Below, piece by piece: positions 1 to 64,000 of a stretch of 64,000 nt of DNA. Position 1 is the first letter of the stretch. The number at the start of each line of letters is the position of its first letter. The notes beneath the pieces are model-generated. The model ran no database searches. It worked only from the letters and a program-made list of their open reading frames with translations, and was not told the DNA's origin. This DNA is from Synechococcus sp. WH 8016 (GTDB lineage Bacteria > Cyanobacteriota > Cyanobacteriia > PCC-6307 > Cyanobiaceae): contig NZ_AGIK01000002.1 in NCBI RefSeq assembly GCF_000230675.1, positions 283,853 through 347,852 on the forward strand, in the 5' to 3' direction. The translations under genes and the position numbers were made by a program.

Positions 1-3000
1 CCACCACAAATCAATATGATATTTTGTCAACTAGGAGCTTTATCAGATACTACTATCACACCCTTTAGTGATCATGCTGATGGGACATTATTATCCGAAG
101 GGTTAGGTATGGTAGTTCTTAAGCGATTGCAAGATGCCAAGAGAGATAATGATCGTATATATGCAATCATAAAAGGTATAGGTACTGCTAGCGATGGTAG
201 AGGTCTTGGTTTATTAGCACCAAAAGAGGAAGGAGAAATCTTAGCTTTAGAAAGAGCTTATAAGAATGCAAATATTGATGCAGGAACTATAGGCCTGATA
301 GAAGCACATGGAACAGGAATTCCCCTAGGTGATCAAACTGAAATTCGATCTCTATCAAAAGTCTTAGGGAACATAAAAAAAATTCATCCTACATGTGCTG
401 TAGGAAGTATTAAGTCCATGATTGGACATACTATTCCAGCAGCAGGTGTAGCTAGTCTTATTAAAACATCTTTATCACTGTATTATAAAGTACTACCTCC
501 TACGCTATGTGAAAGCATTAATCCCGAATTAGAAATTCACAAAACTCGTCTTTATATTAATACTGAAACAAAGCCTTGGGTTCATTCTTCTTCTTTACCA
601 TATCCACGTAGAGCTGGTGTTAATGCTTTTGGCTTTGGGGGGATTAATTCTCATGCTGTTCTTGAAGAATACATACCGTCTGATAATAGTAAAAATTCAA
701 AAGCATCAAGCAATATATGGCCTTTTGAATTATTTTTAATCCAAGGCAATTCATGGGATGAAGTAAATACAAAACTAATAGTTCTAAAGAAATTTATAGA
801 CAATAATCCAGATTGTCAAGTACGAAATCTTGCATTTTATTTATCAAAAGAACCCAATTGCTCACATAGAATTAGTTTTGTCACCAGTAGCTATACTGAC
901 CTATCTCAAAAAATAGAAAAAGCAAGAATGTGGCTAATTTCTTCACCTATTAATTTAAAAAAACCTCCTAAATCTATTTTTGCCAACAAAATTGATGAGA
1001 TTGATAGTAATGCAAATTGCTTCCTGTTCCCCGGTGAGGGCTCTCAATATTCAGGCATAATTAAAGATCTAGCAATCTACTTTCCAAGTATCAGGCACTG
1101 GCTAGATATCTTAGATTCAATGTCAATTAATGAAAGAGATCTACTTGCTAGCCAAGTCCTGTACCCTGCTATGGGCTCTATTAGCGGTGAAACAGAGGAC
1201 GAAGTTAAAAAGAAATTATTTGAAATGGATTACTCGTCAGAAATAGTATTTATTACAAGCCTTGCATTATATTCACTGCTAGAAGAACTTGGTGTTCCAT
1301 GTAAGGCAATGATAGGTCATAGCTCAGGTGAAAATACAGCACTAGTTGCATCCGGTTTAATTCCAATTAATAATGAAAACCAAATAGTTGAAGTCATGTC
1401 CTCATTAAATAAAATCTATAAGAACTGCCTGAAAGATGAACCAATTGCCACCGGTGATTTACTTGCATGTGGTGGTATACAAGATGAGACACTTGATTTT
1501 CTTTTATCAGAATATCCGAATGATGTCTTTCTTGCAATGGATAACTGTCCGAATCAAAAAATCCTATATTGTACAAATTCTGTCTCTAGTAGGGTTCAAG
1601 AATATCTAGGTATTAATGGTGCTTTTATACAATTATTACCTTTTAATAGAGCATATCATACGCCTCTCTTTAATAAAGTGGCAACTGCTTTTCAAGAGTT
1701 TTATGAGTCTTTTGAATACTCTCGAAGCGATAAAAAAGTATTTAGTTGTTATTCGATTTGTGAATTCCCAGACAACAAAGAATCAATCGTAAACTTAGCG
1801 GTTAATCAATGGACTAACACTGTTAATTTTGCAAAAACAATTGAATTAGCAAGGGAGTCTGGCATTGATACTTTTATTGAAGTAGGGCCAAGCTCAAATC
1901 TTACAAATTTTATAAAGGATATTTTTCCGGATAATGCTATAGCTGCATTTGCAACGAATCATCGCAGTAAAAATTCTCTTTCTTTCTTTTTGGAACTCCT
2001 TGCAAAACTTGCAGTAAGACATAATCTTAATTTAAGTCTTCTCTTTGATGGCAGAGAGGTGATCGATATTAATATTGAGGATATTAATCCACCATCGAAT
2101 AACAATGGTCAGCTTTTAAAGCTTAATATGCCTATTATGAGGCTTAGTACCGATACAGCAGCCGAATTTTCTTCAACTCTCAAGCATCTATCCAAAGAAG
2201 TTATTACTAATTCAACTGAAAATAAGACTGAGTCAGTTCAAGCCAGTATAGATAATAAAGTCAAGACAAAAAGTTTAAGTAGTACAAATCCGGAGCAATC
2301 AAAATCAATATCAAGTAATTCATTACAGCATAATCAAGAATATCTTTCAATCATTAACGAACACAGCAAATTAATGAACAGCTTTCTAATTAGCGAGCAA
2401 AATACAATGAATTTAGTTGCCAATAGTCTCAATAAAAATATTCAAAATTCTAATTTAAAACATGATCCCAATGAGCTTAACCATCATACTTACCCCTTAT
2501 TGGGATCGATTGTCGAGGCTAATTCTTCAGAGATAGTGTTTGAAAGAACCTTTTCCATTGACAAAGACCTTTTCCTTATTGACCACACACTTGGTGCTAA
2601 TCTTTCAATTAATAATAAACTATTAGTTGGTTTACCTGTTATTCCATTTACAATAAGCATGGAGATAATCTCCGAGGCAGCAGACTTTGCTTGTGGTGGT
2701 AATAACAAAGTTCTCGAAATTAAAGGGATAAGGGGCTATCGATGGCTGGCAATTGATGAAGATTCACTCACCTTAACCGTAAAGGCAAAATTCGTTTCCA
2801 ATACAAATGGGGAAACAAGTATTGATGCCAAGATCTACCAATATAATCCAGATTCTAAAATTGGCCTTCAATTAGTTTTTGAAGGTATAGTTGTTTGTTC
2901 AAATTCTTTTAGAAATTATATTCCCTCTCATGCTATTAGTTTTCTAGAGTCTGACTTGAAGAGCTCTAGATGGAGTGATGACGAATTATATAAAACCGGT

Positions 3001-3357
3001 ATGTTCCATGGGCCCAGATTTCAGGGAGTAAAAAAGATTAATGGCTGGTCTAATAAAGGGATCGATGCAACTTTACAGGTCATATCAACAAGTAATTTCT
3101 TTGAATTCACAGAACAACCGCAATTTAGATTAGATAGTGGTCTTATTGATGCTGCAGGTCAACTTGTTGGTTACTGGGTCTCAGAGCAGTTTGGTACAGA
3201 TTTTAATGTTTTTCCTTTTAGTGTCAAAAGTTTTTCTCAGTTTACAGATATTTTGCCTGATGAAAGCAAATACGGTGTAAAGGCGAAATTAAATTTATTT
3301 CAGATCGTCAAACTACCGCTTATTTTGAGTTTGTGGACGAATCAGGTGATGTCATAG
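1..3357 (+). CDS. PUFA-synthase-like polyketide synthase, KS-AT-DH portion (5' partial)
   Basis: The reading frame is open from base 1, so the N-terminus and the ketosynthase active-site cysteine lie outside the window. Numbering from the ATG at 16, the end of a ketosynthase domain shows the HGTG motif (residues 98-101) and K-S-M-I-G-H (133-138), its two catalytic histidine motifs. An acyltransferase domain follows, with G-E-G-S-Q near 337 and the nucleophile motif G-H-S-S-G-E near 433. After a Ser/Asn-rich linker (about 700-840) comes a hot-dog dehydratase with D-H-T-L-G near 855 and D-A-A-G-Q near 1042. No acyl-carrier domain is visible. The frame stops at 3357, but the neighbouring -1 frame continues the protein into a phosphopantetheinyl transferase. 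Base composition is far more A+T-rich than ahcY next door, which suggests transfer. The lipid or polyketide product cannot be deduced. Domain calls are sure; the subfamily is inferred. Confidence 0.85.
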   Translation, partial: PPQINMIFCQLGALSDTTITPFSDHADGTLLSEGLGMVVLKRLQDAKRDNDRIYAIIKGIGTASDGRGLGLLAPKEEGEILALERAYKNANIDAGTIGLIEAHGTGIPLGDQTEIRSLSKVLGNIKKIHPTCAVGSIKSMIGHTIPAAGVASLIKTSLSLYYKVLPPTLCESINPELEIHKTRLYINTETKPWVHSSSLPYPRRAGVNAFGFGGINSHAVLEEYIPSDNSKNSKASSNIWPFELFLIQGNSWDEVNTKLIVLKKFIDNNPDCQVRNLAFYLSKEPNCSHRISFVTSSYTDLSQKIEKARMWLISSPINLKKPPKSIFANKIDEIDSNANCFLFPGEGSQYSGIIKDLAIYFPSIRHWLDILDSMSINERDLLASQVLYPAMGSISGETEDEVKKKLFEMDYSSEIVFITSLALYSLLEELGVPCKAMIGHSSGENTALVASGLIPINNENQIVEVMSSLNKIYKNCLKDEPIATGDLLACGGIQDETLDFLLSEYPNDVFLAMDNCPNQKILYCTNSVSSRVQEYLGINGAFIQLLPFNRAYHTPLFNKVATAFQEFYESFEYSRSDKKVFSCYSICEFPDNKESIVNLAVNQWTNTVNFAKTIELARESGIDTFIEVGPSSNLTNFIKDIFPDNAIAAFATNHRSKNSLSFFLELLAKLAVRHNLNLSLLFDGREVIDINIEDINPPSNNNGQLLKLNMPIMRLSTDTAAEFSSTLKHLSKEVITNSTENKTESVQASIDNKVKTKSLSSTNPEQSKSISSNSLQHNQEYLSIINEHSKLMNSFLISEQNTMNLVANSLNKNIQNSNLKHDPNELNHHTYPLLGSIVEANSSEIVFERTFSIDKDLFLIDHTLGANLSINNKLLVGLPVIPFTISMEIISEAADFACGGNNKVLEIKGIRGYRWLAIDEDSLTLTVKAKFVSNTNGETSIDAKIYQYNPDSKIGLQLVFEGIVVCSNSFRNYIPSHAISFLESDLKSSRWSDDELYKTGMFHGPRFQGVKKINGWSNKGIDATLQVISTSNFFEFTEQPQFRLDSGLIDAAGQLVGYWVSEQFGTDFNVFPFSVKSFSQFTDILPDESKYGVKAKLNLFQIVKLPLILSLWTNQVMS
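3291..3297 (+). promoter_or_regulatory. Candidate -1 ribosomal slippery heptamer A_AAT_TTA
   Basis: The heptamer is in the correct phase of the upstream frame (..tta aat tta ttt cag). Slipping back one base at the TTA codon makes the next codons ATT TCA GAT CGT, which continue the protein into the frame that encodes the phosphopantetheinyl transferase. The upstream frame otherwise stops at 3355-3357. A_AAT_TTA is the slippery site of Rous sarcoma virus gag-pol. A one-base deletion in the TTATTT run would look identical, and no convincing downstream pseudoknot was found by eye. Confidence 0.35.
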
Positions 3358-4130
3358 CCTGCCTCGAAGGTTGGGAAGATAGATATTTTGATATCCCAAA
3401 TGAGTACTACAAATGTCGTCTAAATCCAAGTTCATCATTTATTACAAAAGACATCAAGCCTAATCATCTATATTGTCAATATTTAAGAGCATTTCCTGAC
3501 GGATTTTTGGAAGACTCATGGAAAATATGGATGAGAGTCCTAGCACATCTTGTTCTCTCCAAAAAGGAGAAAAAACATTGGTATGCTCTCCGTTCAACGC
3601 AACATCAAAAAGATTGGCTCATGGGACGTATTGCCGCAAAAAATTCAGTTCGTAAACTAGTTAAAGATAAGTTCTCCATCCTTTTATCTCCTGTTGATAT
3701 ATCAATATTGAATAATGATAATGGACTACCATTTGTAGAAAGTCCATATCTTGCAAGCAATCAAGTGCCTAGTATTTCTATTTCACATCACCTTGGCTCA
3801 GCAGTTGCCATTTCTTCGCTGACACATAAGCTAGGCATTGATATATTAAATCATGCATCAATATCACACCTTGATGATTTAAAAATTGCCTTTTCAGAAA
3901 TAGAATTTAATTCTCTGAAAAGATATGATCAATTTATTTTGCTTTGTGCTTTTTCTGCCAAAGAAAGTGTTTACAAAGCTAATTCCCTCTCAACATGGAA
4001 TCCCCTTGACTTCATGGTCAAGGATGTTGACACTGCTCAAATGATTATAACAATCTCCCATGCAGGGGTTGCTTATCCTGTTCAATGCTTACATGAAGAA
4101 GACAATCTCGTTACTTTTGTCTTATCCTAG
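3333..4130 (+). CDS. 4'-phosphopantetheinyl transferase domain, probably the C-terminal part of the upstream PKS
   Basis: The 265 residues from GTG 3333 resemble Sfp-type phosphopantetheinyl transferases, which attach the phosphopantetheine arm to carrier domains. Visible motifs are G-I-D near residue 167 and F-S-A-K-E-S-V-Y-K-A near 206, the metal- and CoA-binding signatures; the acidic residue usual after G-x-D is not obvious. The frame is open upstream of the GTG, and its in-frame residues (S-D-R-Q-T-T-A-Y-F-E-F-V) read naturally as the end of the dehydratase. GTG 3333 is therefore probably an artefact, and the true product is a single KS-AT-DH-PPTase polypeptide made by frameshift, or one broken by an indel. 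A PPTase fused at the C-terminus is known for some PUFA-type synthases. The gene is A+T-rich like its neighbour. Confidence 0.8.
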   Translation: MDESGDVIACLEGWEDRYFDIPNEYYKCRLNPSSSFITKDIKPNHLYCQYLRAFPDGFLEDSWKIWMRVLAHLVLSKKEKKHWYALRSTQHQKDWLMGRIAAKNSVRKLVKDKFSILLSPVDISILNNDNGLPFVESPYLASNQVPSISISHHLGSAVAISSLTHKLGIDILNHASISHLDDLKIAFSEIEFNSLKRYDQFILLCAFSAKESVYKANSLSTWNPLDFMVKDVDTAQMIITISHAGVAYPVQCLHEEDNLVTFVLS

Positions 4131-4650
4131 ACATTTATGCATACCTAGCTACAAAGTTATTCGGCAAATTAGTCTATTAGAGGATCTGGGCGACCACGCT
4201 CAAAATCATGCCACAAACGCGTAAGTCAAGAGCGTTTCAGGCTATATGTATATTTTAGTTAGAAAAATTAAAAAAGTTATTAATTTTAATGCAATTTTTA
4301 GGGCCTCTGCAAGAATCTTTATGCATATAGCGTACTAGAAAAAACTTTAGTTGGAGACTCTTAATCTACTGATTAATAAGTAAATGTATACGACTTTATC
4401 GCGCAGGGTACAACCCGCTACTAATAAAAGCCGTCCACTCAGACAGATGATACTGAGCCCACTTAAGCTTAAAAGAATGCATGAGAATGATGTTTTTAGC
4501 AAATACTACTTATGAAATGACTCCATAGACAACCTAAAACTTCACAGCCTAATTGCATCATCTCATCGAGCAACTCTCTGATCAATTTTTATACTCACAC
4601 AAAATAGGATAGAAGCACTACATATTATTCAGGGCATCAAACTTAAAATG
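4131..4650. other. A+T-rich intergenic stretch, no feature recognised
   Basis: About 520 bases lie between the PPTase stop and the ahcY terminator. Neither strand holds a convincing coding frame, RNA gene or repeat. The low G+C matches the polyketide gene on its left rather than ahcY on its right, so the foreign segment probably ends near the terminator. Confidence 0.6.
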
Positions 4651-4685
4651 TAAAAATCCACCAGGCATATTTGCGGCCTGGTGGA
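4651..4685 (-). terminator. Rho-independent terminator of ahcY
   Basis: A perfect 10-bp stem (TCCACCAGGC at 4657-4666 pairing with GCCTGGTGGA at 4676-4685) encloses a 9-base loop. On the minus strand it is followed by ATTTTTACATTTT, a good U-tract. It begins 19 bases beyond the ahcY stop codon. Confidence 0.9.
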
Positions 4686-4704
4686 TAGGTCATGAGCGAA
4701 CTGA

Positions 4705-6135
4705 TCAATAGCGATAGTGATCTGGTTTGTAAGGGCCTTCCACGGGAACATTGATGTAATCAGCTTGATCTTTGCTCAGCTCAGTGAGTTTGGCGCCGAT
4801 CTTCTCAAGGTGGAGGCGAGCCACCATCTCATCAAGGTGCTTAGGCAGCACATACACCTCTTTGCCATATTCATTGCCCTTGGTGAACAACTCAATCTGA
4901 GCCAACACCTGGTTCGTGAAGGAGTTGCTCATCACAAAACTAGGGTGGCCAGTGGCGCAGCCCAGATTGACGAGACGACCTTCGGCAAGAAGAATGATCT
5001 TGTTGCCGCTTGGCAAGGTGATGTGATCCACCTGAGGCTTGATGTTGTCCCACTCATAGGCCTTGAGCGAGGCCACATCAATCTCGTTGTCGAAGTGACC
5101 GATATTGCAAACGATCGCTTCGTCCTTCATCTTCACCAGGTGCTCATTGCGGATCACCTGGTAGTTGCCAGTGGCGGTCACAAAGATGTCCATCTGGTCC
5201 ACCACATCTTCAAGGCGGACAACCCGGTAACCCTCCATCGCAGCCTGCAAGGCGCAAATGGGATCCACTTCAGCAATGCAAACGGTGGCGCCAAGACCAC
5301 GCAATGACTGGGCTGAACCCTTGCCCACATCGCCGTAGCCAACCACGAGGGCCTGTTTACCAGCCACCATCACGTCGGTCGCACGCTTGATGCTGTCAAC
5401 CAGCGATTCACGACATCCGTAAAGATTGTCGAACTTGCTCTTCGTAACCGAATCGTTGACGTTGATCGCAGGGAAGGGAAGCTCTCCACTCTTCTGCATC
5501 TTGTAGAGACGAGCCACGCCCGTGGTGGTCTCCTCGGTCACGCCCTGAATTTCAGCCTTGATGCGACTGTAGAAACTGGAATCCTTCGCCAGCTTCTTCT
5601 TGATCGAAGCGAACAGGAAGGTCTCCTCTTCGTTGGAAGGATTGTCGAGCACGGTGATGTCCTGCTCAGCCTTGCTTCCCAACATCACCAGACCGGTGGC
5701 ATCGCCACCATCGTCGAGGATCATGTTGGGCGTTCCACCATCACCCCACTCGAGGATGCTGTGGGTGTAATCCCAGTACTCCTCAAGGGTCTCACCCTTG
5801 ACGGCAAAGACGGGAATTCCACCAGCAGCCATCGCAGCCGCAGCATGATCCTGGGTGGAAAAGATATTGCAGGAGGCCCAGCGCACATCAGCACCGAGCT
5901 CGACCAAGGTTTCGATCAGAACAGCTGTCTGAATCGTCATGTGCAAGGAGCCGGCGATCCGGGCTCCCTTCAAGGGCTTCTCCTTGCCGTACTTGGTACG
6001 CAATGCCATCAAACCGGGCATTTCGGTCTCAGCAATATCAAGCTCTTTGCGCCCGAAATCGGCTAAACCGATATCCGCAATCACGTAATCCTTTGCGACC
6101 TGAAGTTCGGCCGTTGCCGCGGCTGTTGCCACCAT
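4705..6135 (-). CDS. ahcY: S-adenosylhomocysteine hydrolase (adenosylhomocysteinase)
   Basis: AhcY is an NAD-dependent cytosolic enzyme that splits S-adenosylhomocysteine into homocysteine and adenosine, relieving product inhibition of methyltransferases. The 476-residue protein has the expected substrate domain, the NAD-binding glycine motif G-Y-G-D-V-G-K-G, and the conserved C-terminus ending K-P-D-H-Y-R-Y. The open frame extends upstream to 6291, but that part lies over tsaE. The start M-V-A-T-A-A-A at 6135 has a GGGAG ribosome site about 10-14 bases upstream and matches the family N-terminus. tsaE starts divergently only 24 bp away, so the ahcY promoter must lie inside the tsaE coding region. 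A strong terminator ends the gene. Confidence 0.97.
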
Positions 6136-6159
6136 ATTGAAAAGCTCCCTGGGGAGGAT

Positions 6160-6681
6160 GTGAACGATAAATACTTCGGAGACGCCGAGGCTTCGGGCTC
6201 CCTTGTCAGCCAATCTACAGATGAGACAAGGATCCTTGACGATCTCGAGGCCACAAAAGACCTTGGCCGGAGGTTGGCAGCGCGCCTTCAACCAAATGAC
6301 ATCGTGCTGCTAGAGGGACCCCTCGGTGCAGGCAAAACCTCTCTGGTGCAAGGCCTTGCCGAGGCTCTAGGAATCCAAGAACCAATCACCAGCCCCACCT
6401 TCGCGCTTGCTCAGCACTACCCCGAAGGAACCCCCCCTCTCATCCATCTCGACCTTTACCGGCTCGAGCAAGCTGCCGCAGCAGACGATCTTTTCCTTCA
6501 AGAGGAAGAAGAGGCAAACGCAATAGGAGCCTTGCTTGTAGTGGAGTGGCCGGAGCGGCTCAGCCTTTCCCTTCCAGACGCCTGGATCTTGGATCTCAGC
6601 TATGCCGCGAGCGGCGGACGAATCGCCACTCTTCAGATGCCAAGCAAGCCGGCCGATGACGAATCACCGTACAAGACTTAG
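6160..6681 (+). CDS. tsaE: tRNA N6-threonylcarbamoyladenosine biosynthesis ATPase TsaE (YjeE)
   Basis: TsaE works with TsaB, TsaD and TsaC to make t6A at position 37 of ANN-decoding tRNAs in the cytoplasm. The 173-residue sequence has the Walker A loop G-P-L-G-A-G-K-T near residues 54-61, the switch-like T-S-P-T-F, H-L-D-L-Y-R-L (Walker B region) and V-E-W-P-E-R, all typical of the family. The N-terminus is about 20 residues longer than usual, but GTG 6160 is the only common start codon in this frame before the conserved core. This start nearly abuts the divergent ahcY start. The next gene begins 26 bases downstream on the same strand and may be cotranscribed. Confidence 0.93.
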
Positions 6682-6707
6682 TTATGTCATGAGGCTCGGC
6701 TGAGACG

Positions 6708-9356
6708 ATGCACCCTGAAGCTCAAGGCGAACAGCGGATCAACGTTCTGCGTTGGTTTCTGCTTGGAGGATGGTTGATTCTGCTTGTGATGATGGTGGTG
6801 CCCACGGGATCCGTGGCTCGCCCTGACATCTGCAGCGACTTCAAGATCTGCAGCGACAGCTTCGCGAACGACATCTTCTGGAATATCGGCCTGCCTGCTG
6901 TGTTGCTCTGCATAGTGTTCAGCCATGCACTTTGGCGCCGCATTTGCCCACTCTCCTTCGTCTCCCAACTTGCCAAAGCCCTTGGAGCGCAGCGCACCAT
7001 TACCGATACGCGCGGCAAACAAAAACTGGTTTTCGTTGATGAATCCTCTTGGCTTGGCCGTCATCACATCCAGCTGCAGTGGGGCCTGCTGATCACCGGT
7101 CTAAGCATGAGAATCCTCATCGCAAACAGCAATGGCATCGTGCTTGCCGTGATGTGTGGGGCTGCTCTTCTCGGGGCGCTCATCACAGGATGGGCTTACG
7201 CTGGCAAGTCGTGGTGTCAGTACGTCTGCCCCTTTGGGGTGGCACAGCAAGTGATTACCGGTCCGCGGAGCCTTCCTGGTCGGGATGCCCATCTCAACCC
7301 AACATCACGAACCACTCAGTCGATGTGCCGCACAAAGGCGGGAGACGCGGGGCAGGCCGATGTCAGTGCCTGTGTGGCCTGCATCAAACCATGCATGGAC
7401 ATTGATGCGGAGCGCCATTACTGGGCCAATCTCCAGAAGAAGCGAGGACTCAACTGGGCCTGGTATTCCTATCCAGGCTTAGTAATCAGCTTCTTTTTAC
7501 TCATCGAAAGTTACGCCCCTACAGACACAGAATTTGCGAACCTCGACTATCTCAAAAGCCACCTCTATACCTACGACAACCGCTTGGCCTCTATGGCCTG
7601 GGATTCCATTTTTCCGTATGGCTGGCCCACGTTTCCAAGGCTGATCGCCGTTCCCATCATCATCTCGGCCGCCGCCGTGATCTCCCAGCTCCTATTTCGG
7701 CAGCTAGAGCACTGGCAGGAAGACCTCTTCCGGCAAAACGAACATCCAGATGCCAAGGCAATCGCAATCCATAGAACCCGCTTGCTGAGCACCGTCATCG
7801 CGGTGAATAGCTATTTCATCTTCAAGGGAAGCCCGTTGCCGTGGATGGGACCACATGGGCATGCCGTATTCAGGCTGGTGGTGATGGCAATCATGGCCAT
7901 GTGGCTCTATCGGGGTTGGAACCGCAATCAACAGCTCTATGAACGTGAAAGCACAAGCACAAGCTTGCGCAAGCAATTGATCAAACTTGGGGATCAGCTC
8001 TCCGATCTGCTCGGAGGGCGTCGTCTGAAGGATCTAAGCCCAACTGAGGTCTTCACCTTGGCAAAAGCACTTCCCGCCAAGGCCAAGAGCGAAAGACGAT
8101 CCATCTACAGCAACGTCTTGAAAGAACAATTGGAGCAGGGACGCCTTGATCGACGCACGGCCTTAGTGCAACTCGAGGAGCTCCGCCTCAGTCTTGGCCT
8201 GACCCAAGACGAGCACCGCGCTGCCATTGAAGTACTGGTGGCAGAAAATCCAAAACTGCAAGAACTCAGCGCGATGGATCTTGCTGGCCTGGAGCTCCGC
8301 TGCAGTGCCGCCATGGAAGAAATTGAAAATCTGCTTCGTATCAGCCACTGCACAACGATCACACCGGAACGCATCCCAGACGCTTTAAATCAAGAACTCG
8401 AGCGTATCCGGATCGAAAGTGGCCTTGACAACGAGAGCTGGCAAGAAACGGTCCTTGAATTCTCCCCCAACTCAAATCGCAGTGAACGAGAGCTCAAACA
8501 CCTTTACAAGGCAATTGAAATCCATCTCAGCGAACGCTGGGTCCTTCGTCAAAGAAGTCAGGACAACCCGCTTCTTCTCCCTCTACTTCTGAGCATCGAC
8601 AAACACATTGCGAGGCTGATGCCGTCCTTAGTCGAGCTTCAGCAGCGCATCCTGGTTGCACGTTCTACTGAATGTCTCAAATCTGATCAGCTGAGCCTGC
8701 TTGCTTCAGTCCCTGAAAGCGTGCTCACCTTCCTAAGCAGTGAAGACAACACAACGCTTGCGCTTCGGCATTGGTTGACTGACCAACCCAAAGCCACACT
8801 GGATTTTCAAAACCTGCCAACAGCGCAAGAAGTTCTGGAAAGCCTTGCCAAGACATCCTTCGATCCCTCCACACGTCATTGGGCCAACGCGGTACTACTC
8901 CGTCAAACCCCAAACGGGAGCGAAGACCTAGCAGAACTATTGAAAGTACCAGCTGGACAAAAGCTGCTGAGCCTGCTGGAGCCAAGAACATTGAGCAGAC
9001 TTCCCAAAATCAGCACCCTTAAGACCTGGATTCCAGGAGAAGAAATCAAGCTTCCAGAAGACGGCGTTGCCATTTTGCTGAAAGGTGGCTGTGAGCTCAA
9101 CAGCCAAACTCTGGTGTTGGCACCAGCAACCAGCAATACACCTCTGAGCTTTCTCGGGTTACTGGATTACCTGGGTGGTGCAGGCACGAGTGGAAGCCGT
9201 CACGATCATCGAGCCACTCACTTGGGCCTTATGGCCCTGACCTTCGATGGGCCAGCCTTTCGAGAGCTACTGGATGTAGCCCCTGTGCTTGAAGTGGAAC
9301 TAACCCGTCAATTGGCCTGGGCCTGCAGTCCAAAAACAAAACTGCAGCTTCACTGA
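6708..9356 (+). CDS. Membrane polyferredoxin (NapH/CcoG-like) with long cytoplasmic extension
   Basis: The first 330 or so residues have several hydrophobic segments and two cysteine-rich signatures, C-Q-Y-V-C-P-F-G near residues 170-177 and C-V-A-C-I-K-P-C-M near 222-230, plus R-R-I-C-P-L in the first loop. This matches the 4Fe-4S membrane proteins NapH, NosR and CcoG, which move electrons to or from membrane redox systems. The remaining 480 residues or so are soluble and helix-rich. The last 120 look like a degenerate cyclic-nucleotide-binding fold (G-E-E-I-K near 780, then glycine-spaced strands and a final helix). A polyferredoxin with a sensor-like tail suggests regulated electron transfer, but the partner is unknown. 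The 882-residue length is much greater than NapH (about 280). It ends 7 bases before the convergent symporter gene. Confidence 0.75.
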   Translation: MHPEAQGEQRINVLRWFLLGGWLILLVMMVVPTGSVARPDICSDFKICSDSFANDIFWNIGLPAVLLCIVFSHALWRRICPLSFVSQLAKALGAQRTITDTRGKQKLVFVDESSWLGRHHIQLQWGLLITGLSMRILIANSNGIVLAVMCGAALLGALITGWAYAGKSWCQYVCPFGVAQQVITGPRSLPGRDAHLNPTSRTTQSMCRTKAGDAGQADVSACVACIKPCMDIDAERHYWANLQKKRGLNWAWYSYPGLVISFFLLIESYAPTDTEFANLDYLKSHLYTYDNRLASMAWDSIFPYGWPTFPRLIAVPIIISAAAVISQLLFRQLEHWQEDLFRQNEHPDAKAIAIHRTRLLSTVIAVNSYFIFKGSPLPWMGPHGHAVFRLVVMAIMAMWLYRGWNRNQQLYERESTSTSLRKQLIKLGDQLSDLLGGRRLKDLSPTEVFTLAKALPAKAKSERRSIYSNVLKEQLEQGRLDRRTALVQLEELRLSLGLTQDEHRAAIEVLVAENPKLQELSAMDLAGLELRCSAAMEEIENLLRISHCTTITPERIPDALNQELERIRIESGLDNESWQETVLEFSPNSNRSERELKHLYKAIEIHLSERWVLRQRSQDNPLLLPLLLSIDKHIARLMPSLVELQQRILVARSTECLKSDQLSLLASVPESVLTFLSSEDNTTLALRHWLTDQPKATLDFQNLPTAQEVLESLAKTSFDPSTRHWANAVLLRQTPNGSEDLAELLKVPAGQKLLSLLEPRTLSRLPKISTLKTWIPGEEIKLPEDGVAILLKGGCELNSQTLVLAPATSNTPLSFLGLLDYLGGAGTSGSRHDHRATHLGLMALTFDGPAFRELLDVAPVLEVELTRQLAWACSPKTKLQLH

Positions 9357-9363
9357 AATCAGA

Positions 9364-10818
9364 TCAGGCTTCCGCCGGCCTTGAGCATTGTGCGATCACG
9401 TAATCCACTCCCAAAACCGTGCAGGACACAACGAGTGCAGGAATCAAAGGCAGACAGCCCCCCTGAAACACCTCCGGAATTACGCCCATTGCAAAACCCA
9501 GCAAAACGGCTTCCCCCCCAATCACCGACAACATCGCCCCAACAACGGACCAGCGCAGGCCATAGACCGCCCCCACCAACATCGGGAACAGCAGGGCGAG
9601 CCCCGAAAAGGCATGGGTTGCCAGCGAAAGAATCGCCTCCGGCGGACGAAGGGCGATCACCAGACCCGCAACCGCAAGGGCGATCACCACAAGCTGCCCA
9701 ACACGCACTTGCTCCGACAAAGACGCTTGCGGGCGCCAATACCTTTTATATAAGTCGCGAGTCAGCATCGACGACAGGGCCAACAATTGCGAATCCAAAG
9801 TGGACATAAACGCAGCCAAGGCCCCCACCATCACGATTCCCGTTAACCACTCCGGGCTGTAATGCCCAAGCATCAAGGGCATGATCTGATCGGATGCGCG
9901 ACCTACCAGATCGGGGAAGGCCAGATGCCCCCACATCCCAATCATCACGGGACAGACAAACAGCACTCCCGCCACGACGGGGTAAATCACCATCGACTGT
10001 TTCAGCGAGCGATCATCCCCAGCAGCGAAAAAACGCATCAACATCTGCGGAAACATCGGAAGACATAACGGCCAAAGGAGCAAGTAACTCGCCATCATTC
10101 GAGGCGTAAAAAAATCATTGCGTCCAGCCCCACTAAAGAGATCAGGAAGCTGTTGCAAAAGCGTGCGATTTGCGGTTTGAACCCCACCAACACCTTTGGC
10201 CACAGCGACAAAAGCCATCAGCATCAGCAAAAACATCAGCACTCCTTGAAGCACATCGGTACGCGCAACAGCACGCATACCGCCACCAACGACATAAAGC
10301 ACAATCACAACCGTGAGCAGCACTGCTCCCACTGCAAAAGGCACGGCGCCTCCCGTGAGACTCTCAAGCAAATACCCTGCGCCCAAAGGCTGCAGAGCCA
10401 AATAGGGAAGGGTGAACAACACCATGACCACAAGCACCAACAGACGCAGCCCTTCCCCAGGGAGGAGATGGCCGATCAATTCGGACGGAGTGATCAGGCC
10501 ATGTTGAGCACTGAGCCTGCGTACCCGGCAGCCCAGGCTGCCAAAACTTAGGGCAGCCAATCCTGTTCCAAAGGCCATCATCGGGTAATAAGCAATGCCG
10601 ATGCGATACCCCGCGCCCGCAAAGCCAAGAAAAAAGAAGGCGCTGAAATTCGTGGCGATCAGCGTGAAAAACAGCACGCCGGCTCGCAGCCGGCGATCAG
10701 CCAGAAAATAGGAGTCGGCGCTGTTGGTTTGTCCCCCAAGACTCTGAGCACCTAGCCAGAGCAAAGCCAGCAGGTAGACAACAAGAGAGATCAGCGCAGA
10801 AATCAGGGTGGTGGTCAT
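9364..10818 (-). CDS. Sodium:solute symporter (SSS family)
   Basis: This 484-residue, very hydrophobic protein has about 12-13 predicted membrane spans and the SSS-family pattern: an N-terminal span followed by S-Y-F-L-A-D-R-R-L, then T-N-F-S-A-F-F-F-L-G-F-A-G-A-G-Y, and the later G-A-L-A-A-F-M-S-T-L-D-S-Q-L, which holds the sodium-site serine and threonine. It would import an organic solute with sodium across the cytoplasmic membrane; the substrate cannot be told from the sequence. The start M-T-T-T-L at 10818 overlaps the stop of a small upstream frame as ATGA, indicating translational coupling. A longer frame to 10902 starts with a TTG and is not credible. A glutamine-synthetase-like gene is divergent, which might hint at an amino acid or amine substrate. 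Confidence 0.9.
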   Translation of the reverse strand: MTTTLISALISLVVYLLALLWLGAQSLGGQTNSADSYFLADRRLRAGVLFFTLIATNFSAFFFLGFAGAGYRIGIAYYPMMAFGTGLAALSFGSLGCRVRRLSAQHGLITPSELIGHLLPGEGLRLLVLVVMVLFTLPYLALQPLGAGYLLESLTGGAVPFAVGAVLLTVVIVLYVVGGGMRAVARTDVLQGVLMFLLMLMAFVAVAKGVGGVQTANRTLLQQLPDLFSGAGRNDFFTPRMMASYLLLWPLCLPMFPQMLMRFFAAGDDRSLKQSMVIYPVVAGVLFVCPVMIGMWGHLAFPDLVGRASDQIMPLMLGHYSPEWLTGIVMVGALAAFMSTLDSQLLALSSMLTRDLYKRYWRPQASLSEQVRVGQLVVIALAVAGLVIALRPPEAILSLATHAFSGLALLFPMLVGAVYGLRWSVVGAMLSVIGGEAVLLGFAMGVIPEVFQGGCLPLIPALVVSCTVLGVDYVIAQCSRPAEA

Positions 10819-11000
10819 GGGCGGGCGATCCAAGCAGCGATCAGGGTGAGTGCCGCCTGCAGGACGATGAACATCAACACCCAAGCGGGCATGCCAGCTC
10901 AAAAGGGCAGGGCTGAATCAGCCTGAAGATGCACCACTAACGCCAAAACAACGGCAGCGAGCAAAGCCAACCAAGGCAAGCGGCTAGGCATGACAACCAT
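10815..11000 (-). pseudogene. Small two-span symporter partner (DUF3311-like), interrupted by an in-frame TGA
   Basis: A good AAGGAG site lies 8 bases before ATG 11000. The frame encodes a positively charged start and one membrane span, reaches ..A-L-P-F, then hits TGA (10899-10901). The same frame then continues A-G-M-P-A-W-V-L with a second membrane span, and stops with ATGA overlapping the symporter start. Restoring the TGA to TGG gives a 61-residue protein with two spans and an aromatic P-F-W between them, the general shape of DUF3311 proteins that often precede SSS symporters. The second half could also be started from ATG 10892 (25 residues). Family assignment is inferred from shape and position. 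The break could be a real nonsense mutation or a sequence error. Confidence 0.55.
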
Positions 11001-11021
11001 CAAACGGACTCCTTCTGAGCG

Positions 11022-12263
11022 TTGATTCTGATCAATCACTGTTTCATCCAGGCCCACCACACCAAGGCCACAGGAGCGCAGCATCAGAACCCAGCAGGCG
11101 TCATCCTTAAAACAGTGCACGCCAAACATGGAGATCTGCGCCTCAAGGCTGATCCATCTTCCCTGGCGATGCTGGACCCTAAACAGGGCTTTGGCTGGGC
11201 CGCCGGCGAACGATGGAACCGCAACAGCGGTGATGCCTACGAGGCAGATCAGCGCCACTTCTGCCGCCGCATGGGAGAAACGTTGCATCGAGAAGGGCTG
11301 TCCCTCACAGCCGGATTTGAACTGGAATGGGTCGTCATCACCCCAGACAACGACGGCTCTCCAAAGGCGGTAATCGCTGGTGGGCCCTATGGCGCGGACC
11401 GCTTGATCGAAGGCCTCGATTACGCCTCGGCACTGCTCGAGGCGCTGGATGCAGCCGATGTGGACTGGCTCCAGTTTCATCCCGAATATGGCCCTTCCCA
11501 GTTCGAACTCTCCTTCGCAGCCCAAGACCCCCTTCAAGCGGCGGACCAACTGATTCGTGCCCGATTGGTGATTCAGCGTGTGACCCGCCGCTTCGGCTGG
11601 TACAGCAGCTTTAGCGCCAAGCCCCGTCTGGACTGGGTCGGCAATGGAGGACACTTACACTTCAGCGTCCGAGATTCTCAAGGCCCCTTGCTACAGGACG
11701 GTTCCGGGCCCTATGGGCTACGTCCTGAAGGCGAAGCTCTGATCGCAGGGGTTCTCGAACAGCTCCCTGGACTGGTAGCGCTGGCCAGCCCTTCGCCCGT
11801 GTCCTATCTACGCCTCGTGCCCAGCAGCTGGTCTGCGCCCTTCCAGGTCTGGGGGATGGAGAACCGTGAGGCAGCTGTTCGCTTCATCCCTACCGCGACA
11901 GATCAAAGTGCGGCCCACCTGGAGATCAAGGCAGTCGATCCCACTGCAAATCCCTACCTTTTACTCGGTGCACTACAGGCCCAGGTTCTGGATGCCATGA
12001 GAAATCAACGCATCCTTCCACCAGAGCAGATCGGCGATCCTGCATTGGTAAAACATCACTCCATCCCAAGGCTTCCAGCCAGTCTTGTTGAGGCACGAAT
12101 GGCACTGGAGAGCGACGCTGTCCTTCTTGAAGCCATGGGTCCGCTGTTGCACGGTTCGCTCTTAGACAGCCTTGCTGCTGAAATCGGCCGTGTAGAAACC
12201 AAATCGGAAGAGCAACAAGTGAGTGACGGTTGCTGGTGGCCAATCGTGGGAGGACTCATCTAA
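11022..12263 (+). CDS. Glutamine synthetase-like enzyme with short N-terminus
   Basis: The catalytic domain of the glutamine synthetase superfamily is clear. F-E-L-E-W near residue 105 and the E-Y-G-P-S-Q-F-E-L-S motif carry metal-binding glutamates, G-N-G-G-H-L-H-F-S carries the metal and ATP site, and later arginines appear in M-E-N-R-E-A-A-V-R. Family members ligate ammonia or an amine to a carboxylate using ATP. The usual N-terminal beta-grasp domain of about 100 residues is missing: only about 30 poorly matching residues precede the core, starting from a TTG at 11022, and a GTG near 11116 is an alternative start. The gene may be a GlnA-like or gamma-glutamyl-amine ligase paralogue rather than the main glutamine synthetase. 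It lies divergent to a sodium/solute symporter, possibly for uptake and use of an amine. Confidence 0.75.
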   Translation: MILINHCFIQAHHTKATGAQHQNPAGVILKTVHAKHGDLRLKADPSSLAMLDPKQGFGWAAGERWNRNSGDAYEADQRHFCRRMGETLHREGLSLTAGFELEWVVITPDNDGSPKAVIAGGPYGADRLIEGLDYASALLEALDAADVDWLQFHPEYGPSQFELSFAAQDPLQAADQLIRARLVIQRVTRRFGWYSSFSAKPRLDWVGNGGHLHFSVRDSQGPLLQDGSGPYGLRPEGEALIAGVLEQLPGLVALASPSPVSYLRLVPSSWSAPFQVWGMENREAAVRFIPTATDQSAAHLEIKAVDPTANPYLLLGALQAQVLDAMRNQRILPPEQIGDPALVKHHSIPRLPASLVEARMALESDAVLLEAMGPLLHGSLLDSLAAEIGRVETKSEEQQVSDGCWWPIVGGLI

Positions 12264-12317
12264 GAGCTAAACCGCAGCTCGCCGGCTGCTCCAAGAACAA
12301 GCAGCGATGGAACTCTG

Positions 12318-13289
12318 ATGCAATCAGCAGCGCAACAACTGGAACGCCTGAGCAACGCCTGGAATGAACCGGAGATCAATCTCACAGCCATCAAGCGCTG
12401 GCTGGGGCAATTTCCTGTGGATGATCAACCAATCGCCATCCGCCTTCTGGAGTGCATGGAACTCCACAGCTGGGCGCGCATGCTTCGTGAATGTCGGTTA
12501 CTCCATCAGCGCCTCTGCATGGATCTTCGTGACGACGGCTTTGATGTGGAAGGGTTCAGCGACATCGACTTCACAAGAGCATTCGTCTGCAAGAGCGGAG
12601 ACATGGCTTCATACGTCTACCGAAAAGCGAATAGGCTCTCTGTCAACCACTTCAAAACTATCGAGGCCCTGCATCAGAGTCACCTCGATCGCAGCAAGAG
12701 AGCGATCGTCATCTTGGATGACTACATCGGCACAGGGTCTCAATTCATTTTTCAGTTCCTGGGGCGTAGCGAGGCGAATACAGCTCTGATCAGTGCCTAC
12801 AAACGCGCGCGTCTTTGTTCTTTAGTCGTCCACGACGATGCCCGAACCAAGTGGCGCTTGCTTCAGCGCCACTGCATCGAAGACGTGATGGCGATGGAAG
12901 AACGGCAGCTGGAGTGCGTTGACTTCCGCCTCGAACGCAAGGCTCTGATTCAAACCCTCTCCAGGGTGGACTGGCGCAAAGCTGGATTAATTGCAGCCCA
13001 ACGGGACTTTCCAGTGATGGCTCACCCAGCCCTTACAGCGGAAGAGCGCATCACGATGCGCCAGTTCCTCAATGATTGCTCTTGCGAGGAAGAGGCGGGG
13101 ACCACGGAATTCCTCCTCGGGCATCATTCTTTCTTTTACGGAGCACCGAATGCCTTAGCGAGGGTGCTCCTTCCACTGTTCAAACGAGTCGAAGATTTCA
13201 CGATCTACCCCAAGGAATCCCTGAGAGGCTTACCTGCCGAGATCATCGACTACGACATCGAAAATCCAAAGCCGATCACACCGCTTTAG
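12318..13289 (+). CDS. Phosphoribosyltransferase-like protein of unknown role
   Basis: Near residues 130-142 the protein has I-V-I-L-D-D-Y-I-G-T-G-S-Q, the PRPP-binding loop of type I phosphoribosyltransferases (two acidic residues, then G-T-G-S/T). A helical N-terminal region precedes it, and a C-terminal region of about 120 residues ends with a conserved-looking F-F-Y-G-A-P-N. The length (323) and flanking helices differ from the housekeeping purine and pyrimidine transferases and resemble the PRTase-CE group. That group is described from biological-conflict gene neighbourhoods, but nothing around this copy looks like a defence system. Substrate and pathway are unknown. Start ATG 12318 lies 54 bp after the glutamine-synthetase-like gene, on the same strand. 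Confidence 0.6.
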   Translation: MQSAAQQLERLSNAWNEPEINLTAIKRWLGQFPVDDQPIAIRLLECMELHSWARMLRECRLLHQRLCMDLRDDGFDVEGFSDIDFTRAFVCKSGDMASYVYRKANRLSVNHFKTIEALHQSHLDRSKRAIVILDDYIGTGSQFIFQFLGRSEANTALISAYKRARLCSLVVHDDARTKWRLLQRHCIEDVMAMEERQLECVDFRLERKALIQTLSRVDWRKAGLIAAQRDFPVMAHPALTAEERITMRQFLNDCSCEEEAGTTEFLLGHHSFFYGAPNALARVLLPLFKRVEDFTIYPKESLRGLPAEIIDYDIENPKPITPL

Positions 13290-13320
13290 GCAACGATCCG
13301 AGGCCGATGAGCCCGCTCAA

Positions 13321-14313
13321 TCATGGGGCCAGAAAAGCGAGGACGTCCTGCTCGCGCGGTTGTGGATCAATGGCACCGGCACCGCCACAAACGAGTGCAC
13401 CGCACGCTGCTGCAAAGCGCAACCGGTCGTTCACCGGTCGATCCCAATAGTGCAACAGTCCAGCAGTGAAGGCATCCCCTGCACCCGTGGTGTCGACCAC
13501 CTGAGATGGATGAAACACCGGCATGTTGCCCATCTGCTTCTCGATCCACCAGCGAACGGGTTCAGCTCCGTCGGTCACCACAACATCGGGCTCTTGGGGA
13601 AGAGATGCAGCAATCGCAACAGGATCATCATGACCGAAAAACCACAACGCCTCCTCTCGGGCCAACTTGATCAGGGAGGCCTGCTCCAACAACGGCTTGA
13701 TCACCGCCAATGCATCAGCGGTAGGACCAGCCGCTGGATCCGCCTCGGGATCCCAGAATGTGGGACGCCAGTTCACATCCAAAGCGAGCGCAAGACCCGC
13801 CGCCTTTGCCTGAGCCAACACCCACAGCAAAGCTTCGGCGGACGCCGTAGTCGCCAATGGAATCGTGCCCACTAACAACCAACGGGCCTGCTTCGACACA
13901 CCAGTCCAGACCGTTTCCAAGCCGGAACAATCCAGCATCTGGTCAGCAAACCCCAGGCTCTGATCTCCTGCAAAACCCTGAAAAACCCTTTCACCATTGG
14001 CATGACGTCGCACCAAGACCACCCGACTTGGTCGGCTTGGATCGGATTGAAGGGCTTGCACATCAACACCACGCCGCTGGAACAACGCCCGAAAGTCCGC
14101 GCCGATCGCGTCCTCACCGAGTCGACCAATCAGGCCCACGGCGGTGCCGAGCCGAGCGAGTGCACAGGCCACGTTGGCGGGTGCACCACCTAAGCGATCA
14201 TCACAAGCTTCCGGTGCAGCCGTAGCGTGATCCCCCCCCAGGGGACCAAGCCGATCCACCAACGCCTCACCCAGACACAACACTCGCGGAGCCAAAGCAG
14301 AACCTTCAGCCAT
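13321..14313 (-). CDS. PfkB-family sugar kinase (fructokinase-like)
   Basis: This cytoplasmic ribokinase/PfkB-family kinase has the N-terminal signature G-G-A-P-A-N-V-A near residues 42-49 and the C-terminal ATP and anion-hole signature D-T-T-G-A-G-D-A-F near 273-281, which holds the catalytic base aspartate. The 330-residue length and the opening V-L-C-L-G-E-A-L-V-D are typical of fructokinases, which phosphorylate fructose at O6, but the exact sugar is inferred. In marine Synechococcus such a kinase would help use the glucose/fructose from sucrose or related solutes. It lies 64 bp downstream of mutY on the same strand and is convergent with the phosphoribosyltransferase-like gene. Confidence 0.85.
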   Translation of the reverse strand: MAEGSALAPRVLCLGEALVDRLGPLGGDHATAAPEACDDRLGGAPANVACALARLGTAVGLIGRLGEDAIGADFRALFQRRGVDVQALQSDPSRPSRVVLVRRHANGERVFQGFAGDQSLGFADQMLDCSGLETVWTGVSKQARWLLVGTIPLATTASAEALLWVLAQAKAAGLALALDVNWRPTFWDPEADPAAGPTADALAVIKPLLEQASLIKLAREEALWFFGHDDPVAIAASLPQEPDVVVTDGAEPVRWWIEKQMGNMPVFHPSQVVDTTGAGDAFTAGLLHYWDRPVNDRLRFAAACGALVCGGAGAIDPQPREQDVLAFLAP

Positions 14314-14377
14314 TGGGACAGGGCGGCTGACTTCAGGCTGGCCAAAGACAACAGCAACGACAACCGTTTTTACACAA

Positions 14378-15565
14378 TCAACTCATCCGTGGCAAATCCT
14401 TCAACAACGCCGCAATTATTTTGGCGTTCGCTGCAGGGAAGGGATAGTCAGCCAAACACTGCGGGCTCACCCAACGCACCTGCTGACTCGCCAATGGCTG
14501 CGGTTCACCGCTGATCCATTGGCAAAGGTGCACCACAAACCGCAGCTTTTTATGGCTGTAAGCGTGCTCAACGCTGATCAGCTCCTCCCCCACAGCCACC
14601 TCAATCGCCAATTCCTCCCGCAATTCACGAGAGATGGTCTCCACGATCAGCTCTCCCTGCTCCTGTTTCCCGCCGGGAAACTCCCAGAGGCCACCGAGCA
14701 GTCCCTCATTGAGACGTTGATCAATCAGCACCTCACCGGCTTCGTTCAGCACAACACCGACACCAATCACTTGAAAGGGAACAGCTCGAGGGGTGTCTTT
14801 CACGGGATAGCGACCAACATCGCCAGCAGCGTAAGCAGCGCAATGTTTCTGCCAAGGACAGACCCCGCAGTTTGGTGAATGGGGAGTGCAAACGGTGGCC
14901 CCCAGATCCATCAGCGCCTGATTGAGATCACGAGCACGGCTGGGTACGGCTGCAACAAGAGCCTCACTCCATTGCCAACACAAAGCCTGATCACGTGCTG
15001 GAGGTCTGGGATGGGCTTGAAGCCGTGCCAAGACCCGGCGCACATTGCCATCAAGAATCGCCAACGGGCTGTTGAAAGCAGAAGAAAGAATCCCAGCTGC
15101 AGTGGTGCGGCCAATCCCAGGGAGGCCCATCCAGCAGTCAAGATCCTTTGGCCAAGCCAAGAGCCTCGTGCTTGACGCAGGAGCGATCTGATCAAGCAAT
15201 GGCTTTGCTCCAGACAAAAGACGGCGGGCTCGCGAGTAGTAACCAAGCCCCTGCCACAACAGCAAAACATCGTGTTCACGCGCCTCCGCCAGTCGTTCAA
15301 TCGAGGGGAAAGCCTCCATCCAGCGCTCCCAGTAAGGCAACGCCACCTGCAACTGGGTCTGTTGCAGCATCACCTCGGCAATCCAGCACTCCAGGACATT
15401 GAGATGTTCATGGGGCTCGGGCCACCTTCCGTCCTTGGTGAACATCCACGGCTTCAGCGCAGGATCCTTCCGGCCGTGGACTTCCCACCAGGCCAGCAGG
15501 GAGTGACTGAGCTCAGCCGCTAGAGGACTGAAGTCGCGATGCTCAGCGCTGCGTCGTTGACCCAT
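14378..15565 (-). CDS. mutY: A/G-specific adenine DNA glycosylase MutY, chimeric 5' end
   Basis: MutY removes adenine mispaired with 8-oxoguanine. The 395-residue product has the catalytic A-E-V-M-L-Q-Q-T motif near residues 61-68, the helix-hairpin-helix L-P-G-I-G-R-T-T-A-A-G, the aspartate in L-A-I-L-D-G-N-V, an iron-sulfur cluster loop C-x6-C-x2-C-x5-C near 210-226, and a C-terminal NUDIX domain with G-G-L-W-E-F-P-G-G-K. The ATG at 15565 overlaps the resolvase stop as TGATG. Bases upstream of 15367 (the first 63 codons or so) come from the genomic island, and the original host 5' end survives as a fragment at 24920-25105. The chimera keeps every catalytic motif, so it should work, but its expression now depends on island sequence. 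A TTG start at 15580 is less likely. Confidence 0.95.
   Translation of the reverse strand: MGQRRSAEHRDFSPLAAELSHSLLAWWEVHGRKDPALKPWMFTKDGRWPEPHEHLNVLECWIAEVMLQQTQLQVALPYWERWMEAFPSIERLAEAREHDVLLLWQGLGYYSRARRLLSGAKPLLDQIAPASSTRLLAWPKDLDCWMGLPGIGRTTAAGILSSAFNSPLAILDGNVRRVLARLQAHPRPPARDQALCWQWSEALVAAVPSRARDLNQALMDLGATVCTPHSPNCGVCPWQKHCAAYAAGDVGRYPVKDTPRAVPFQVIGVGVVLNEAGEVLIDQRLNEGLLGGLWEFPGGKQEQGELIVETISRELREELAIEVAVGEELISVEHAYSHKKLRFVVHLCQWISGEPQPLASQQVRWVSPQCLADYPFPAANAKIIAALLKDLPRMS
15367..15376. other. Left attachment core of the mutY island
   Basis: GCATCACCTC here is identical to 24910-24919. Read on the minus strand it is GAGGTGATGC, which covers the codons for the catalytic Glu and following Val-Met of MutY. 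Sequence diverges right after it at the other copy, as expected for the crossover core of a serine integrase. Confidence 0.85.
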
Positions 15566-16338
15566 CAGGCAGCGACCCAAGCCTGGTCACTGCCCAGCAG
15601 CTTTCCCGACAAACCCAAGCGCTGCAGGATCCGACCGATCTGCGCCGGAGCCAGTGGCTTTCCCGTGCTGCTGAGCTTGCCAACCCCTGCAAGCGCATCA
15701 GCCATGGCCCTGTAGCTCAAGCCTGCACGAACCATTGGCTCAAGAACCCCGCGCAGTCCCTCCGCCTCAGCAATGGCCTTCTGCTTGCGCTCCGACGCCT
15801 TCTGAGCAGCACCTTCCCGGTACCCCCCAAGACACACGCCTCGGGCCTTGGCCGCGGCCAACGCTTCTTTAGTTCGCTCGCTGATCCGACGTGCCTCGAA
15901 CTCAGCAACGCTGGCCATCATCGTGAGAACCATCCGACCAGCACTGGTGGTGGCATCAATGTCTGGCAAGTCGCAGAAGATGAAGCCACCCATCCCGTTC
16001 TTTTCTGCCTCGTTGGCGAGCTTCAAGACGAAGCCAGCATCACGAGCCAGACGATCGATCTTGGCAACAGCAATGACAGCCTTCTCCGCGCGAGCCTGAG
16101 CCAGAGCCGCGGCCAACTGAGGACGATCGTTCTTCCGACCGCTCTCAACCTCCACGAATTCAGCCGCAATCACAGCCCCCCGCTCGGAAGCCATTACTTC
16201 AACCTTGGCCCGCTGCGCTTCGAGGCCCAGGCCGGAGTTTCCCTGGCGATCTGTACTGACCCGGTAGTAGGCCAGCCAACGACTCGGACTCAGAGGACGA
16301 TCAGGCAAAGACAACGGGAATCCAGTCGGTTGTTCCAC
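15565..16338 (-). CDS. Small serine recombinase (resolvase/invertase family)
   Basis: The N-terminal catalytic domain shows Y-Y-R-V-S-T-D-R-Q near residues 24-32, with the nucleophile serine, and the arginine-containing stretch K-I-D-R-L-A-R-D near 94-101, then R-I-S-E-R-T-K-E-A-L in the E-helix. The C-terminal 60 residues form a helical DNA-binding region. At 257 residues it is a small resolvase-type enzyme, unlike the 619-residue integrase at the other end of the island. It may resolve multimers or invert DNA. Its stop codon overlaps the mutY start (TGATG), so the island puts mutY under translational coupling with its own gene. Start ATG 16338 is followed by a proline-rich leader before the catalytic domain. 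Confidence 0.9.
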   Translation of the reverse strand: MEQPTGFPLSLPDRPLSPSRWLAYYRVSTDRQGNSGLGLEAQRAKVEVMASERGAVIAAEFVEVESGRKNDRPQLAAALAQARAEKAVIAVAKIDRLARDAGFVLKLANEAEKNGMGGFIFCDLPDIDATTSAGRMVLTMMASVAEFEARRISERTKEALAAAKARGVCLGGYREGAAQKASERKQKAIAEAEGLRGVLEPMVRAGLSYRAMADALAGVGKLSSTGKPLAPAQIGRILQRLGLSGKLLGSDQAWVAA

Positions 16339-16417
16339 AAGTCTACGTCGGTTGAACCTGTAACAGCGAACTTTATCGATGGGTAGTCAGCGCATGCCAT
16401 GAAGGCCGACGCTGAAC

Positions 16418-16558
16418 TCAATAAAGCCCCGAGTTATCCACCTTCAGAGCTACCGAGTTCTCCAGCACGATTCGTGCTGTCTGCGCATCGATGCCAGCAA
16501 GAGCCTGGAACTGGTCTGGACAAAGCTCAACTCGCGATAATGCGGAGCTTGATCTCAT
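16418..16558 (-). CDS. Small hypothetical protein of 46 residues in the island
   Basis: ATG 16558 is preceded by TAGGAGACAA, a strong ribosome-binding site, and the frame runs 46 codons to TGA at 16418. The product is acidic-neutral and has no membrane span. It opens M-R-S-S-S and contains the stretch E-L-C-P-D-Q-F-Q-A-L-A-G-I-D. It lies 79 bp upstream of the resolvase on the same strand and may start that transcript, which continues into mutY. I do not recognise a family. The ribosome site and gene spacing are what support it as real. Confidence 0.45.
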   Translation of the reverse strand: MRSSSALSRVELCPDQFQALAGIDAQTARIVLENSVALKVDNSGLY

Positions 16559-16577
16559 TTGTCTCCTAAAGGAATCC

Positions 16578-17111
16578 ATGAAGGCTTCGCGTTTTGCGCA
16601 CCTGTGTTCAACTGCCTTGCGACAGAGCTTGGTCGGAGCCTTCGTGGTCGTCTCACTGTTCTGGGTGATTCAACCGGTTGAGGCGCATGGTGATGCGAAA
16701 GGGGATGGTGAGATGCCCGTCACTAGTGGTGCGACCGGGCCACAGATAACGGTGTATCGATCGGCGAGTTGCGGTTGCTGTACGTCATGGGGATCCCACA
16801 TCGCTTCAGCGGGATACCGCATTGAGGACCATGTCACCGAGGACATGGATGCCGTGAAGAAGGCGCGTGGTGTCAGTCCGCAACAGGCTTCTTGTCACAC
16901 CGCTGTGGTGGAGGGATACGTGATCGAAGGGCATGTGCCTGCTTCTGCGATCCACCGTCTTTTGTCGGAACGGCCCAATATCCGTGGCCTGGCAGTTCCA
17001 GGGATGCCAATGGGTTCCCCTGGGATGGAGGTGGCAGGCGTTGAGGCTGAACGTTTCGAGGTGCTCGCTATTGCCCATGACGGAACAACCTCCGTCTTTG
17101 CGCGCTACTGA
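16578..17111 (+). CDS. DUF411 periplasmic metal-binding protein
   Basis: The first 38 residues or so form a signal peptide (basic start, hydrophobic core, cleavage near V-E-A-H-G). The mature part opens with a thioredoxin-like strand, I-T-V-Y-R-S, followed by S-C-G-C-C-T-S-W, the paired-cysteine site of DUF411 proteins, then C-H-T-A near residue 120 and I-x-G-H-V-P. DUF411 proteins are commonly found with copper resistance genes and are thought to bind or shuttle metal in the periplasm. The ATG at 16578 has AAGGA just upstream; the open frame to 16491 is non-coding in character. It is transcribed away from the resolvase and converges with the DUF305 operon. Confidence 0.88.
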   Translation: MKASRFAHLCSTALRQSLVGAFVVVSLFWVIQPVEAHGDAKGDGEMPVTSGATGPQITVYRSASCGCCTSWGSHIASAGYRIEDHVTEDMDAVKKARGVSPQQASCHTAVVEGYVIEGHVPASAIHRLLSERPNIRGLAVPGMPMGSPGMEVAGVEAERFEVLAIAHDGTTSVFARY

Positions 17112-17146
17112 GCGGTTTCAGGGAGACCGCTACAGAGAATGAGGTG

Positions 17147-17416
17147 TCATCGCGATGGCTTCAAGAGCATTGCCGCACCTGAGATGGTCACGATGACGGT
17201 GAGCCCACCCAAGAGCATTGGATAGACGGGCTGAAGGTTCAGAACACCGAAATTTCCGGTGTGGATCTTGAGCAGCCAAAAGGCATCAATGCCTTGCTCT
17301 AAGAGCAAGCTGTAGAGAGATCCCGTACCGGCGGTGATCAGCAACGGAACAGCGGCGATTGGAACCAGCCAACGGTGAATCTTGCGTGCTCGCCGTGAAA
17401 GCGGACGTTGGTTCAT
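17147..17416 (-). CDS. Small membrane protein resembling a PepSY-associated TM segment
   Basis: This 89-residue protein has two or three hydrophobic helices. The start, R-K-I-H-R-W-L-V-P, followed by a hydrophobic helix ending in a T-G-S-L-Y pattern, resembles the R-K-x-H-R-W helix of PepSY-associated membrane proteins. There is no catalytic or cysteine motif. Its start overlaps the stop of the DUF3721 gene by 4 bp (ATGA), so it is the last gene of a three-gene operon behind the MerR-type promoter. A role in metal handling is inferred only from this context. A short hairpin (AGCGGT 17111-17116 with ACCGCT 17126-17131) lies in the convergent gap downstream but lacks a U-tract. Confidence 0.7.
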   Translation of the reverse strand: MNQRPLSRRARKIHRWLVPIAAVPLLITAGTGSLYSLLLEQGIDAFWLLKIHTGNFGVLNLQPVYPMLLGGLTVIVTISGAAMLLKPSR

Positions 17417-17664
17417 AGCTTGCGAAGTTGGCGGTGGAGTTCACGCTCATCTGCGCAGGGCATCCACTTTCCGTTGTTCTGATGCAGCGTATTGCAACCA
17501 ATCTCACTGGCACGTTGTTGCGCGTCAGCTTTGGATTGGTAGATGCCTTTGCTGTGAGCATGGCTGGCCATGGGATGGACAACGAAAGCAGCGACGAGGG
17601 CGAATGAGATGGAGATCCATCCCATCATCGTTGTGGTGAAGGCATTAAAAGTGATTGCTTTCAC
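17413..17664 (-). CDS. DUF3721 secreted small protein
   Basis: The 83-residue protein has an N-terminal hydrophobic signal segment with a likely cleavage site at A-S-H-A-H near residue 36. The mature part is the compact DUF3721 domain, G-I-Y-Q-S-K-A-D-A-Q-Q-R-A followed by I-G-C-N-T-L-H-Q-N-N-G-K-W-M-P-C-A, with two conserved cysteines. The family is common in cyanobacteria; its function is unknown. Both ends overlap neighbours by 4 bp (ATGA), placing it tightly between the DUF305 gene and the PepSY-like gene. Confidence 0.85.
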   Translation of the reverse strand: MKAITFNAFTTTMMGWISISFALVAAFVVHPMASHAHSKGIYQSKADAQQRASEIGCNTLHQNNGKWMPCADERELHRQLRKL

Positions 17665-18359
17665 AGCGCGAAAAGGCCATCAAATTTGTAGTAGTCCGGC
17701 TTATTCAGTCCTCCGCTTTGCAGCATCTTGCGGAGTTCGATGATCTCTTTGCGCTGGGCGACGATGATCTCGCGCGCCAGGCGAAGGACGGTGGGGTTGG
17801 TGGAGTTTTGCCGAGCCTCATGTGCCATCTGAAGTGCGCCTCCATGGTGCTCAATCATTCCCTCTAAGAACCACTGCACCCTGTTGTCGCGCGTTGGCTT
17901 CGTTCCCGACATGCGCATCGCGGCAATCACATCAGGACTCATGCGCACCAGATCTGCCATGGAGTTGGGGTCCCCGTTAGGGCGCAATGCCACGGGATAA
18001 ACCGGTGCATCCGGATACCAGGCCTTGCGCCATTGGCGCATCGCCTTGATCTCACGGGCCTGTTCGTCCCAGATGCTGTTCGCAAGGGCTCCCACCCCAG
18101 GGGCGCCGATATTGAAGACGTACTCACTCATCCGCAACGCCCCGGTGTGATGCTCGACCATGCCATCGATAAAGCGCAGGTCGTAGGTGCTGCCTGCTGG
18201 TCCCATGCCATGGGCATGGTGCTGATGGTTGCCGGAATGGGGGGGTGCAGCCTCTTTCGTTTTTTCAGGTGCTGGGTGATGCATTTGGTCCATTTGGGCC
18301 AATGCGACTTGAGGGGGCAGTGCCGAGATGGCGGCCAGAGCAAAAGCGATTCGACGCAT
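17661..18359 (-). CDS. DUF305 family secreted protein, duplicated domain
   Basis: After a signal peptide (cleavage near A-L-A-Q-M) and a His/Met-rich stretch (Q-M-D-Q-M-H-H, H-Q-H-H-A-H-G-M) come two DUF305 halves. These are marked by F-I-D-G-M-V-E-H-H-T-G-A-L near residue 65 and F-L-E-G-M-I-E-H-H-G-G-A-L near 165. The paired histidines and methionines are typical of DUF305, a ferritin-like helical family associated with copper and other metal responses. The ATG at 18359 gives a normal signal peptide; the frame also allows GTG 18374, which lies close to the promoter. It is the first gene of the operon driven by the MerR-type promoter. Confidence 0.88.
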   Translation of the reverse strand: MRRIAFALAAISALPPQVALAQMDQMHHPAPEKTKEAAPPHSGNHQHHAHGMGPAGSTYDLRFIDGMVEHHTGALRMSEYVFNIGAPGVGALANSIWDEQAREIKAMRQWRKAWYPDAPVYPVALRPNGDPNSMADLVRMSPDVIAAMRMSGTKPTRDNRVQWFLEGMIEHHGGALQMAHEARQNSTNPTVLRLAREIIVAQRKEIIELRKMLQSGGLNKPDYYKFDGLFAL

Positions 18360-18380
18360 GGAAAGAACAATCACGTCGCT

Positions 18381-18411
18381 ATCGTGGAGTCTCCAGTAAG
18401 TGGAGAGTCAA
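18381..18411 (-). promoter_or_regulatory. MerR-type promoter and operator for the DUF305 operon
   Basis: Reading the minus strand, a -35 box TTGACT (18411-18406) and a -10 box CACGAT (18386-18381) are separated by 19 bases, longer than the normal 17. The spacer contains a dyad CTCCA-n5-TGGAG (18391-18405). A dyad inside an over-long spacer is the hallmark of promoters activated by MerR-family regulators, and the merR-like gene begins 7 bases beyond it on the other strand. Confidence 0.8.
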
Positions 18412-18417
18412 CCCTTC

Positions 18418-18798
18418 GTGCCTAAAGCGCCTGGCGATCTACTCAAGATTGGAGTTGTCTCTGCAAGAAGCAACATTTCGGTGAAAACGATTCGTTTTTA
18501 TTGTGATGAAGGTTTATTGCTGCCAGTATCACGTACCGATTCCAGATATCGATTGTTTGATGAGTCTGTTTTTGACGATCTTAGTCTAATCCTTCGTCTG
18601 CGGGCCATGGACTTGCCTCTTGATTTGGTGAAACAAGTAATTCAGGCACAGCGATCTGGAATCTGTACTTGCAGTGATCTCAAGACCACGATGCGCGAAA
18701 AATTAAGCGAGATTCATGAGCGCCTGGATGAATTGAAGGTGCTGGAGACTGAGATCAAAACGATGTTGAAGAGCTGGGAGCCTTGTGGCGGGGCTTGA
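18418..18798 (+). CDS. MerR-family metal-responsive regulator
   Basis: The N-terminal winged helix-turn-helix reads L-K-I-G-V-V-S-A-R-S-N-I-S-V-K-T-I-R-F-Y, the standard MerR DNA-binding start, followed by the second helix pair and a long dimerisation helix. The C-terminal part has C-T-C near residue 86 and a final C-G-G-A, placing possible metal-binding cysteines where CueR, CadR and similar sensors have theirs. The GTG at 18418 places the start close to the HTH, as is normal; the open frame to GTG 18400 would start inside the operator. It probably controls the divergent DUF305 operon and possibly itself. The metal is inferred to be copper from the DUF411, DUF305 and oxidase neighbours. Confidence 0.88.
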   Translation: MPKAPGDLLKIGVVSARSNISVKTIRFYCDEGLLLPVSRTDSRYRLFDESVFDDLSLILRLRAMDLPLDLVKQVIQAQRSGICTCSDLKTTMREKLSEIHERLDELKVLETEIKTMLKSWEPCGGA

Positions 18799-18822
18799 TC
18801 AGTCGTACGAGTATCGCAGTGT

Positions 18823-18999
18823 TCAGGCTTCAATCAAAATATTTCCCATCATGCCGAGATCCTCGTGATCAAAAACGTGGCAATGATAAACGCTTTTTCC
18901 TCCAAAGTCGTTGAAGCGGGTGCGCGCTTGGACGGTTTCTACATGCTGCACAAAAGGCCGCATCGAGGCCAGCCTCATCAATCCATCGCATGGAAGACC
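18823..18999 (-). pseudogene. Multicopper oxidase C-terminal remnant
   Basis: The minus strand encodes R-F-N-D-F-G-G-K-S-V-Y-H-C-H-V-F-D-H-E-D and then L-G-M-M-G before a stop at 18823. This is the H-C-H-x3-H-x4-M copper-site signature of CopA/CueO-type multicopper oxidases, which oxidise cuprous ions in the periplasm. Upstream the frame is broken by TAA at 19000-19002, and other oxidase-like residues are only in other frames, so the gene has lost about nine tenths of its length. It sits between the MerR gene and the TerS-like gene and supports a copper role for the cassette. Confidence 0.75.
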
Positions 19000-19106
19000 T
19001 TAGAGCTGAACGCCGGAGGTTTTCTGGAGCCAGATGGCGCTGACGGGGACCAGCTTCAAGAAGCTCTCATGCTGTGTTCACTCCATCTTTCCGTCAAAAG
19101 TCTTCG

Positions 19107-19592
19107 TTAGTTCGAAAAATCTTCAAGCAGCCCTGCGACCCCAAGAGCCGTCGCCTCGATGTTCATGGCACCCTCCAAGGCCTTGCAGGCCGCGGCCATT
19201 ACGGAAGGAAGCTCACGCCCTTGGAGAACGGTGCCAGCTTCCAGGTGATGCCTGACGCTGCGCTCGACCATCGCCAGTAGCTCTTCAGCTCGATCTCCAA
19301 CGGTGCGAGCTCGTGCGAGCTGCTCTTGTCGGAACGTCTCAAGCTGGTATTTGCAGCGCTCAAGGTCCTCCTTCGTTCGTGCCTCTGATGCCTGCTGAAG
19401 CATCCCGGAGTCGTAGTCAGCCAGACGCTCGTTCCAGCGCCACTGTTCTGCTCGTCGGCGCAGGGTTGATTCAGAGCAGCCCACAACATCCGCTGTCTGA
19501 CTGAACTGACGACTGGGGCCAAAGTCTCGATGCAGCAGGAGCTGCTCGAAGGCATCTGCGGGCTCACCAGGGAGTTGTGGGAAGGAGTTCAT
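19107..19592 (-). CDS. TerS-like protein (phage terminase small-subunit type, HTH plus helical)
   Basis: From M-N-S-F-P-Q-L-P-G-E the protein reads like many putative phage small terminases. A first block (A-D-A-F-E-Q-L-L-L-H-R-D-F-G-P-S-R) leads into a helix-turn-helix (V-V-G-C-S-E-S-T-L-R-R-R-A-E-Q-W-R-W) and then W-N-E-R-L-A-D-Y-D. A long helix rich in Glu, Arg and Gln follows, and a short C-terminal segment. Small terminases recognise the packaging site; no large terminase lies in the island. In phage satellites a lone TerS can redirect helper-phage packaging, which is the suggestion here. The start could also be TTG 19622. An alternative reading is a general HTH regulator. Confidence 0.6.
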   Translation of the reverse strand: MNSFPQLPGEPADAFEQLLLHRDFGPSRQFSQTADVVGCSESTLRRRAEQWRWNERLADYDSGMLQQASEARTKEDLERCKYQLETFRQEQLARARTVGDRAEELLAMVERSVRHHLEAGTVLQGRELPSVMAAACKALEGAMNIEATALGVAGLLEDFSN

Positions 19593-19648
19593 CGACTTGT
19601 GCGCTTTCCAACAGGCTTCCAACGGGCTTCAAGCAGCGTCATCGAGCT

Positions 19649-19858
19649 TCATCCGGAAGAGCCAAACCATTCGGATTGGTGGTGATTTTGTAGCTGCTCA
19701 GAGTGATCTAGCGGGCAGCATTCCCAGCGAAGTGGACGTCCTCCAGTCGCCTCCCACTGCTTCTCGATGAAGGCTCTACGCCTTCTCTCCATCCATCCTG
19801 AGGATCTATTGGGTTGGCCCTTGTAAAAGGAATCAAGATCGGTTCTAAAGGAAGCCAA
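19649..19858 (-). CDS. Hypothetical 69-residue protein, doubtful
   Basis: The frame starts with TTG and gives a basic product (E-R-R-R-R-A-F-I-E-K-Q-W) followed by a small Cys-Cys-containing tail. There is no clear ribosome site. It is in the same direction as the TerS-like gene, 57 bp upstream of it, and could be a small phage-like protein. I do not recognise it, and the frame may be a chance opening. Confidence 0.25.
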   Translation of the reverse strand: MASFRTDLDSFYKGQPNRSSGWMERRRRAFIEKQWEATGGRPLRWECCPLDHSEQLQNHHQSEWFGSSG

Positions 19859-20060
19859 GAGAGAGAGGTAACTACTCCAGGCTTCCGGTTGTTATCGACA
19901 TTCCGAACGAACCTGAACAAGCCCAGGTAACTTGAAGGGTTGGCATTTCGAGGTAGTTGCCACCGCTTCGGAACACTTGCAACGAGAACAACAACTGCTC
20001 TCTTGCCACTTCTGTGGCGAACTTAAACAACCTCAGGAGTAGCTCCCTGAGCCGGATAGC

Positions 20061-20132
20061 CACCTCGTTTGGGTTCATTGGCCCTGTGTGTGCGAGGTGG
20101 TCGGTCCGGACCTTCCTCACACACAAACCCAA
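20061..20132. repeat. Nested palindrome before the rep gene, candidate origin or control element
   Basis: Around a perfect palindrome GGTCCGGACC (20103-20112) lie paired arms: GAGG 20094-20097 with CCTC 20115-20118, GTGTGTG 20086-20092 with CACACAC 20118-20124, and TTGGGTT 20069-20075 with AACCCAA 20126-20132. An alternative 7-bp hairpin pairs CACCTCG 20061-20067 with CGAGGTG 20093-20099. The structure runs into the ATG of the Rep-like gene. It could be a replication origin, a Rep operator or an RNA structure controlling Rep translation. Confidence 0.5.
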
Positions 20133-22843
20133 TGCGCAAGAACTTTCAGGGCCTCAGGCCCCACACAACTGAGCAACTCAGAGCCGAGTTAGTTGTCGAC
20201 CATCTGATTAATCTTGACGATTACATCCGCGGAGCGATCACGCTTGGCGCTGATGAAGGCTGGCGTGAGGCGTTAAATCGCAAGGCACAGGAGCAGATCA
20301 AGGAGGTCAAAGAAAATCTCAACCTGCGCCCTAACGAGGTCGCCTGGGAAGAGCGCTCCATCACTCGCAAGACGGACTACAGGTTCCGAGAAACTCCGCC
20401 CGAGAACTGGAACATCTACAGCGTCGGGATGACCAACAAAGGCGTGCTTCTGACCGGACTGCACTTTGCAGGCCAACGCAAGCACCCCAGCATCCGCACC
20501 CGAGAGAAGGGTGAAGTTCGCTTCGACTGCACCGGCACCCAGGTGAAGGTCTACCTCCCGCCGTTGACGTGGGAGTACGCCTTGCATCTGCTGGATCATC
20601 ACGGGTTCATCTGCACTCGGGAGGAGTACACCCCGGAGATGGCATGGCAGTTCATCTTCAGTAACCCGGCGGTCCCCATCTGGGTCGAGGAATCAGCCCT
20701 TAAGGCGTTGTCTGCGACCTCCCATGGTCAGCTCGCCGTCGGCATTAACGGCATCAACTCAGCAGGGCAAAAGACCCGATCAGATCGCCTCCGTGTGCCC
20801 CTGCAGAAGCTCGCGAAGGGTGGCCGTCGGATGATTGTCAGGTTTGACAACGGCAGCAACTCTGAGCGCGCTGCGCAGCGAGTAGCAGGGCAGCTGAATC
20901 GAGCTGGAGCTGATGCCAACTGGTTCACCTGGACAGATCCAGGCAAGGCCAAGACGGACGACTACTTCGCGGCGAAGGGCAAGGCACTGGTCGCCGGCAC
21001 GTTTGACCGCTCAGCCGATCAAACCGACAGCTTCAACCTGAACGAGGGTCAAAAGGGCCATTACTCCCGACTGAAGGGCAACTGGCGGACGACCACGATC
21101 GATCGCGAGTTCGAGCCGGAGGACCTGGTCAAGGCGCGGATGCAGGGGCGAATTATCGCCCTGGAGGGCCCCACGGGTACTGGCAAGACCAAGGCCTCAG
21201 TCGGTGCCATTGACCTGATGGAGCAGGCCCTGGGCCACAAGGTCATCGTGCTGGGTCTGTATCACCGTGCCTCGCTGGTCCACAAAGGCGCTGCTGAGTT
21301 CGGTGTCAGGGACCTCAGCTCATCCAGAGGCACGTTTGAGCGTGAACGTGGAGAGCGCAGGGACGGTCTGTTCTGCTGCTGCGAATCGATCAAGAAGGAC
21401 AGCGGCGAGTTGGACATGTGGAGATGGAGCCACGACCTGGAGGAGAACCCCAGGCCAGCTGTGCTGTTCCTTGACGAGCTCACCCAAGCAACCCTGCATC
21501 TGCTCCTGGACGGGACTGACGGGATGAGAGACAGCAGGCGTGAGGCGATCCGGTCAGTTGAACGGTTGATACGAAACCCAGAGCTCATCATCATCGCTGC
21601 TGAAGCGGGCATAGGCGACATCGAGCTGGAATGGCTACAGGCGCTGTCTGGTGTTCAACCTCAGGTCATCAACACCACGTTTCGCCGGCAGTCCGACCTG
21701 TTCTATGGCGCCGCTACTGCTGACAACATCGACAAGCTCCAGCAGCTGTGCGGACAGACCATCGATCAAGGCCAGCAGGTCTGGCTCTCGATGGGCGAAG
21801 CAGAGTCACTGAAGAAATTCAGCGCACCTTTTTCTCGCAGCTTTCTGATCCACAGCGACAACTCCTCATCCTTGGAGGTCGCTGAACTGATGTCCAACAC
21901 CAATGCGGTCGCAGGTCAGTACACCTTGGTCGGATACAGCCCATCTGTGGTCTCTGGCATCTCGTATGAGGCCTCAACCGTTGGCATCGCTGCTTGTGTG
22001 CAGCAATTCGCGATGGCCCCCCAAGACGCCATGCAAGCCGTCGCCAGGGCACGAAGCGCAGATCGGCGGATCATGCTGTCGCCTGTCTCAGCACCGATGG
22101 CAAAGATCGGAACTGGGCGGACATCACAAGAAGAGGTCAGCCGTGCCAGGTTCACTGCGATCGACCCGAAGATGCAGGAGCTCTACCGAGACCACCTGAA
22201 AGGCGTTGACCCGGCAACCGTGCGCTACTCAGTCGCCCTCGAAGCTCGGGTCAACTATGAGGCCGTCAATAACGAGCACGTGTTGGCATGCCGCCTCAAG
22301 GATCAGGGCTACACGCTCCGGCCGTTTGACGAGCTGATCAGCGACAACGCTGTTGTTATCCCGAAGGCTCAGCGGGATAAACAGAAAAAGCAGGCTGAAC
22401 TGAGCCGCCGGACCCAGCTGATCCATGAGGTCATGACTGGTCAGAAGACCATTGACCAGGCCAACTCAGAGGCCAGTAGGGAGACCAAGAACGGCATTTG
22501 GGTGGACCTGGCAGCGGTAGACCCCAGCCATGCCTATGTGTGGATGCTGCGCGTCAGGGTGCATGACCTGATCGCTGCAAGGTCATTCACTGTCGATAGC
22601 GCTGAGTTCCGCGCGATGGCAGCAGAGGTGCAGAGCCTGAATAAGCACGAGGCACGGGAACTGCGAGACATCCTCGGTGGCCGCGTCACCATTCCTGGAC
22701 CAGACGACGACGTCCCCGCAACGTTCGCCAAGGCGCTGCTCAAGGTGGCGGGGTTCACCACCCAGAGGCAGAGGCTCCAGGTTGATGGCGTCCGTACCTA
22801 CCGCTTTGAGGTGATCGCGTTGGAGCTGTCCCCATTCTTGTAG
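20132..22843 (+). CDS. Rep-like primase/helicase (CyRepA1/DUF3854-type replication protein)
   Basis: The 903-residue protein has an N-terminal region with W-V-E-E-S-A-L-K-A-L-S near residue 190 and, about 60 residues on, R-F-D-N-G-S-N. This is the toprim-like arrangement of DUF3854, expected to act as a primase or nicking domain. A P-loop, L-E-G-P-T-G-T-G-K-T near 345, follows, then L-F-L-D-E-L-T near 450 as the Walker B, and a helicase-like C-terminal half. This layout matches the cyanobacterial plasmid replication proteins called CyRepA1. The ATG at 20132 directly follows the palindrome; an in-frame ATG/GTG further up would cover it. Presence of a full replication protein argues the island can replicate when excised. 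The stop codon lies in a 12-bp inverted repeat. Confidence 0.75.
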   Translation: MRKNFQGLRPHTTEQLRAELVVDHLINLDDYIRGAITLGADEGWREALNRKAQEQIKEVKENLNLRPNEVAWEERSITRKTDYRFRETPPENWNIYSVGMTNKGVLLTGLHFAGQRKHPSIRTREKGEVRFDCTGTQVKVYLPPLTWEYALHLLDHHGFICTREEYTPEMAWQFIFSNPAVPIWVEESALKALSATSHGQLAVGINGINSAGQKTRSDRLRVPLQKLAKGGRRMIVRFDNGSNSERAAQRVAGQLNRAGADANWFTWTDPGKAKTDDYFAAKGKALVAGTFDRSADQTDSFNLNEGQKGHYSRLKGNWRTTTIDREFEPEDLVKARMQGRIIALEGPTGTGKTKASVGAIDLMEQALGHKVIVLGLYHRASLVHKGAAEFGVRDLSSSRGTFERERGERRDGLFCCCESIKKDSGELDMWRWSHDLEENPRPAVLFLDELTQATLHLLLDGTDGMRDSRREAIRSVERLIRNPELIIIAAEAGIGDIELEWLQALSGVQPQVINTTFRRQSDLFYGAATADNIDKLQQLCGQTIDQGQQVWLSMGEAESLKKFSAPFSRSFLIHSDNSSSLEVAELMSNTNAVAGQYTLVGYSPSVVSGISYEASTVGIAACVQQFAMAPQDAMQAVARARSADRRIMLSPVSAPMAKIGTGRTSQEEVSRARFTAIDPKMQELYRDHLKGVDPATVRYSVALEARVNYEAVNNEHVLACRLKDQGYTLRPFDELISDNAVVIPKAQRDKQKKQAELSRRTQLIHEVMTGQKTIDQANSEASRETKNGIWVDLAAVDPSHAYVWMLRVRVHDLIAARSFTVDSAEFRAMAAEVQSLNKHEARELRDILGGRVTIPGPDDDVPATFAKALLKVAGFTTQRQRLQVDGVRTYRFEVIALELSPFL

Positions 22844-22875
22844 TGGGGTCTATAGATCTACACACCCCACTACAA
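22838..22875. repeat. Perfect 12-bp inverted repeat over the rep stop codon
   Basis: TTGTAGTGGGGT (22838-22849) pairs with ACCCCACTACAA (22864-22875) around a 14-base loop that itself contains the palindrome TAGATCTA. The rep stop codon TAG is inside the left arm. Neither strand shows a U-tract after the stem, so it is not a standard terminator; it may be a protein-binding or recombination site, or a messenger end structure. Confidence 0.7.
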
Positions 22876-22998
22876 AAACAGGGCAACGTCCAACATCTTT
22901 CCAGTCCATAGAGTCGCCACACTCAGCTCGAAGCAAAGAAGACTGTTGATAACTCGAACAGAGCGCCTTCAGGGAACTGCTGAAGCTCACGCTTGTTT

Positions 22999-24858
22999 TC
23001 ATTGTCGTCCCTCGCTTCTATCGCCTCCAAGATCAACTTCGTAACCAAGCTCTGATGCACGGAAGCGAGCAATCTCTTGGAGACCAGCCACAACCTCTGG
23101 GGGGAAGACAGGCCGCGGAAACTTGCCAGGCTCCTTGATCACCCCTCCTCGTCCTGTCACCAGTTGATTGAACCAAGTCTTGCCAGCGAACAAGAAGGCA
23201 AAGCCGCGCTCGTAACCCATCGCTCGCAGGGCATGCAGCTCTCCAAGCGCAGTCCCCCAGGAATCCGTCGGAAACCCATTGGGACCAAGCCGGTTGTAGT
23301 GAAGCTGAATCGAGTCTCCACTCATGACCCAAGAAATACCGAGCTGCTGAAGCCAAGAGTTGAACTGCATCCGTTTGGGAATCTCTTGAAGCCCATGCTG
23401 AAGAAACTGGGACACGATCTCGACTGTGTCCTGCGCCTTCAGCACAGGGTCCTGAGGGCGTAACTCGCTGAGCCTGTAGTTCAACTCAGAAATCTCTCGC
23501 TCGAGCTCTAGAACTTGCTCACGCGCCTGAGAGATGGCACCGGTCAGAACAGAGACCTGAATCTCGTTGGGCAGCTCCTTCGTCAGCTCTTCAGCAAGAC
23601 GATGTTCACCGCGCTGAATCCTTCCACTGAGCTCCTGAAGCTGATCGTTTGCAGTACGGATCTGCCTGCTCAAATCCTCCACTTCCGGCCCCATCTGGAT
23701 GGGGAAGAGGTTCTGCCAGTCGGCCAACGACAAGGTCGCCATCAGCATCGCCTCGGCCTCATCCAAAGGAAGATTGATGGTCGGCGACTTCCGCCAAGCA
23801 CCAAGCTGCTCACGACATCGCGTCGCACCCTGCTTTGCGACCGCACCAGCACTGTCAGAACAGGTGACATAACCGGGATGCCCGGGTCTGGCGTATCGAC
23901 CGGCCGCCCTGTAAGTCAACAGAGACCCACAACCCGCGCAACGGACCAAACCACTGAACAGGAAGTGAACTTTCCGCGCCTTGGTGGTTGAACGCTTCCG
24001 ATCACGCGTTGCCTTCGCCCGTTGGGCTCTTGTGAAGGTCTCCTGATCAACAACAGAGGGGTAATAACCCGGTATCTCATGGCTGTTTTTGCGCTGCAAC
24101 AAGCCGGTGACAGCGGGGTCCCTTAACCGTTGACTCACTTGACCACGGTTCCAACGACCGTCCTTAGATGCAGGAGGGGCTGCATAGCCCTCCGTATTCA
24201 GCTCATCGGCAATCTGCGTCTGGCCCATCCCCGCCAGGCACATCTTGAACATGGCCTCGATCGACTTGGCGTAGCCGTTTAAGCGAAATGGGTTGTCAGG
24301 CAACGACTCATCCCGGTCAATCCAGTAGGGATTGCGATGCCGCGGCCTCTCACCACGATCCTGCGCCTCGTAAATCTTGCGCCACCCACCACGAGACCAT
24401 TTCGACTTCTCGTCGCTCTCGGCATGAGCCTGTGCGAAGAGGAACGACAGCATGGCGAGGTCTTGGGCCCCAGTCGTCTCTCTGAACAAAGGAGAGCCAC
24501 CCTGATAGCTGCAGACCGCAAACCCAAGCCCCTGCCCCCAGACATCCCGGATCAGAGACTCCAGTGCATCCAGAGGCTCTTGCCTGGAGAAGCGCCTGTG
24601 ATCCTCAACGACCAGCACGGACCCCTTCGGGATAGAACCGGAGCGAGCTGCCTCTAGAAACCGCCCCAGCGCCCCTTGGGTGCGGTTCCGGCCGGTGTAA
24701 GCGCTGACGCCTGGATCGAGAAGTTCCTCAGCAAGACGAAAGTCGGGATGCCTGCGCATCCAATCCTTTAGAGCCTCCTCCTGGCGCTGCAGACCTGACT
24801 TATCGCCTTGTGCCTGGCCACCACTGGAAACGCGGCGATAGGAATAAGCCAGCGCCAT
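22999..24858 (-). CDS. Large serine recombinase (integrase of the island)
   Basis: This 619-residue enzyme has the full large-serine-recombinase layout. The catalytic domain contains Y-S-Y-R-R-V-S-S-G-G-Q (nucleophile serine near residue 11) and V-E-D-H-R-R-F-S-R near 85-93. The recombinase domain spans about 160-290. A zinc ribbon has C-A-G-C near 310 and further cysteines near 335-350. A long coiled coil spans about 390-460, and a C-terminal tail follows. Such enzymes join attP and attB in one direction and need a directionality factor to excise. The start at 24858 lies 51 bp from the right attachment core, as expected when the integrase borders its own att site. The target appears to be the catalytic-motif codons of mutY. 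Confidence 0.93.
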   Translation of the reverse strand: MALAYSYRRVSSGGQAQGDKSGLQRQEEALKDWMRRHPDFRLAEELLDPGVSAYTGRNRTQGALGRFLEAARSGSIPKGSVLVVEDHRRFSRQEPLDALESLIRDVWGQGLGFAVCSYQGGSPLFRETTGAQDLAMLSFLFAQAHAESDEKSKWSRGGWRKIYEAQDRGERPRHRNPYWIDRDESLPDNPFRLNGYAKSIEAMFKMCLAGMGQTQIADELNTEGYAAPPASKDGRWNRGQVSQRLRDPAVTGLLQRKNSHEIPGYYPSVVDQETFTRAQRAKATRDRKRSTTKARKVHFLFSGLVRCAGCGSLLTYRAAGRYARPGHPGYVTCSDSAGAVAKQGATRCREQLGAWRKSPTINLPLDEAEAMLMATLSLADWQNLFPIQMGPEVEDLSRQIRTANDQLQELSGRIQRGEHRLAEELTKELPNEIQVSVLTGAISQAREQVLELEREISELNYRLSELRPQDPVLKAQDTVEIVSQFLQHGLQEIPKRMQFNSWLQQLGISWVMSGDSIQLHYNRLGPNGFPTDSWGTALGELHALRAMGYERGFAFLFAGKTWFNQLVTGRGGVIKEPGKFPRPVFPPEVVAGLQEIARFRASELGYEVDLGGDRSEGRQ

Positions 24859-24892
24859 GGAGAGGCTTGCCCGACACAGACAAGCTAGTCAC

Positions 24893-25105
24893 CTATGCCG
24901 CAGAGCACCGCATCACCTCCGCGATCCAAATGCCATAGGGAGACAACATCTGATTTGGCAGCGGCCAGGCTTGATCAGCGGTGAACATCCATGGTTTCTG
25001 CAGCGGATCTCTTCGGCCATCCACCTGCCACCACTCCAGCAAGAGCAAACTCCTCTCCTGGGTGACAAGAGACAAGTTCCCTGGGTCCGTAGCAGCGGGG
25101 GGCAC
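24893..25105 (-). pseudogene. mutY: Orphaned 5' fragment of the host mutY
   Basis: From GTG 25105 the frame encodes a MutY N-terminus (L-L-E-W-W-Q-V-D-G-R-R-D-P then K-P-W-M-F-T) and reaches W-I-A-E-V-M at the attachment core (24910-24919). It then runs into island sequence and stops at 24893. By eye it matches the N-terminus of the intact mutY at about 26 of 44 positions. It is the piece cut off by island insertion and is non-functional because it lacks everything after the catalytic Glu-Val-Met. Confidence 0.9.
24910..24919. other. Right attachment core of the mutY island
   Basis: GCATCACCTC, identical to 15367-15376. To its right the mutY 5' fragment continues; to its left the sequence no longer resembles mutY. 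Confidence 0.85.
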
Positions 25106-25128
25106 GATGGTGGTGATGCGAGAAAACC

Positions 25129-26028
25129 ATGGTGCACTGGCTAGCGGTTCTGGCGCCTTTCGCTCTCTGGCTTGGTGCGGGCTTTGTCGAACCAGCCAGA
25201 AGCAAGCCAGAAGCTCAGGAGCTGAAGCAGCTGAACCGCTCAGCGACGCATGCCGACCGCAACTGGCGCGCCTTTTGGAGGCATCACCTGGGAGATTGGA
25301 GAGGAAGCTGGACGCGCTATACCCCCTCCGGCAAGGTCAAGGAGACCTTCGCGAGCTCACGACTCTTCAGGGCAGACCCAGCCAAGAGTGAGATTGTCCA
25401 GGTGAATCGCTACCGCTATGCAGACGGGCGTTCGATCGAGAAAACGTGGGCATTCAACATCAAGGATCACAGTCAAGCGGATGGATTTGCCCATCCCGCC
25501 AGCGACGCCATGCGTGGTTTAGCCCTCGACAACGGCGCTGCGGCCTGGCTGATTCCCACCCTCAAACCCAACAAGTTCGCGCCCTTTGAACTCTTTCTCA
25601 AGCGTGGAGACATTCGCCACAGCGTCGGAGTGCTCTACGGGAAGAATGGTGAATTGCTGCGAACAGCCAGCATTAGAGAAAAGCGCGGAAGCCAATCAGA
25701 CATCGACTGGACAGACACCGTTGTCCAAGTAGAGCCTTGGAATCCCGTTGGCCGCTGGAAAGGTGAGCAGCGACAGATCCAAGCCAATCTCTCCCGCGTT
25801 CCCGTGCAGAGCTCCGATTGGCAGTGGATAGACAACCACCAGACCAACCACTTCTTACCGGATCGAATCATCCTGCGCTGTCCTGAGCGAATCACCCCGG
25901 GGCAAGCCTTCTTCATTCGCGTGATCTGGCTAGTGGATGACGGTGAGCTCCAGACGATCACAGCTCACTACAACAGCGAGTTTCAATTAATGGCTGTGAC
26001 GCACCACGCGCTCACACCCGAAAGCTGA
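25129..26028 (+). CDS. Conserved cyanobacterial protein, DUF3598-like
   Basis: The 299-residue product starts with a short hydrophobic segment (likely signal peptide or anchor). The body then opens R-N-W-R-A-F-W-R-H-H-L-G-D-W-R-G-S-W-T-R-Y, the W-rich opening of DUF3598 proteins. It continues as a mainly beta, lipocalin-like sequence, with I-I-L-R-C-P-E near residue 245 and R-V-I-W-L near 265. DUF3598 members are nearly restricted to cyanobacteria and have no firm function; a bilin- or lipid-binding barrel is a guess. It starts 23 bp from the orphan mutY fragment, divergently, so it marks the first host gene to the right of the island and may have shared the old mutY promoter region. Confidence 0.6.
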   Translation: MVHWLAVLAPFALWLGAGFVEPARSKPEAQELKQLNRSATHADRNWRAFWRHHLGDWRGSWTRYTPSGKVKETFASSRLFRADPAKSEIVQVNRYRYADGRSIEKTWAFNIKDHSQADGFAHPASDAMRGLALDNGAAAWLIPTLKPNKFAPFELFLKRGDIRHSVGVLYGKNGELLRTASIREKRGSQSDIDWTDTVVQVEPWNPVGRWKGEQRQIQANLSRVPVQSSDWQWIDNHQTNHFLPDRIILRCPERITPGQAFFIRVIWLVDDGELQTITAHYNSEFQLMAVTHHALTPES

Positions 26029-26133
26029 TCATGGGCCACACCTTAAGATTTGCGGTCAAACCACGGATTGGACTGCGTCTTACCGGGAAAGCGCTGCCGG
26101 TGATGACACTCACCTGGGACGCACTTCAAGGAA

Positions 26134-27297
26134 TTAAAACGTTGTGCGATTGGTCGTGGCCCCAGGCCCTGCGAGTGCTTCCTTGCGAAGCTGTTGGACC
26201 AAACCGTTGCGTTTGAGCTGGCTAATCGAAAGATTGATTCGCTTCACCGTTTCAGGATTGAGCTCAGGGGACAAAGCAAATCCTTGAAGCTCAGGGCGGA
26301 TCCCAGACATCGCCAAAACAGGGATGATTCCTGCAGAAGCCGCATGAGACTGGAGATAACGAAGCTGCAACTCGTCTGCCAGCACCGCATTCACGCGACC
26401 ATCCTTGACCGCCACCAAGGAATCGCGAATCGACTCGATAGGTACACGACCAGGCTGAGATTGACGCGAAGAAGCCGTCAACCGAATTCCAATCTCCTTC
26501 AATAACTCTTCACTCACAGTTCCCGATTTATAGCCAATACGCATACCTGATAATTCATCAAAAGAACTCAAACGACGACTGGCTAAACCCTGTGCCTCTT
26601 GAACTAATTCCACAGTGAGAAACCCCACCAAAACTGCACTGGAAATATTGCGAACGACATAGCCCGCTATTAACACAGCGCGGCCTCTGGACGTATTAAT
26701 AATCTCCGCATCTCCCTCCCCAGTCAGAATAATCGTAAATATTTTGACAAATCGATGCAAGCGACCCTTCCCCCCATATTTGACCAATCTCGAATAATCT
26801 TCAACCCACCAAACAAGTGCACTCATCACAAACAACGACAATGTCAAAAGGGCGACCATCCGCAACAACGAAGGGCTGAGCATCGCTGCAAGAAAAGCTC
26901 GACTCAAGCTGAACGGATCATTGGCAACCATGACCGCCTGGCCATCTTCCTGAAAAGGCAAGCTAAATCTATAATTGCGAAGTCGGTTAGGGCTTAAATT
27001 AATACATTCAACAGCCACATCAAGGTCATTAGTACGAGTCGCATCCAACATCGATGCAATGGAAGGCATCCGAATCAGCCTGTAATGAAGATTCTCGCGC
27101 TGTGCAACTTGCGTCCAAAGTTCGACAGCCAGACCCTTCCAGATACCAGATTCGCGATAACTGCAGGGCTGACTTCCATCAACGACACCGACCCGTAAAA
27201 CTCGCGGTTCTGCCAAACCAGCCACAGGAACGCATACACTCCAGCCAAGCAGCAGAGAAGCAGCAATTAAGAAGCGACGCCTAAAGAGTTGATTCAT
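26134..27297 (-). CDS. GluR0-like ligand-gated ion channel with altered pore motif
   Basis: A signal peptide is followed by a periplasmic-binding-protein fold (L-R-V-G-V-V-D-G onwards). This fold is split by a channel module: a membrane helix (about residues 145-165), a re-entrant P-loop, and a second membrane helix (about 205-230), after which the second lobe (M-R-I-G-Y-K-S-G-T) resumes. That is the architecture of prokaryotic glutamate receptors such as Synechocystis GluR0. The selectivity region reads L-T-G-E-G-D where GluR0 has T-V-G-Y-G-D, so tyrosine is replaced by glutamate. The S1/S2 lobes should bind an amino acid. The ATG at 27297 gives the cleanest signal peptide; ATG 27324 is also in frame. 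Similar genes are annotated as GIC-family channels in marine picocyanobacteria. Confidence 0.82.
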   Translation of the reverse strand: MNQLFRRRFLIAASLLLGWSVCVPVAGLAEPRVLRVGVVDGSQPCSYRESGIWKGLAVELWTQVAQRENLHYRLIRMPSIASMLDATRTNDLDVAVECINLSPNRLRNYRFSLPFQEDGQAVMVANDPFSLSRAFLAAMLSPSLLRMVALLTLSLFVMSALVWWVEDYSRLVKYGGKGRLHRFVKIFTIILTGEGDAEIINTSRGRAVLIAGYVVRNISSAVLVGFLTVELVQEAQGLASRRLSSFDELSGMRIGYKSGTVSEELLKEIGIRLTASSRQSQPGRVPIESIRDSLVAVKDGRVNAVLADELQLRYLQSHAASAGIIPVLAMSGIRPELQGFALSPELNPETVKRINLSISQLKRNGLVQQLRKEALAGPGATTNRTTF

Positions 27298-27589
27298 TCT
27301 CAACCCACGAACAACTTTCCCCATAAATCATTCCGACACGAAAGCACTGATCTTCAAAACGTTAATTCCCACAAGCCGCTAGTAAAATAATACAATCACA
27401 GACGCAATGCAAGCTGGCAAGCAACTAGATACCGGCGCAAATACATTGCAAATTACTTGATCACCAATATCCGAGAACCTTTATTGATGCCTACAAAAAT
27501 ATTTAACTTGCAAGAGTGAGGCATAAAAAATAAGACACTCAGCTCAATTCACCTGAGCCTCCTTCTCATTCCGAATCTGAATGCGAATC

Positions 27590-27720
27590 GACAAACGCAG
27601 GAAGGGAAAGAACGTCACACCTCAAAGAACCGCTTTGGCCAAGCTGATCACCTAGGTTTCATCCGTCTGATTCATTTCGGATTGAGCAGCAACGTGCAAC
27701 GCCCTGCCCGCAAACTGCGG
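27590..27720 (+). pseudogene. Degenerate duplicate of the 5' end of the following glycosyltransferase
   Basis: This stretch resembles 27769-27900, the leader and first codons of the next gene. Both contain GACAAACG, GGAAAG, CCGCTTTGGCCA(A/G)GCTGATCA, and later GTGCAACGCC. In this copy the TTG-started frame stops after six codons. The offset is about 180 bp, indicating a tandem duplication that has decayed. The rest of the 27325-27815 intergenic region shows no other feature. Confidence 0.6.
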
Positions 27721-27815
27721 GGTTACTTCCGCACATTGCGGCAATGCCGGCCGATTCAGCAAGCAAAATGACAAACGTGGGAAAGTGAAGAAACGCCAGA
27801 TCTCACATCACCGCT

Positions 27816-28913
27816 TTGGCCAGGCTGATCAACTTACTTTCATGGCGTCCAGGCCATTCCGGATTTGGCAGCTACGTGCAACGCCTCGTCCCGGAACTGG
27901 ATGGATGGCGGCTTCAGCTTGACGAAAACGGGAAAGGCATTCTCCTTCCACGTGAACAGTGGAGTTCGATCGCACCTCCACAAGCACCAAACTTTTTCAT
28001 GCGCTTGCTGCAGAGCAATGCCATGGCACAACACGGTCTCAACCTGAAGGATGTCCTGCAAAGCAAGGTCGACATTGAGGATTTGGAGGTGATTTATTCA
28101 CCTTTTTTCGAGGCTTTGCTCGGCTTCCCAGAGATTCCTCAGCTGATCACATGCCACGACCTCACTCCTCTCACCTTGCCGGCAAGTCGGAGAGCTTGGT
28201 TGAAATACCGGTTTTGGCAACCCAAACACCTCCATTGCGCTACGCGGGTGATTGCGATCAGCCGTCATGTGGCCAATCAACTCATCGCATTCGGCCTGCC
28301 CGGAGATCACATCAGCGTGGTCCCCAATGGAATTCGGATAGAGAGGCCAGCCTTAAGCGCCCCTACCAGCGAAGACCTCGTGGTGCTAGCTCGCCATGAC
28401 GCCAACAAAAATCTGATTGCTCTGGTTCGAGCCCTCGCAACCGTACAAAAACGGCTCCCACACTGGCGTGGGGTGCTGCGAATCATCGGACGTAAGGGTA
28501 AATCCACGCCGATGATTCAACGCTACCAACGCGCTCTTCCTAGGCCCAACGGACTTGAGTGCATCCAATCCATGACGTCAGAGACTCTCATACAAACCCT
28601 GAGGGGCAGCTTGGCGCTGATTTCAGCCTCATTAAATGAGGGCTTCGACTACCCGGTCCTTGAAGCGAAAGCAGAAGGACTTCCAACCTTGATCAGCGCA
28701 ATACCCGTCCATCAGGAATTTCATCAGGATTCGTCGTTATTTTTTCCAGCAGACGACGATGGAACAGTGCTGACGCAACAGCTATCTACGCTCCTTAACG
28801 ATCGAGCTGGCTGGACACAACTCTCCACAGCCGGTCGGGTCTTAACTGAATCCCTATCCGTCCAACGGCAAGCAGAAAGCATCCGCCAACACATCTCGGA
28901 ATTGGCTCGCTAG
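27816..28913 (+). CDS. GT4-family glycosyltransferase
   Basis: This 365-residue GT-B enzyme moves sugar from a nucleotide-sugar donor to an acceptor, probably in envelope polysaccharide synthesis at the cytoplasmic face. The linker motif A-I-S-R-H-V-A-N-Q and V-V-P-N-G-I appear near residues 147-170. The donor-site E-G-F-D-Y-P-V-L-E-A near 275 is the E-x7-E signature of family 4, with catalytic and ribose-binding glutamates. The start is a TTG at 27816; upstream in-frame ATG 27768 is followed by a stop, so TTG is the best choice, although the ribosome site is weak. A broken copy of this gene's beginning lies just upstream. The efflux adaptor gene follows directly. Confidence 0.85.
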   Translation: MARLINLLSWRPGHSGFGSYVQRLVPELDGWRLQLDENGKGILLPREQWSSIAPPQAPNFFMRLLQSNAMAQHGLNLKDVLQSKVDIEDLEVIYSPFFEALLGFPEIPQLITCHDLTPLTLPASRRAWLKYRFWQPKHLHCATRVIAISRHVANQLIAFGLPGDHISVVPNGIRIERPALSAPTSEDLVVLARHDANKNLIALVRALATVQKRLPHWRGVLRIIGRKGKSTPMIQRYQRALPRPNGLECIQSMTSETLIQTLRGSLALISASLNEGFDYPVLEAKAEGLPTLISAIPVHQEFHQDSSLFFPADDDGTVLTQQLSTLLNDRAGWTQLSTAGRVLTESLSVQRQAESIRQHISELAR

Positions 28914-28985
28914 TTGTCAGCAACAAGCTGGGGCCTCATCTGCCTCCAAGAAGAGGTAAGGTCCGCGCATCTCATCGGTTGCATT

Positions 28986-30113
28986 GTGCGGGCTCCCCTT
29001 GCTGTTGGACTGACTCTCACCGTTGCCCTTGCCGCATGCGGGCAGAGCAAGACATCCGGCGCGACCTTCTTATCCATCAACACCGCAACAATCTCTCAGG
29101 GCAGCTTCAAACCCAGCATCAAAGCGATTAGCCCTCTTGAGTCCACCACCAACGTGACGCTCAGCCCTGAAACAGATGGCCGGGTGATCAAGAAACTGGT
29201 CAGGGAAGGAGATCAAGTTCAAGCAGGTCAGGTGATTCTTGTGCTCGACAACACGCAACTGAGCGCCAAGCTCGATGCTTCTAAATCACAAGCTCGTTAT
29301 GACAAAGTCAATGCTGAAAGATACCAATTTCTTTATGAACAAGGAGCCGCATCAGCGAAACGTCGTGATGCTTACGCAACAAAAGCGATCACATCAAGAG
29401 ATCAAGCCATCACTGACAAGGCCAACCTTAATTATAAGTTTGTGCGCTCTCCAATCAATGGAGTGATCGGTGACTTAGACACCGTAAAGATCGGTGATTA
29501 CGTCAAAACCGGGGATGTTATTACAGGAATTGTGGACAACTCCACTCTCTGGACCTTGATAGAAATTCCAGCATCGCAGGGATCCCTGGTAAAAGTGGGG
29601 CAACCTGTGCAGCTTGAATCTCAATCCACCCCACCAGTTACTGGTGAAGGAACAATCACCTTTGTATCGCCTTACTATGCAATTCCAAAAGCCGGTAATC
29701 CTCCCAACACGCTAATGGTGAAGGCGGTTTTCCCCAACCTCACCGGACAATTAAAAACAGGTCAATATGTTGCGTCCGAAATCATTACCGGATCGAGTGA
29801 ACAGTTAGCGGTACCGGTACAGGCCGTAATGATGCAAGCGCAGCAGCCGTTCGTTTATGAGGTGGTTCCCGTGAGCAAGGCGCTGCCGCAAATCAAACGC
29901 TCACCCAACGCAACAGCTCAAGCGTTGAAAAAACTGGAAAAGCTCCCAGGCAACACCCCGATCGTGCTGCAAACGAAGGTGCAACTGGGGGATCTGCAAA
30001 ACAACCTGTATCCGGTGATATCCGGACTGAGAGCCGGGGCCAAAGTGGCGATTAGCAACACAAGTCGGCTACGCAGTGGAATGCCTGTGAACGTTTCAGC
30101 AGGAGCCAACTAA
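28986..30113 (+). CDS. RND efflux periplasmic adaptor lipoprotein (MexA/AcrA type)
   Basis: GTG 28986 gives a lipoprotein signal with lipobox L-A-A-C, so the protein should be anchored in the cytoplasmic membrane facing the periplasm. It contains the lipoyl-like half motif (G-R-V-I-K-K-L-V-R-E-G-D-Q-V-Q-A-G-Q), a short helical hairpin, the second lipoyl half (V-R-S-P-I-N-G-V-I-G) and a beta-barrel domain, the standard adaptor order. The hairpin is short compared with AcrA. The frame is open to TTG 28914, but that start would bury the signal. It links the inner-membrane RND pump, encoded 4 bases downstream, to an outer-membrane channel not in this window. Confidence 0.9.
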   Translation: MRAPLAVGLTLTVALAACGQSKTSGATFLSINTATISQGSFKPSIKAISPLESTTNVTLSPETDGRVIKKLVREGDQVQAGQVILVLDNTQLSAKLDASKSQARYDKVNAERYQFLYEQGAASAKRRDAYATKAITSRDQAITDKANLNYKFVRSPINGVIGDLDTVKIGDYVKTGDVITGIVDNSTLWTLIEIPASQGSLVKVGQPVQLESQSTPPVTGEGTITFVSPYYAIPKAGNPPNTLMVKAVFPNLTGQLKTGQYVASEIITGSSEQLAVPVQAVMMQAQQPFVYEVVPVSKALPQIKRSPNATAQALKKLEKLPGNTPIVLQTKVQLGDLQNNLYPVISGLRAGAKVAISNTSRLRSGMPVNVSAGAN

Positions 30114-30117
30114 GCCG

Positions 30118-33100
30118 ATGGCTTTCTCCGACAATTTCATCAAGCGACCGGTCCTGACGACGGTCTGCAGCATTTTAATTGTGCTCGTCGGGCTGATCTC
30201 GATCCCGATTCTGCCCATTGCCAACCTGCCAAACATTGCCAATCCTCTGATCCTGGTCAGTGCGACCTATGGAGGCGCCAATGCGGAGGTCACCGAGCAA
30301 GCGGTGACCAATCCCTTGGAGCAACAGATCAATGGCGTTCCCGGAGTGAGCTACATCTCCTCGAACACCGACATGACGGGCAACAGCACCATCAATGTCT
30401 ATTTCGACCAAACAACAGACATTGATATCGATCAGGTGAATGTTCAGAACCGTGTGTCTCTGGCCAATCCCCAACTCCCAGACCAGGTGAAAGAAACAGG
30501 GGTCTCCGTAACGCAAAGCAACCCCTCCATCCTTCTTGCCTATGAGATCAGTTCCAGCGAAGGACAATTTGATGCTGCTTTTTTAAACGGACTCGTCTAC
30601 GAACAGCTCTATTACCCGCTTTCGCGGGTGGAAGGCGTTGCCAATGTCACGATCTGGGGAGGTGCCAATCCTGCCTTCTGGCTGTTTGTTGATCCAAGCA
30701 AACTTGCAGCCAACAAACTCACATCTGAAGACGTGCTGAATGCAGTGCAGTCTCAAAACAGCGTGGCTGTTGGTGGCCTGGTTGGAGGACCTCCAGCCTC
30801 AGGCGACCAGGCCTACACCTATCCGATTGTGGTGGAGAACAACGGCAACCTGATTTCGATCGATGACTTCAACAACCTGATCCTCAGCCGCTCGCCCTCC
30901 GGCAATCTGCTCAAACTGAAGGATGTCGGCGAAGTCCGATACGGCAGCAACTCGTACTCAATACAGGTCGTTGATAAAAACGAAACTGAAGCGCTCACGA
31001 TTGCTGTTTTCCAAACTCCTTCGAGCAATGCTCTTGATGTATCAGAAGGCGTTATTGATCAAATCAACCAGTTCAAAAGCACAGTGCCTCCTGGCGTCAC
31101 GATTAATCAGATTTATGACATCGGCCAGTTCATCGAATCCTCCGTTAATGGCGTCATTGACGCGCTCGGACTGGCGATCGTATTGGTGTTAATCATCCTG
31201 TTTCTTTTCCTCCAGAACTGGCGCGCCACCGTCGTGCCCAGCCTCGCCATTCCGATTTCTCTGGTGGGAACATTCGCCTTCCTCAATGTCTTCGGGTTTT
31301 CGATCAATCAACTCACATTGCTGGGCCTTGTGCTGGCCACAGGCCTTGTTGTGGATGACGCCATCGTTGTGATCGAAGCGGTCTCCACCAACATCGACCA
31401 AGGAATGAAGCCCCGCGAAGCAGCACTGGCATGCATGGGCGAGCTCTTCGGTGCGCTGCTTGCCACCGCCCTCGTGCTGATGGCGGTGTTTGTTCCCGTT
31501 GCCTTTTATCCAGGTGGGATCGGGATCATCTACAAACAGTTCGCACTCACGATCGCCTTTTCGGTAGCCATCTCTGCATTTAATGCACTGACGTTTTCAC
31601 CGATGCTCTCGGGTTTGATCCTTTCGCAGAAAAAACCACCGGAAGCGAAGGGTCGCAGTTGGATAGTGGTGGGAGTGATCGTGGGATTGGCCTTTGGCCG
31701 CTTCAGTGCTGCTTCCTTTGGCAACTGGACTTACGTCGCGGGCATCGTGATCGGTGCCCTCGCTGGATCGAACCTGCCGCTGATCTTCAAGGTGTTCAAC
31801 CGCAATTTCGAGCGTCTTGAAAACACCTACTCCAGGCTTCTCAAACGGATGATCCAAGCCCGCCGGATCGTGCTGGCTGGATTGGTTGTAGGCATCGTGG
31901 CGACAGGTTTCGCTTTCACGACCCTGCCAACAGCCTTCATCCCCGATGAAGACCAAGGCTATGGAGTGGGAATTTTCCAACTTCAAAATGGGGCTTCCCT
32001 GGTGGAAACCAAAAAGCTTGGCAACCAAATCGCCAAGGTTCTCAGTGAAGAAGACGATGTCGCCAATGCCTCAATCATCAACGGCTACAGCTTCAATGGC
32101 TCCAGTCCTGATCAAGGTGTCTTTTTCTTTGGCCTCCAGCCCTTAGAGGAACGCAAAGGCGCTGAACACAGTTCCGATGCCATCGTCAAACGGCTCAATG
32201 CCAAATTAATTGAATTAAGCGACGGCCTCGCTAGGGCTTCAGGCCCACCAGCGGTGCCTGGCTTCTCCGCCCAAGGAGGATTCTACTTCCAATTCAATGA
32301 CCTCAGCAACGGTGCCTACAGCTTCAACGAACTCTCCGATTTGGCGGGCCAACTGATCAAGACGGCTGATGCAAGCGGAGACTTTTCCAGCGTTTACACG
32401 CAGTTCACCCCAAGCGCTCCAGCGATCGGCCTCAACCTCAATCGCGAGGTGATGGGGGCTCTCAACGTCGACTTCAAAGAGGCGATGGACACGATTTCTG
32501 CGCTAGCTGGCAGTAGCTACTCCGGACTCACCTACGAGAGCGGACAAGTCCGCAGCATCTACGTGCAGGGAACGCCAAATCAACGGGAAAATATCGATGA
32601 CATCCTTAGTTACTACGTTCGATCAAATGATGGCGAACTAGTCCAGGTGTCGCAATTTGCTGAAGCCGAGCTGAGCAGCGCCCCGCCTGTGATCAGCCAT
32701 TACAACTTGAGCCGCACCGTGCTGATTCAGGGCGCGGAAGCGATTGGCAAGAGCAGCGGTCAGGCCCTGAGCAAAATCCAGCAATTGTTTAAAGCTGAGA
32801 CTTACACCAACATTGGTTCTGCCTTTACCGGTCTGGCAGCGCTGCAGCTCTCCGCAGGCAACGCGAGCGTCCTGGTCTTTGGACTTGGGGTGCTGATTGT
32901 GTATCTCGTGCTTTCAGCCCAGTACGAGAGTTACATCACACCGATCATCATCCTGGCAACAGTGCCCCTGGCCATGCTTGGTGCCCTCGCCTTTCTTGCG
33001 ATTCGCTCCATCGATTTGAACATCTATGCACAAATTGGCCTGGTTACCTTGATCGGCTTAGCAGCGAAGAATGGAATTTTGATCGTGGAGGTCGCCGAAC

Positions 33101-33372
33101 AAAAACTTAAGGAGGGGAAAAGTAGCGTGATCGCCGTGATCGAATCAGCCGAATCGCGGCTTCGTCCCATCCTGATGACAGCGACGGCCGCGCTTGCCGG
33201 TTTCTTACCTCTCGTGGTCGCCAATGGTGCAGGAGCGAGTGCACAACAATCCCTTGGCACAGTGATTTTTGGTGGATTGGTTGTTGCCACCGTGCTCTCC
33301 TTGGGAGTGGTTCCCCCTGTTTATGTGCTGGTCAAAGATCTGGAGAGCAGGCTCTTGTCACCCAGCCAATGA
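30118..33372 (+). CDS. RND multidrug efflux transporter (HAE1/AcrB type)
   Basis: The 1084-residue protein has the AcrB layout: an N-terminal helix (F-I-K-R-P-V-L-T-T-V), two large periplasmic loops each followed by helix bundles, and the proton-relay aspartates in G-L-V-V-D-D-A-I-V-V-I-E near residue 412. The motif G-L-A-A-K-N-G-I-L-I-V-E near 980 carries the matching lysine/asparagine site in the second half. It exports hydrophobic compounds using the proton gradient, with the adaptor encoded just upstream. Its stop overlaps the next gene by 4 bp (ATGA). The exported substrate is not predictable. Confidence 0.95.
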   Translation: MAFSDNFIKRPVLTTVCSILIVLVGLISIPILPIANLPNIANPLILVSATYGGANAEVTEQAVTNPLEQQINGVPGVSYISSNTDMTGNSTINVYFDQTTDIDIDQVNVQNRVSLANPQLPDQVKETGVSVTQSNPSILLAYEISSSEGQFDAAFLNGLVYEQLYYPLSRVEGVANVTIWGGANPAFWLFVDPSKLAANKLTSEDVLNAVQSQNSVAVGGLVGGPPASGDQAYTYPIVVENNGNLISIDDFNNLILSRSPSGNLLKLKDVGEVRYGSNSYSIQVVDKNETEALTIAVFQTPSSNALDVSEGVIDQINQFKSTVPPGVTINQIYDIGQFIESSVNGVIDALGLAIVLVLIILFLFLQNWRATVVPSLAIPISLVGTFAFLNVFGFSINQLTLLGLVLATGLVVDDAIVVIEAVSTNIDQGMKPREAALACMGELFGALLATALVLMAVFVPVAFYPGGIGIIYKQFALTIAFSVAISAFNALTFSPMLSGLILSQKKPPEAKGRSWIVVGVIVGLAFGRFSAASFGNWTYVAGIVIGALAGSNLPLIFKVFNRNFERLENTYSRLLKRMIQARRIVLAGLVVGIVATGFAFTTLPTAFIPDEDQGYGVGIFQLQNGASLVETKKLGNQIAKVLSEEDDVANASIINGYSFNGSSPDQGVFFFGLQPLEERKGAEHSSDAIVKRLNAKLIELSDGLARASGPPAVPGFSAQGGFYFQFNDLSNGAYSFNELSDLAGQLIKTADASGDFSSVYTQFTPSAPAIGLNLNREVMGALNVDFKEAMDTISALAGSSYSGLTYESGQVRSIYVQGTPNQRENIDDILSYYVRSNDGELVQVSQFAEAELSSAPPVISHYNLSRTVLIQGAEAIGKSSGQALSKIQQLFKAETYTNIGSAFTGLAALQLSAGNASVLVFGLGVLIVYLVLSAQYESYITPIIILATVPLAMLGALAFLAIRSIDLNIYAQIGLVTLIGLAAKNGILIVEVAEQKLKEGKSSVIAVIESAESRLRPILMTATAALAGFLPLVVANGAGASAQQSLGTVIFGGLVVATVLSLGVVPPVYVLVKDLESRLLSPSQ

Positions 33373-34292
33373 ACGCTCCTCTTGTTCCGATGCAGTCGCT
33401 CTGGACCTGGGAGTCCCATGACATTGGCTGGTCCGTGATGGGGGACCGCACAGCACCCGAAGCCGTGCTGTTGATTCATGGCTTTGGCGCAAATACGAAT
33501 CATTGGCGCTTTAACCAACCCGTACTCGCCGAGCAAGTTCCCACCTATGCCATCGATCTGCTCGGTTTCGGCAGAAGTGATCAGCCGCAGGCACAACTGA
33601 GGGATGAACTCGCCTCTCATAACAGCGTTCACTACGGGTTTGATCTATGGGCTCAACAAGTGGCCGATTTTTGTCACGACGTGATTGATCGCCCCGTGGT
33701 TTTGGTTGGCAACTCCATTGGTGGCGTTGTAGCGCTCAGAGCCGCTCAACTTCTTGGGGAGGAACGCTGCAAACAAGTGGTATTAATCGACTGCGCTCAG
33801 CGGCTAATGGACGACAAACAATTAGCAACACAGCCAGCCTGGATGGCCTGGATTCGCCCTCTGCTTAAAACCCTGGTGAGTCAACGCTGGCTGAGCACAG
33901 CGCTGTTCCGCAATGCGGCCCGCCCCACTCTTATTCGTTCCGTGCTTAAACAGGCTTATCCGAGTGGTCAGAATGTGGACGATGACTTGGTGTCTCTCTT
34001 ACTGGAGCCCAGCCAACGCAAAGGAGCTGCAGAAGCATTTCGCGGCTTCATCAACCTTTTCAATGATCACTTAGCTCCAGACCTGCTCAATAATTTGTCA
34101 GTGCCAGTGCACATGATCTGGGGCAAAAATGACCCATGGGAGCCGGTAGGGGAAGCTGAAAACTGGAAGCATCGATTTGATTGCATTCAATCATTATTGG
34201 TGATCCCCAATGCTGGACATTGCCCGCACGACGAATCACCAACTGATGTCAATGAACGTTTACTCCTAATCCTCAATCAGCAAGCAACGTAG
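33369..34292 (+). CDS. Alpha/beta hydrolase
   Basis: This 307-residue protein has the alpha/beta-hydrolase fold: an oxyanion loop in L-I-H-G-F-G-A-N-T-N-H-W-R near residue 35, the nucleophile elbow V-G-N-S-I-G-G near 115, an acid in W-G-K-N-D-P-W near 255, and the catalytic histidine in N-A-G-H-C-P-H near 285. Cyanobacterial relatives are often annotated as pheophytinase-like or general esterases; the substrate is unknown. It overlaps the RND pump by 4 bp (ATGA), so it is probably the third gene of that operon. Its 3' end overlaps the convergent sigma-factor gene by 16 bp. Confidence 0.88.
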   Translation: MNAPLVPMQSLWTWESHDIGWSVMGDRTAPEAVLLIHGFGANTNHWRFNQPVLAEQVPTYAIDLLGFGRSDQPQAQLRDELASHNSVHYGFDLWAQQVADFCHDVIDRPVVLVGNSIGGVVALRAAQLLGEERCKQVVLIDCAQRLMDDKQLATQPAWMAWIRPLLKTLVSQRWLSTALFRNAARPTLIRSVLKQAYPSGQNVDDDLVSLLLEPSQRKGAAEAFRGFINLFNDHLAPDLLNNLSVPVHMIWGKNDPWEPVGEAENWKHRFDCIQSLLVIPNAGHCPHDESPTDVNERLLLILNQQAT

Positions 34293-35284
34293 GCTTCAAC
34301 TTGATCGCTGAGGCGACGCAAACCGGCCAAACCATCACGCTCCAAATTGCGCACGCGGTCACGACTAATGCCAATGATGCGGCCAATGCCCGTGAGGCTC
34401 ATCGGCTCTTCCCCGTCCATCCCGTAGCGCATTCGCAACACTTTGCCCTGTAATTCAGGCAGCTGGCTCAACAGATCACGCAGATCTCCCTTCAAGCATT
34501 CGCCTTCAACCTGTTCAGATGGCAGCTCACCATCACCAGCCAGCAGCTCCAGCAGTTCGGTGTCATCGCCATCTCCCACCTTCATCTCCAAGCTCACAGG
34601 CTGGCGGGCACGGCACATCAAATCCTTCACTTCCTCTTCTGGAAGTTCCACAAACGAGGCCAGTTCCGTCACCGAGGGGGTGCGGCCCAGCTCTTGGCTT
34701 AATTCTCTCTGGCCTTTTTTCAGCTTGTTCAACATCTCGGTGATGTGAATCGGCAAGCGAATCGTTCGGCTCTTCTCCGCAATCGCACGGGTGATGCCCT
34801 GACGGATCCACCAATACGCATAGGTGCTGAACTTGTAGCCCCGGGTGGGATCAAATTTCTCCACACCACGCACCAAACCAATCGTTCCCTCCTGGATTAA
34901 ATCCAGCAGTTCCATGTTCCGCTTGGTGTATTTCTTGGCGACGCTCACCACCAAGCGCAAATTGGCAGCCACCATCCGCTCTTTGGCGCGCCGGCCCGCC
35001 TGCAGCTTGCGCTTGAGTTGCGCTGCACTCACACCAGCCGCTTTGGCCACTTCTTCTCGGGCTACCTGGTCTTCGCCACGCTGGTCCTTTAATTCCGCTT
35101 CCAACGCCTCGAGATCCATCAGCTCCTGCACCTGACGGCCCAGCGTGATCTCCTGCTGGTGACTCAACAACGGCACTCGGCCGATGTCTCGCAAATACGA
35201 ACGGACTAAGTCGACTTCAGCGCCAGAGGCGCGACCGGTGGAGGCAGATGCGGGGCGGGAAGCAACAGCAGCAGCAGGAGCCAT
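34277..35284 (-). CDS. Group 2 RpoD-like sigma factor
   Basis: The protein lacks the long region 1.1 of the primary sigma factor. It begins with an Ala/Ser-rich tail, then region 1.2 (V-R-S-Y-L-R-D-I-G-R-V-P-L-L), region 2 with N-L-R-L-V-V-S-V-A-K-K-Y and the -10-binding Y-A-Y-W-W-I-R-Q near residue 135, region 3, and the region 4 helix-turn-helix for the -35 box near 300. At 335 residues it fits the group 2 sigma factors that cyanobacteria use in stress, circadian or nutrient responses. It would direct RNA polymerase to promoters close to the housekeeping consensus. Which Sig letter it corresponds to cannot be told here. Confidence 0.95.
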   Translation of the reverse strand: MAPAAAVASRPASASTGRASGAEVDLVRSYLRDIGRVPLLSHQQEITLGRQVQELMDLEALEAELKDQRGEDQVAREEVAKAAGVSAAQLKRKLQAGRRAKERMVAANLRLVVSVAKKYTKRNMELLDLIQEGTIGLVRGVEKFDPTRGYKFSTYAYWWIRQGITRAIAEKSRTIRLPIHITEMLNKLKKGQRELSQELGRTPSVTELASFVELPEEEVKDLMCRARQPVSLEMKVGDGDDTELLELLAGDGELPSEQVEGECLKGDLRDLLSQLPELQGKVLRMRYGMDGEEPMSLTGIGRIIGISRDRVRNLERDGLAGLRRLSDQVEAYVAC

Positions 35285-35336
35285 GACGCTTCATTGAGTT
35301 CTGTAAAGAGTAACCCTAAGAAACGTAAACGAACTC

Positions 35337-36791
35337 TCAGAAAGCGAGCGAAGCGAGTAAATGAGTAGAAATACTCGTGGCATCGAGCAACTGGGGTGCA
35401 TGGAGCAGCAACCACTCCGCTGTTTTCAGATAAATGAACACGCCCGCTACGTCTGTGGCTGTGGTGATGAAGGGGGCTGACATCAGGGCGGGGTCGAGGC
35501 CCATGCGGTTGAACAGCAACGGCAAGGCAGCACCAGCCGTGGCGGCCAAGGTGGTAATCGCCAACAAACTGATGCCAACCGCCATCCCCACAAGCGGACC
35601 ATCGCCACGCCACCAAGCGAATGGCACCACCACCAAAAGCATCAGAAGGCCCAGCAAGGCACCGGCGAGCGCCTCCCTCACAACCGCACGCCACGGGCCC
35701 AAGGGTTGAATCCGTTGGGTGCTCAGTCCACGAATGACCACCGTGGAGCTCTGGGCACCCACGTTTCCACCGGTCCCAATCAATAAAGGAATAAAGGCCG
35801 CAAGCATCACCACCTCACGCAGCACCGCATCGTTCATCGCGATCACCTGGGTTGTGAAGCCGTTCGCAATCACCAGAACCGCAAGCCACACCACGCGACG
35901 ACGCGCCACGGTGAACAAATTGCTCTGAAAATAATCATCCTCATCACCGGCCTCCACCGCACCAGCGGCGTAGAGGTCACGGGTGGCTTCCTGCTCGATC
36001 ACGTCGATGACGTCATCCACCGTGACGATCCCCACGAGACGACGTTCCCGGTCCACAACAGGCACGGCCAGGAAGTCGTAACGCTGAATCGCTCGGGCCA
36101 CCTCCTCTTGATCGGTGTCGGTGCCAACGCTCACCACTTCCCGCGTCATCACATCACCAATGCAATCGCTGGGGTCAGCCGTCACCAAATCTCGCAACGA
36201 CAAAATTCCGGTGAGGTGTCGCTGCCCATCCGTGACATAGAGGCTGTAAATCGTTTCGGTTTCTCGTGCACGGCGGCGAACGATGCTGAGAGCTTGCGAA
36301 GCGGTTTGAAATTCCTTGAGATCGATGTATTCCGTTGTCATCAAACGGCCAGCCGTTTCCGGGGCATAACCAAGCAACTGGGCGGTCACACGCCGCTCGG
36401 CAGGACTGAGCTCCACCAAAAGACGGCGAACCACCTTGGCCGGGAGCTCATCAAGCAGGCGCACCCGGTCATCGGGTGACATCTCTTCCACGAGCTCCAG
36501 CACTTCGTTGGAACGCAGCCGCTCCAACAAGCTCTGCTGAATGGCTGGCTCAAGGTATTCGTACACCTCAATCGCTTCGTCCTTGCCGAGCAGGCGAAAG
36601 GCCAGTGCCTGAAGCGTTCTTGGAAGGCAGCCAACAGCTTCTGCCACATCGACAGGCTGAACCGGTGCCAACAGCAACTTGACGCCGTCGTAATTGCCAA
36701 CGGACAACATCGACTCCAGTTGCTGAGCGACAACCTCAGCCACCAAATCATTCGTGACGCTCACACCACTGCGGCCGTGGGCTTCTTCCAT
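35337..36791 (-). CDS. mgtE: Magnesium transporter MgtE
   Basis: The 484-residue protein has the MgtE order. An N-terminal helical domain (about residues 15-130) precedes a pair of CBS domains (about 140-265, with L-T-G-I-L-S-L-R-D-L and L-V-G-I-V-T-V-D-D-V). A long plug helix then leads to five membrane spans with the pore sequence P-L-L-I-G-T-G-G-N-V-G-A-Q-S. MgtE is a channel-like importer of magnesium, gated by binding of the ion to the cytoplasmic domains. It diverges from the glutathione peroxidase gene with a 77-bp gap holding both promoters. No M-box riboswitch fits in that space. Confidence 0.95.
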   Translation of the reverse strand: MEEAHGRSGVSVTNDLVAEVVAQQLESMLSVGNYDGVKLLLAPVQPVDVAEAVGCLPRTLQALAFRLLGKDEAIEVYEYLEPAIQQSLLERLRSNEVLELVEEMSPDDRVRLLDELPAKVVRRLLVELSPAERRVTAQLLGYAPETAGRLMTTEYIDLKEFQTASQALSIVRRRARETETIYSLYVTDGQRHLTGILSLRDLVTADPSDCIGDVMTREVVSVGTDTDQEEVARAIQRYDFLAVPVVDRERRLVGIVTVDDVIDVIEQEATRDLYAAGAVEAGDEDDYFQSNLFTVARRRVVWLAVLVIANGFTTQVIAMNDAVLREVVMLAAFIPLLIGTGGNVGAQSSTVVIRGLSTQRIQPLGPWRAVVREALAGALLGLLMLLVVVPFAWWRGDGPLVGMAVGISLLAITTLAATAGAALPLLFNRMGLDPALMSAPFITTATDVAGVFIYLKTAEWLLLHAPQLLDATSISTHLLASLAF

Positions 36792-36868
36792 GCTTTCCGC
36801 CCAGCCCCTCCGATTCTAAGTGGGTCTGTAGCCGGTTATCGTCGGCGCCGATTGCACCCTCCATCGTT

Positions 36869-37348
36869 ATGGCTCCCAACATCAGCAACGTGTCCGTCAA
36901 CACCCCTGACGGCGCCAACAAATCACTCGGCTCTTATTCCGGCAAGGTGCTGTTAATTGTGAACGTGGCGAGCCGCTGCGGCTTCACTCGCCAATACAGC
37001 GGCCTTCAAGCGTTGCAAGACAGCTATGGCGCTCAAGGGCTGCAGGTTTTGGGCTTCCCCTGCAACGATTTTGGTGCACAAGAGCCCGGGTCCTTAGAGG
37101 AGATCAAAAGCTTTTGCTCCACTACCTATAACGCCAGCTTTGAGCTGTTCGACAAAGTGCATGCCACCGGTAGCACCACGGAGCCATACACCACCCTCAA
37201 CAAAACAGAGCCAGCAGGCGATGTGGCTTGGAACTTTGAAAAGTTCCTCGTCGGCAAAGACGGCACGGTGATCGCGCGATTCAAGAGCGGCATTGAGCCC
37301 GATTCCGATGAACTAAAAACTGCTATCGAAGCCGCCCTTAACGCCTAA
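36869..37348 (+). CDS. Glutathione peroxidase family protein (cysteine type)
   Basis: This 159-residue peroxidase reduces hydroperoxides with a cysteine in place of selenocysteine: N-V-A-S-R-C-G-F-T near residue 36 is the active site. G-F-P-C-N-D-F-G-x-Q-E-P near 75 holds the conserved glutamine and the resolving cysteine, and W-N-F-E-K-F near 125 holds the tryptophan of the catalytic set. The resolving cysteine suggests thioredoxin rather than glutathione as reductant. It lacks a signal peptide, so it is cytosolic. It is convergent with crcB, with an 11-base overlap of the coding ends. Confidence 0.93.
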   Translation: MAPNISNVSVNTPDGANKSLGSYSGKVLLIVNVASRCGFTRQYSGLQALQDSYGAQGLQVLGFPCNDFGAQEPGSLEEIKSFCSTTYNASFELFDKVHATGSTTEPYTTLNKTEPAGDVAWNFEKFLVGKDGTVIARFKSGIEPDSDELKTAIEAALNA

Positions 37349-37751
37349 CCAAGCTCCGGCCAGCGACGACACCCAGGGCTGCGGCACCTAGCCCCAGCCC
37401 CAGGGTCATTCCGATGAGTCCAAGAGCAGCCAACCAGTCGCCTTGAGCGATGAAGACCACGCAGTCCACCATCCAACTACTGAAGGTGGTGAGCGAACCG
37501 CAGAAACCAATACCGATCAACAGCTGACGTTTCGGACGGAGAGGAAGCCCCACCAGCCAACCCAAAATGAACGCACCGAGCACGTTCACAATCACGTTGT
37601 TGTCGTGCAGATGAGCCCCGACCTGCCAACGCATGACAGCGCCAGGAACGGCACCGAGAGCAACGAGCAACAGTTCGCTCAGGTCTTTCCTCAAGCTGAG
37701 CTGATGCGTGGTGGCATCGATGTTGGTGGTGGTGGAAGAAGGCTGCGGCAT
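37338..37751 (-). CDS. crcB: Fluoride channel subunit CrcB/Fluc (second copy)
   Basis: The 137-residue protein has four hydrophobic helices and the Fluc signature G-F-C-G-S-L-T-T-F-S-S-W near residue 85, which holds the phenylalanine-box and threonine/serine pore residues. A longer N-terminal tail (about 25 residues, Ser/Thr-rich) precedes the first helix. Its ATG overlaps the stop of the first crcB gene (TGATG), showing coupling. In organisms with two unlike Fluc genes side by side, the pair forms an antiparallel heterodimer that lets fluoride leave the cell; the same is inferred here. Confidence 0.93.
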   Translation of the reverse strand: MPQPSSTTTNIDATTHQLSLRKDLSELLLVALGAVPGAVMRWQVGAHLHDNNVIVNVLGAFILGWLVGLPLRPKRQLLIGIGFCGSLTTFSSWMVDCVVFIAQGDWLAALGLIGMTLGLGLGAAALGVVAGRSLVRR

Positions 37752-38161
37752 CAGAGACCTCCTTCGGCCAAGCCAAGCCCATAGCCAAGGCCAGCCGCAA
37801 CCAAGCCACCCAGGATCGAACCCACGCCGAGCAGCAGCGCTTCCAGCCAATGCCTCTGCTTGAGGGTGTTGAGCAACTCAACAGCAAAGGTGGAAAACGT
37901 ACTGAGGCTGCCGAAGAAGCCCACTCCAACCAACAAGCTCAGCCCTGCAAGACCTTTAGACGTTGCACAGGGATCATTCACTTGCAGGCCAAGCACCAGA
38001 CCGAGGGCAAAGGCGGCAACGAGATTGACGGCAAAGGTTCCCCAATGCTTGCGGGGAACCATCGGCTCAAAGTGATTGACAATCCGTAGACGCAGCCACG
38101 CACCAGGAATGGCGCCAATCCCCACGAGCACCACCTGACCTGCCGTGAAGGCTTCAGCCAT
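37751..38161 (-). CDS. crcB: Fluoride channel subunit CrcB/Fluc (first copy)
   Basis: This 136-residue, four-helix protein has the Fluc motif [12 protein letters not shown] near residue 80 and the conserved N-L-V-A-A-F (asparagine of the central sodium/fluoride site) near 45. It ends by overlapping the second crcB. Its ATG overlaps the end of the SH3-like gene by 8 bp. Both crcB genes lie in a run started by gyrB, so they are probably expressed constitutively rather than from a fluoride riboswitch, which was not seen. Confidence 0.93.
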
Positions 38162-38491
38162 GCACCCAACCCCGAATCGACTGAAAGCCAGCTGGCAAAC
38201 CCTGGCTTGAAGACACCTGAACTTGAATCCAATCGCGGCCGTCGTCTCCCCGCCAGTGGCGCAACATCTGGAGAGGAGTGCCTAACTCCAGGCGGCGCAG
38301 CGCTGGAGCTTCCACCAAAGGGCTGGAGCGCAACACACAGCTATCACCGCTGAGCAGGGGGCCTTTGCCCTCCTGCCGGCGCAAGGGGGGAAGCCGCCTC
38401 TGAGCACCACCTGCGGGCAAGGCCGCAGGTGCCATCAAGGCCACGCCAAGCAGCCAACTCCAACGCAACACAACCGCTGGCGACATGCGCA

Positions 38492-38492
<1 letters not shown>
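38154..38492 (-). CDS. Small secreted SH3-like protein
   Basis: The 112-residue protein has a signal peptide (hydrophobic core [11 protein letters not shown], cleavage near A-G-G-A). Its C-terminal 65 residues resemble a bacterial SH3 domain (C-V-L-R-S-S-P near the start, [16 protein letters not shown], and R-G-W-V-H at the end). Such domains usually bind cell-wall peptides. Its ATG overlaps the gyrB stop as TGATG, and its end overlaps crcB by 8 bp, placing it in a compact run. Assignment as SH3-like is from motif spacing only. Confidence 0.65.
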
Positions 38493-40486
<1,994 letters not shown>

Positions 40487-40576
40487 TCATCCTCAACTTA
40501 CCACCGGTATCCCAGAGGCGCTCGTAGAAGCCTCTGACGCGTCATTTTTAAAGGGGATGCACCCGTCGTTTCTTCG

Positions 40577-41521
40577 ATGAATCAGATCAGCCCTGAATTC
40601 GGGACCCCATCCAAGCTTGCGACGAACGCAGAGGCTCCCCTTGTGGTGGCCCTGGTGGGCCCAACGGCGAGCGGCAAAACCGCGCTCGCGCTGGAGATTG
40701 CTGAGCACTTCCAGCTCGAGATCCTCAACATCGATTCTCGCCAGCTCTATCGAGAGATGGATATCGGCACGGCCAAACCCACGGCCGAGCAGCAACGGCG
40801 CGTGACCCATCACCTCCTGAACCTGCGTTCCCCGAATCAACCGATCACCCTTCAAGAGTTTCAGCAGGAAGCCGCTGCGGCCGTGAACCAAGTTCTCCAG
40901 GATCGAGGCGTGGCCTTTCTGGCCGGAGGCAGCGGCCTGTATCTGAAGGCCCTCACCCAGGGATTGCAGCCTCCGGCGGTGCCTCCTCAAGCCGAGCTAC
41001 GCCGCCAACTCCAGGCACTAGGGCAAACGCGCTGCCATCAACTCCTCCAACAGGCCGACCCCCAAGCCGCCGCCAAGATCGCCCCCGCAGACGCGGTTCG
41101 CACCCAACGCGCTCTGGAGGTGCTCTACGCCAGCGGCAAACCGATGAGCAAGCAACAGTCGAGCAATCCGCCGCCCTGGCGCGTACTGGAGCTTGGACTC
41201 AACCCCGTGGAGCTGCGATCGCGCATCGCCCAACGAACCCAACAGATTTATCAGGAGGGCTTGATCGAAGAAACGAAGCAGCTGAGCCAGCGCTACGGCC
41301 CTGACCTCCCGATGCTGAAAACGATCGGCTATGGCGAAGCTCTCGAGGTGCTGCAAGGAGGCCTGAGCGAAGCGCAAGCCATCGCCATCACCACCAAGCG
41401 CACCCAGCAATTCGCCAAGCGTCAACGCACCTGGTTCCGCCGCCAACACAGCCCCCACTGGCTCACAGGTCAGGATGCGCTCAGCGAAGCAATAAGCCTG
41501 ATCGAAGCAGGTCTAGGCTGA
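40577..41521 (+). CDS. miaA: tRNA dimethylallyltransferase MiaA
   Basis: MiaA adds a dimethylallyl group to A37 of tRNAs reading codons that start with U. The 314-residue protein has the P-loop [10 protein letters not shown] near residues 27-36, then N-I-D-S-R-Q-L-Y-R with the catalytic aspartate, D-I-G-T-A-K-P, and later [10 protein letters not shown] and T-I-G-Y-G-E-A, all standard. A 10-residue leader precedes the usual start. It is followed 53 bp later by infC on the same strand. Confidence 0.97.
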
Positions 41522-41574
41522 AGAACAATCTCTGCTGAGCAACGCTTTCCATCAGCAGTCCTTCACAACACTGA

Positions 41575-42213
41575 ATGCCTCCACGTCCTCGCTTTGACCG
41601 TCGCGCCCCCGTCCGGGAGCTCCCCAACATCAATGACCGCATCAATTACCCACAACTAAGGGTTGTTGATGCAGACGGAGAGCAGCTCGGGGTGATCGAC
41701 CGGGAGAAGGCATTAGAAGTTGCGCGTGAGCGCGAGCTTGATCTCGTTTTGGTGAGCGAGAAAGCCGATCCGCCGGTTTGCCGGATCATGGACTACGGAA
41801 AATTCAAATTCGAGCAAGAAAAGAAGGCCAAAGAAGCAAAGAAAAAATCGCATCAGACCGAAGTCAAAGAGGTCAAGATGCGTTACAAGATCGACCAGCA
41901 CGATTACGACGTTCGCATCGGCCAAGCGCAGCGCTTCCTTAAAGCGGGCGACAAGGTGAAATGCACGGTGATTTTCCGAGGTCGAGAAATTCAGCACACC
42001 GCGTTGGCCGAGGTCTTGCTGCGCCGCATGGCCAAAGACCTGGAAGAGCCCGCCGAGGTGCAACAGCCCCCGAAGCGCGAGGGCCGCAACATGATCATGT
42101 TCCTCACACCCCGCAAAGCGCCGCTCTTGAAGAAAGACAAGGAAGAAGGCACGGGGAATAACGCGGTGCGCACCATTCCTTCACCAGCTCGTCGGATCAG
42201 CACTCAAGACTGA
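41575..42213 (+). CDS. infC: Translation initiation factor IF-3
   Basis: IF-3 binds the 30S subunit and checks start-codon pairing. The 212-residue protein has the N-terminal domain ([11 protein letters not shown]), the basic linker around residues 85-105 ([12 protein letters not shown]), and the C-terminal domain (K-E-V-K-M-R-Y-K-I and [14 protein letters not shown]). A C-terminal extension of about 30 residues is rich in charged residues. Here the start codon is ATG, not the rare AUU used for autocontrol in enterobacteria. Its end overlaps the convergent hydrolase gene by 10 bp. Confidence 0.97.
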
Positions 42214-42998
42214 GCGGTATCCGATAGCGCTGCATCCAACAACAATCGCCAGCCCTCCCTCGCTGAGGCCTGGTGATATTGATCACGGGCCTCACACATG
42301 AAGCCATGATCAGCGCCTTCCAAAAGGCTGTAGCGCAAACGAAGCCCGGTGGGATCCTCCGCTCGTAACGCCGCTTGAATCGCCCGCTGATCTGAGCTTG
42401 GGATCAGGGAATCAATGCTGCCGCACAAACAATGCAGCTCTCCTTCCACGAATGGCAGCAGCTCCAAGCTGGGGGGCCCTCCACCGGGCCGCCCACGGCT
42501 CACTCCTGCCCCATAAAAATCCAAGCTGACTTGCACATCAGCGAGGGTGGCGGCCAGTAGAGCGGCATGTCCCCCAAAGCAGAAGCCCACCACCGTGATT
42601 CTCAGCGGTTGGCCATTGGCTGGAAGGGTCCGCCCTAACCAATGGATCGAGGCTTGAACATCGGCAAGGATCCCCTCGGTGCTCGTGGCTTCCTTATGGC
42701 GCCGCCCTTCACGGGTGGACTCGGAGTCATACCCCAGCTCCAGCTCTGGAGCCGTGCGCGCAAACAGCGGCATCGCTAGGGCTGGAACACCCGCCGCCGA
42801 CAAGCGGTCGGCCACACCCCGCACCCAAGGGTTCAAGCCAAAGATCTCGGGAAGCACGATGACGGCACGGGTTGCTGGCTTCGCGCTGCTGGTGGGCGCC
42901 CACCAGCAGCGCAAGGGCACGGGACCGGTGTTCACCATCTGCCAGGAGCCTGGCGATGGCTCGGGCCGCAAGGGAGGAAGAGAATAAGATATAGACAT
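42204..42998 (-). CDS. Dienelactone hydrolase family protein
   Basis: The 264-residue alpha/beta hydrolase has the cysteine nucleophile elbow G-F-C-F-G-G-H near residue 141, typical of dienelactone hydrolases. The aspartate region is around C-G-S-I-D-S-L-I-P and the histidine is in G-A-D-H-G-F-M near 230. The family opens lactone rings of halogenated or other dienelactones, but cyanobacterial members are of unknown substrate. The start at ATG 42998 has a Pro-rich leader; M-V-N-T-G-P is a later alternative. It is divergent to the GntR gene and convergent with infC. Confidence 0.9.
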
Positions 42999-43047
42999 CA
43001 GCGCATGAAGATAAGCCCCTAGATCGGGGCAAGAATCAGCTCAGCAA

Positions 43048-44091
43048 TTGTCACCAAGCCGTCCAGTCCTTAAGGTGGCCACATCAATCCGGTCCACCGG
43101 CGTGCGATTCCACATCCAACAGGAAAGCGACATACCGGCATCGACCCAGCTCTACAACCAGATCTGTTTCGCGATCGCCGCCCGGCACTACCCGCCTGGG
43201 CACCGTCTTCCGAGTACGAGACAGCTAGCGATGCAGACAGGCTTGCATCGCAACACCATCAGCAAGGTGTACCGCCAGCTCGAAACCGATGGGGTGGTGG
43301 AAGCGATGGCAGGCTCTGGGATCTACGTGCGCGATCAACAGAAACCACGGGAGATCCGAACGCCGCCCCATATCCGCAATCGTGGCGTCACCGATCTCGA
43401 TCGAGAGGTGCGCAAATGCGTGGATGGCCTGCTCAACGCTGGGTGCACCCTGCAGCAAACCAGAGAACTGCTCACCCGTGAAATCGATTGGCGCCTGCGC
43501 TGCGGCGCCCGGGTGCTCGTGAGCACTCCGCGAGAAGACATTGGCGCTTCGATGCTGATCGCAGAAGAACTCGAACCCAACATCAACGTGCCCGTGGAAG
43601 TGGTGCCGATGGAAGAGCTCGAAAGCGTGCTCGAAAACGCCAGCAACGGCACGGTGGTCACCAGCAGGTACTTCCTCCAACCGATCGAAGAACTGGCCAA
43701 GAAGCACGGCGTGCGCGCTGTGGCCGTGGATCTCAACGACTTCAAAGCTGAGTTGGGGATGCTCAAAGAGCTCCGCCAAGGCAGCTGCGTTGGCCTAGTG
43801 AGCATCAGCCCCGGCATCCTGCGCGCCGCTGAGGTGATCCTGCACAGCATGCGCGGCAATGACCTGCTGCTGATGACGGCCACCCCTGACATCGGCAGCC
43901 GGCTGTTGGCCCTTCTACGCGCCTCTAGCCACGTGCTCTGTGATCGCCCCAGCATGCCGCTTGTGGAGCAAAGCCTGCGTCAAAACCGCTCCCAACTGAT
44001 GCGCATGCCCCAAGTGCACTGCGCCGAGAGCTACCTCAGTGGTGACACGATCGAACTGCTGCGCAAAGAAATCGGCCTGGTCAGCCACTGA
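43048..44091 (+). CDS. GntR-family transcriptional regulator
   Basis: The N-terminal 90 residues form a GntR winged helix: A-S-T-Q-L-Y-N-Q-I near residue 33, G-H-R-L-P-S-T-R-Q-L-A near 50, and H-R-N-T-I-S-K-V-Y-R-Q-L-E near 70, the recognition helix. The remaining 240 residues form an effector-like domain unlike the usual FadR or HutC type and lack an aminotransferase fold. The TTG at 43048 gives 347 residues, but GTG 43102 (V-R-F-H-I-Q) is closer to the HTH and may be the true start. It lies 80 bp upstream of cysE on the same strand, so control of cysE is possible but unproven. Confidence 0.85.
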   Translation: MSPSRPVLKVATSIRSTGVRFHIQQESDIPASTQLYNQICFAIAARHYPPGHRLPSTRQLAMQTGLHRNTISKVYRQLETDGVVEAMAGSGIYVRDQQKPREIRTPPHIRNRGVTDLDREVRKCVDGLLNAGCTLQQTRELLTREIDWRLRCGARVLVSTPREDIGASMLIAEELEPNINVPVEVVPMEELESVLENASNGTVVTSRYFLQPIEELAKKHGVRAVAVDLNDFKAELGMLKELRQGSCVGLVSISPGILRAAEVILHSMRGNDLLLMTATPDIGSRLLALLRASSHVLCDRPSMPLVEQSLRQNRSQLMRMPQVHCAESYLSGDTIELLRKEIGLVSH

Positions 44092-44171
44092 TCGGGCACT
44101 AATCCGCCGCGATGAGGGTTGCCCGCACGAGATGATGAGCGCATTAGCCACAGGCTCAAAGCGGCAAGGCC

Positions 44172-44909
44172 ATGCTTGATCAAATTCGGGCCGACTTTGC
44201 GATCATCCGCGAACGGGATCCTGCAGCGCGCGGGCCACTCGAAATCCTGCTCTGCTATCCAGGCTTTCAAGCGATCAGCTTGCACAGGCTGAGCCATCGG
44301 CTCTGGCGCTCCCGCCTACCCCTGAAGTTGCCGGCACGGCTGCTGAGCCAGCTGGGGCGAGGACTTACCGGAGTAGAAATCCATCCAGGCGCCAGGATCG
44401 GCCGTGGCGTGTTTATTGATCACGGCATGGGGGTGGTGATTGGGGAAACCAGCGAAATCGGCGATCGCTGCCTGCTGTATCAAGGCGTGACCCTCGGCGG
44501 GACAGGCAAGGACCATGGCAAGCGTCACCCCACCCTCGCCAACAACGTGGTGGTGGGAGCCGGCGCCAAGGTGCTGGGGGCGATTGAGGTCGGAGCCAAC
44601 ACAAGAATTGGCGCTGGGTCCGTGGTGGTGCGCAACGTGGAGCAAAACTGCACGGTGGTGGGCATCCCTGGGCGGGTGATTCACCAGAGCGGGGTCCGCA
44701 TCAACCCCTTGGCGCACTCGGCGTTGCCGGATGCCGAAGCCAATGTGATCCGCAACCTGATGGAGCGGATTGATCAATTGGAAAACCAGGTGGGCGAATT
44801 GCAGAGCTGCCTGAAAGCCGTGTCCGCTGGGCGCCCGATGCGTGAGATGAGTGCAGGCAAGTCCCAAAACCTCAAGGATCGGGAAATCCTTGAGTTTCTT
44901 GGGGACTAA
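44172..44909 (+). CDS. cysE: Serine O-acetyltransferase
   Basis: CysE makes O-acetylserine from serine and acetyl-CoA, the carbon skeleton for cysteine. The 245-residue protein has an N-terminal helical part and a left-handed beta-helix of hexapeptide repeats. The active-site motif [15 protein letters not shown] holds catalytic His and Asp near residues 78-90, and [10 protein letters not shown] appears near 113-121. A coiled-coil-like tail follows the helix. A diverged 3' fragment of a second cysE lies 3.1 kb downstream (48034-48360), bracketing two A+T-rich glycosyltransferase genes. Confidence 0.97.
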
Positions 44910-45568
44910 CAGATGAGCATTAGTCAGAGGCCCTAGTCAGACGAAGTCATCCGATAACCTAAAAAGTGGTTCTATTAACTACACCATGATACGAACAATC
45001 TAGTCTGCGCCTAGAAGCAAGTCTCATCAATTTACCAATGCAGATATGCAAAACTATTGACTTTCAAGCAATCAATGGCTGCTCAGCAAGAAAAAATACA
45101 ATCGAAGGCGAGATAAGACTCTGATGCCAGCCGCAATCGCAGGCAAACATCAGTCTTCAATGAAGTGGACAACCTAAGCGGCGGCTAACAAGCACAAATT
45201 GTCTAATAAAGTGATGATAACTCTCATTCCAGTATCAGATAAAGTCAATCTTCATTTCTTAAGTGGTAATCCAGCATTCCCGCGTCATAAGGATCACGAG
45301 AAGACTCTCCCAACGAAAAGCTCTAAACAGCTAAATACATGCACACAGCAAAACCTCTGGGGTAAAAACCACAAAATTGCGAAACTGACCCTGAACAAGT
45401 TTCACAATCCCAGTCCAACCTGAGAAAATCCTATACTCCGGAACACAAGAAGAAAGTGGAACAACACTATATTACGCATGCACCTAGGCATCGACCAGAT
45501 TAAGCAAATTCATCACTGGGAAAAGTGTTCAGCGAATTGCTACAATGGCAAATAAATCAAAATAGCAA
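44910..45568. other. A+T-rich intergenic region after cysE
   Basis: About 660 bases without a credible gene. A 74-codon frame at 45199-45423 has no recognised family, no ribosome site and low-complexity Lys/Asn content, so it is not called. The base composition changes here from cysE-like to A+T-rich, marking the left edge of the inserted glycosyltransferase block. No RNA gene or repeat was seen. Confidence 0.5.
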
Positions 45569-46486
45569 TTGAAGCTCTCCATACTGGTAGTGTCTAGAAC
45601 ACCATCCCTTTTGTCCTCACTACTTAACAGCATCTCTACCGCCACCCAGTTAGCACGATCAGATGTTGAGATTTTATGCTCATGGAATGGATCAGATGAA
45701 GACGAACAAGCAATTAAAAATACATCTGGCTACAACTTCGAGATCAAACAGAGAGTTCCTTATCACTTCTCAGGAAATATGAACGCACTAGCGTCAGAAT
45801 CCAAAGGAGAAATCTTATTAATTGTCAATGATGACATCATTATTGATAAGAAAGGGATAGATTACGGGATTGAGATGTTGCTCAAAAACACAAACATAGG
45901 ATTAATAGGGGCACTCCTCAGATCAAAAAGCAACAAGCTGCAGCACGCAGGCTTCATGTTTGGGAATGATCTAATCCCATACCATTTTCTCGAAGATCTT
46001 ATTGACATAGAGGAATTTGCCCATGAACATCAATTTTTAACCATGGCGGCAGTCACAGGAGCAATGTTATTAACAAGGAGAAGCGATTTTCAATGTCTTC
46101 TATTCAACGAAAGGTACAATCGATGCGGAGAAGATGTTGAACTCAGTCTTGACATGCGGGAAATCCTTCAAAAGAGCGTTTTATTATGCACTAGCTTTAG
46201 TGCTGTTCACTATCAATGTGCAACCCGGGCAAAACAACAGGAGATGGGTAACGAGCCAGATGACATAGAACAAATGAAACAAAGAAGAAGAGATTTTTTA
46301 AATCAGGCTAATAATAAAATGCTTAGAGAAGAAATTGCCCTAGCAACAATAGTTGCAGAAGCATCATTCAAAAAAATAAACGAACAACAAAAGCACTTAA
46401 ACAAATGTTTAGATATTGAAAGGAAGTACCATCAATTAAACCTAGAGGTACTTGATCTCAAGGAGCAACTGGAGCAAAATCAATGA
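45569..46486 (+). CDS. Family 2 glycosyltransferase
   Basis: This 305-residue GT-A protein opens K-L-S-I-L-V-V-S-R-T, has the donor-site aspartates in I-V-N-D-D-I-I-I near residue 92 (the D-x-D-like site), and T-G-A-M-L-L-T-R-R near 170, then C-G-E-D-V-E-L-S-L near 192, the catalytic E-D region. The last 70 residues are a coiled coil. It would add a sugar during surface polysaccharide synthesis. The start is TTG at 45569. Composition is A+T-rich, unlike cysE, and the stop overlaps the next gene by 4 bp (ATGA). Confidence 0.85.
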   Translation: MKLSILVVSRTPSLLSSLLNSISTATQLARSDVEILCSWNGSDEDEQAIKNTSGYNFEIKQRVPYHFSGNMNALASESKGEILLIVNDDIIIDKKGIDYGIEMLLKNTNIGLIGALLRSKSNKLQHAGFMFGNDLIPYHFLEDLIDIEEFAHEHQFLTMAAVTGAMLLTRRSDFQCLLFNERYNRCGEDVELSLDMREILQKSVLLCTSFSAVHYQCATRAKQQEMGNEPDDIEQMKQRRRDFLNQANNKMLREEIALATIVAEASFKKINEQQKHLNKCLDIERKYHQLNLEVLDLKEQLEQNQ

Positions 46487-47982
46487 AAAATTTTCAACTG
46501 AATCAATCAATTCTGAAAGGAAAGAAAATTCTCATCACTGCACTCGATCTTGAACAACAAGAACATCGAGGTATTGCAATGTACTCCAAAGCACTCATCC
46601 ATCACTTAAACGCACTAGGTGCGGAAGTATGGCTGCTAACCCAATTTTCCCCACATATAAAGGATCTAAAGAAATTACCAACACAAACACAAACAATTAT
46701 ATTTATTTCTAGGACATTAGATGCCCTTGAGCAGGGAAAAGTTAGATATAATTTTGTCGGAGGAAAATACCATATGCTAAATACTATCATGAATAAAGTT
46801 AGGCCCTTTAAGCAATTATTGATAGAACTAATTCGTAGGCCAAGACAATATCGGCAAAAACAAATGAAAAGATTCGACTTGACAGAGGTCTCGGATAATC
46901 CCAACATGCGGACTGAACGCCTAAAGTACCTACAGTCAGTAAAGGGAATAGTATGCCTTGACAATATTTACACTGCCAGTCAAATTGCCGCAATATTGGA
47001 TAAACAAAAACCTGTTAGTCTTGACTTGGATGGATTTGATGCATTTATAACAAGTTGTCCTCTTAATCTACGGCCTTTGAATGTACCTATTTTTATTCAA
47101 ACAATACATGACTTAATTGCGTTAGAATATGCTCCTCACAATGAAAATATGCGTCAGTTCAGCCATCGCCTTCAAGCATGCCTGCCGTCACGACGAATAT
47201 TTGTATCGACCTCAACAAAACAAAAATTCAAGCAATATATATCTTTTTCTGAGTCAAATAAAAAAGAAGAAGACAAAGAAGTGTCGCTCATTCAACCAAC
47301 ATCTCTCAATCTGCCTGACTTTTTAGACGCGCAAAAAGAAATAAGCTTTGACTTGCCACCAAGTAGTCAAATAATGCAGACTAGAATAGAAAACGACTCA
47401 GAAAAAATCCTGAACCCTTTCCGTTATATTTTATTCAACTCATCAGTAGAATCTCGAAAAAACTTACTCTTTTTAGTCAAATCATTTATTGAATCTGGTC
47501 TTGGCAATGAAGGGATTCGCTTATGCATCACAGGAAAACTTAAAGAAGATTCATATAGCAAGTCGATAAAAAAGATTGTAGTAAATGACCCATCAATATT
47601 TTTAACAGGTTATGTCGATGAATCTACAAAGCTAGAGTTATATTTAAACGCTCTAATGCTTGCCAGCCCTTCTTTAGTAGAAGGATTTGGAATTCCAGTA
47701 CTAGATGCAGCATGCTTAGGACTACCTGTTCTTGCGAGCTCGTGCAAGGCACATCAAGAAATCAAAAACCTAAAGGATTTCAACAAGATCGTACATTGCA
47801 TTAATACACTTGACACAAGGAGATGGGCAAGCGCCATGCAGTCAATTGCCAGCATCTATCTTAACAACAACAAATCAAAAGCAGAAACAAGAATTTATAG
47901 ACTAAGTCGATTCAGCAAGTTAAGCAGAGAAATCAGCTTGGAATTCCAAGATGCCTTAGTGAAGCTGATTTTAACAAATTAG
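46483..47982 (+). CDS. Family 4 glycosyltransferase
   Basis: This 499-residue GT-B enzyme opens G-K-K-I-L-I-T-A-L-D and has an N-terminal half with the glycine-containing G-I-A-M-Y-S-K-A near residue 32. The C-terminal half holds L-F-N-S-S-V-E-S-R-K-N near 330 and V-E-G-F-G-I-P-V-L-D-A near 400, the E-x7-E site with aspartate replacing the second glutamate. It is longer than the usual 370-400 residues because of an insertion around 80-150. It overlaps the GT2 gene by 4 bp, so the two form an operon. The pair is A+T-rich and lies between two cysE copies, which indicates acquisition as a block. Confidence 0.85.
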   Translation: MKNFQLNQSILKGKKILITALDLEQQEHRGIAMYSKALIHHLNALGAEVWLLTQFSPHIKDLKKLPTQTQTIIFISRTLDALEQGKVRYNFVGGKYHMLNTIMNKVRPFKQLLIELIRRPRQYRQKQMKRFDLTEVSDNPNMRTERLKYLQSVKGIVCLDNIYTASQIAAILDKQKPVSLDLDGFDAFITSCPLNLRPLNVPIFIQTIHDLIALEYAPHNENMRQFSHRLQACLPSRRIFVSTSTKQKFKQYISFSESNKKEEDKEVSLIQPTSLNLPDFLDAQKEISFDLPPSSQIMQTRIENDSEKILNPFRYILFNSSVESRKNLLFLVKSFIESGLGNEGIRLCITGKLKEDSYSKSIKKIVVNDPSIFLTGYVDESTKLELYLNALMLASPSLVEGFGIPVLDAACLGLPVLASSCKAHQEIKNLKDFNKIVHCINTLDTRRWASAMQSIASIYLNNNKSKAETRIYRLSRFSKLSREISLEFQDALVKLILTN

Positions 47983-48033
47983 TCATTTAATACCATGCAA
48001 ATAGGCGACTAACAGCCGGTTTATTCTTCGGCG

Positions 48034-48360
48034 GAGAACGTTGTGGTGGGTGCCGGAACCAAGGTGGTGGGTGCCATCACCATCGGCACCAACAACCGCA
48101 TCGGTGCCGGGTCGGTGATGGTGCGCGATGTGGAAAGCGACTGCACCTTTGTGGGCATTCCAGGCCGCGTGATCCACCAGAGCGGCGTGCGGATCAACCC
48201 CCTGGCTCACTCCGCCCTGCCGGATGCGGAAGCCAATGTGATCCGCAACCTCATGGAGCGGATAGATCACCTCGAGAACACGGTGTCGAGCCTCAATCCC
48301 AACCTGCAGACGCTCAAAGGCCGGGAACGTTTGGAGTTTCTGGGGGACATCACCGGGTGA
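48034..48360 (+). pseudogene. cysE: 3' fragment of a second, diverged cysE
   Basis: Starting in [11 protein letters not shown] the fragment encodes the last hexapeptide coils and tail of serine acetyltransferase. The segment from P-G-R-V-I-H-Q-S-G to L-M-E-R-I-D is identical in protein to the intact cysE, but the DNA has many synonymous differences, and the tail differs. The N-terminal 60 percent, including the catalytic histidine site, is absent. The two copies are therefore different alleles: the fragment is probably the tail of the old host gene left by recombination with an incoming segment. Confidence 0.9.
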
Positions 48361-49813
48361 ACCCAACACGCCCCACCAACCCAGCTCTGCTGCGCTGCGG
48401 TGGTGGCCTGCCGCAATGAGGCCGATCTGCTGAGCCAGCACCTGCCCCTCTGGATCGCCGAAGGGCTGGAGGTGGTGGTGATTGACCACAGCTCCAACGA
48501 CACCACCCGCGCCGTGACCGAAGCCTGGCTCGGCCGGGGCATGCTGGCGGTGCAAGAGCTGGAATGGCTGGGGCAGTTCAGCCTCTAACAACAGCTGGCC
48601 GCCAAGGAGGCAGCCATCCAGGGGCTTAAGCACGACTGGGTGGTGCACCTCGATACCGATGAGTGGCTGGATAGCCCGGTGGAGGGAGAAACCCTGCAGC
48701 AGGCCCTCAGCCGCCAGGCGGCCGGGGGCGCCAATGCCGTGAACTTTGAGGAGTTCGTGCTGCTGCCGCTGAGCCGCAACCAACCGGCGGAGCACTACTA
48801 CTTCTTTAGGACCGCCGCTGAGAGTTTTCCAATCGCGGCAGCGGCGGTCATCGGCTTATGCAACAAGGGGAAACGCCGCTGCAGCTGGCGGAGGAGAACC
48901 TGGTGCTGCGTCACCGGATCGTGCGCCATCAGGCCAACGCCCGGCGCAAGTACCTGAACCGCCGCTTTCAGGCGGAAGAGGTGCAACGGGGCTGGCACCG
49001 AAACCGGCTGCGGCTAAGCGCCCGCCAACTCACCTTCCCCGATGCGGCCGAACTAGAGCAATTCACCCATCCCGGCCAACGCCAGCTGAATCGCCGCCAT
49101 CCCCATCGATACTGGCACTGGCCAGAGGCCAGCAAAGCACGGCCCAGCCGCAGTGTGATCTGCCTCTACGGCTGCGAGAACGACAGTGCACTGCTGGACA
49201 CGTTCTACAGCTCACCATTGTGGACGCTGATCCGCCAACGCAAAGACACCCTGCTGCTGGAGGTGTGGGGAGGCAGCACGTCCGGCGACCAATTCGATGG
49301 ACGACGGCTGACCCTTAACACCCCGGAGAACTACCGCCAGCTGAGCCTCAAAACCCTGCAGATGCTGCGCTGGTGCAGCCGTGAGCTGCGGATGAAGCAA
49401 CTGATCAAGATGGATCTGACCAGCATCCCTACCAGGGCAAACTGGTGATCGATCCGGAGGCACTGGCCCAGTGGGTGGAACGCCGCCTGGAGACGCCTCT
49501 TCAGGGGGGTCAGCACTACGACGGCTTGCTGCACCATGCCACCCCGAAGCAGGCGAACATTCTTCAGTGGGGCCGCAACAAGGGCTTGGCGGTGAACCAC
49601 GAAGCGGTGTTCGGCGTCGACGGGCGGGTGCAAAGTTTCTTCGGCGGCAAGGCCTACGCGATCAGCCGGCCACTGCTGCGCTACATCGCCAGGCATGGGG
49701 CACCGTTCGCCCACAAGCATGTGCGCTAACTCCCCGGCGCCGAGGATCTGATGGTGGGCCGGATGGCGGAACGCTTTGCGGCGAAAGGGGGGCGATCAGC
49801 AGGCCGCCCCTGA
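48361..49813 (+). pseudogene. Decayed family 2-type glycosyltransferase
   Basis: Pieces of one protein are spread over three frames. The first reads A-V-V-A-C-R-N-E-A-D-L-L-S-Q-H-L (GT2 start) and the donor-site H-L-D-T-D-E-W-L, split by a TAA at 48586-48588 (Q-F-S-L-stop-Q-Q-L). After a frameshift near 48800-48860 comes the middle part, R-H-R-I-V-R-H-Q-A-N-A-R-R-K-Y. Another frame change near 49440 precedes the C-terminal part (D-G-L-L-H-H-A-T-P, G-R-V-Q-S-F-F-G-G-K), which is broken again by TAA after H-V-R at 49729. At least four lesions make it a clear pseudogene. G+C is host-like, so it predates the A+T-rich block. The short frames listed inside it are not separate genes. Confidence 0.8.
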
Positions 49814-49851
49814 TCACTCCTTCGGAACAGGTCGAACCGGGCTGGGCCCCA

Positions 49852-52698
49852 TCAGGCCTGCGCCTCCGACGGGGAGCCGGCCGGCTGAAACATGAACATC
49901 GAATAAATCACATTGCGGCGCATATTTGTCATCATTTCCAGGAACATATCGTAGCCCTCATTTTTATATTCAATTAGAGGATCTTTCTGCCCATATCCCC
50001 TCAATCCCACCGATTCACGCAGAGCATCCATGGCTTGTAGATGTTCACGCCAGAGCGTATCAATCTGCTGCAAGATGAAGAAACGCTCAGCCTCTCGCAT
50101 CAGACCGGGACGCAACTCCTCAATCTGACCTTCTTTAAGGTCGTAGGCATTGCGTAATTGTTCTTGCAAAAAGGCCTTGAGATCATCCATCGACAGACCC
50201 TGAAGTTGATCAGGCTGGAGATCTTCCAGCAGGTAAACAAACTCCTTCACCTTGCTCACGAGCTGCGAGACATCCCATTCCTCAGGGGGCAGGTCTGGAT
50301 TCACATAGGCCTCAACAATCTCATTCATCGTGCGCTCGCCGTAGCCAATCACTTGCTTTTTCAGTTCACGGCCATCAAGCACGCGGCGCCTCTCGGTGTA
50401 CACCGCTTTGCGCTGATTGTTCATCACCTCGTCGTACTCAAACACCTGCTTACGGATGTCGTAGTAGTACGTCTCAACCTTCTTTTGTGCCCCCTCAAGC
50501 GAGCGCGTAAGCATGCCCGATTCAATCGGCATGTCTTCTTCCACCCGGAAGGCATTCATCAAGCCAGCTACACGCTCACCACCAAAGATGCGCAGGAGGT
50601 TGTCACCCAACGACAGGAAGAACCTGGTGCTGCCAGGGTCACCCTGGCGGCCCGCACGGCCGCGAAGCTGGTTATCAACCCGGCGTGATTCGTGACGCTC
50701 CGTGCCAATCACGTGCAGGCCTCCAGCCTCACGCACCCCCATCTCCTCCTTTTTCACCACAGCGTCGTATTCGCCTTTCACCTGGGCGATGGCAGCACGC
50801 AGCTGGGCAATCTCAGGATCCTCAGTGGGAGCTTTCTCCGCTGCCGTAGCAATCCGATCTTCCAGTTCGATCACACTCAGGGCGCGATCACCCCAAGCCT
50901 TCACCAACTGTTTGGCCAGCTCCACCAGGGCCTGATCCGTCTCCTCCGTGAGCTGGCAGGGATAGAGGTTGCCAATCGCCTTGGCTTCACTCGGGGCATT
51001 GCCGTGGGGACCACTCGCTGGCGCCGATTCGGAGAAACCGCCACCGCCCTCAGCACTGCGCTGCAGCGGTACCGGAGGCCGGTGCCCATCCTCCGGCCGC
51101 ACCAGCCGGGGAAGCAGCACTTCACGCAGCTTGAGGCGCGCCATGTAATCGCTATTGCCGCCAAGAATGATGTCGGTACCGCGTCCCGCCATGTTCGTGG
51201 CAATGGTCACAGAGCCAGCCCTACCGGCCTGGGCCACGATTTCCGCTTCCCGCTCCACATTTTCCGGCTTGGCATTCAGCAGGTTGTGGGGGATATTTTC
51301 CTCCGCAAGCAAGGCACTCAGCAGCTCACTTTTCTCAACACTGGTGGTGCCCACCAACACGGGGCGACCTTGTTTGTGAACCTCAGCGGTTTCTTTAGCG
51401 ACGGCACGCCATTTCGCCGTTTCGGTTTTGTAGACCTGATCCACCCAATCCTGACGGGCGCGCACCCGATTCGTCGGAACAATGGCGGTCTGCAAGGAAT
51501 AGGTTTTTTCGAATTCCGTTTCCTCTGTTTTGGCGGTACCGGTCATCCCGGCCAAACGGGGATAGAGCAGAAAGAAATTCTGGTAAGTAATCGACGCCAA
51601 CGTTTGCGTTTCTGGCTGAATCTCTAGGCCCTCCTTGGCCTCAATCGCCTGGTGCTGTCCATCACTCCAACGCCGGCCGGGCATCACCCGGCCTGTGAAC
51701 TCATCCACGATCACCGCTTCACCATCGCGAACGATGTAATTCACATCACGAACAAAGAGCTCCTTGGCCTTCAGGGCATTGGTGATGTAGTGAGCCCATG
51801 GATCCTGAGGGTTGTAGAGATCAGCCACGCCAATGAGGGCCTCAGCTTTGGCAAATCCCTCATCGGTGAGTGTGGAACTGCGCTGCTTTTCATCCACCTC
51901 GTAATCACCTTCGGGGTCGATGCCGTCTTTGCCCATTTCGGCGGCCCTTTCCAGGGCATTCGCCACCTCTGCAGCTTTCTGGTATTTCTCTTGAGGCCGT
52001 TCCACTTGGCCCGAAATGATCAAAGGCGTACGGGCCTCATCAATGAGAATGGAGTCGACTTCGTCGATCACGCAATACTGAAACTCGCGCTGCACCACCT
52101 CATTGATATCGGCAGCCATGTTGTCGCGCAAATAATCAAAGCCAAGCTCTGAATTGGTGGCATAGGTGATGTCACAGCCGTAATTAATCCGGCGTTCAGC
52201 CGGCGTCATGTCTTGCTGGATCAAGCCCACCGAAAGGCCGAGGAATCGATGCACTTGCCCCATCCATTCCGCATCGCGGCGGGCCAAGTAGTCATTCACC
52301 GTGACCACATGCACACCACGGCCGGTGAGCGCATTGAGGTAGCTAGGGAGGGTGGCAACAAGCGTTTTGCCCTCACCGGTTTTCATCTCGGCGATTTGAC
52401 CCTCATGCAGCACCATGCCACCGATCATTTGCACATCGAAGTGACGCATGCCCAGCACCCGCTTGCCTGCTTCCCGCACCACGGCGAACGCCTCGGGCAA
52501 CAAGTCATCTAAGAGGGGCCTTTGTTTATCCAGTGTCCCAGCAGCATCCAAGCGCTGACGAAACTCGGCCGTGCGGCGGCGCAGGTCGTCATCGCTTAGG
52601 GGCGCAATCTCCTCCTCAAGCACGTTGATGTCAGACACAATCGGCTGATAACGCTTCAGCTTGCGGGCGTTGGGGTCACCCAGCAGGAGCTTGAGCAT
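49852..52698 (-). CDS. secA: Protein translocase ATPase SecA
   Basis: SecA drives preproteins through SecYEG using ATP. The 948-residue protein begins [10 protein letters not shown], the usual cyanobacterial start (ATG 52698; the TTG 12 bases upstream is rejected). Motifs are M-K-T-G-E-G-K-T near 105 (Walker A), [14 protein letters not shown] near 205 (DEVD), and N-M-A-G-R-G-T-D-I near 505. A low-complexity insert rich in Gly, Ser and Pro around 540-570 separates parts of the second nucleotide-binding domain. The C-terminus has no zinc-binding cysteine motif, as in other cyanobacteria. Its stop follows the glycosyltransferase pseudogene. Confidence 0.98.
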
Positions 52699-52788
52699 GG
52701 AAAGCGCCAAATCGTCTACAAACCAGATTACTGAGTAAGAGCTAGATCTTCGAATGCAATCCAGAGGAGGATGCCCGCACTGTGATTA

Positions 52789-54084
52789 ATGTCCCCCATG
52801 CGAACTGCGCTGAACCTGAGGCATCTGGCCTATTTTTTGCAATCTGAGTCAACAGAAGGCTCTGGACGTCGATCCCAAGCTTTACTAGCGTTTCAAAGCC
52901 TGAGACGGCTCAGAGACAGTCGCCCCACGCTCATTCGCATCCTGCGTTGGACGAATGTTTTGGGACGACATAGAGGCAGAGCCAAACTGGCTCTTTGGCG
53001 CCAGATTGCCTGCGCCGACAGCCTTGAATTGGACTTCAATGAACAGGACATAGAGCTTGGGGAGGAGCTGAAAAAAACAGCAGCTTGGAAGGAGTGCCAC
53101 CGCCGACTAGAAGAACGCAATCAATGCCGCATCAAAGTTATTTGGAATCACCGTGGACGCATCCATCGGCCAGATCAACTACTTACTTCTCTCAAAAAAT
53201 GTATCGAGAAGGATCACCTCTCCCATCTGATTTTCTGGCATCACCATGACAAGAGGGGATTAGTTCCAAAAACATGGCTGCAATCCCTACAAGCCTTACG
53301 CCGTGAAGGCTGGCTTGTCGTGGTCTCAAGCTCTCATCTAAGTGAGAACACCTTCCAAGAGCTTGAAAAATCCCAGTTTCTTATTAGCTTGCGAGAAAAC
53401 CTCGGACTTTGTCTTGGAGCCTACCGGGATTTCTGCTGCCTACTTCAGGAGCGACCGTCTCTGCTGTCACAACTCGATTCTTTAGTGCTCGCCAACGACA
53501 GCACTCTCCCTGTGCAAGGAGAGCAGTCCTTGGCAAGATGCCTGAAAGAGATGCGCAATGAGCTGAAACAAGAGATGCCACAGCTGGGGGGACTCACCGA
53601 TTCCATCGAACGCGAGCGTTATCACCTGCAGTCGTACTTGCTGATGGCGAATGCTCCGCTTTTTGGTAGCAGATTTTGGAAGACTTTCTGGCAGCAATTT
53701 GATATCAATGGGGACAAAGATGCTCTCATTGATCAAGGTGAAATCGGACTTAGCCAAACAGTCATCGCCAATGGTGGCGACACGTGGGCCCGTCACTCAC
53801 TCATCAACACGCTTACACAAACCAATGGGAGCGGTGAGGAGCTTAGTGCCTGTAACGTCCGCCAGCTCAGCGACGTCAACCTCACCCTGTTTGCTTGGCA
53901 ATCCTTGCTGAGAGATGGCTGCCCTTTGATCAAAAAACAAGTTTTGTTCAATCCACCATCCCGTGGCGACAGCGCGATCAAGACAATTCCTTTAACGGAA
54001 CTGCAATGCCATCTGCAGAAGCTTGAGCCCGAATTGCTGAACGACCTTGAAGACCTCCTGAGGTCAAGATTTTTAAGAGCTTGA
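52789..54084 (+). CDS. RgpF-like (rhamnan synthesis F family) protein
   Basis: The first 220 residues form a helical and glycosyltransferase-like region. The conserved core of the RgpF family follows: L-V-L-A-N-D-S near residue 230, then L-G-G-L-T-D-S-I-E-R-E-R-Y-H-L-Q-S-Y near 264, F-W-K-T-F-W near 295, and a final G-E-I-G-L-S-Q near 315. RgpF proteins take part in building rhamnose-containing wall or LPS polysaccharides, usually by extending the chain at the cytoplasmic face. This copy is shorter than full RgpF (about 580 residues), so it may be a single-domain relative. It lies before a sulfotransferase/glycosyltransferase group, in line with surface polysaccharide synthesis. Confidence 0.7.
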   Translation: MSPMRTALNLRHLAYFLQSESTEGSGRRSQALLAFQSLRRLRDSRPTLIRILRWTNVLGRHRGRAKLALWRQIACADSLELDFNEQDIELGEELKKTAAWKECHRRLEERNQCRIKVIWNHRGRIHRPDQLLTSLKKCIEKDHLSHLIFWHHHDKRGLVPKTWLQSLQALRREGWLVVVSSSHLSENTFQELEKSQFLISLRENLGLCLGAYRDFCCLLQERPSLLSQLDSLVLANDSTLPVQGEQSLARCLKEMRNELKQEMPQLGGLTDSIERERYHLQSYLLMANAPLFGSRFWKTFWQQFDINGDKDALIDQGEIGLSQTVIANGGDTWARHSLINTLTQTNGSGEELSACNVRQLSDVNLTLFAWQSLLRDGCPLIKKQVLFNPPSRGDSAIKTIPLTELQCHLQKLEPELLNDLEDLLRSRFLRA

Positions 54085-54194
54085 TACAGTTACCAAAATC
54101 GTTAGTCACCGATGCGCCTGTCCATATTGATGGTGGCGAGAACGACCTCATTAACGCTGCAAACCAGGCCGAAACACAGAGTGGATTCTCATGA
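54081..54194 (+). CDS. Possible 37-residue coupled peptide
   Basis: A TTG overlapping the RgpF-like stop (TTGA) opens a frame of 37 codons with ordinary amino-acid use (I-D-G-G-E-N-D-L-I-N-A-A-N-Q). It ends at TGA 54192-54194. There is no independent ribosome site and no family; it may be a remnant of a lost gene. The rest of the 54195-54288 gap holds a purine-rich GGGGAGGAGAAGG run, which could be a ribosome site for the following broken gene. Confidence 0.2.
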   Translation: MIQLPKSLVTDAPVHIDGGENDLINAANQAETQSGFS

Positions 54195-54288
54195 GAACTC
54201 AGCTAACAAAACAAACATCCAACATCCGCTAGGGGAGGAGAAGGGGGCAATTAATGCCAACATGACTCTTATGTGAATCACCAAGGCC

Positions 54289-56544
54289 TTGGCATTCTGG
54301 GATCAACAGCGCTGTGCTCTCGTTCTGGGGATGCACAACAGCGGAACAAGCCTTCTCGGGAACCTGATGCATGGCGCAGAGGTCCCGATGGGACCAAGTC
54401 TGCTATTACGCAATAGCATACCCAAGGATCGCAGACCAAGATAAGACTATTTTGAAGACTCAGAGATCGTTGACCTGCAAGACCGCGCTCTACTCGAAAT
54501 AAGACGACATTGGAGCAGCTACAGAGCATCATATTCGCTACCACCCTGTAATCACCCAGGACGGATTGCGTTCAGGGATCAGTTAGCAAAGCTCCTACCA
54601 ACACGATTCTCAAAAAACAAGTTGTGGCTCGTCAAAGATCCGCGAAGCGCAGTTTTGGTTGATGATTGGATAGAAGTACTCAATAGCCTAAATATTGATA
54701 CCCGCCTGCTAATTGTACATCGGGACCCATGGAGCAACATTCGTTCATTCAGTAGTAAAGGACAAGTCCCAGAGCTTTGGGCAGAAGCTCTATGGCAACG
54801 CACATACTTCAATGCCTTGCAAGCAGCGAAAAAGCAAACTTCAGAGAAAGTAGTAACAACAAGTTTTGAAGACTTACTGTCCCAACCAATCCAAGAGGTA
54901 CAACGTCTCTGCAAAATGCTGGACTGGCAACTAGACAGTGAGTCACTAAAAAAAATCGAGGCACGTATTAACTACAACTTGACGACAGAATCTAATCAAC
55001 AATTAGATACAGCAATCAAAAATGAAAGCCAAAGGCTCCTTCATCCCTCCACGACAGCATTACAGACGCAACTAAATACGGAATACAGGGAAGTGAGACT
55101 TCAATTATTGGCAGATGAACTAGAGAGAACTACAACAAGCCACGAACAGGGATTACAACTAAACGAAATACGATTACAAGAGCAAAGTTTATTGCCGAAA
55201 GTGAAAGTAACAATCGTAACTTCGGAACTGCAAGGATGGGGAAGAAGCGGCGGAATCGGCTCAGCCTATAGAGAGTTAGCGTCTGCCTTGGCAACATCTG
55301 GCCATTGCATTCGAGTCGTTCTTGTACAATCAGGTCCAATTAAAGGGGAGAAGATCGGGGCGAATATTGAAGTAAGTCATCTTGATAGTAGTGGAGAATC
55401 AAGATTAAGTCTCGTTCGAAAGATTGCACGATCATTGAAACAACAACGTACAGATGTAGTCCATCTGCATGATTGGCTTGGCTTCGCGAGTGGACTGAAA
55501 GAAGCACTAGGACCAGAGGGGCCGCAACTCATCGTGGGAATCCATGGCCCAAGCGCCTGGGCTCGAAGCGCCAACAACTGGCCTCTAGGATCAGACGGAG
55601 GATTGTTAGCAACAGAAGCGCAATTATTTGATGAGGGGATCGTGCAGGCACTGGAGCTCGATGGAATAAAACAGGCTGACTGGCTGATATCTCCGTCAAT
55701 ATCGTTAAAAAGCTGGGTGAATAAAAATATACTCACAACAGACCAAGAGACATCAATCCTCGTCAATCGAAATTGCCCACTGCCACAAAGGCTAAAACAA
55801 GATGAGAATACATTAACCGATAAGAATACAGGAGCAAAATGCGTTTATTTTGGTCGACTGGAAAAAAGGAAAGGCTTAATATTATTCATAGATGCCATAC
55901 TGAAGATGGCAGTGCCACCATACAAACTAATATTTATAGGAAGCGATTCCGTTGTTGGACTCAAAGCTGATGGAACACCAGAATGGGGGACAGAATTTGT
56001 CAAAAGAAAGTTGGTTAATACTGGAATACAAATAGAATTTGAGGTTAATTTGTCACGCGATCTGGCCCTAGAAAAACTTATAGCGATCAAGCCAATCGTC
56101 GTCATTCCATCCTTGATCGAAAATAGTCCATGCGTTGTGGATGAACTACTAGACAGTGGTATAAAGATGGTAGTAACAAACGTAGGTGGCACAGCAGAGC
56201 TGATTCGAAAAGAGGATCGCTGCTGGTTAACATCACCAAATCCAGAAGAACTTGCAAGGCACCTAGACCTCGCCATTGAAAGCGAGATCAAAGATCCTAA
56301 GGCTTATCAACTCCGCCCAGCCATAGAAACATGGAAAATACAACTCAGTTGGCAAGCATTTCATGAGAGGCTACCAAGGGCGAAGATAAACGAAACAGAG
56401 AGATCACAAGGGACAGACGAGACATCGCAGCAAACCAAAGATCCATGGCCACTTTGGCGAAGAGCAATTCGAAAGACTAACGTTCTAGCAAAGCAAGCCA
56501 CTCAAAATTTAATAAAGACTGTTCATCACCTGTCAAAACAATGA
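54289..56544 (+). pseudogene. Sulfotransferase-glycosyltransferase fusion, broken by an in-frame TAA
   Basis: The frame is open from 54277; TTG 54289 is a likely start. Residues G-M-H-N-S-G-T-S-L-L-G form the 5' PAPS-binding loop of a sulfotransferase, but TAA at 54442-54444 (after R-R-P-R, before D-Y-F-E-D) interrupts it. The same frame then continues to 56544 with L-V-K-D-P-R-S and the 3' PAPS motif V-H-R-D-P-W-S-N-I-R-S. From about 55196 follows a full GT4 domain: V-T-S-E-L-Q-G-W-G-R-S-G-G-I-G, L-H-D-W-L-G, and the donor site I-E-N-S-P-C-V-V-D-E. The intact protein would sulfate and glycosylate surface sugars. After the stop, a TTG at 54622 could still start a product holding the GT domain, so partial function is possible. 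Confidence 0.75.
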
Positions 56545-57371
56545 TCACAACAAAAAAAGGAAATCTCAGGCTCAAAGAAGTACAGAGAAAGGTAAAGTCC
56601 AAACTAGGACTAAGAGAAATAAACCCACGCCCACATTTCCTGGGTGTTGGCACACAAAAAGGAGGAACAACAACTCTCTATCAACTGCTAAAAAAACACC
56701 CCGAGATTCACTTGCCTGAAAATAAAGAAATTCATTTTTTCACAAAATACTATGATCGAGGAGAAAATTGGTACCGAAGCCAATTTAAGGATGCACCCGC
56801 AGGAAAGATACGCGGAGAAATAACTCGTTACTACCTGTTCTATGCAGCCGCACCTCAACGGATACATAGATTTAGAACTGACATGAAAATCATTGCACTC
56901 GTCAGAAACCCGATAGAAAGAACACTGTCTCAATATTTTCACTCATACCGATTGAAACGAGAAACACTAACACTAGAAAAAGCATTAGCGGCAGAACAAG
57001 AACGATTGAACGGCATAGAAGAAAAAATATTAGTCCATGGAGGAAATAATCTAAGCTACCAAGAACATAGCTATGTCTCCCGCAGCAGATACGAGACACA
57101 ACTTGAACGGTACTTCAACTTTTTCGGGAAAGAGAATGTCCTGGTATTACGAAGCGAAGACCTATTTGATGGAAACCGAAACGCAGTCATTGCTATACAA
57201 GAACATCTAGAACTTGCACCTTTCCCAAAAGATACAGTAATACCACGCGCAAATCAAGGATTTAGCGAGTCCGATAAAGTATCACAAAAAATACGGGAAA
57301 GGTTAAAAGGGGAATTTCAGGCAACATTTAGATGGATGAAAGAAACACTAAACATTGAATGGAATACATAA
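56541..57371 (+). CDS. Sulfotransferase (heparan-sulfate-NDST-like)
   Basis: This 276-residue PAPS-dependent sulfotransferase has the 5' phosphosulfate loop G-V-G-T-Q-K-G-G-T-T-T-L near residues 35-46 with the catalytic lysine. N-K-E-I-H-F-F follows near 61, and the 3' phosphate-binding V-R-N-P-I-E-R-T-L-S-Q-Y near 121-132. It lacks membrane segments. It would transfer sulfate to a carbohydrate or other acceptor made by the neighbouring glycosyltransferases. Its ATG overlaps the stop of the fusion gene by 4 bp (ATGA), so it was or is co-translated with it. Base composition is A+T-rich. Confidence 0.9.
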   Translation: MITTKKGNLRLKEVQRKVKSKLGLREINPRPHFLGVGTQKGGTTTLYQLLKKHPEIHLPENKEIHFFTKYYDRGENWYRSQFKDAPAGKIRGEITRYYLFYAAAPQRIHRFRTDMKIIALVRNPIERTLSQYFHSYRLKRETLTLEKALAAEQERLNGIEEKILVHGGNNLSYQEHSYVSRSRYETQLERYFNFFGKENVLVLRSEDLFDGNRNAVIAIQEHLELAPFPKDTVIPRANQGFSESDKVSQKIRERLKGEFQATFRWMKETLNIEWNT

Positions 57372-57819
57372 AAAAGCAAGGCATGCCGACGAAAGCAAGG
57401 ATCAAGGTTTATTCAGAAGGATACAACAATAAATAGCTTATACGCAAAAGTATGGACAAAACTAGCTTAGGGCAAAACATTTGTTAGCAGAGAAGGCACA
57501 AAGCAAAAAGGAAATCAAAGGAGCTGCCGGCATCAGGATATACCAAGACATAGATGGATCAACAACGCTAAAATTCACCAACAAACACTGGCAACAGAGG
57601 CGGACAAGTGGAAGAAGCATAACAAAAGGAGCATGGATATTAATAACAATATGTCTATCAGCAAGGAAGCAATAGCTGTTTTTTTCACAGCCGCAGATAC
57701 AACTTCATCACTTGAAAAGTCAAGGTGTAGAATGCCTGTGCTTAGGCAAACTAGGCCAAGACGTGGCAAAATTTAGTATTCACAAATCCATTCACCAATC
57801 ACCTCAAGCATCACTAGCA
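57372..57819. other. A+T-rich intergenic region before the secretion genes
   Basis: Two short frames occur (57481-57675, and 57633-57776 from an ATG after AAAAGGAGC), but neither has a recognised family, and the GGAG site is too close to the ATG. The promoter of the type I secretion genes should lie in the right half; no clear -35/-10 pair was picked out. Confidence 0.45.
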
Positions 57820-58566
57820 ATGACGAACACGGGCTCTTTAATCAAAACGATTCCCGAGAAAATCGTTGCCATGCTTCAACGCCACAATATGTTGGCAACG
57901 TTAGTCAAACGAGAAATCATGGCTAATGCGCTGTCAAGCGTAACCATCCACCCTGATGAAAGCAAAAAATTATTGAGCAGATACTGCAAACAATTAAAAA
58001 TCAAAAGCAGTGAATCACTGGTTAGTCACATCAAAAGCAAGGGGATTACAGAAGCAGATTTATCATGGCAGCTAGAACTTTTGCTCAGAATTAAAATATA
58101 CAGTTTGGCAACATTTGGTGCCAAAGCTGAACAACGATTCCTGGAAAGAAAGGATAGCCTTGATTTAGTAACCTATAGCCTTCTACGCCTTGACAGCCAG
58201 TATCTCGCTCGTGAGCTGTATTTACAAATTGAAGAAGAAGAAAACGACTTCGCAGACTTGGCCGCAAAACACTCATCGGGTCCCGAAAAGCATAAGAATG
58301 GCCAAATCGGTCCTATATCGCTAACCAAGGCACACCCAATTCTTGCAGAAAAGCTCCGAACCCATGAACCAGGGGCATTGATTGAACCCTTCAAAATTCA
58401 AAACTGGTGGCTTGTAGTTAGACTTGACGATTACAAACAAGCAAGCTTTAATGACCAGATAAAACAGAAAATGTGTACAGAGCTTTTTGAAAAGTGGGCA
58501 GAAGAAGAGACAACCAGTATTTTGTCAAGCCATCAAGCTCACAGTTCAACCGCATCGCCCACCTGA
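57820..58566 (+). CDS. Parvulin-type peptidyl-prolyl isomerase linked to type I secretion
   Basis: From M-T-N-T-G-S-L at 57820 the 248-residue product has a SurA-like helical N-terminal half (L-V-K-R-E-I-M-A-N-A, F-L-E-R-K-D-S-L-D near 110). A parvulin core follows: F-A-D-L-A-A-K-H-S-S-G-P near 147, G-Q-I-G-P-I-S near 165, and a final W-W-L-V-V-R-L-D-D near 205. No signal peptide is visible, so it may act in the cytoplasm as a chaperone for the unfolded export substrate. The frame extends to 57712, but that part has no family match. It is 12 bp upstream of the ABC exporter, and the same pairing is common in cyanobacterial type I systems. Confidence 0.78.
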   Translation: MTNTGSLIKTIPEKIVAMLQRHNMLATLVKREIMANALSSVTIHPDESKKLLSRYCKQLKIKSSESLVSHIKSKGITEADLSWQLELLLRIKIYSLATFGAKAEQRFLERKDSLDLVTYSLLRLDSQYLARELYLQIEEEENDFADLAAKHSSGPEKHKNGQIGPISLTKAHPILAEKLRTHEPGALIEPFKIQNWWLVVRLDDYKQASFNDQIKQKMCTELFEKWAEEETTSILSSHQAHSSTASPT

Positions 58567-58578
58567 ATTCGTAAATCA

Positions 58579-61533
58579 ATGTCGACAATCAAAGCTAATT
58601 ACCTCAAAAAGCATCCAGCTTTTCAAGGACTAAGTGATGACGCAATAGAACAGTTATCTAAAGCAAGTGAACTCTTATCATTTGAAGCAGGGCAACCAAT
58701 TTGCAAAAGAAGTTTAATACCAAATCAAATTATTATTATTATAGAAGGTAGCGCGAGATTACTGATTGGAGAAGATGGAAAGCCTCAAACTCTTAAGAAA
58801 CTAGGAGTTAATGATATAGTTGGTCTTGCATCTATTCTTCAAACATCAGGTTGCGAAGAAGTTGCGGCGTGCGAAATTCTGCACGGCATTGCAATTTCGG
58901 ACAGCAAAATCGTACAATTAATCGAGGAAGAGCCAACATTTAGGCAGTGGTGCCAGTCTAACTTATTCGCAGCAGAGCTTTACTCAATTCTCCAACTTGT
59001 ACTAAAAAGCGACACACTTAATGGAAGGCTCTCGAAGCAATCGTTCATCCTAGCCAAAGAGGCAGCCATAACAATAAAACCTATACCAGAAGAATTAAAA
59101 AACGCCATTACGAATGATAGGAAAGTATTTGTAGGTAGCGCTAACACTATAAACAGAACTTTAGGAGAAGAACTTTTCATCAATGATGGCTGGCCAGCAG
59201 TACGCGGACCAATTCCTCTTCGATTAATCTCCATAACAACGAAAGTGCATCAATCGTTGATTGGGGAAGGCAATGTCGCCTCAATTGTTCATCAAACTCA
59301 TTCAAGCGATCATGTTCATATTGCAAATTCACAATTAGCTGCTGCTCCAGTAGCAAGCGGTTTAAATCTTGAAGGAAGCAATAACATTGAGTCGTTCGAG
59401 ATGATAATGGCCGATGGAATGATGGAAGAGATTTCGGCATGCTTTAAAATGCTAAGTAAGCTAATGAAACTTCCGTATCGTCGTGACAGTATTGATAAAA
59501 TGCTGCGCGATTCAATGCGACGAGGTCAAACACCAAACTTACAGCAATTAGGACAATTAGCAGCAACGATGGGGTTACACGTGATGGGCTCACGGGTCAA
59601 AGCTGAATATGGGAACCGTCTACAAGTACCAGCGCTAGTCAGTTACAAAACTGGATTCGCATTAGCTGTAACCAGTAATGCCAATGGATTACGACTTGCA
59701 AGTCCTAGAAAAGGGTGGGTACAGGTCACAGTTGATCAGCTCGAATCAGAATTCCCTGCTGGAATCGAATTGTTATTAGTGGATCGTACCAATGCAACCC
59801 CAGAACAACGATTTAACTTCGGCTGGTTCCTGCCCGCAATCAAGCGCCACAGAAATGTACTGATTCAAGTGTTACTTGCATCCTTCGTGGTGCAATTGTT
59901 TAGCTTAGCAAATCCACTGCTGATTCAGATCATTATTGACAAAGTCATTAATCAACGCAGTTTAGATACTTTGCAAGTATTGGGCTTAGCCCTTGTTGTT
60001 GTCACTGTCTTGGAAGGTTTGTTAAGCACTCTTCGAACATTTCTATTTACTGAAACAACAAATCGAATCGACCTTCGCCTTGGGTCAGAAGTTATTGATC
60101 ATCTTTTGCGATTACCACTGGGGTATTTCGACAGGAGACCTGTGGGTGAATTGGGAACCAGAATCGGAGAAATGGAGAAAATAAGAAACTTTCTGACGGG
60201 TCAAGCCTTAACCACGGTTATAGATGCGGCATTTTCGGTGATTTACATCATCGTAATGGCTTTATATAGTTGGTTACTAACTTTAGTGGCATTAGCAGTT
60301 ATACCGATACAAGTTTTCATCACTGTACTCGGAGCTCCATTGTTCCGTCGTCAATACCGTCAAGCAGCTCAAGAAAATGCAAAGACACAAAGTCACCTCG
60401 TTGAAGTGTTAACTGGTATACAAACAGTGAAAGCACAAAACGTTGAAGTTGTAAGTCGGTGGAAGTGGCAAGAAATGTATCACACTTATATCAACCGCAC
60501 CTTTGAGAAAAAAATAACTGGCACCCTCCTAAGTCAAACAAGTCAAGTCCTGCAAAAATTATCACAACTATTGGTACTTTGGGTAGGAGCAACACTTGTT
60601 CTTCAAGGGGATTTGTCACTTGGACAACTCATAGCTTTCAGAATCATTTCGGGATACGTTACACAACCAATTCTAAGATTATCAAATATTTGGCAAAGCA
60701 TACAAGAATTGAAGGTAAGCTTTGAAAGACTTGCAGATGTTGTGGATACTCCGCAAGAGTCAAACGAAGAAGATCAGAAAAAAATTCCTCTTCCGCCAAT
60801 TAACGGATCAGTAAGGTTTGAAAATTTAGATTTTAGGTTTGGTCCTGCCAAACCATTAATACTCAAGAATATCAATTTAGATATCCGCCAAGGCATGTTT
60901 GTGGGAGTCGTTGGTCAAAGCGGGAGTGGAAAGAGTACACTTATGAAACTTCTACCCAGGCTTTACTCACCTGAGAATGGAAGAATACTTATTGACGGTT
61001 ATGATATTGATAAAACAGAACTTTATTCACTCCGTAGACAAATTGGAATCGTGCCGCAAGACCCACTATTATTTAGTGGAAGCGTAAGTGACAATATTGC
61101 GCTCACAGACCCTGAAGCAAGTTCTGATGAAATCGTTCAGGCAGCGCAGTTAGCATGCGCCCATGAATTCATTATGGAACTCCCTACTGGATACAGCACA
61201 GATGTTGGTGAACGTGGAGGCGCACTCAGTGGCGGCCAACGGCAACGGATTGCTATCGCAAGAACTCTTTTGAGTAACCCAAAACTCCTAGTCATGGATG
61301 AAGCAACGAGTGCACTTGATTACGACACAGAAAGAAGAGTTTGCGAAAGGTTGCGCTCATCACTCATTCATTCAACTGTATTCTTTATTACGCACCGCTT
61401 ATCAACCATTCGTCGTGCAGATCTGATTGTGATGATGCACCAAGGTGTCGTTGTTGAACAAGGAACTCATGATGAGCTCATTGATCTACGTGGAAGATAT
61501 TATGCCCTATACTGCCAGCAGGAGAAGAATTAA
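58579..61533 (+). CDS. Type I secretion ABC exporter with N-terminal cyclic-nucleotide-binding domain
   Basis: The 984-residue protein has four parts. A cNMP-binding-like domain spans about residues 10-120 (L-S-F-E-A-G-Q-P-I). A helical linker and degenerate C39-like domain follow (about 290-410, no catalytic cysteine seen). A six-helix transporter domain runs from about 425. The ATPase has G-Q-S-G-S-G-K-S-T near 787, L-S-G-G-Q-R-Q-R-I-A near 886, L-L-V-M-D-E-A-T-S-A-L-D near 906 and I-T-H-R-L-S near 937. This is the HlyB/LapB-type exporter that pulls proteins straight from cytoplasm to outside with an adaptor and an outer-membrane channel. The CNB-like front is an uncommon addition and may sense a nucleotide. 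It overlaps the adaptor gene by 1 bp. Confidence 0.93.
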   Translation: MSTIKANYLKKHPAFQGLSDDAIEQLSKASELLSFEAGQPICKRSLIPNQIIIIIEGSARLLIGEDGKPQTLKKLGVNDIVGLASILQTSGCEEVAACEILHGIAISDSKIVQLIEEEPTFRQWCQSNLFAAELYSILQLVLKSDTLNGRLSKQSFILAKEAAITIKPIPEELKNAITNDRKVFVGSANTINRTLGEELFINDGWPAVRGPIPLRLISITTKVHQSLIGEGNVASIVHQTHSSDHVHIANSQLAAAPVASGLNLEGSNNIESFEMIMADGMMEEISACFKMLSKLMKLPYRRDSIDKMLRDSMRRGQTPNLQQLGQLAATMGLHVMGSRVKAEYGNRLQVPALVSYKTGFALAVTSNANGLRLASPRKGWVQVTVDQLESEFPAGIELLLVDRTNATPEQRFNFGWFLPAIKRHRNVLIQVLLASFVVQLFSLANPLLIQIIIDKVINQRSLDTLQVLGLALVVVTVLEGLLSTLRTFLFTETTNRIDLRLGSEVIDHLLRLPLGYFDRRPVGELGTRIGEMEKIRNFLTGQALTTVIDAAFSVIYIIVMALYSWLLTLVALAVIPIQVFITVLGAPLFRRQYRQAAQENAKTQSHLVEVLTGIQTVKAQNVEVVSRWKWQEMYHTYINRTFEKKITGTLLSQTSQVLQKLSQLLVLWVGATLVLQGDLSLGQLIAFRIISGYVTQPILRLSNIWQSIQELKVSFERLADVVDTPQESNEEDQKKIPLPPINGSVRFENLDFRFGPAKPLILKNINLDIRQGMFVGVVGQSGSGKSTLMKLLPRLYSPENGRILIDGYDIDKTELYSLRRQIGIVPQDPLLFSGSVSDNIALTDPEASSDEIVQAAQLACAHEFIMELPTGYSTDVGERGGALSGGQRQRIAIARTLLSNPKLLVMDEATSALDYDTERRVCERLRSSLIHSTVFFITHRLSTIRRADLIVMMHQGVVVEQGTHDELIDLRGRYYALYCQQEKN

Positions 61534-62693
61534 TGAAAAAATCCTCTTCAATTGTGCAAAAAGCACAAGCAGCCATAGAGAAACGTTCGAAAATCAATGA
61601 CGATAGTCAAGCTATTAGGCCATCTAACCTTTGGTTAAGAGCAACAACCTGGACATTAATGGGTACAGCCTTTATCGCAGTTATGTTTCTAGGATTTGCC
61701 CAAACAGAAGAAATTATTGTGGTTACCGGACAACTGAAGCCAGAGGGAGATGTAAAAGATGTTCAAGTCCCATTAGGTGGAGTTGTTGATGAGATATTAG
61801 TTAAAGAAGGTGAGAAAGTGGAAGCAGGTCAAGTTTTGATTCGTCTTGATTCGGAAGCAACAGTTGACTTCGAAAAAAACATCATTGAATCAATTACATT
61901 AAAGCAACTTCAAATTTCACTCAAAAAAGAAGAGTTGCGTCAGTACTTACTATTAAACGATACTCAACAAAATGTTTTAAACAAGAATCTGCTGTTGCAG
62001 AGAGACATTTTAAAGCGTTTTTCAGTATTGGAGTCGGAAGGAGCAGGGTCAGAGCTTCAGCTACTTCAGCAAAGTGACAAGGTGGAACAAGTAGCAGGTG
62101 AACTCCAGAAAACAATCGTAGACCGTGAGATGCAACAATCTGTGATTAGCCAACAAATCCAGCAGATTCTAAGCGAGCTAACATCGCTGAGAAGTAAACT
62201 AAAAGAACAGTCAGTCAATCTACGCTACCAGGTCATCAAGGCTCCAATAGCCGGGATTATCTTTGATTTCAAACCTCAAGGAGTTGGGTTTGTAGCAAAA
62301 ACCAGTGAACCTGTAATGAAGATAGTTCCGTTGAATCGACTTGAAGCGCAAGTTGAAATACCTAGCAGTGACATAGGTTTTGTTAAGGTAGGCCAACAAG
62401 CTGATCTTAGTATTGACTCATTTCCCGCATCAGATTTTGGCGCTCTAGAAGGTTCTATAACTAGCATCGGATCAGATGCTCTTCCACCCGACCAATCCAA
62501 GGCAAGAAGTGATTATAGTTTTCCAGCAACAATCGAACTTAACAGCCAAAAATTAAATGTTAAGAATGGGCGTAGTTTGCCATTGCAAGTAGGAATGACC
62601 TTGAGTGCTAACATCAAGCTTCGCCAAGTAAGCTATCTTCAGCTATTAATAGGGAAATTCAAGGACAAAACTGACTCTCTACGGGAAATCTAA
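61533..62693 (+). CDS. HlyD-family type I secretion adaptor
   Basis: The 386-residue protein has a cytoplasmic N-terminus, one membrane span near residues 35-55, the lipoyl half motif (G-G-V-V-D-E-I-L-V-K-E-G-E-K-V-E-A-G-Q near 77-94), and a coiled-coil hairpin (about 105-230). The second lipoyl half (I-K-A-P-I-A-G-I-I near 236) and a beta-barrel domain follow. It forms the periplasmic bridge between the ABC exporter, with which it shares one base (TAATG), and a TolC-like channel encoded elsewhere. The giant repeat protein follows directly and is the likely cargo. Confidence 0.93.
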   Translation: MKKSSSIVQKAQAAIEKRSKINDDSQAIRPSNLWLRATTWTLMGTAFIAVMFLGFAQTEEIIVVTGQLKPEGDVKDVQVPLGGVVDEILVKEGEKVEAGQVLIRLDSEATVDFEKNIIESITLKQLQISLKKEELRQYLLLNDTQQNVLNKNLLLQRDILKRFSVLESEGAGSELQLLQQSDKVEQVAGELQKTIVDREMQQSVISQQIQQILSELTSLRSKLKEQSVNLRYQVIKAPIAGIIFDFKPQGVGFVAKTSEPVMKIVPLNRLEAQVEIPSSDIGFVKVGQQADLSIDSFPASDFGALEGSITSIGSDALPPDQSKARSDYSFPATIELNSQKLNVKNGRSLPLQVGMTLSANIKLRQVSYLQLLIGKFKDKTDSLREI

Positions 62694-62738
62694 GAAAATA
62701 CTTAAGCTAAGATCCACTAAAAGAACTGTCCTCAATGG

Positions 62739-62768
62739 TTGACAAATAGCCCTTAGTCAGGGTATATT
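62739..62768 (+). promoter_or_regulatory. Strong sigma-70-type promoter of the giant repeat gene
   Basis: A consensus -35 box TTGACA (62739-62744) is followed after 18 bases by a -10 box TATATT (62763-62768). Transcription should start near 62775, about 17 bases before the likely TTG start at 62792, so the messenger leader would be very short. Confidence 0.7.
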
Positions 62769-62791
62769 TGACAATTAATCTATTTAAAGCC

Positions 62792-64000
62792 TTGGCGATT
62801 ACCAATGTCGACGGTGTTACAGTAGATATTTCTAATACCCCTGCGGTAGTTGGAACAAACGCTGCTGACATTATCCAATCATTGGGTCAGCTTGATGGAG
62901 GGTCGATCAATGCTCTTGAAGGTGACGATTCGTTGTTTGTTGAAACGCGTAATAATGACTCTAGTGGCTTTGTAGTTGACGGCAATGATGGCGATGACCT
63001 TGTCGTTATTGACAACGATAGTACTTCCGAAGACCCAGCAGTTGGTCGAGTTTCTTCCTTCACCGCATTCGGCGGAGAGGGTGATGACTCAATCGTAATT
63101 GCGGATCTCATTGTTGGTGCCGGTTCACAGCTCATCGGCAACTCTGGTGAAGACTCCATTTTCGTAGATACTGAAAACGCTGTTGACGGTCTCCTAGTCG
63201 AGGGTAATCAAGATGCCGACGTTATTGCAATCATTGGCGTATCCTCTGAAACGCAGCTTCCGGATTTCGACAATTCTCAAGTTTCTGGCGGAGAAGGAAA
63301 TGACAGTATTGGAATAGGTACAATCCTAGGTCTCGTCACAGATTTCACTTTCACCGTCCAAAACGTCGACAACGCTCTCTTGAGTGGAGATTCAGGTGAT
63401 GACGAAATAAATGTTTACTCCAACACCCTGACAAATTCCGATGTATCCGGTGGCGATGGCTCAGATTCCATCGTTATCAATTCAAGTAATAGGGCAGCGC
63501 ATAATGTCATTACTGGAAATGAGGGTGATGATACGGTATTGGTGTTTGGACCTGATATCATTAATTCTTCCGTCATAGGTGGTGATGGCAATGACAGCAT
63601 TTCCACAGTTAATGCTTTTCTGACTGGAGGATCAATTGAAGGCAACGATGGAGAAGATTCACTTTCCCTTGGGCTTTTAGATAGCGTAGCTGTTAACGGC
63701 AATGCCGACAATGACGCCATTGACCTTAGAGGGAATATTGTCTCTTCATCTATCGAGGGTGGTCAAGGGGATGACATTATTAGCTCTTTTATTGATGACT
63801 CCATTGCCATCATCGATAGCGTCATTGCTGGTGATAAGGGTGATGACGTTTTCGGATTAGAAGCCGGTCTCTTTAACTCTTCCGTCATAGGTGGTGATGG
63901 CAATGACATCATTTCCACAGAAAATGCTTTTGTGACTGGAGGATCAATTGAAGGTAACAATGGAGAAGATTCACTTTCCCTTGGGCTTTTAGATAGCGTA
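62792..64000 (+). CDS. Start of a giant GGxGxD-repeat surface protein (3' partial)
   Basis: A frame with no stop runs from 62750 to the window end. The messenger start leaves TTG 62792 as the best initiation codon (TTG 62768 lies in the -10 box). The protein is acidic, rich in Gly, Asp, Asn, Ser and Val, and built from repeats of the type G-G-D-G-N-D-S-I, resembling calcium-binding RTX nonapeptides but less regular. There is no N-terminal signal peptide, as expected for a type I substrate, which carries its signal at the C-terminus. It sits beside the ABC exporter and adaptor. SwmB, a giant motility protein of some marine Synechococcus, is a plausible relative, but the match cannot be proven from 400 residues. 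Confidence 0.8.
   Translation, partial: MAITNVDGVTVDISNTPAVVGTNAADIIQSLGQLDGGSINALEGDDSLFVETRNNDSSGFVVDGNDGDDLVVIDNDSTSEDPAVGRVSSFTAFGGEGDDSIVIADLIVGAGSQLIGNSGEDSIFVDTENAVDGLLVEGNQDADVIAIIGVSSETQLPDFDNSQVSGGEGNDSIGIGTILGLVTDFTFTVQNVDNALLSGDSGDDEINVYSNTLTNSDVSGGDGSDSIVINSSNRAAHNVITGNEGDDTVLVFGPDIINSSVIGGDGNDSISTVNAFLTGGSIEGNDGEDSLSLGLLDSVAVNGNADNDAIDLRGNIVSSSIEGGQGDDIISSFIDDSIAIIDSVIAGDKGDDVFGLEAGLFNSSVIGGDGNDIISTENAFVTGGSIEGNNGEDSLSLGLLDSV
63566..63688 (+). repeat. First copy of a 123-bp direct repeat in the giant gene
   Basis: This stretch is nearly identical to 63878-64000, exactly 312 bp (104 codons) further on. Differences are few and scattered (for example GACAGC versus GACATC, GGCAACG versus GGTAACA). 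It encodes a block containing G-G-D-G-N-D and E-G-N-D-G-E-D-S-L-S-L-G. Confidence 0.9.
63878..64000 (+). repeat. Second copy of the 123-bp direct repeat, cut by the window end
   Basis: Matches 63566-63688 at a 312-bp offset. The match still holds at the last base, so the repeat probably continues beyond the window and a 104-residue period is likely for the protein. Confidence 0.9.

Follow-up and report, generated by a model that had tools for sequence, protein, structure and literature searches.

Phage satellites combine an integrase, a replication protein and a terminase small subunit (TerS) on a small island, and integration of SXT supplies a new functional start to the prfC gene. Elements of the SXT/R391 family, which are conjugative and encode a tyrosine recombinase, are described as inserting site-specifically in the 5' end of prfC (PMC2791158). 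SpyCI of Streptococcus pyogenes is reported to silence mutL and to make its host a mutator, with a cryptic promoter rescuing one strain (PMC3430984). Among picocyanobacteria, tycheposons and tRNA-linked islands are described with tyrosine recombinases and tRNA sites (PMC10872708, PMC10187409), and a small serine recombinase often lies near the tRNA-linked integrase (PMC10187409). Many genomic islands reconstitute the gene that they enter, according to an account of the TIGER/Islander collections (PMC12884075), from the main text of which mutY is absent. Gene-restoring islands are already known, but a mutY target with a serine integrase was not found described: our literature search returned no paper on mutY as the site of a serine integrase, in line with the statement in the initial annotation of this DNA that its author knew of no element described at this site in marine cyanobacteria.

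Here we analyze a stretch of 64,000 nucleotides from Synechococcus sp. WH 8016 (the window) and compare it with 400 genomes of its family, in which the window's own genome is G000. An island of about 9.5 kb (approximately 15376-24918) occupies mutY. We consider it very probable that this is a mobile element that inserts by means of its integrase, exchanges the start of mutY, likely spreads as a satellite with changing cargo (here, copper genes) and leaves a scar after its loss. Specifically, the large serine recombinase of the island would insert the element within the catalytic-Glu codon, at its first two bases. Integration would swap the host mutY start for that of the island and leave an open hybrid mutY, because one inferred attP arm reproduces the initial 63 mutY codons as coding sequence. 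Translation of the hybrid gene would be coupled to the small recombinase gene, the replicated island circle would be packaged by cyanosiphophages, as whose satellite the element would spread, and the exchanged start would, judging from the comparison of genomes, persist as a scar once other parts of the island were lost.

The 10-bp core GCATCACCTC has exactly two copies in the window, at 15367-15376 within the intact mutY (left junction, attL) and at 24910-24919 within an orphaned mutY 5' fragment (right junction, attR), just as had been claimed; the copies are 9,543 bp apart, and at least two matches were found in 1 of 100 shuffled windows (mean 0.19). The initial annotation had drawn the island as 15367..25105. 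The island is real, but 24920-25105 (minus strand) is host DNA just beyond it, namely the orphaned original mutY start of the host, and the orphan fragment ends at a stop shortly past the right core. The hybrid mutY (14378..15565, minus strand) consists of 63 codons from the island (15377..15565, minus strand), the last ~25 nt of which form one inferred attP arm, followed by host sequence. It likely starts at the ATG at 15565 instead of the TTG of the listed reading frame (14378-15580), and its product has HhH-GPD and NUDIX_4 domains. The core encodes Glu64 of the hybrid protein. In the alignment, this Glu pairs with chain residue 43 in a bacterial MutY (PDB 6q0c), in agreement with the earlier placement of the core in the catalytic-Glu codon; we take this residue to be the catalytic one (E43; E37 in Escherichia coli). 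The claim that the island-borne 63 codons keep mutY intact holds for the reading frame, which is open, and the hybrid MutY is predicted to keep working.

Uninterrupted mutY genes are present in G007, G024 and G020, where mutY is followed by the gene found at 13321-14313 of the window and preceded by DNA that matches 28947-33752 at 92-95 per cent. The expectation that an island-free mutY would resemble the orphan was borne out: the 5' 127 nt of these three genes match the orphan at 76-79 per cent versus 61-65 per cent for the current start. Between the orphan and the flank common with these genomes, the window contains genes for DUF3598, SBP_bac_3 and glycosyltransferase proteins (25106-28946), which are absent beside mutY in G007, G024 and G020; this is a second variable segment at the locus. 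No convincing second mutY remnant was detected in 25121-29200 (best E-value of 0.11 among the matches listed).

From left to right, the island carries the mutY start, a small serine recombinase, copper-related genes, a TerS homolog, a replication protein and a large serine recombinase. The gene of the small recombinase (257 aa; 15565..16338, minus strand) ends in a TGA that overlaps the mutY ATG (TGATG). The cargo comprises a DUF411 protein (16491..17111, plus strand; the reading frame opens at 16491 and the true start may be later), a DUF3721 protein (17413..17664, minus strand), a DUF305/CopM-like protein (17661..18374, minus strand; CopM score of 86.7, with a cut-off of 90) and a MerR-family regulator (18400..18798, plus strand). 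A candidate C-terminal remnant of a multicopper oxidase was noticed by eye on the minus strand at ~18800-18925. The TerS homolog (19107..19592, minus strand; ATG at 19592, reading frame listed to 19622) matches phrog_6299 (E-value of 6.7e-12). The replication protein (20132..22843, plus strand; ATG at 20132, reading frame listed from 20069) has a DUF3854 domain and a partial match to the CyRepA1 plasmid replication family (114.6 bits, below the cut-off of 200). An inverted repeat (22819..22894), a possible two-way terminator, lies where the replication and integrase genes converge. No capsid or tail gene was matched among the island proteins scanned, a set that covers part of the small reading frames.

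The integrase is a protein of 619 aa (22999..24858, minus strand), the start of which is 51 bp from the right core, as previously noted; the interval 24859..24918 is the integrase-side attP arm, now in attR. An N-terminal resolvase domain (PF00239, E-value of 1.1e-13) is followed by a Recombinase domain (PF07508, E-value of 3.1e-13), an order that fits the large serine recombinase type. The protein also matches the integrase family phrog_95 (E-value of 4.3e-54), and its zinc-ribbon match (PF13408) reaches 20.1 bits with a cut-off of 25.3. In a protein collection, one integrase cluster at 95 per cent identity has 161 member sequences. No relative was found in the PDB at an E-value of 0.001, and the relatives in phage (74) and plasmid (26) records are all below 60 per cent identity, with none covering 80 per cent of the query in one place. 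A fragment that resembles integrase residues 571-609 (64 per cent) is located elsewhere in the window's own genome (G000:C1:552843-552959).

Integrase homologs with E-values of at most 1e-30 occur in 19 of the 400 genomes, and close relatives (68-100 per cent identity) in eight (G000, G017, G027, G128, G256, G290, G360 and G342), those of G360 and G342 being partial or broken. G128 and G256 belong to a different genus from WH 8016, and their integrase proteins are 100 per cent identical to that of the window. When the three islands are aligned, there are zero differences in 15367-16376 and 19670-24919. All columns that differ from the window (168 in G256 and 146 in G128) fall within 16377-19669 and, except for 19669 (both genomes) and 19037 (G128), are confined to the copper region, no further right than 18634. 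To the right of the island (24920-25105), identity of the window to G256 and G128 drops to 51 and 46 per cent; to the left, it is 76 and 75 per cent in 15300-15366 and 59 per cent in 15000-15366. The outer flanks are syntenic among the three genomes. Judged from these alignments, this is one element that has spread recently into the identical base of mutY in two genera. The search for the integrase beside mutY that had been proposed as a check was also positive: the same family adjoins orphaned mutY starts in G027, G128, G256, G290 and G342. In G192, an integrase of about 40 per cent identity likewise adjoins a mutY start, which ends in GCCGAGG, and no mutY match was found within the 19 kb examined around the integrases of G115 and G186 (34-36 per cent identity).

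The copper cargo (16377-18634) differs by 6-13 per cent in stretches among the three otherwise identical islands, and G256 has an additional copy of part of it elsewhere (86 per cent); cargo appears to have been exchanged within a fixed backbone. Homology between the islands of the window and G017 breaks off at 16367 and restarts at 18995, and in this gap the G017 island carries genes that, named by eye, are for a ZnuA-like binding protein, a HupE-like protein and a porin-like protein. The interval 16367-18995, flanked by terS and the small recombinase gene, is a slot for cargo. In the related mutY island of Synechococcus sp. BO 8801 (matching G290 by identity and positions; L060 13566-18497), the cargo is a Type ISP restriction-modification protein of 1643 aa.

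A native-type orphan (YGIW or YGVW) beside the integrase is combined with an island-type start at mutY in G000, G027, G128, G256, G290 and G342, and mutY with an island start is open in these six genomes and in G360. Using a DNA pattern for C-W-[IV]-A-E-V-M, we found island-type starts in 17 of the 400 genomes, in four genera and always at mutY; the backward control of the pattern gave none among the matches listed. Nine of the 17 have no close relative of the integrase (G004, G008, G013, G025, G121, G177, G246, G322 and G327), and we read their island-type starts as scars of lost islands. Three of these genomes (G004, G008 and G327) have remnants of the small recombinase gene at mutY, and the other six have the start alone. 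The VL.CW motif is not matched by G246 (FYGCW), G121 and G004 among the 17, and G246, the arm of which is 59 per cent identical to that of the window, may be unrelated. The mutY gene of G013 (L037), a genome with an island-type start, has an in-frame TAG 115 codons past the Glu codon, and is either a pseudogene, in which case the strain is perhaps a mutator, or reflects a sequencing error.

Between the two main genera, island-type starts have 81.2 per cent identity versus 70.5 per cent for the gene bodies, with the start higher in 41 of 48 pairs, whereas native starts have 59.0 per cent versus 78.1 per cent (start higher in 4 of 136 pairs), a native set that includes G030 and G059 with their partly island-like starts. 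Island-type pairs within a genus have no start excess (79.3 versus 78.7 per cent; 22 of 43). These values are pairwise identities calculated without a tree, and they exclude G013, the gene body of which contains a stop codon, and six genomes of the genus with a native start that lacks the W of the search motif (L011, L012, L017, L018, L019 and L027). The dN/dS ratio of the island mutY start relative to the G017 copy is 0.08, indicating that this cassette is kept as coding DNA. By these comparisons, the island-carried mutY start moves between genera.

The initial annotation had held that genomes with both the mutY fragment and the current mutY start, but without the island, would speak against it. 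Such genomes exist: G059, G030 and G009 have the fragment and the current start without a full-length integrase of the island's family, of which none was found in G059 and G030 and remnants were found in G009. Because remnants of the small recombinase gene persist close to mutY in all three, we read these loci as decayed islands, and the overall reading is still supported. In G009 (L033 5000-14900), there are layered insertions at mutY: a 26-aa integrase start, 100 per cent identical to that of the window, lies beside a mutY start that itself overlaps a gene for a small recombinase, and beyond an SBP gene there is another remnant of mutY.

G017 has an island-type start and a remnant of the small recombinase gene at mutY. 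Elsewhere (L031/L055), it carries an element with a 96 per cent identical integrase that interrupts a CobW-type GTPase gene between its cobW and CobW_C domains, with znu-like transport genes adjoining. The joined flanks give one intact 436-aa frame. As read from the sequence, the CobW-type gene is broken without restoration by the island. Since the two junctions share CCTC only (4 bp), the crossover would lie in GAGG; both copies of the 10-bp core are present as first described, but exchange needs less than 10 bp. The inferred G017 site matches mutY attB at 20 of 40 flanking positions, compared with a mean of 10.3 for 427 GAGG sites (from three loci, two of them overlapping), three of which reach 20.

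We assembled the inferred attP from the cassette end and the integrase side for G000, G027, G290 and G342. It has an imperfect dyad centered between the G and A of GAGG (mean of 13.5/24), a score that was reached at some center in 0.0002 of 5000 column shuffles; attB has no dyad. At the level of sequence, the inferred attP fits the pattern of large serine recombinases, an imperfect inverted repeat with a 2-bp center, and the predicted central dinucleotide is GA (15376-15375), the first two bases of the Glu64 codon. A pattern for the excised attP was found in none of the 400 family genomes and had no match in viral contigs. One arm of the inferred attP is mutY coding DNA. If this dual use is true, a single run of ~25 nt must serve both as a binding site for the integrase and as MutY code beside the catalytic Glu, which would explain VLECW in island starts as opposed to PYGIW in native ones. 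The scar, being attL and not attB, would be refractory to a second insertion, and incoming islands would be driven to secondary sites. The mutY gene of G017 bears a scar, and the close island copy of this genome is in the CobW-type gene. We also considered whether the attP arm is more conserved than other cassette parts. This holds for G290 (78 per cent against 50 and 59 per cent) and fails for G027 (81 per cent against 93 and 89 per cent), and the native pair G020-G007 has a similar gradient.

Recombination between homologous mutY genes, instead of site-specific integration, could have brought the common DNA, since the island ends in conserved mutY DNA and starts are swapped between lineages. 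However, identity stops at both cores in three genomes, an integrase is next to the right core, the copy in G017 lies within an unrelated gene that has only 4 bp in common, and the attP dyad is at the core; we regard this explanation as highly improbable. The integrated island might instead control mutY as SpyCI controls mutL, with control of the mutation rate as the selected trait. The insertion hits a repair gene in its 5' part, mutY overlaps the small recombinase gene by TGATG, and SpyCI is a described precedent (PMC3430984). Nevertheless, an open replacement start under purifying selection (dN/dS of 0.08) suits preserved repair, and we find such a switch unlikely.

How the element spreads is a closer question. 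The island has its own integrase, its own replication protein and a predicted packaging gene, terS, and the encoded TerS is related to annotated TerS proteins of cyanophages PSS2 and S-CBS2 (25-28 per cent identity; five of the seven matches in phage records are to one of these two). This combination, on which the initial annotation did not remark, suggests a phage satellite. It is possible, if well short of probable, that the island is instead an integrative, plasmid-like cargo element, of which the circle is replicated by the CyRepA1-like protein and moved by conjugation helpers, vesicles or DNA uptake, with TerS being a relic or having another role. The match to CyRepA1 points this way, although it is below the cut-off (114.6 versus 200 bits), as does the lack of relatives of the element among phages and viral contigs: none of the four proteins scanned for in viral contigs (integrase, replication protein, TerS, small recombinase) was found there, and no phage record matched the replication protein. 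Furthermore, a frameshift interrupts terS in G027, and the gene was not found in the examined loci of G290 and G342. On the other hand, the dN/dS ratios of TerS (0.21 versus G017 and 0.12 versus G360; 0.13 for the integrase) indicate purifying selection, and its relatives are in phages that infect the same host group. We favor the satellite. The fullest form of this reading, in which a cyanophage satellite has an attP arm that doubles as MutY code, rewrites the MutY N-terminus across genera, ties its translation to the satellite's recombinase and leaves a scar that blocks re-entry, is put forward as a tentative proposal.

Both attP and attB can be read from the set of six occupied, three empty and one secondary site, and the integrase might serve as a genetic tool. 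A core repair enzyme with its first 63 codons swapped between genera would distort mutY gene trees, and the exchange may affect mutation rates.

In comparison with described systems, the mutY island resembles the SXT/R391 elements in that it enters a conserved protein gene at the 5' end, but differs in its large serine recombinase, its mutY target and the lack of conjugation genes among the island proteins scanned. Like SpyCI, it is a phage-like island that occupies the 5' end of a gene for DNA repair (PMC3430984); SpyCI, as described, silences mutL, whereas the mutY island restores the frame of its gene by its own start. Like phage-inducible chromosomal islands and other satellites, it is small and carries an integrase, a replication protein and TerS, but it sits in mutY via a large serine recombinase. 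Tycheposons, finally, are cargo-bearing islands of the same host group. The mutY island uses a serine recombinase and a protein gene instead; the island proteins scanned include no tyrosine recombinase, the window has no tRNA gene, and the proposal that it belongs to a class separate from tycheposons, as these are described, fits both the type of integrase (serine) and the site (mutY). Gene exchange among picocyanobacteria would thereby gain a serine-integrase route with a protein-gene site.
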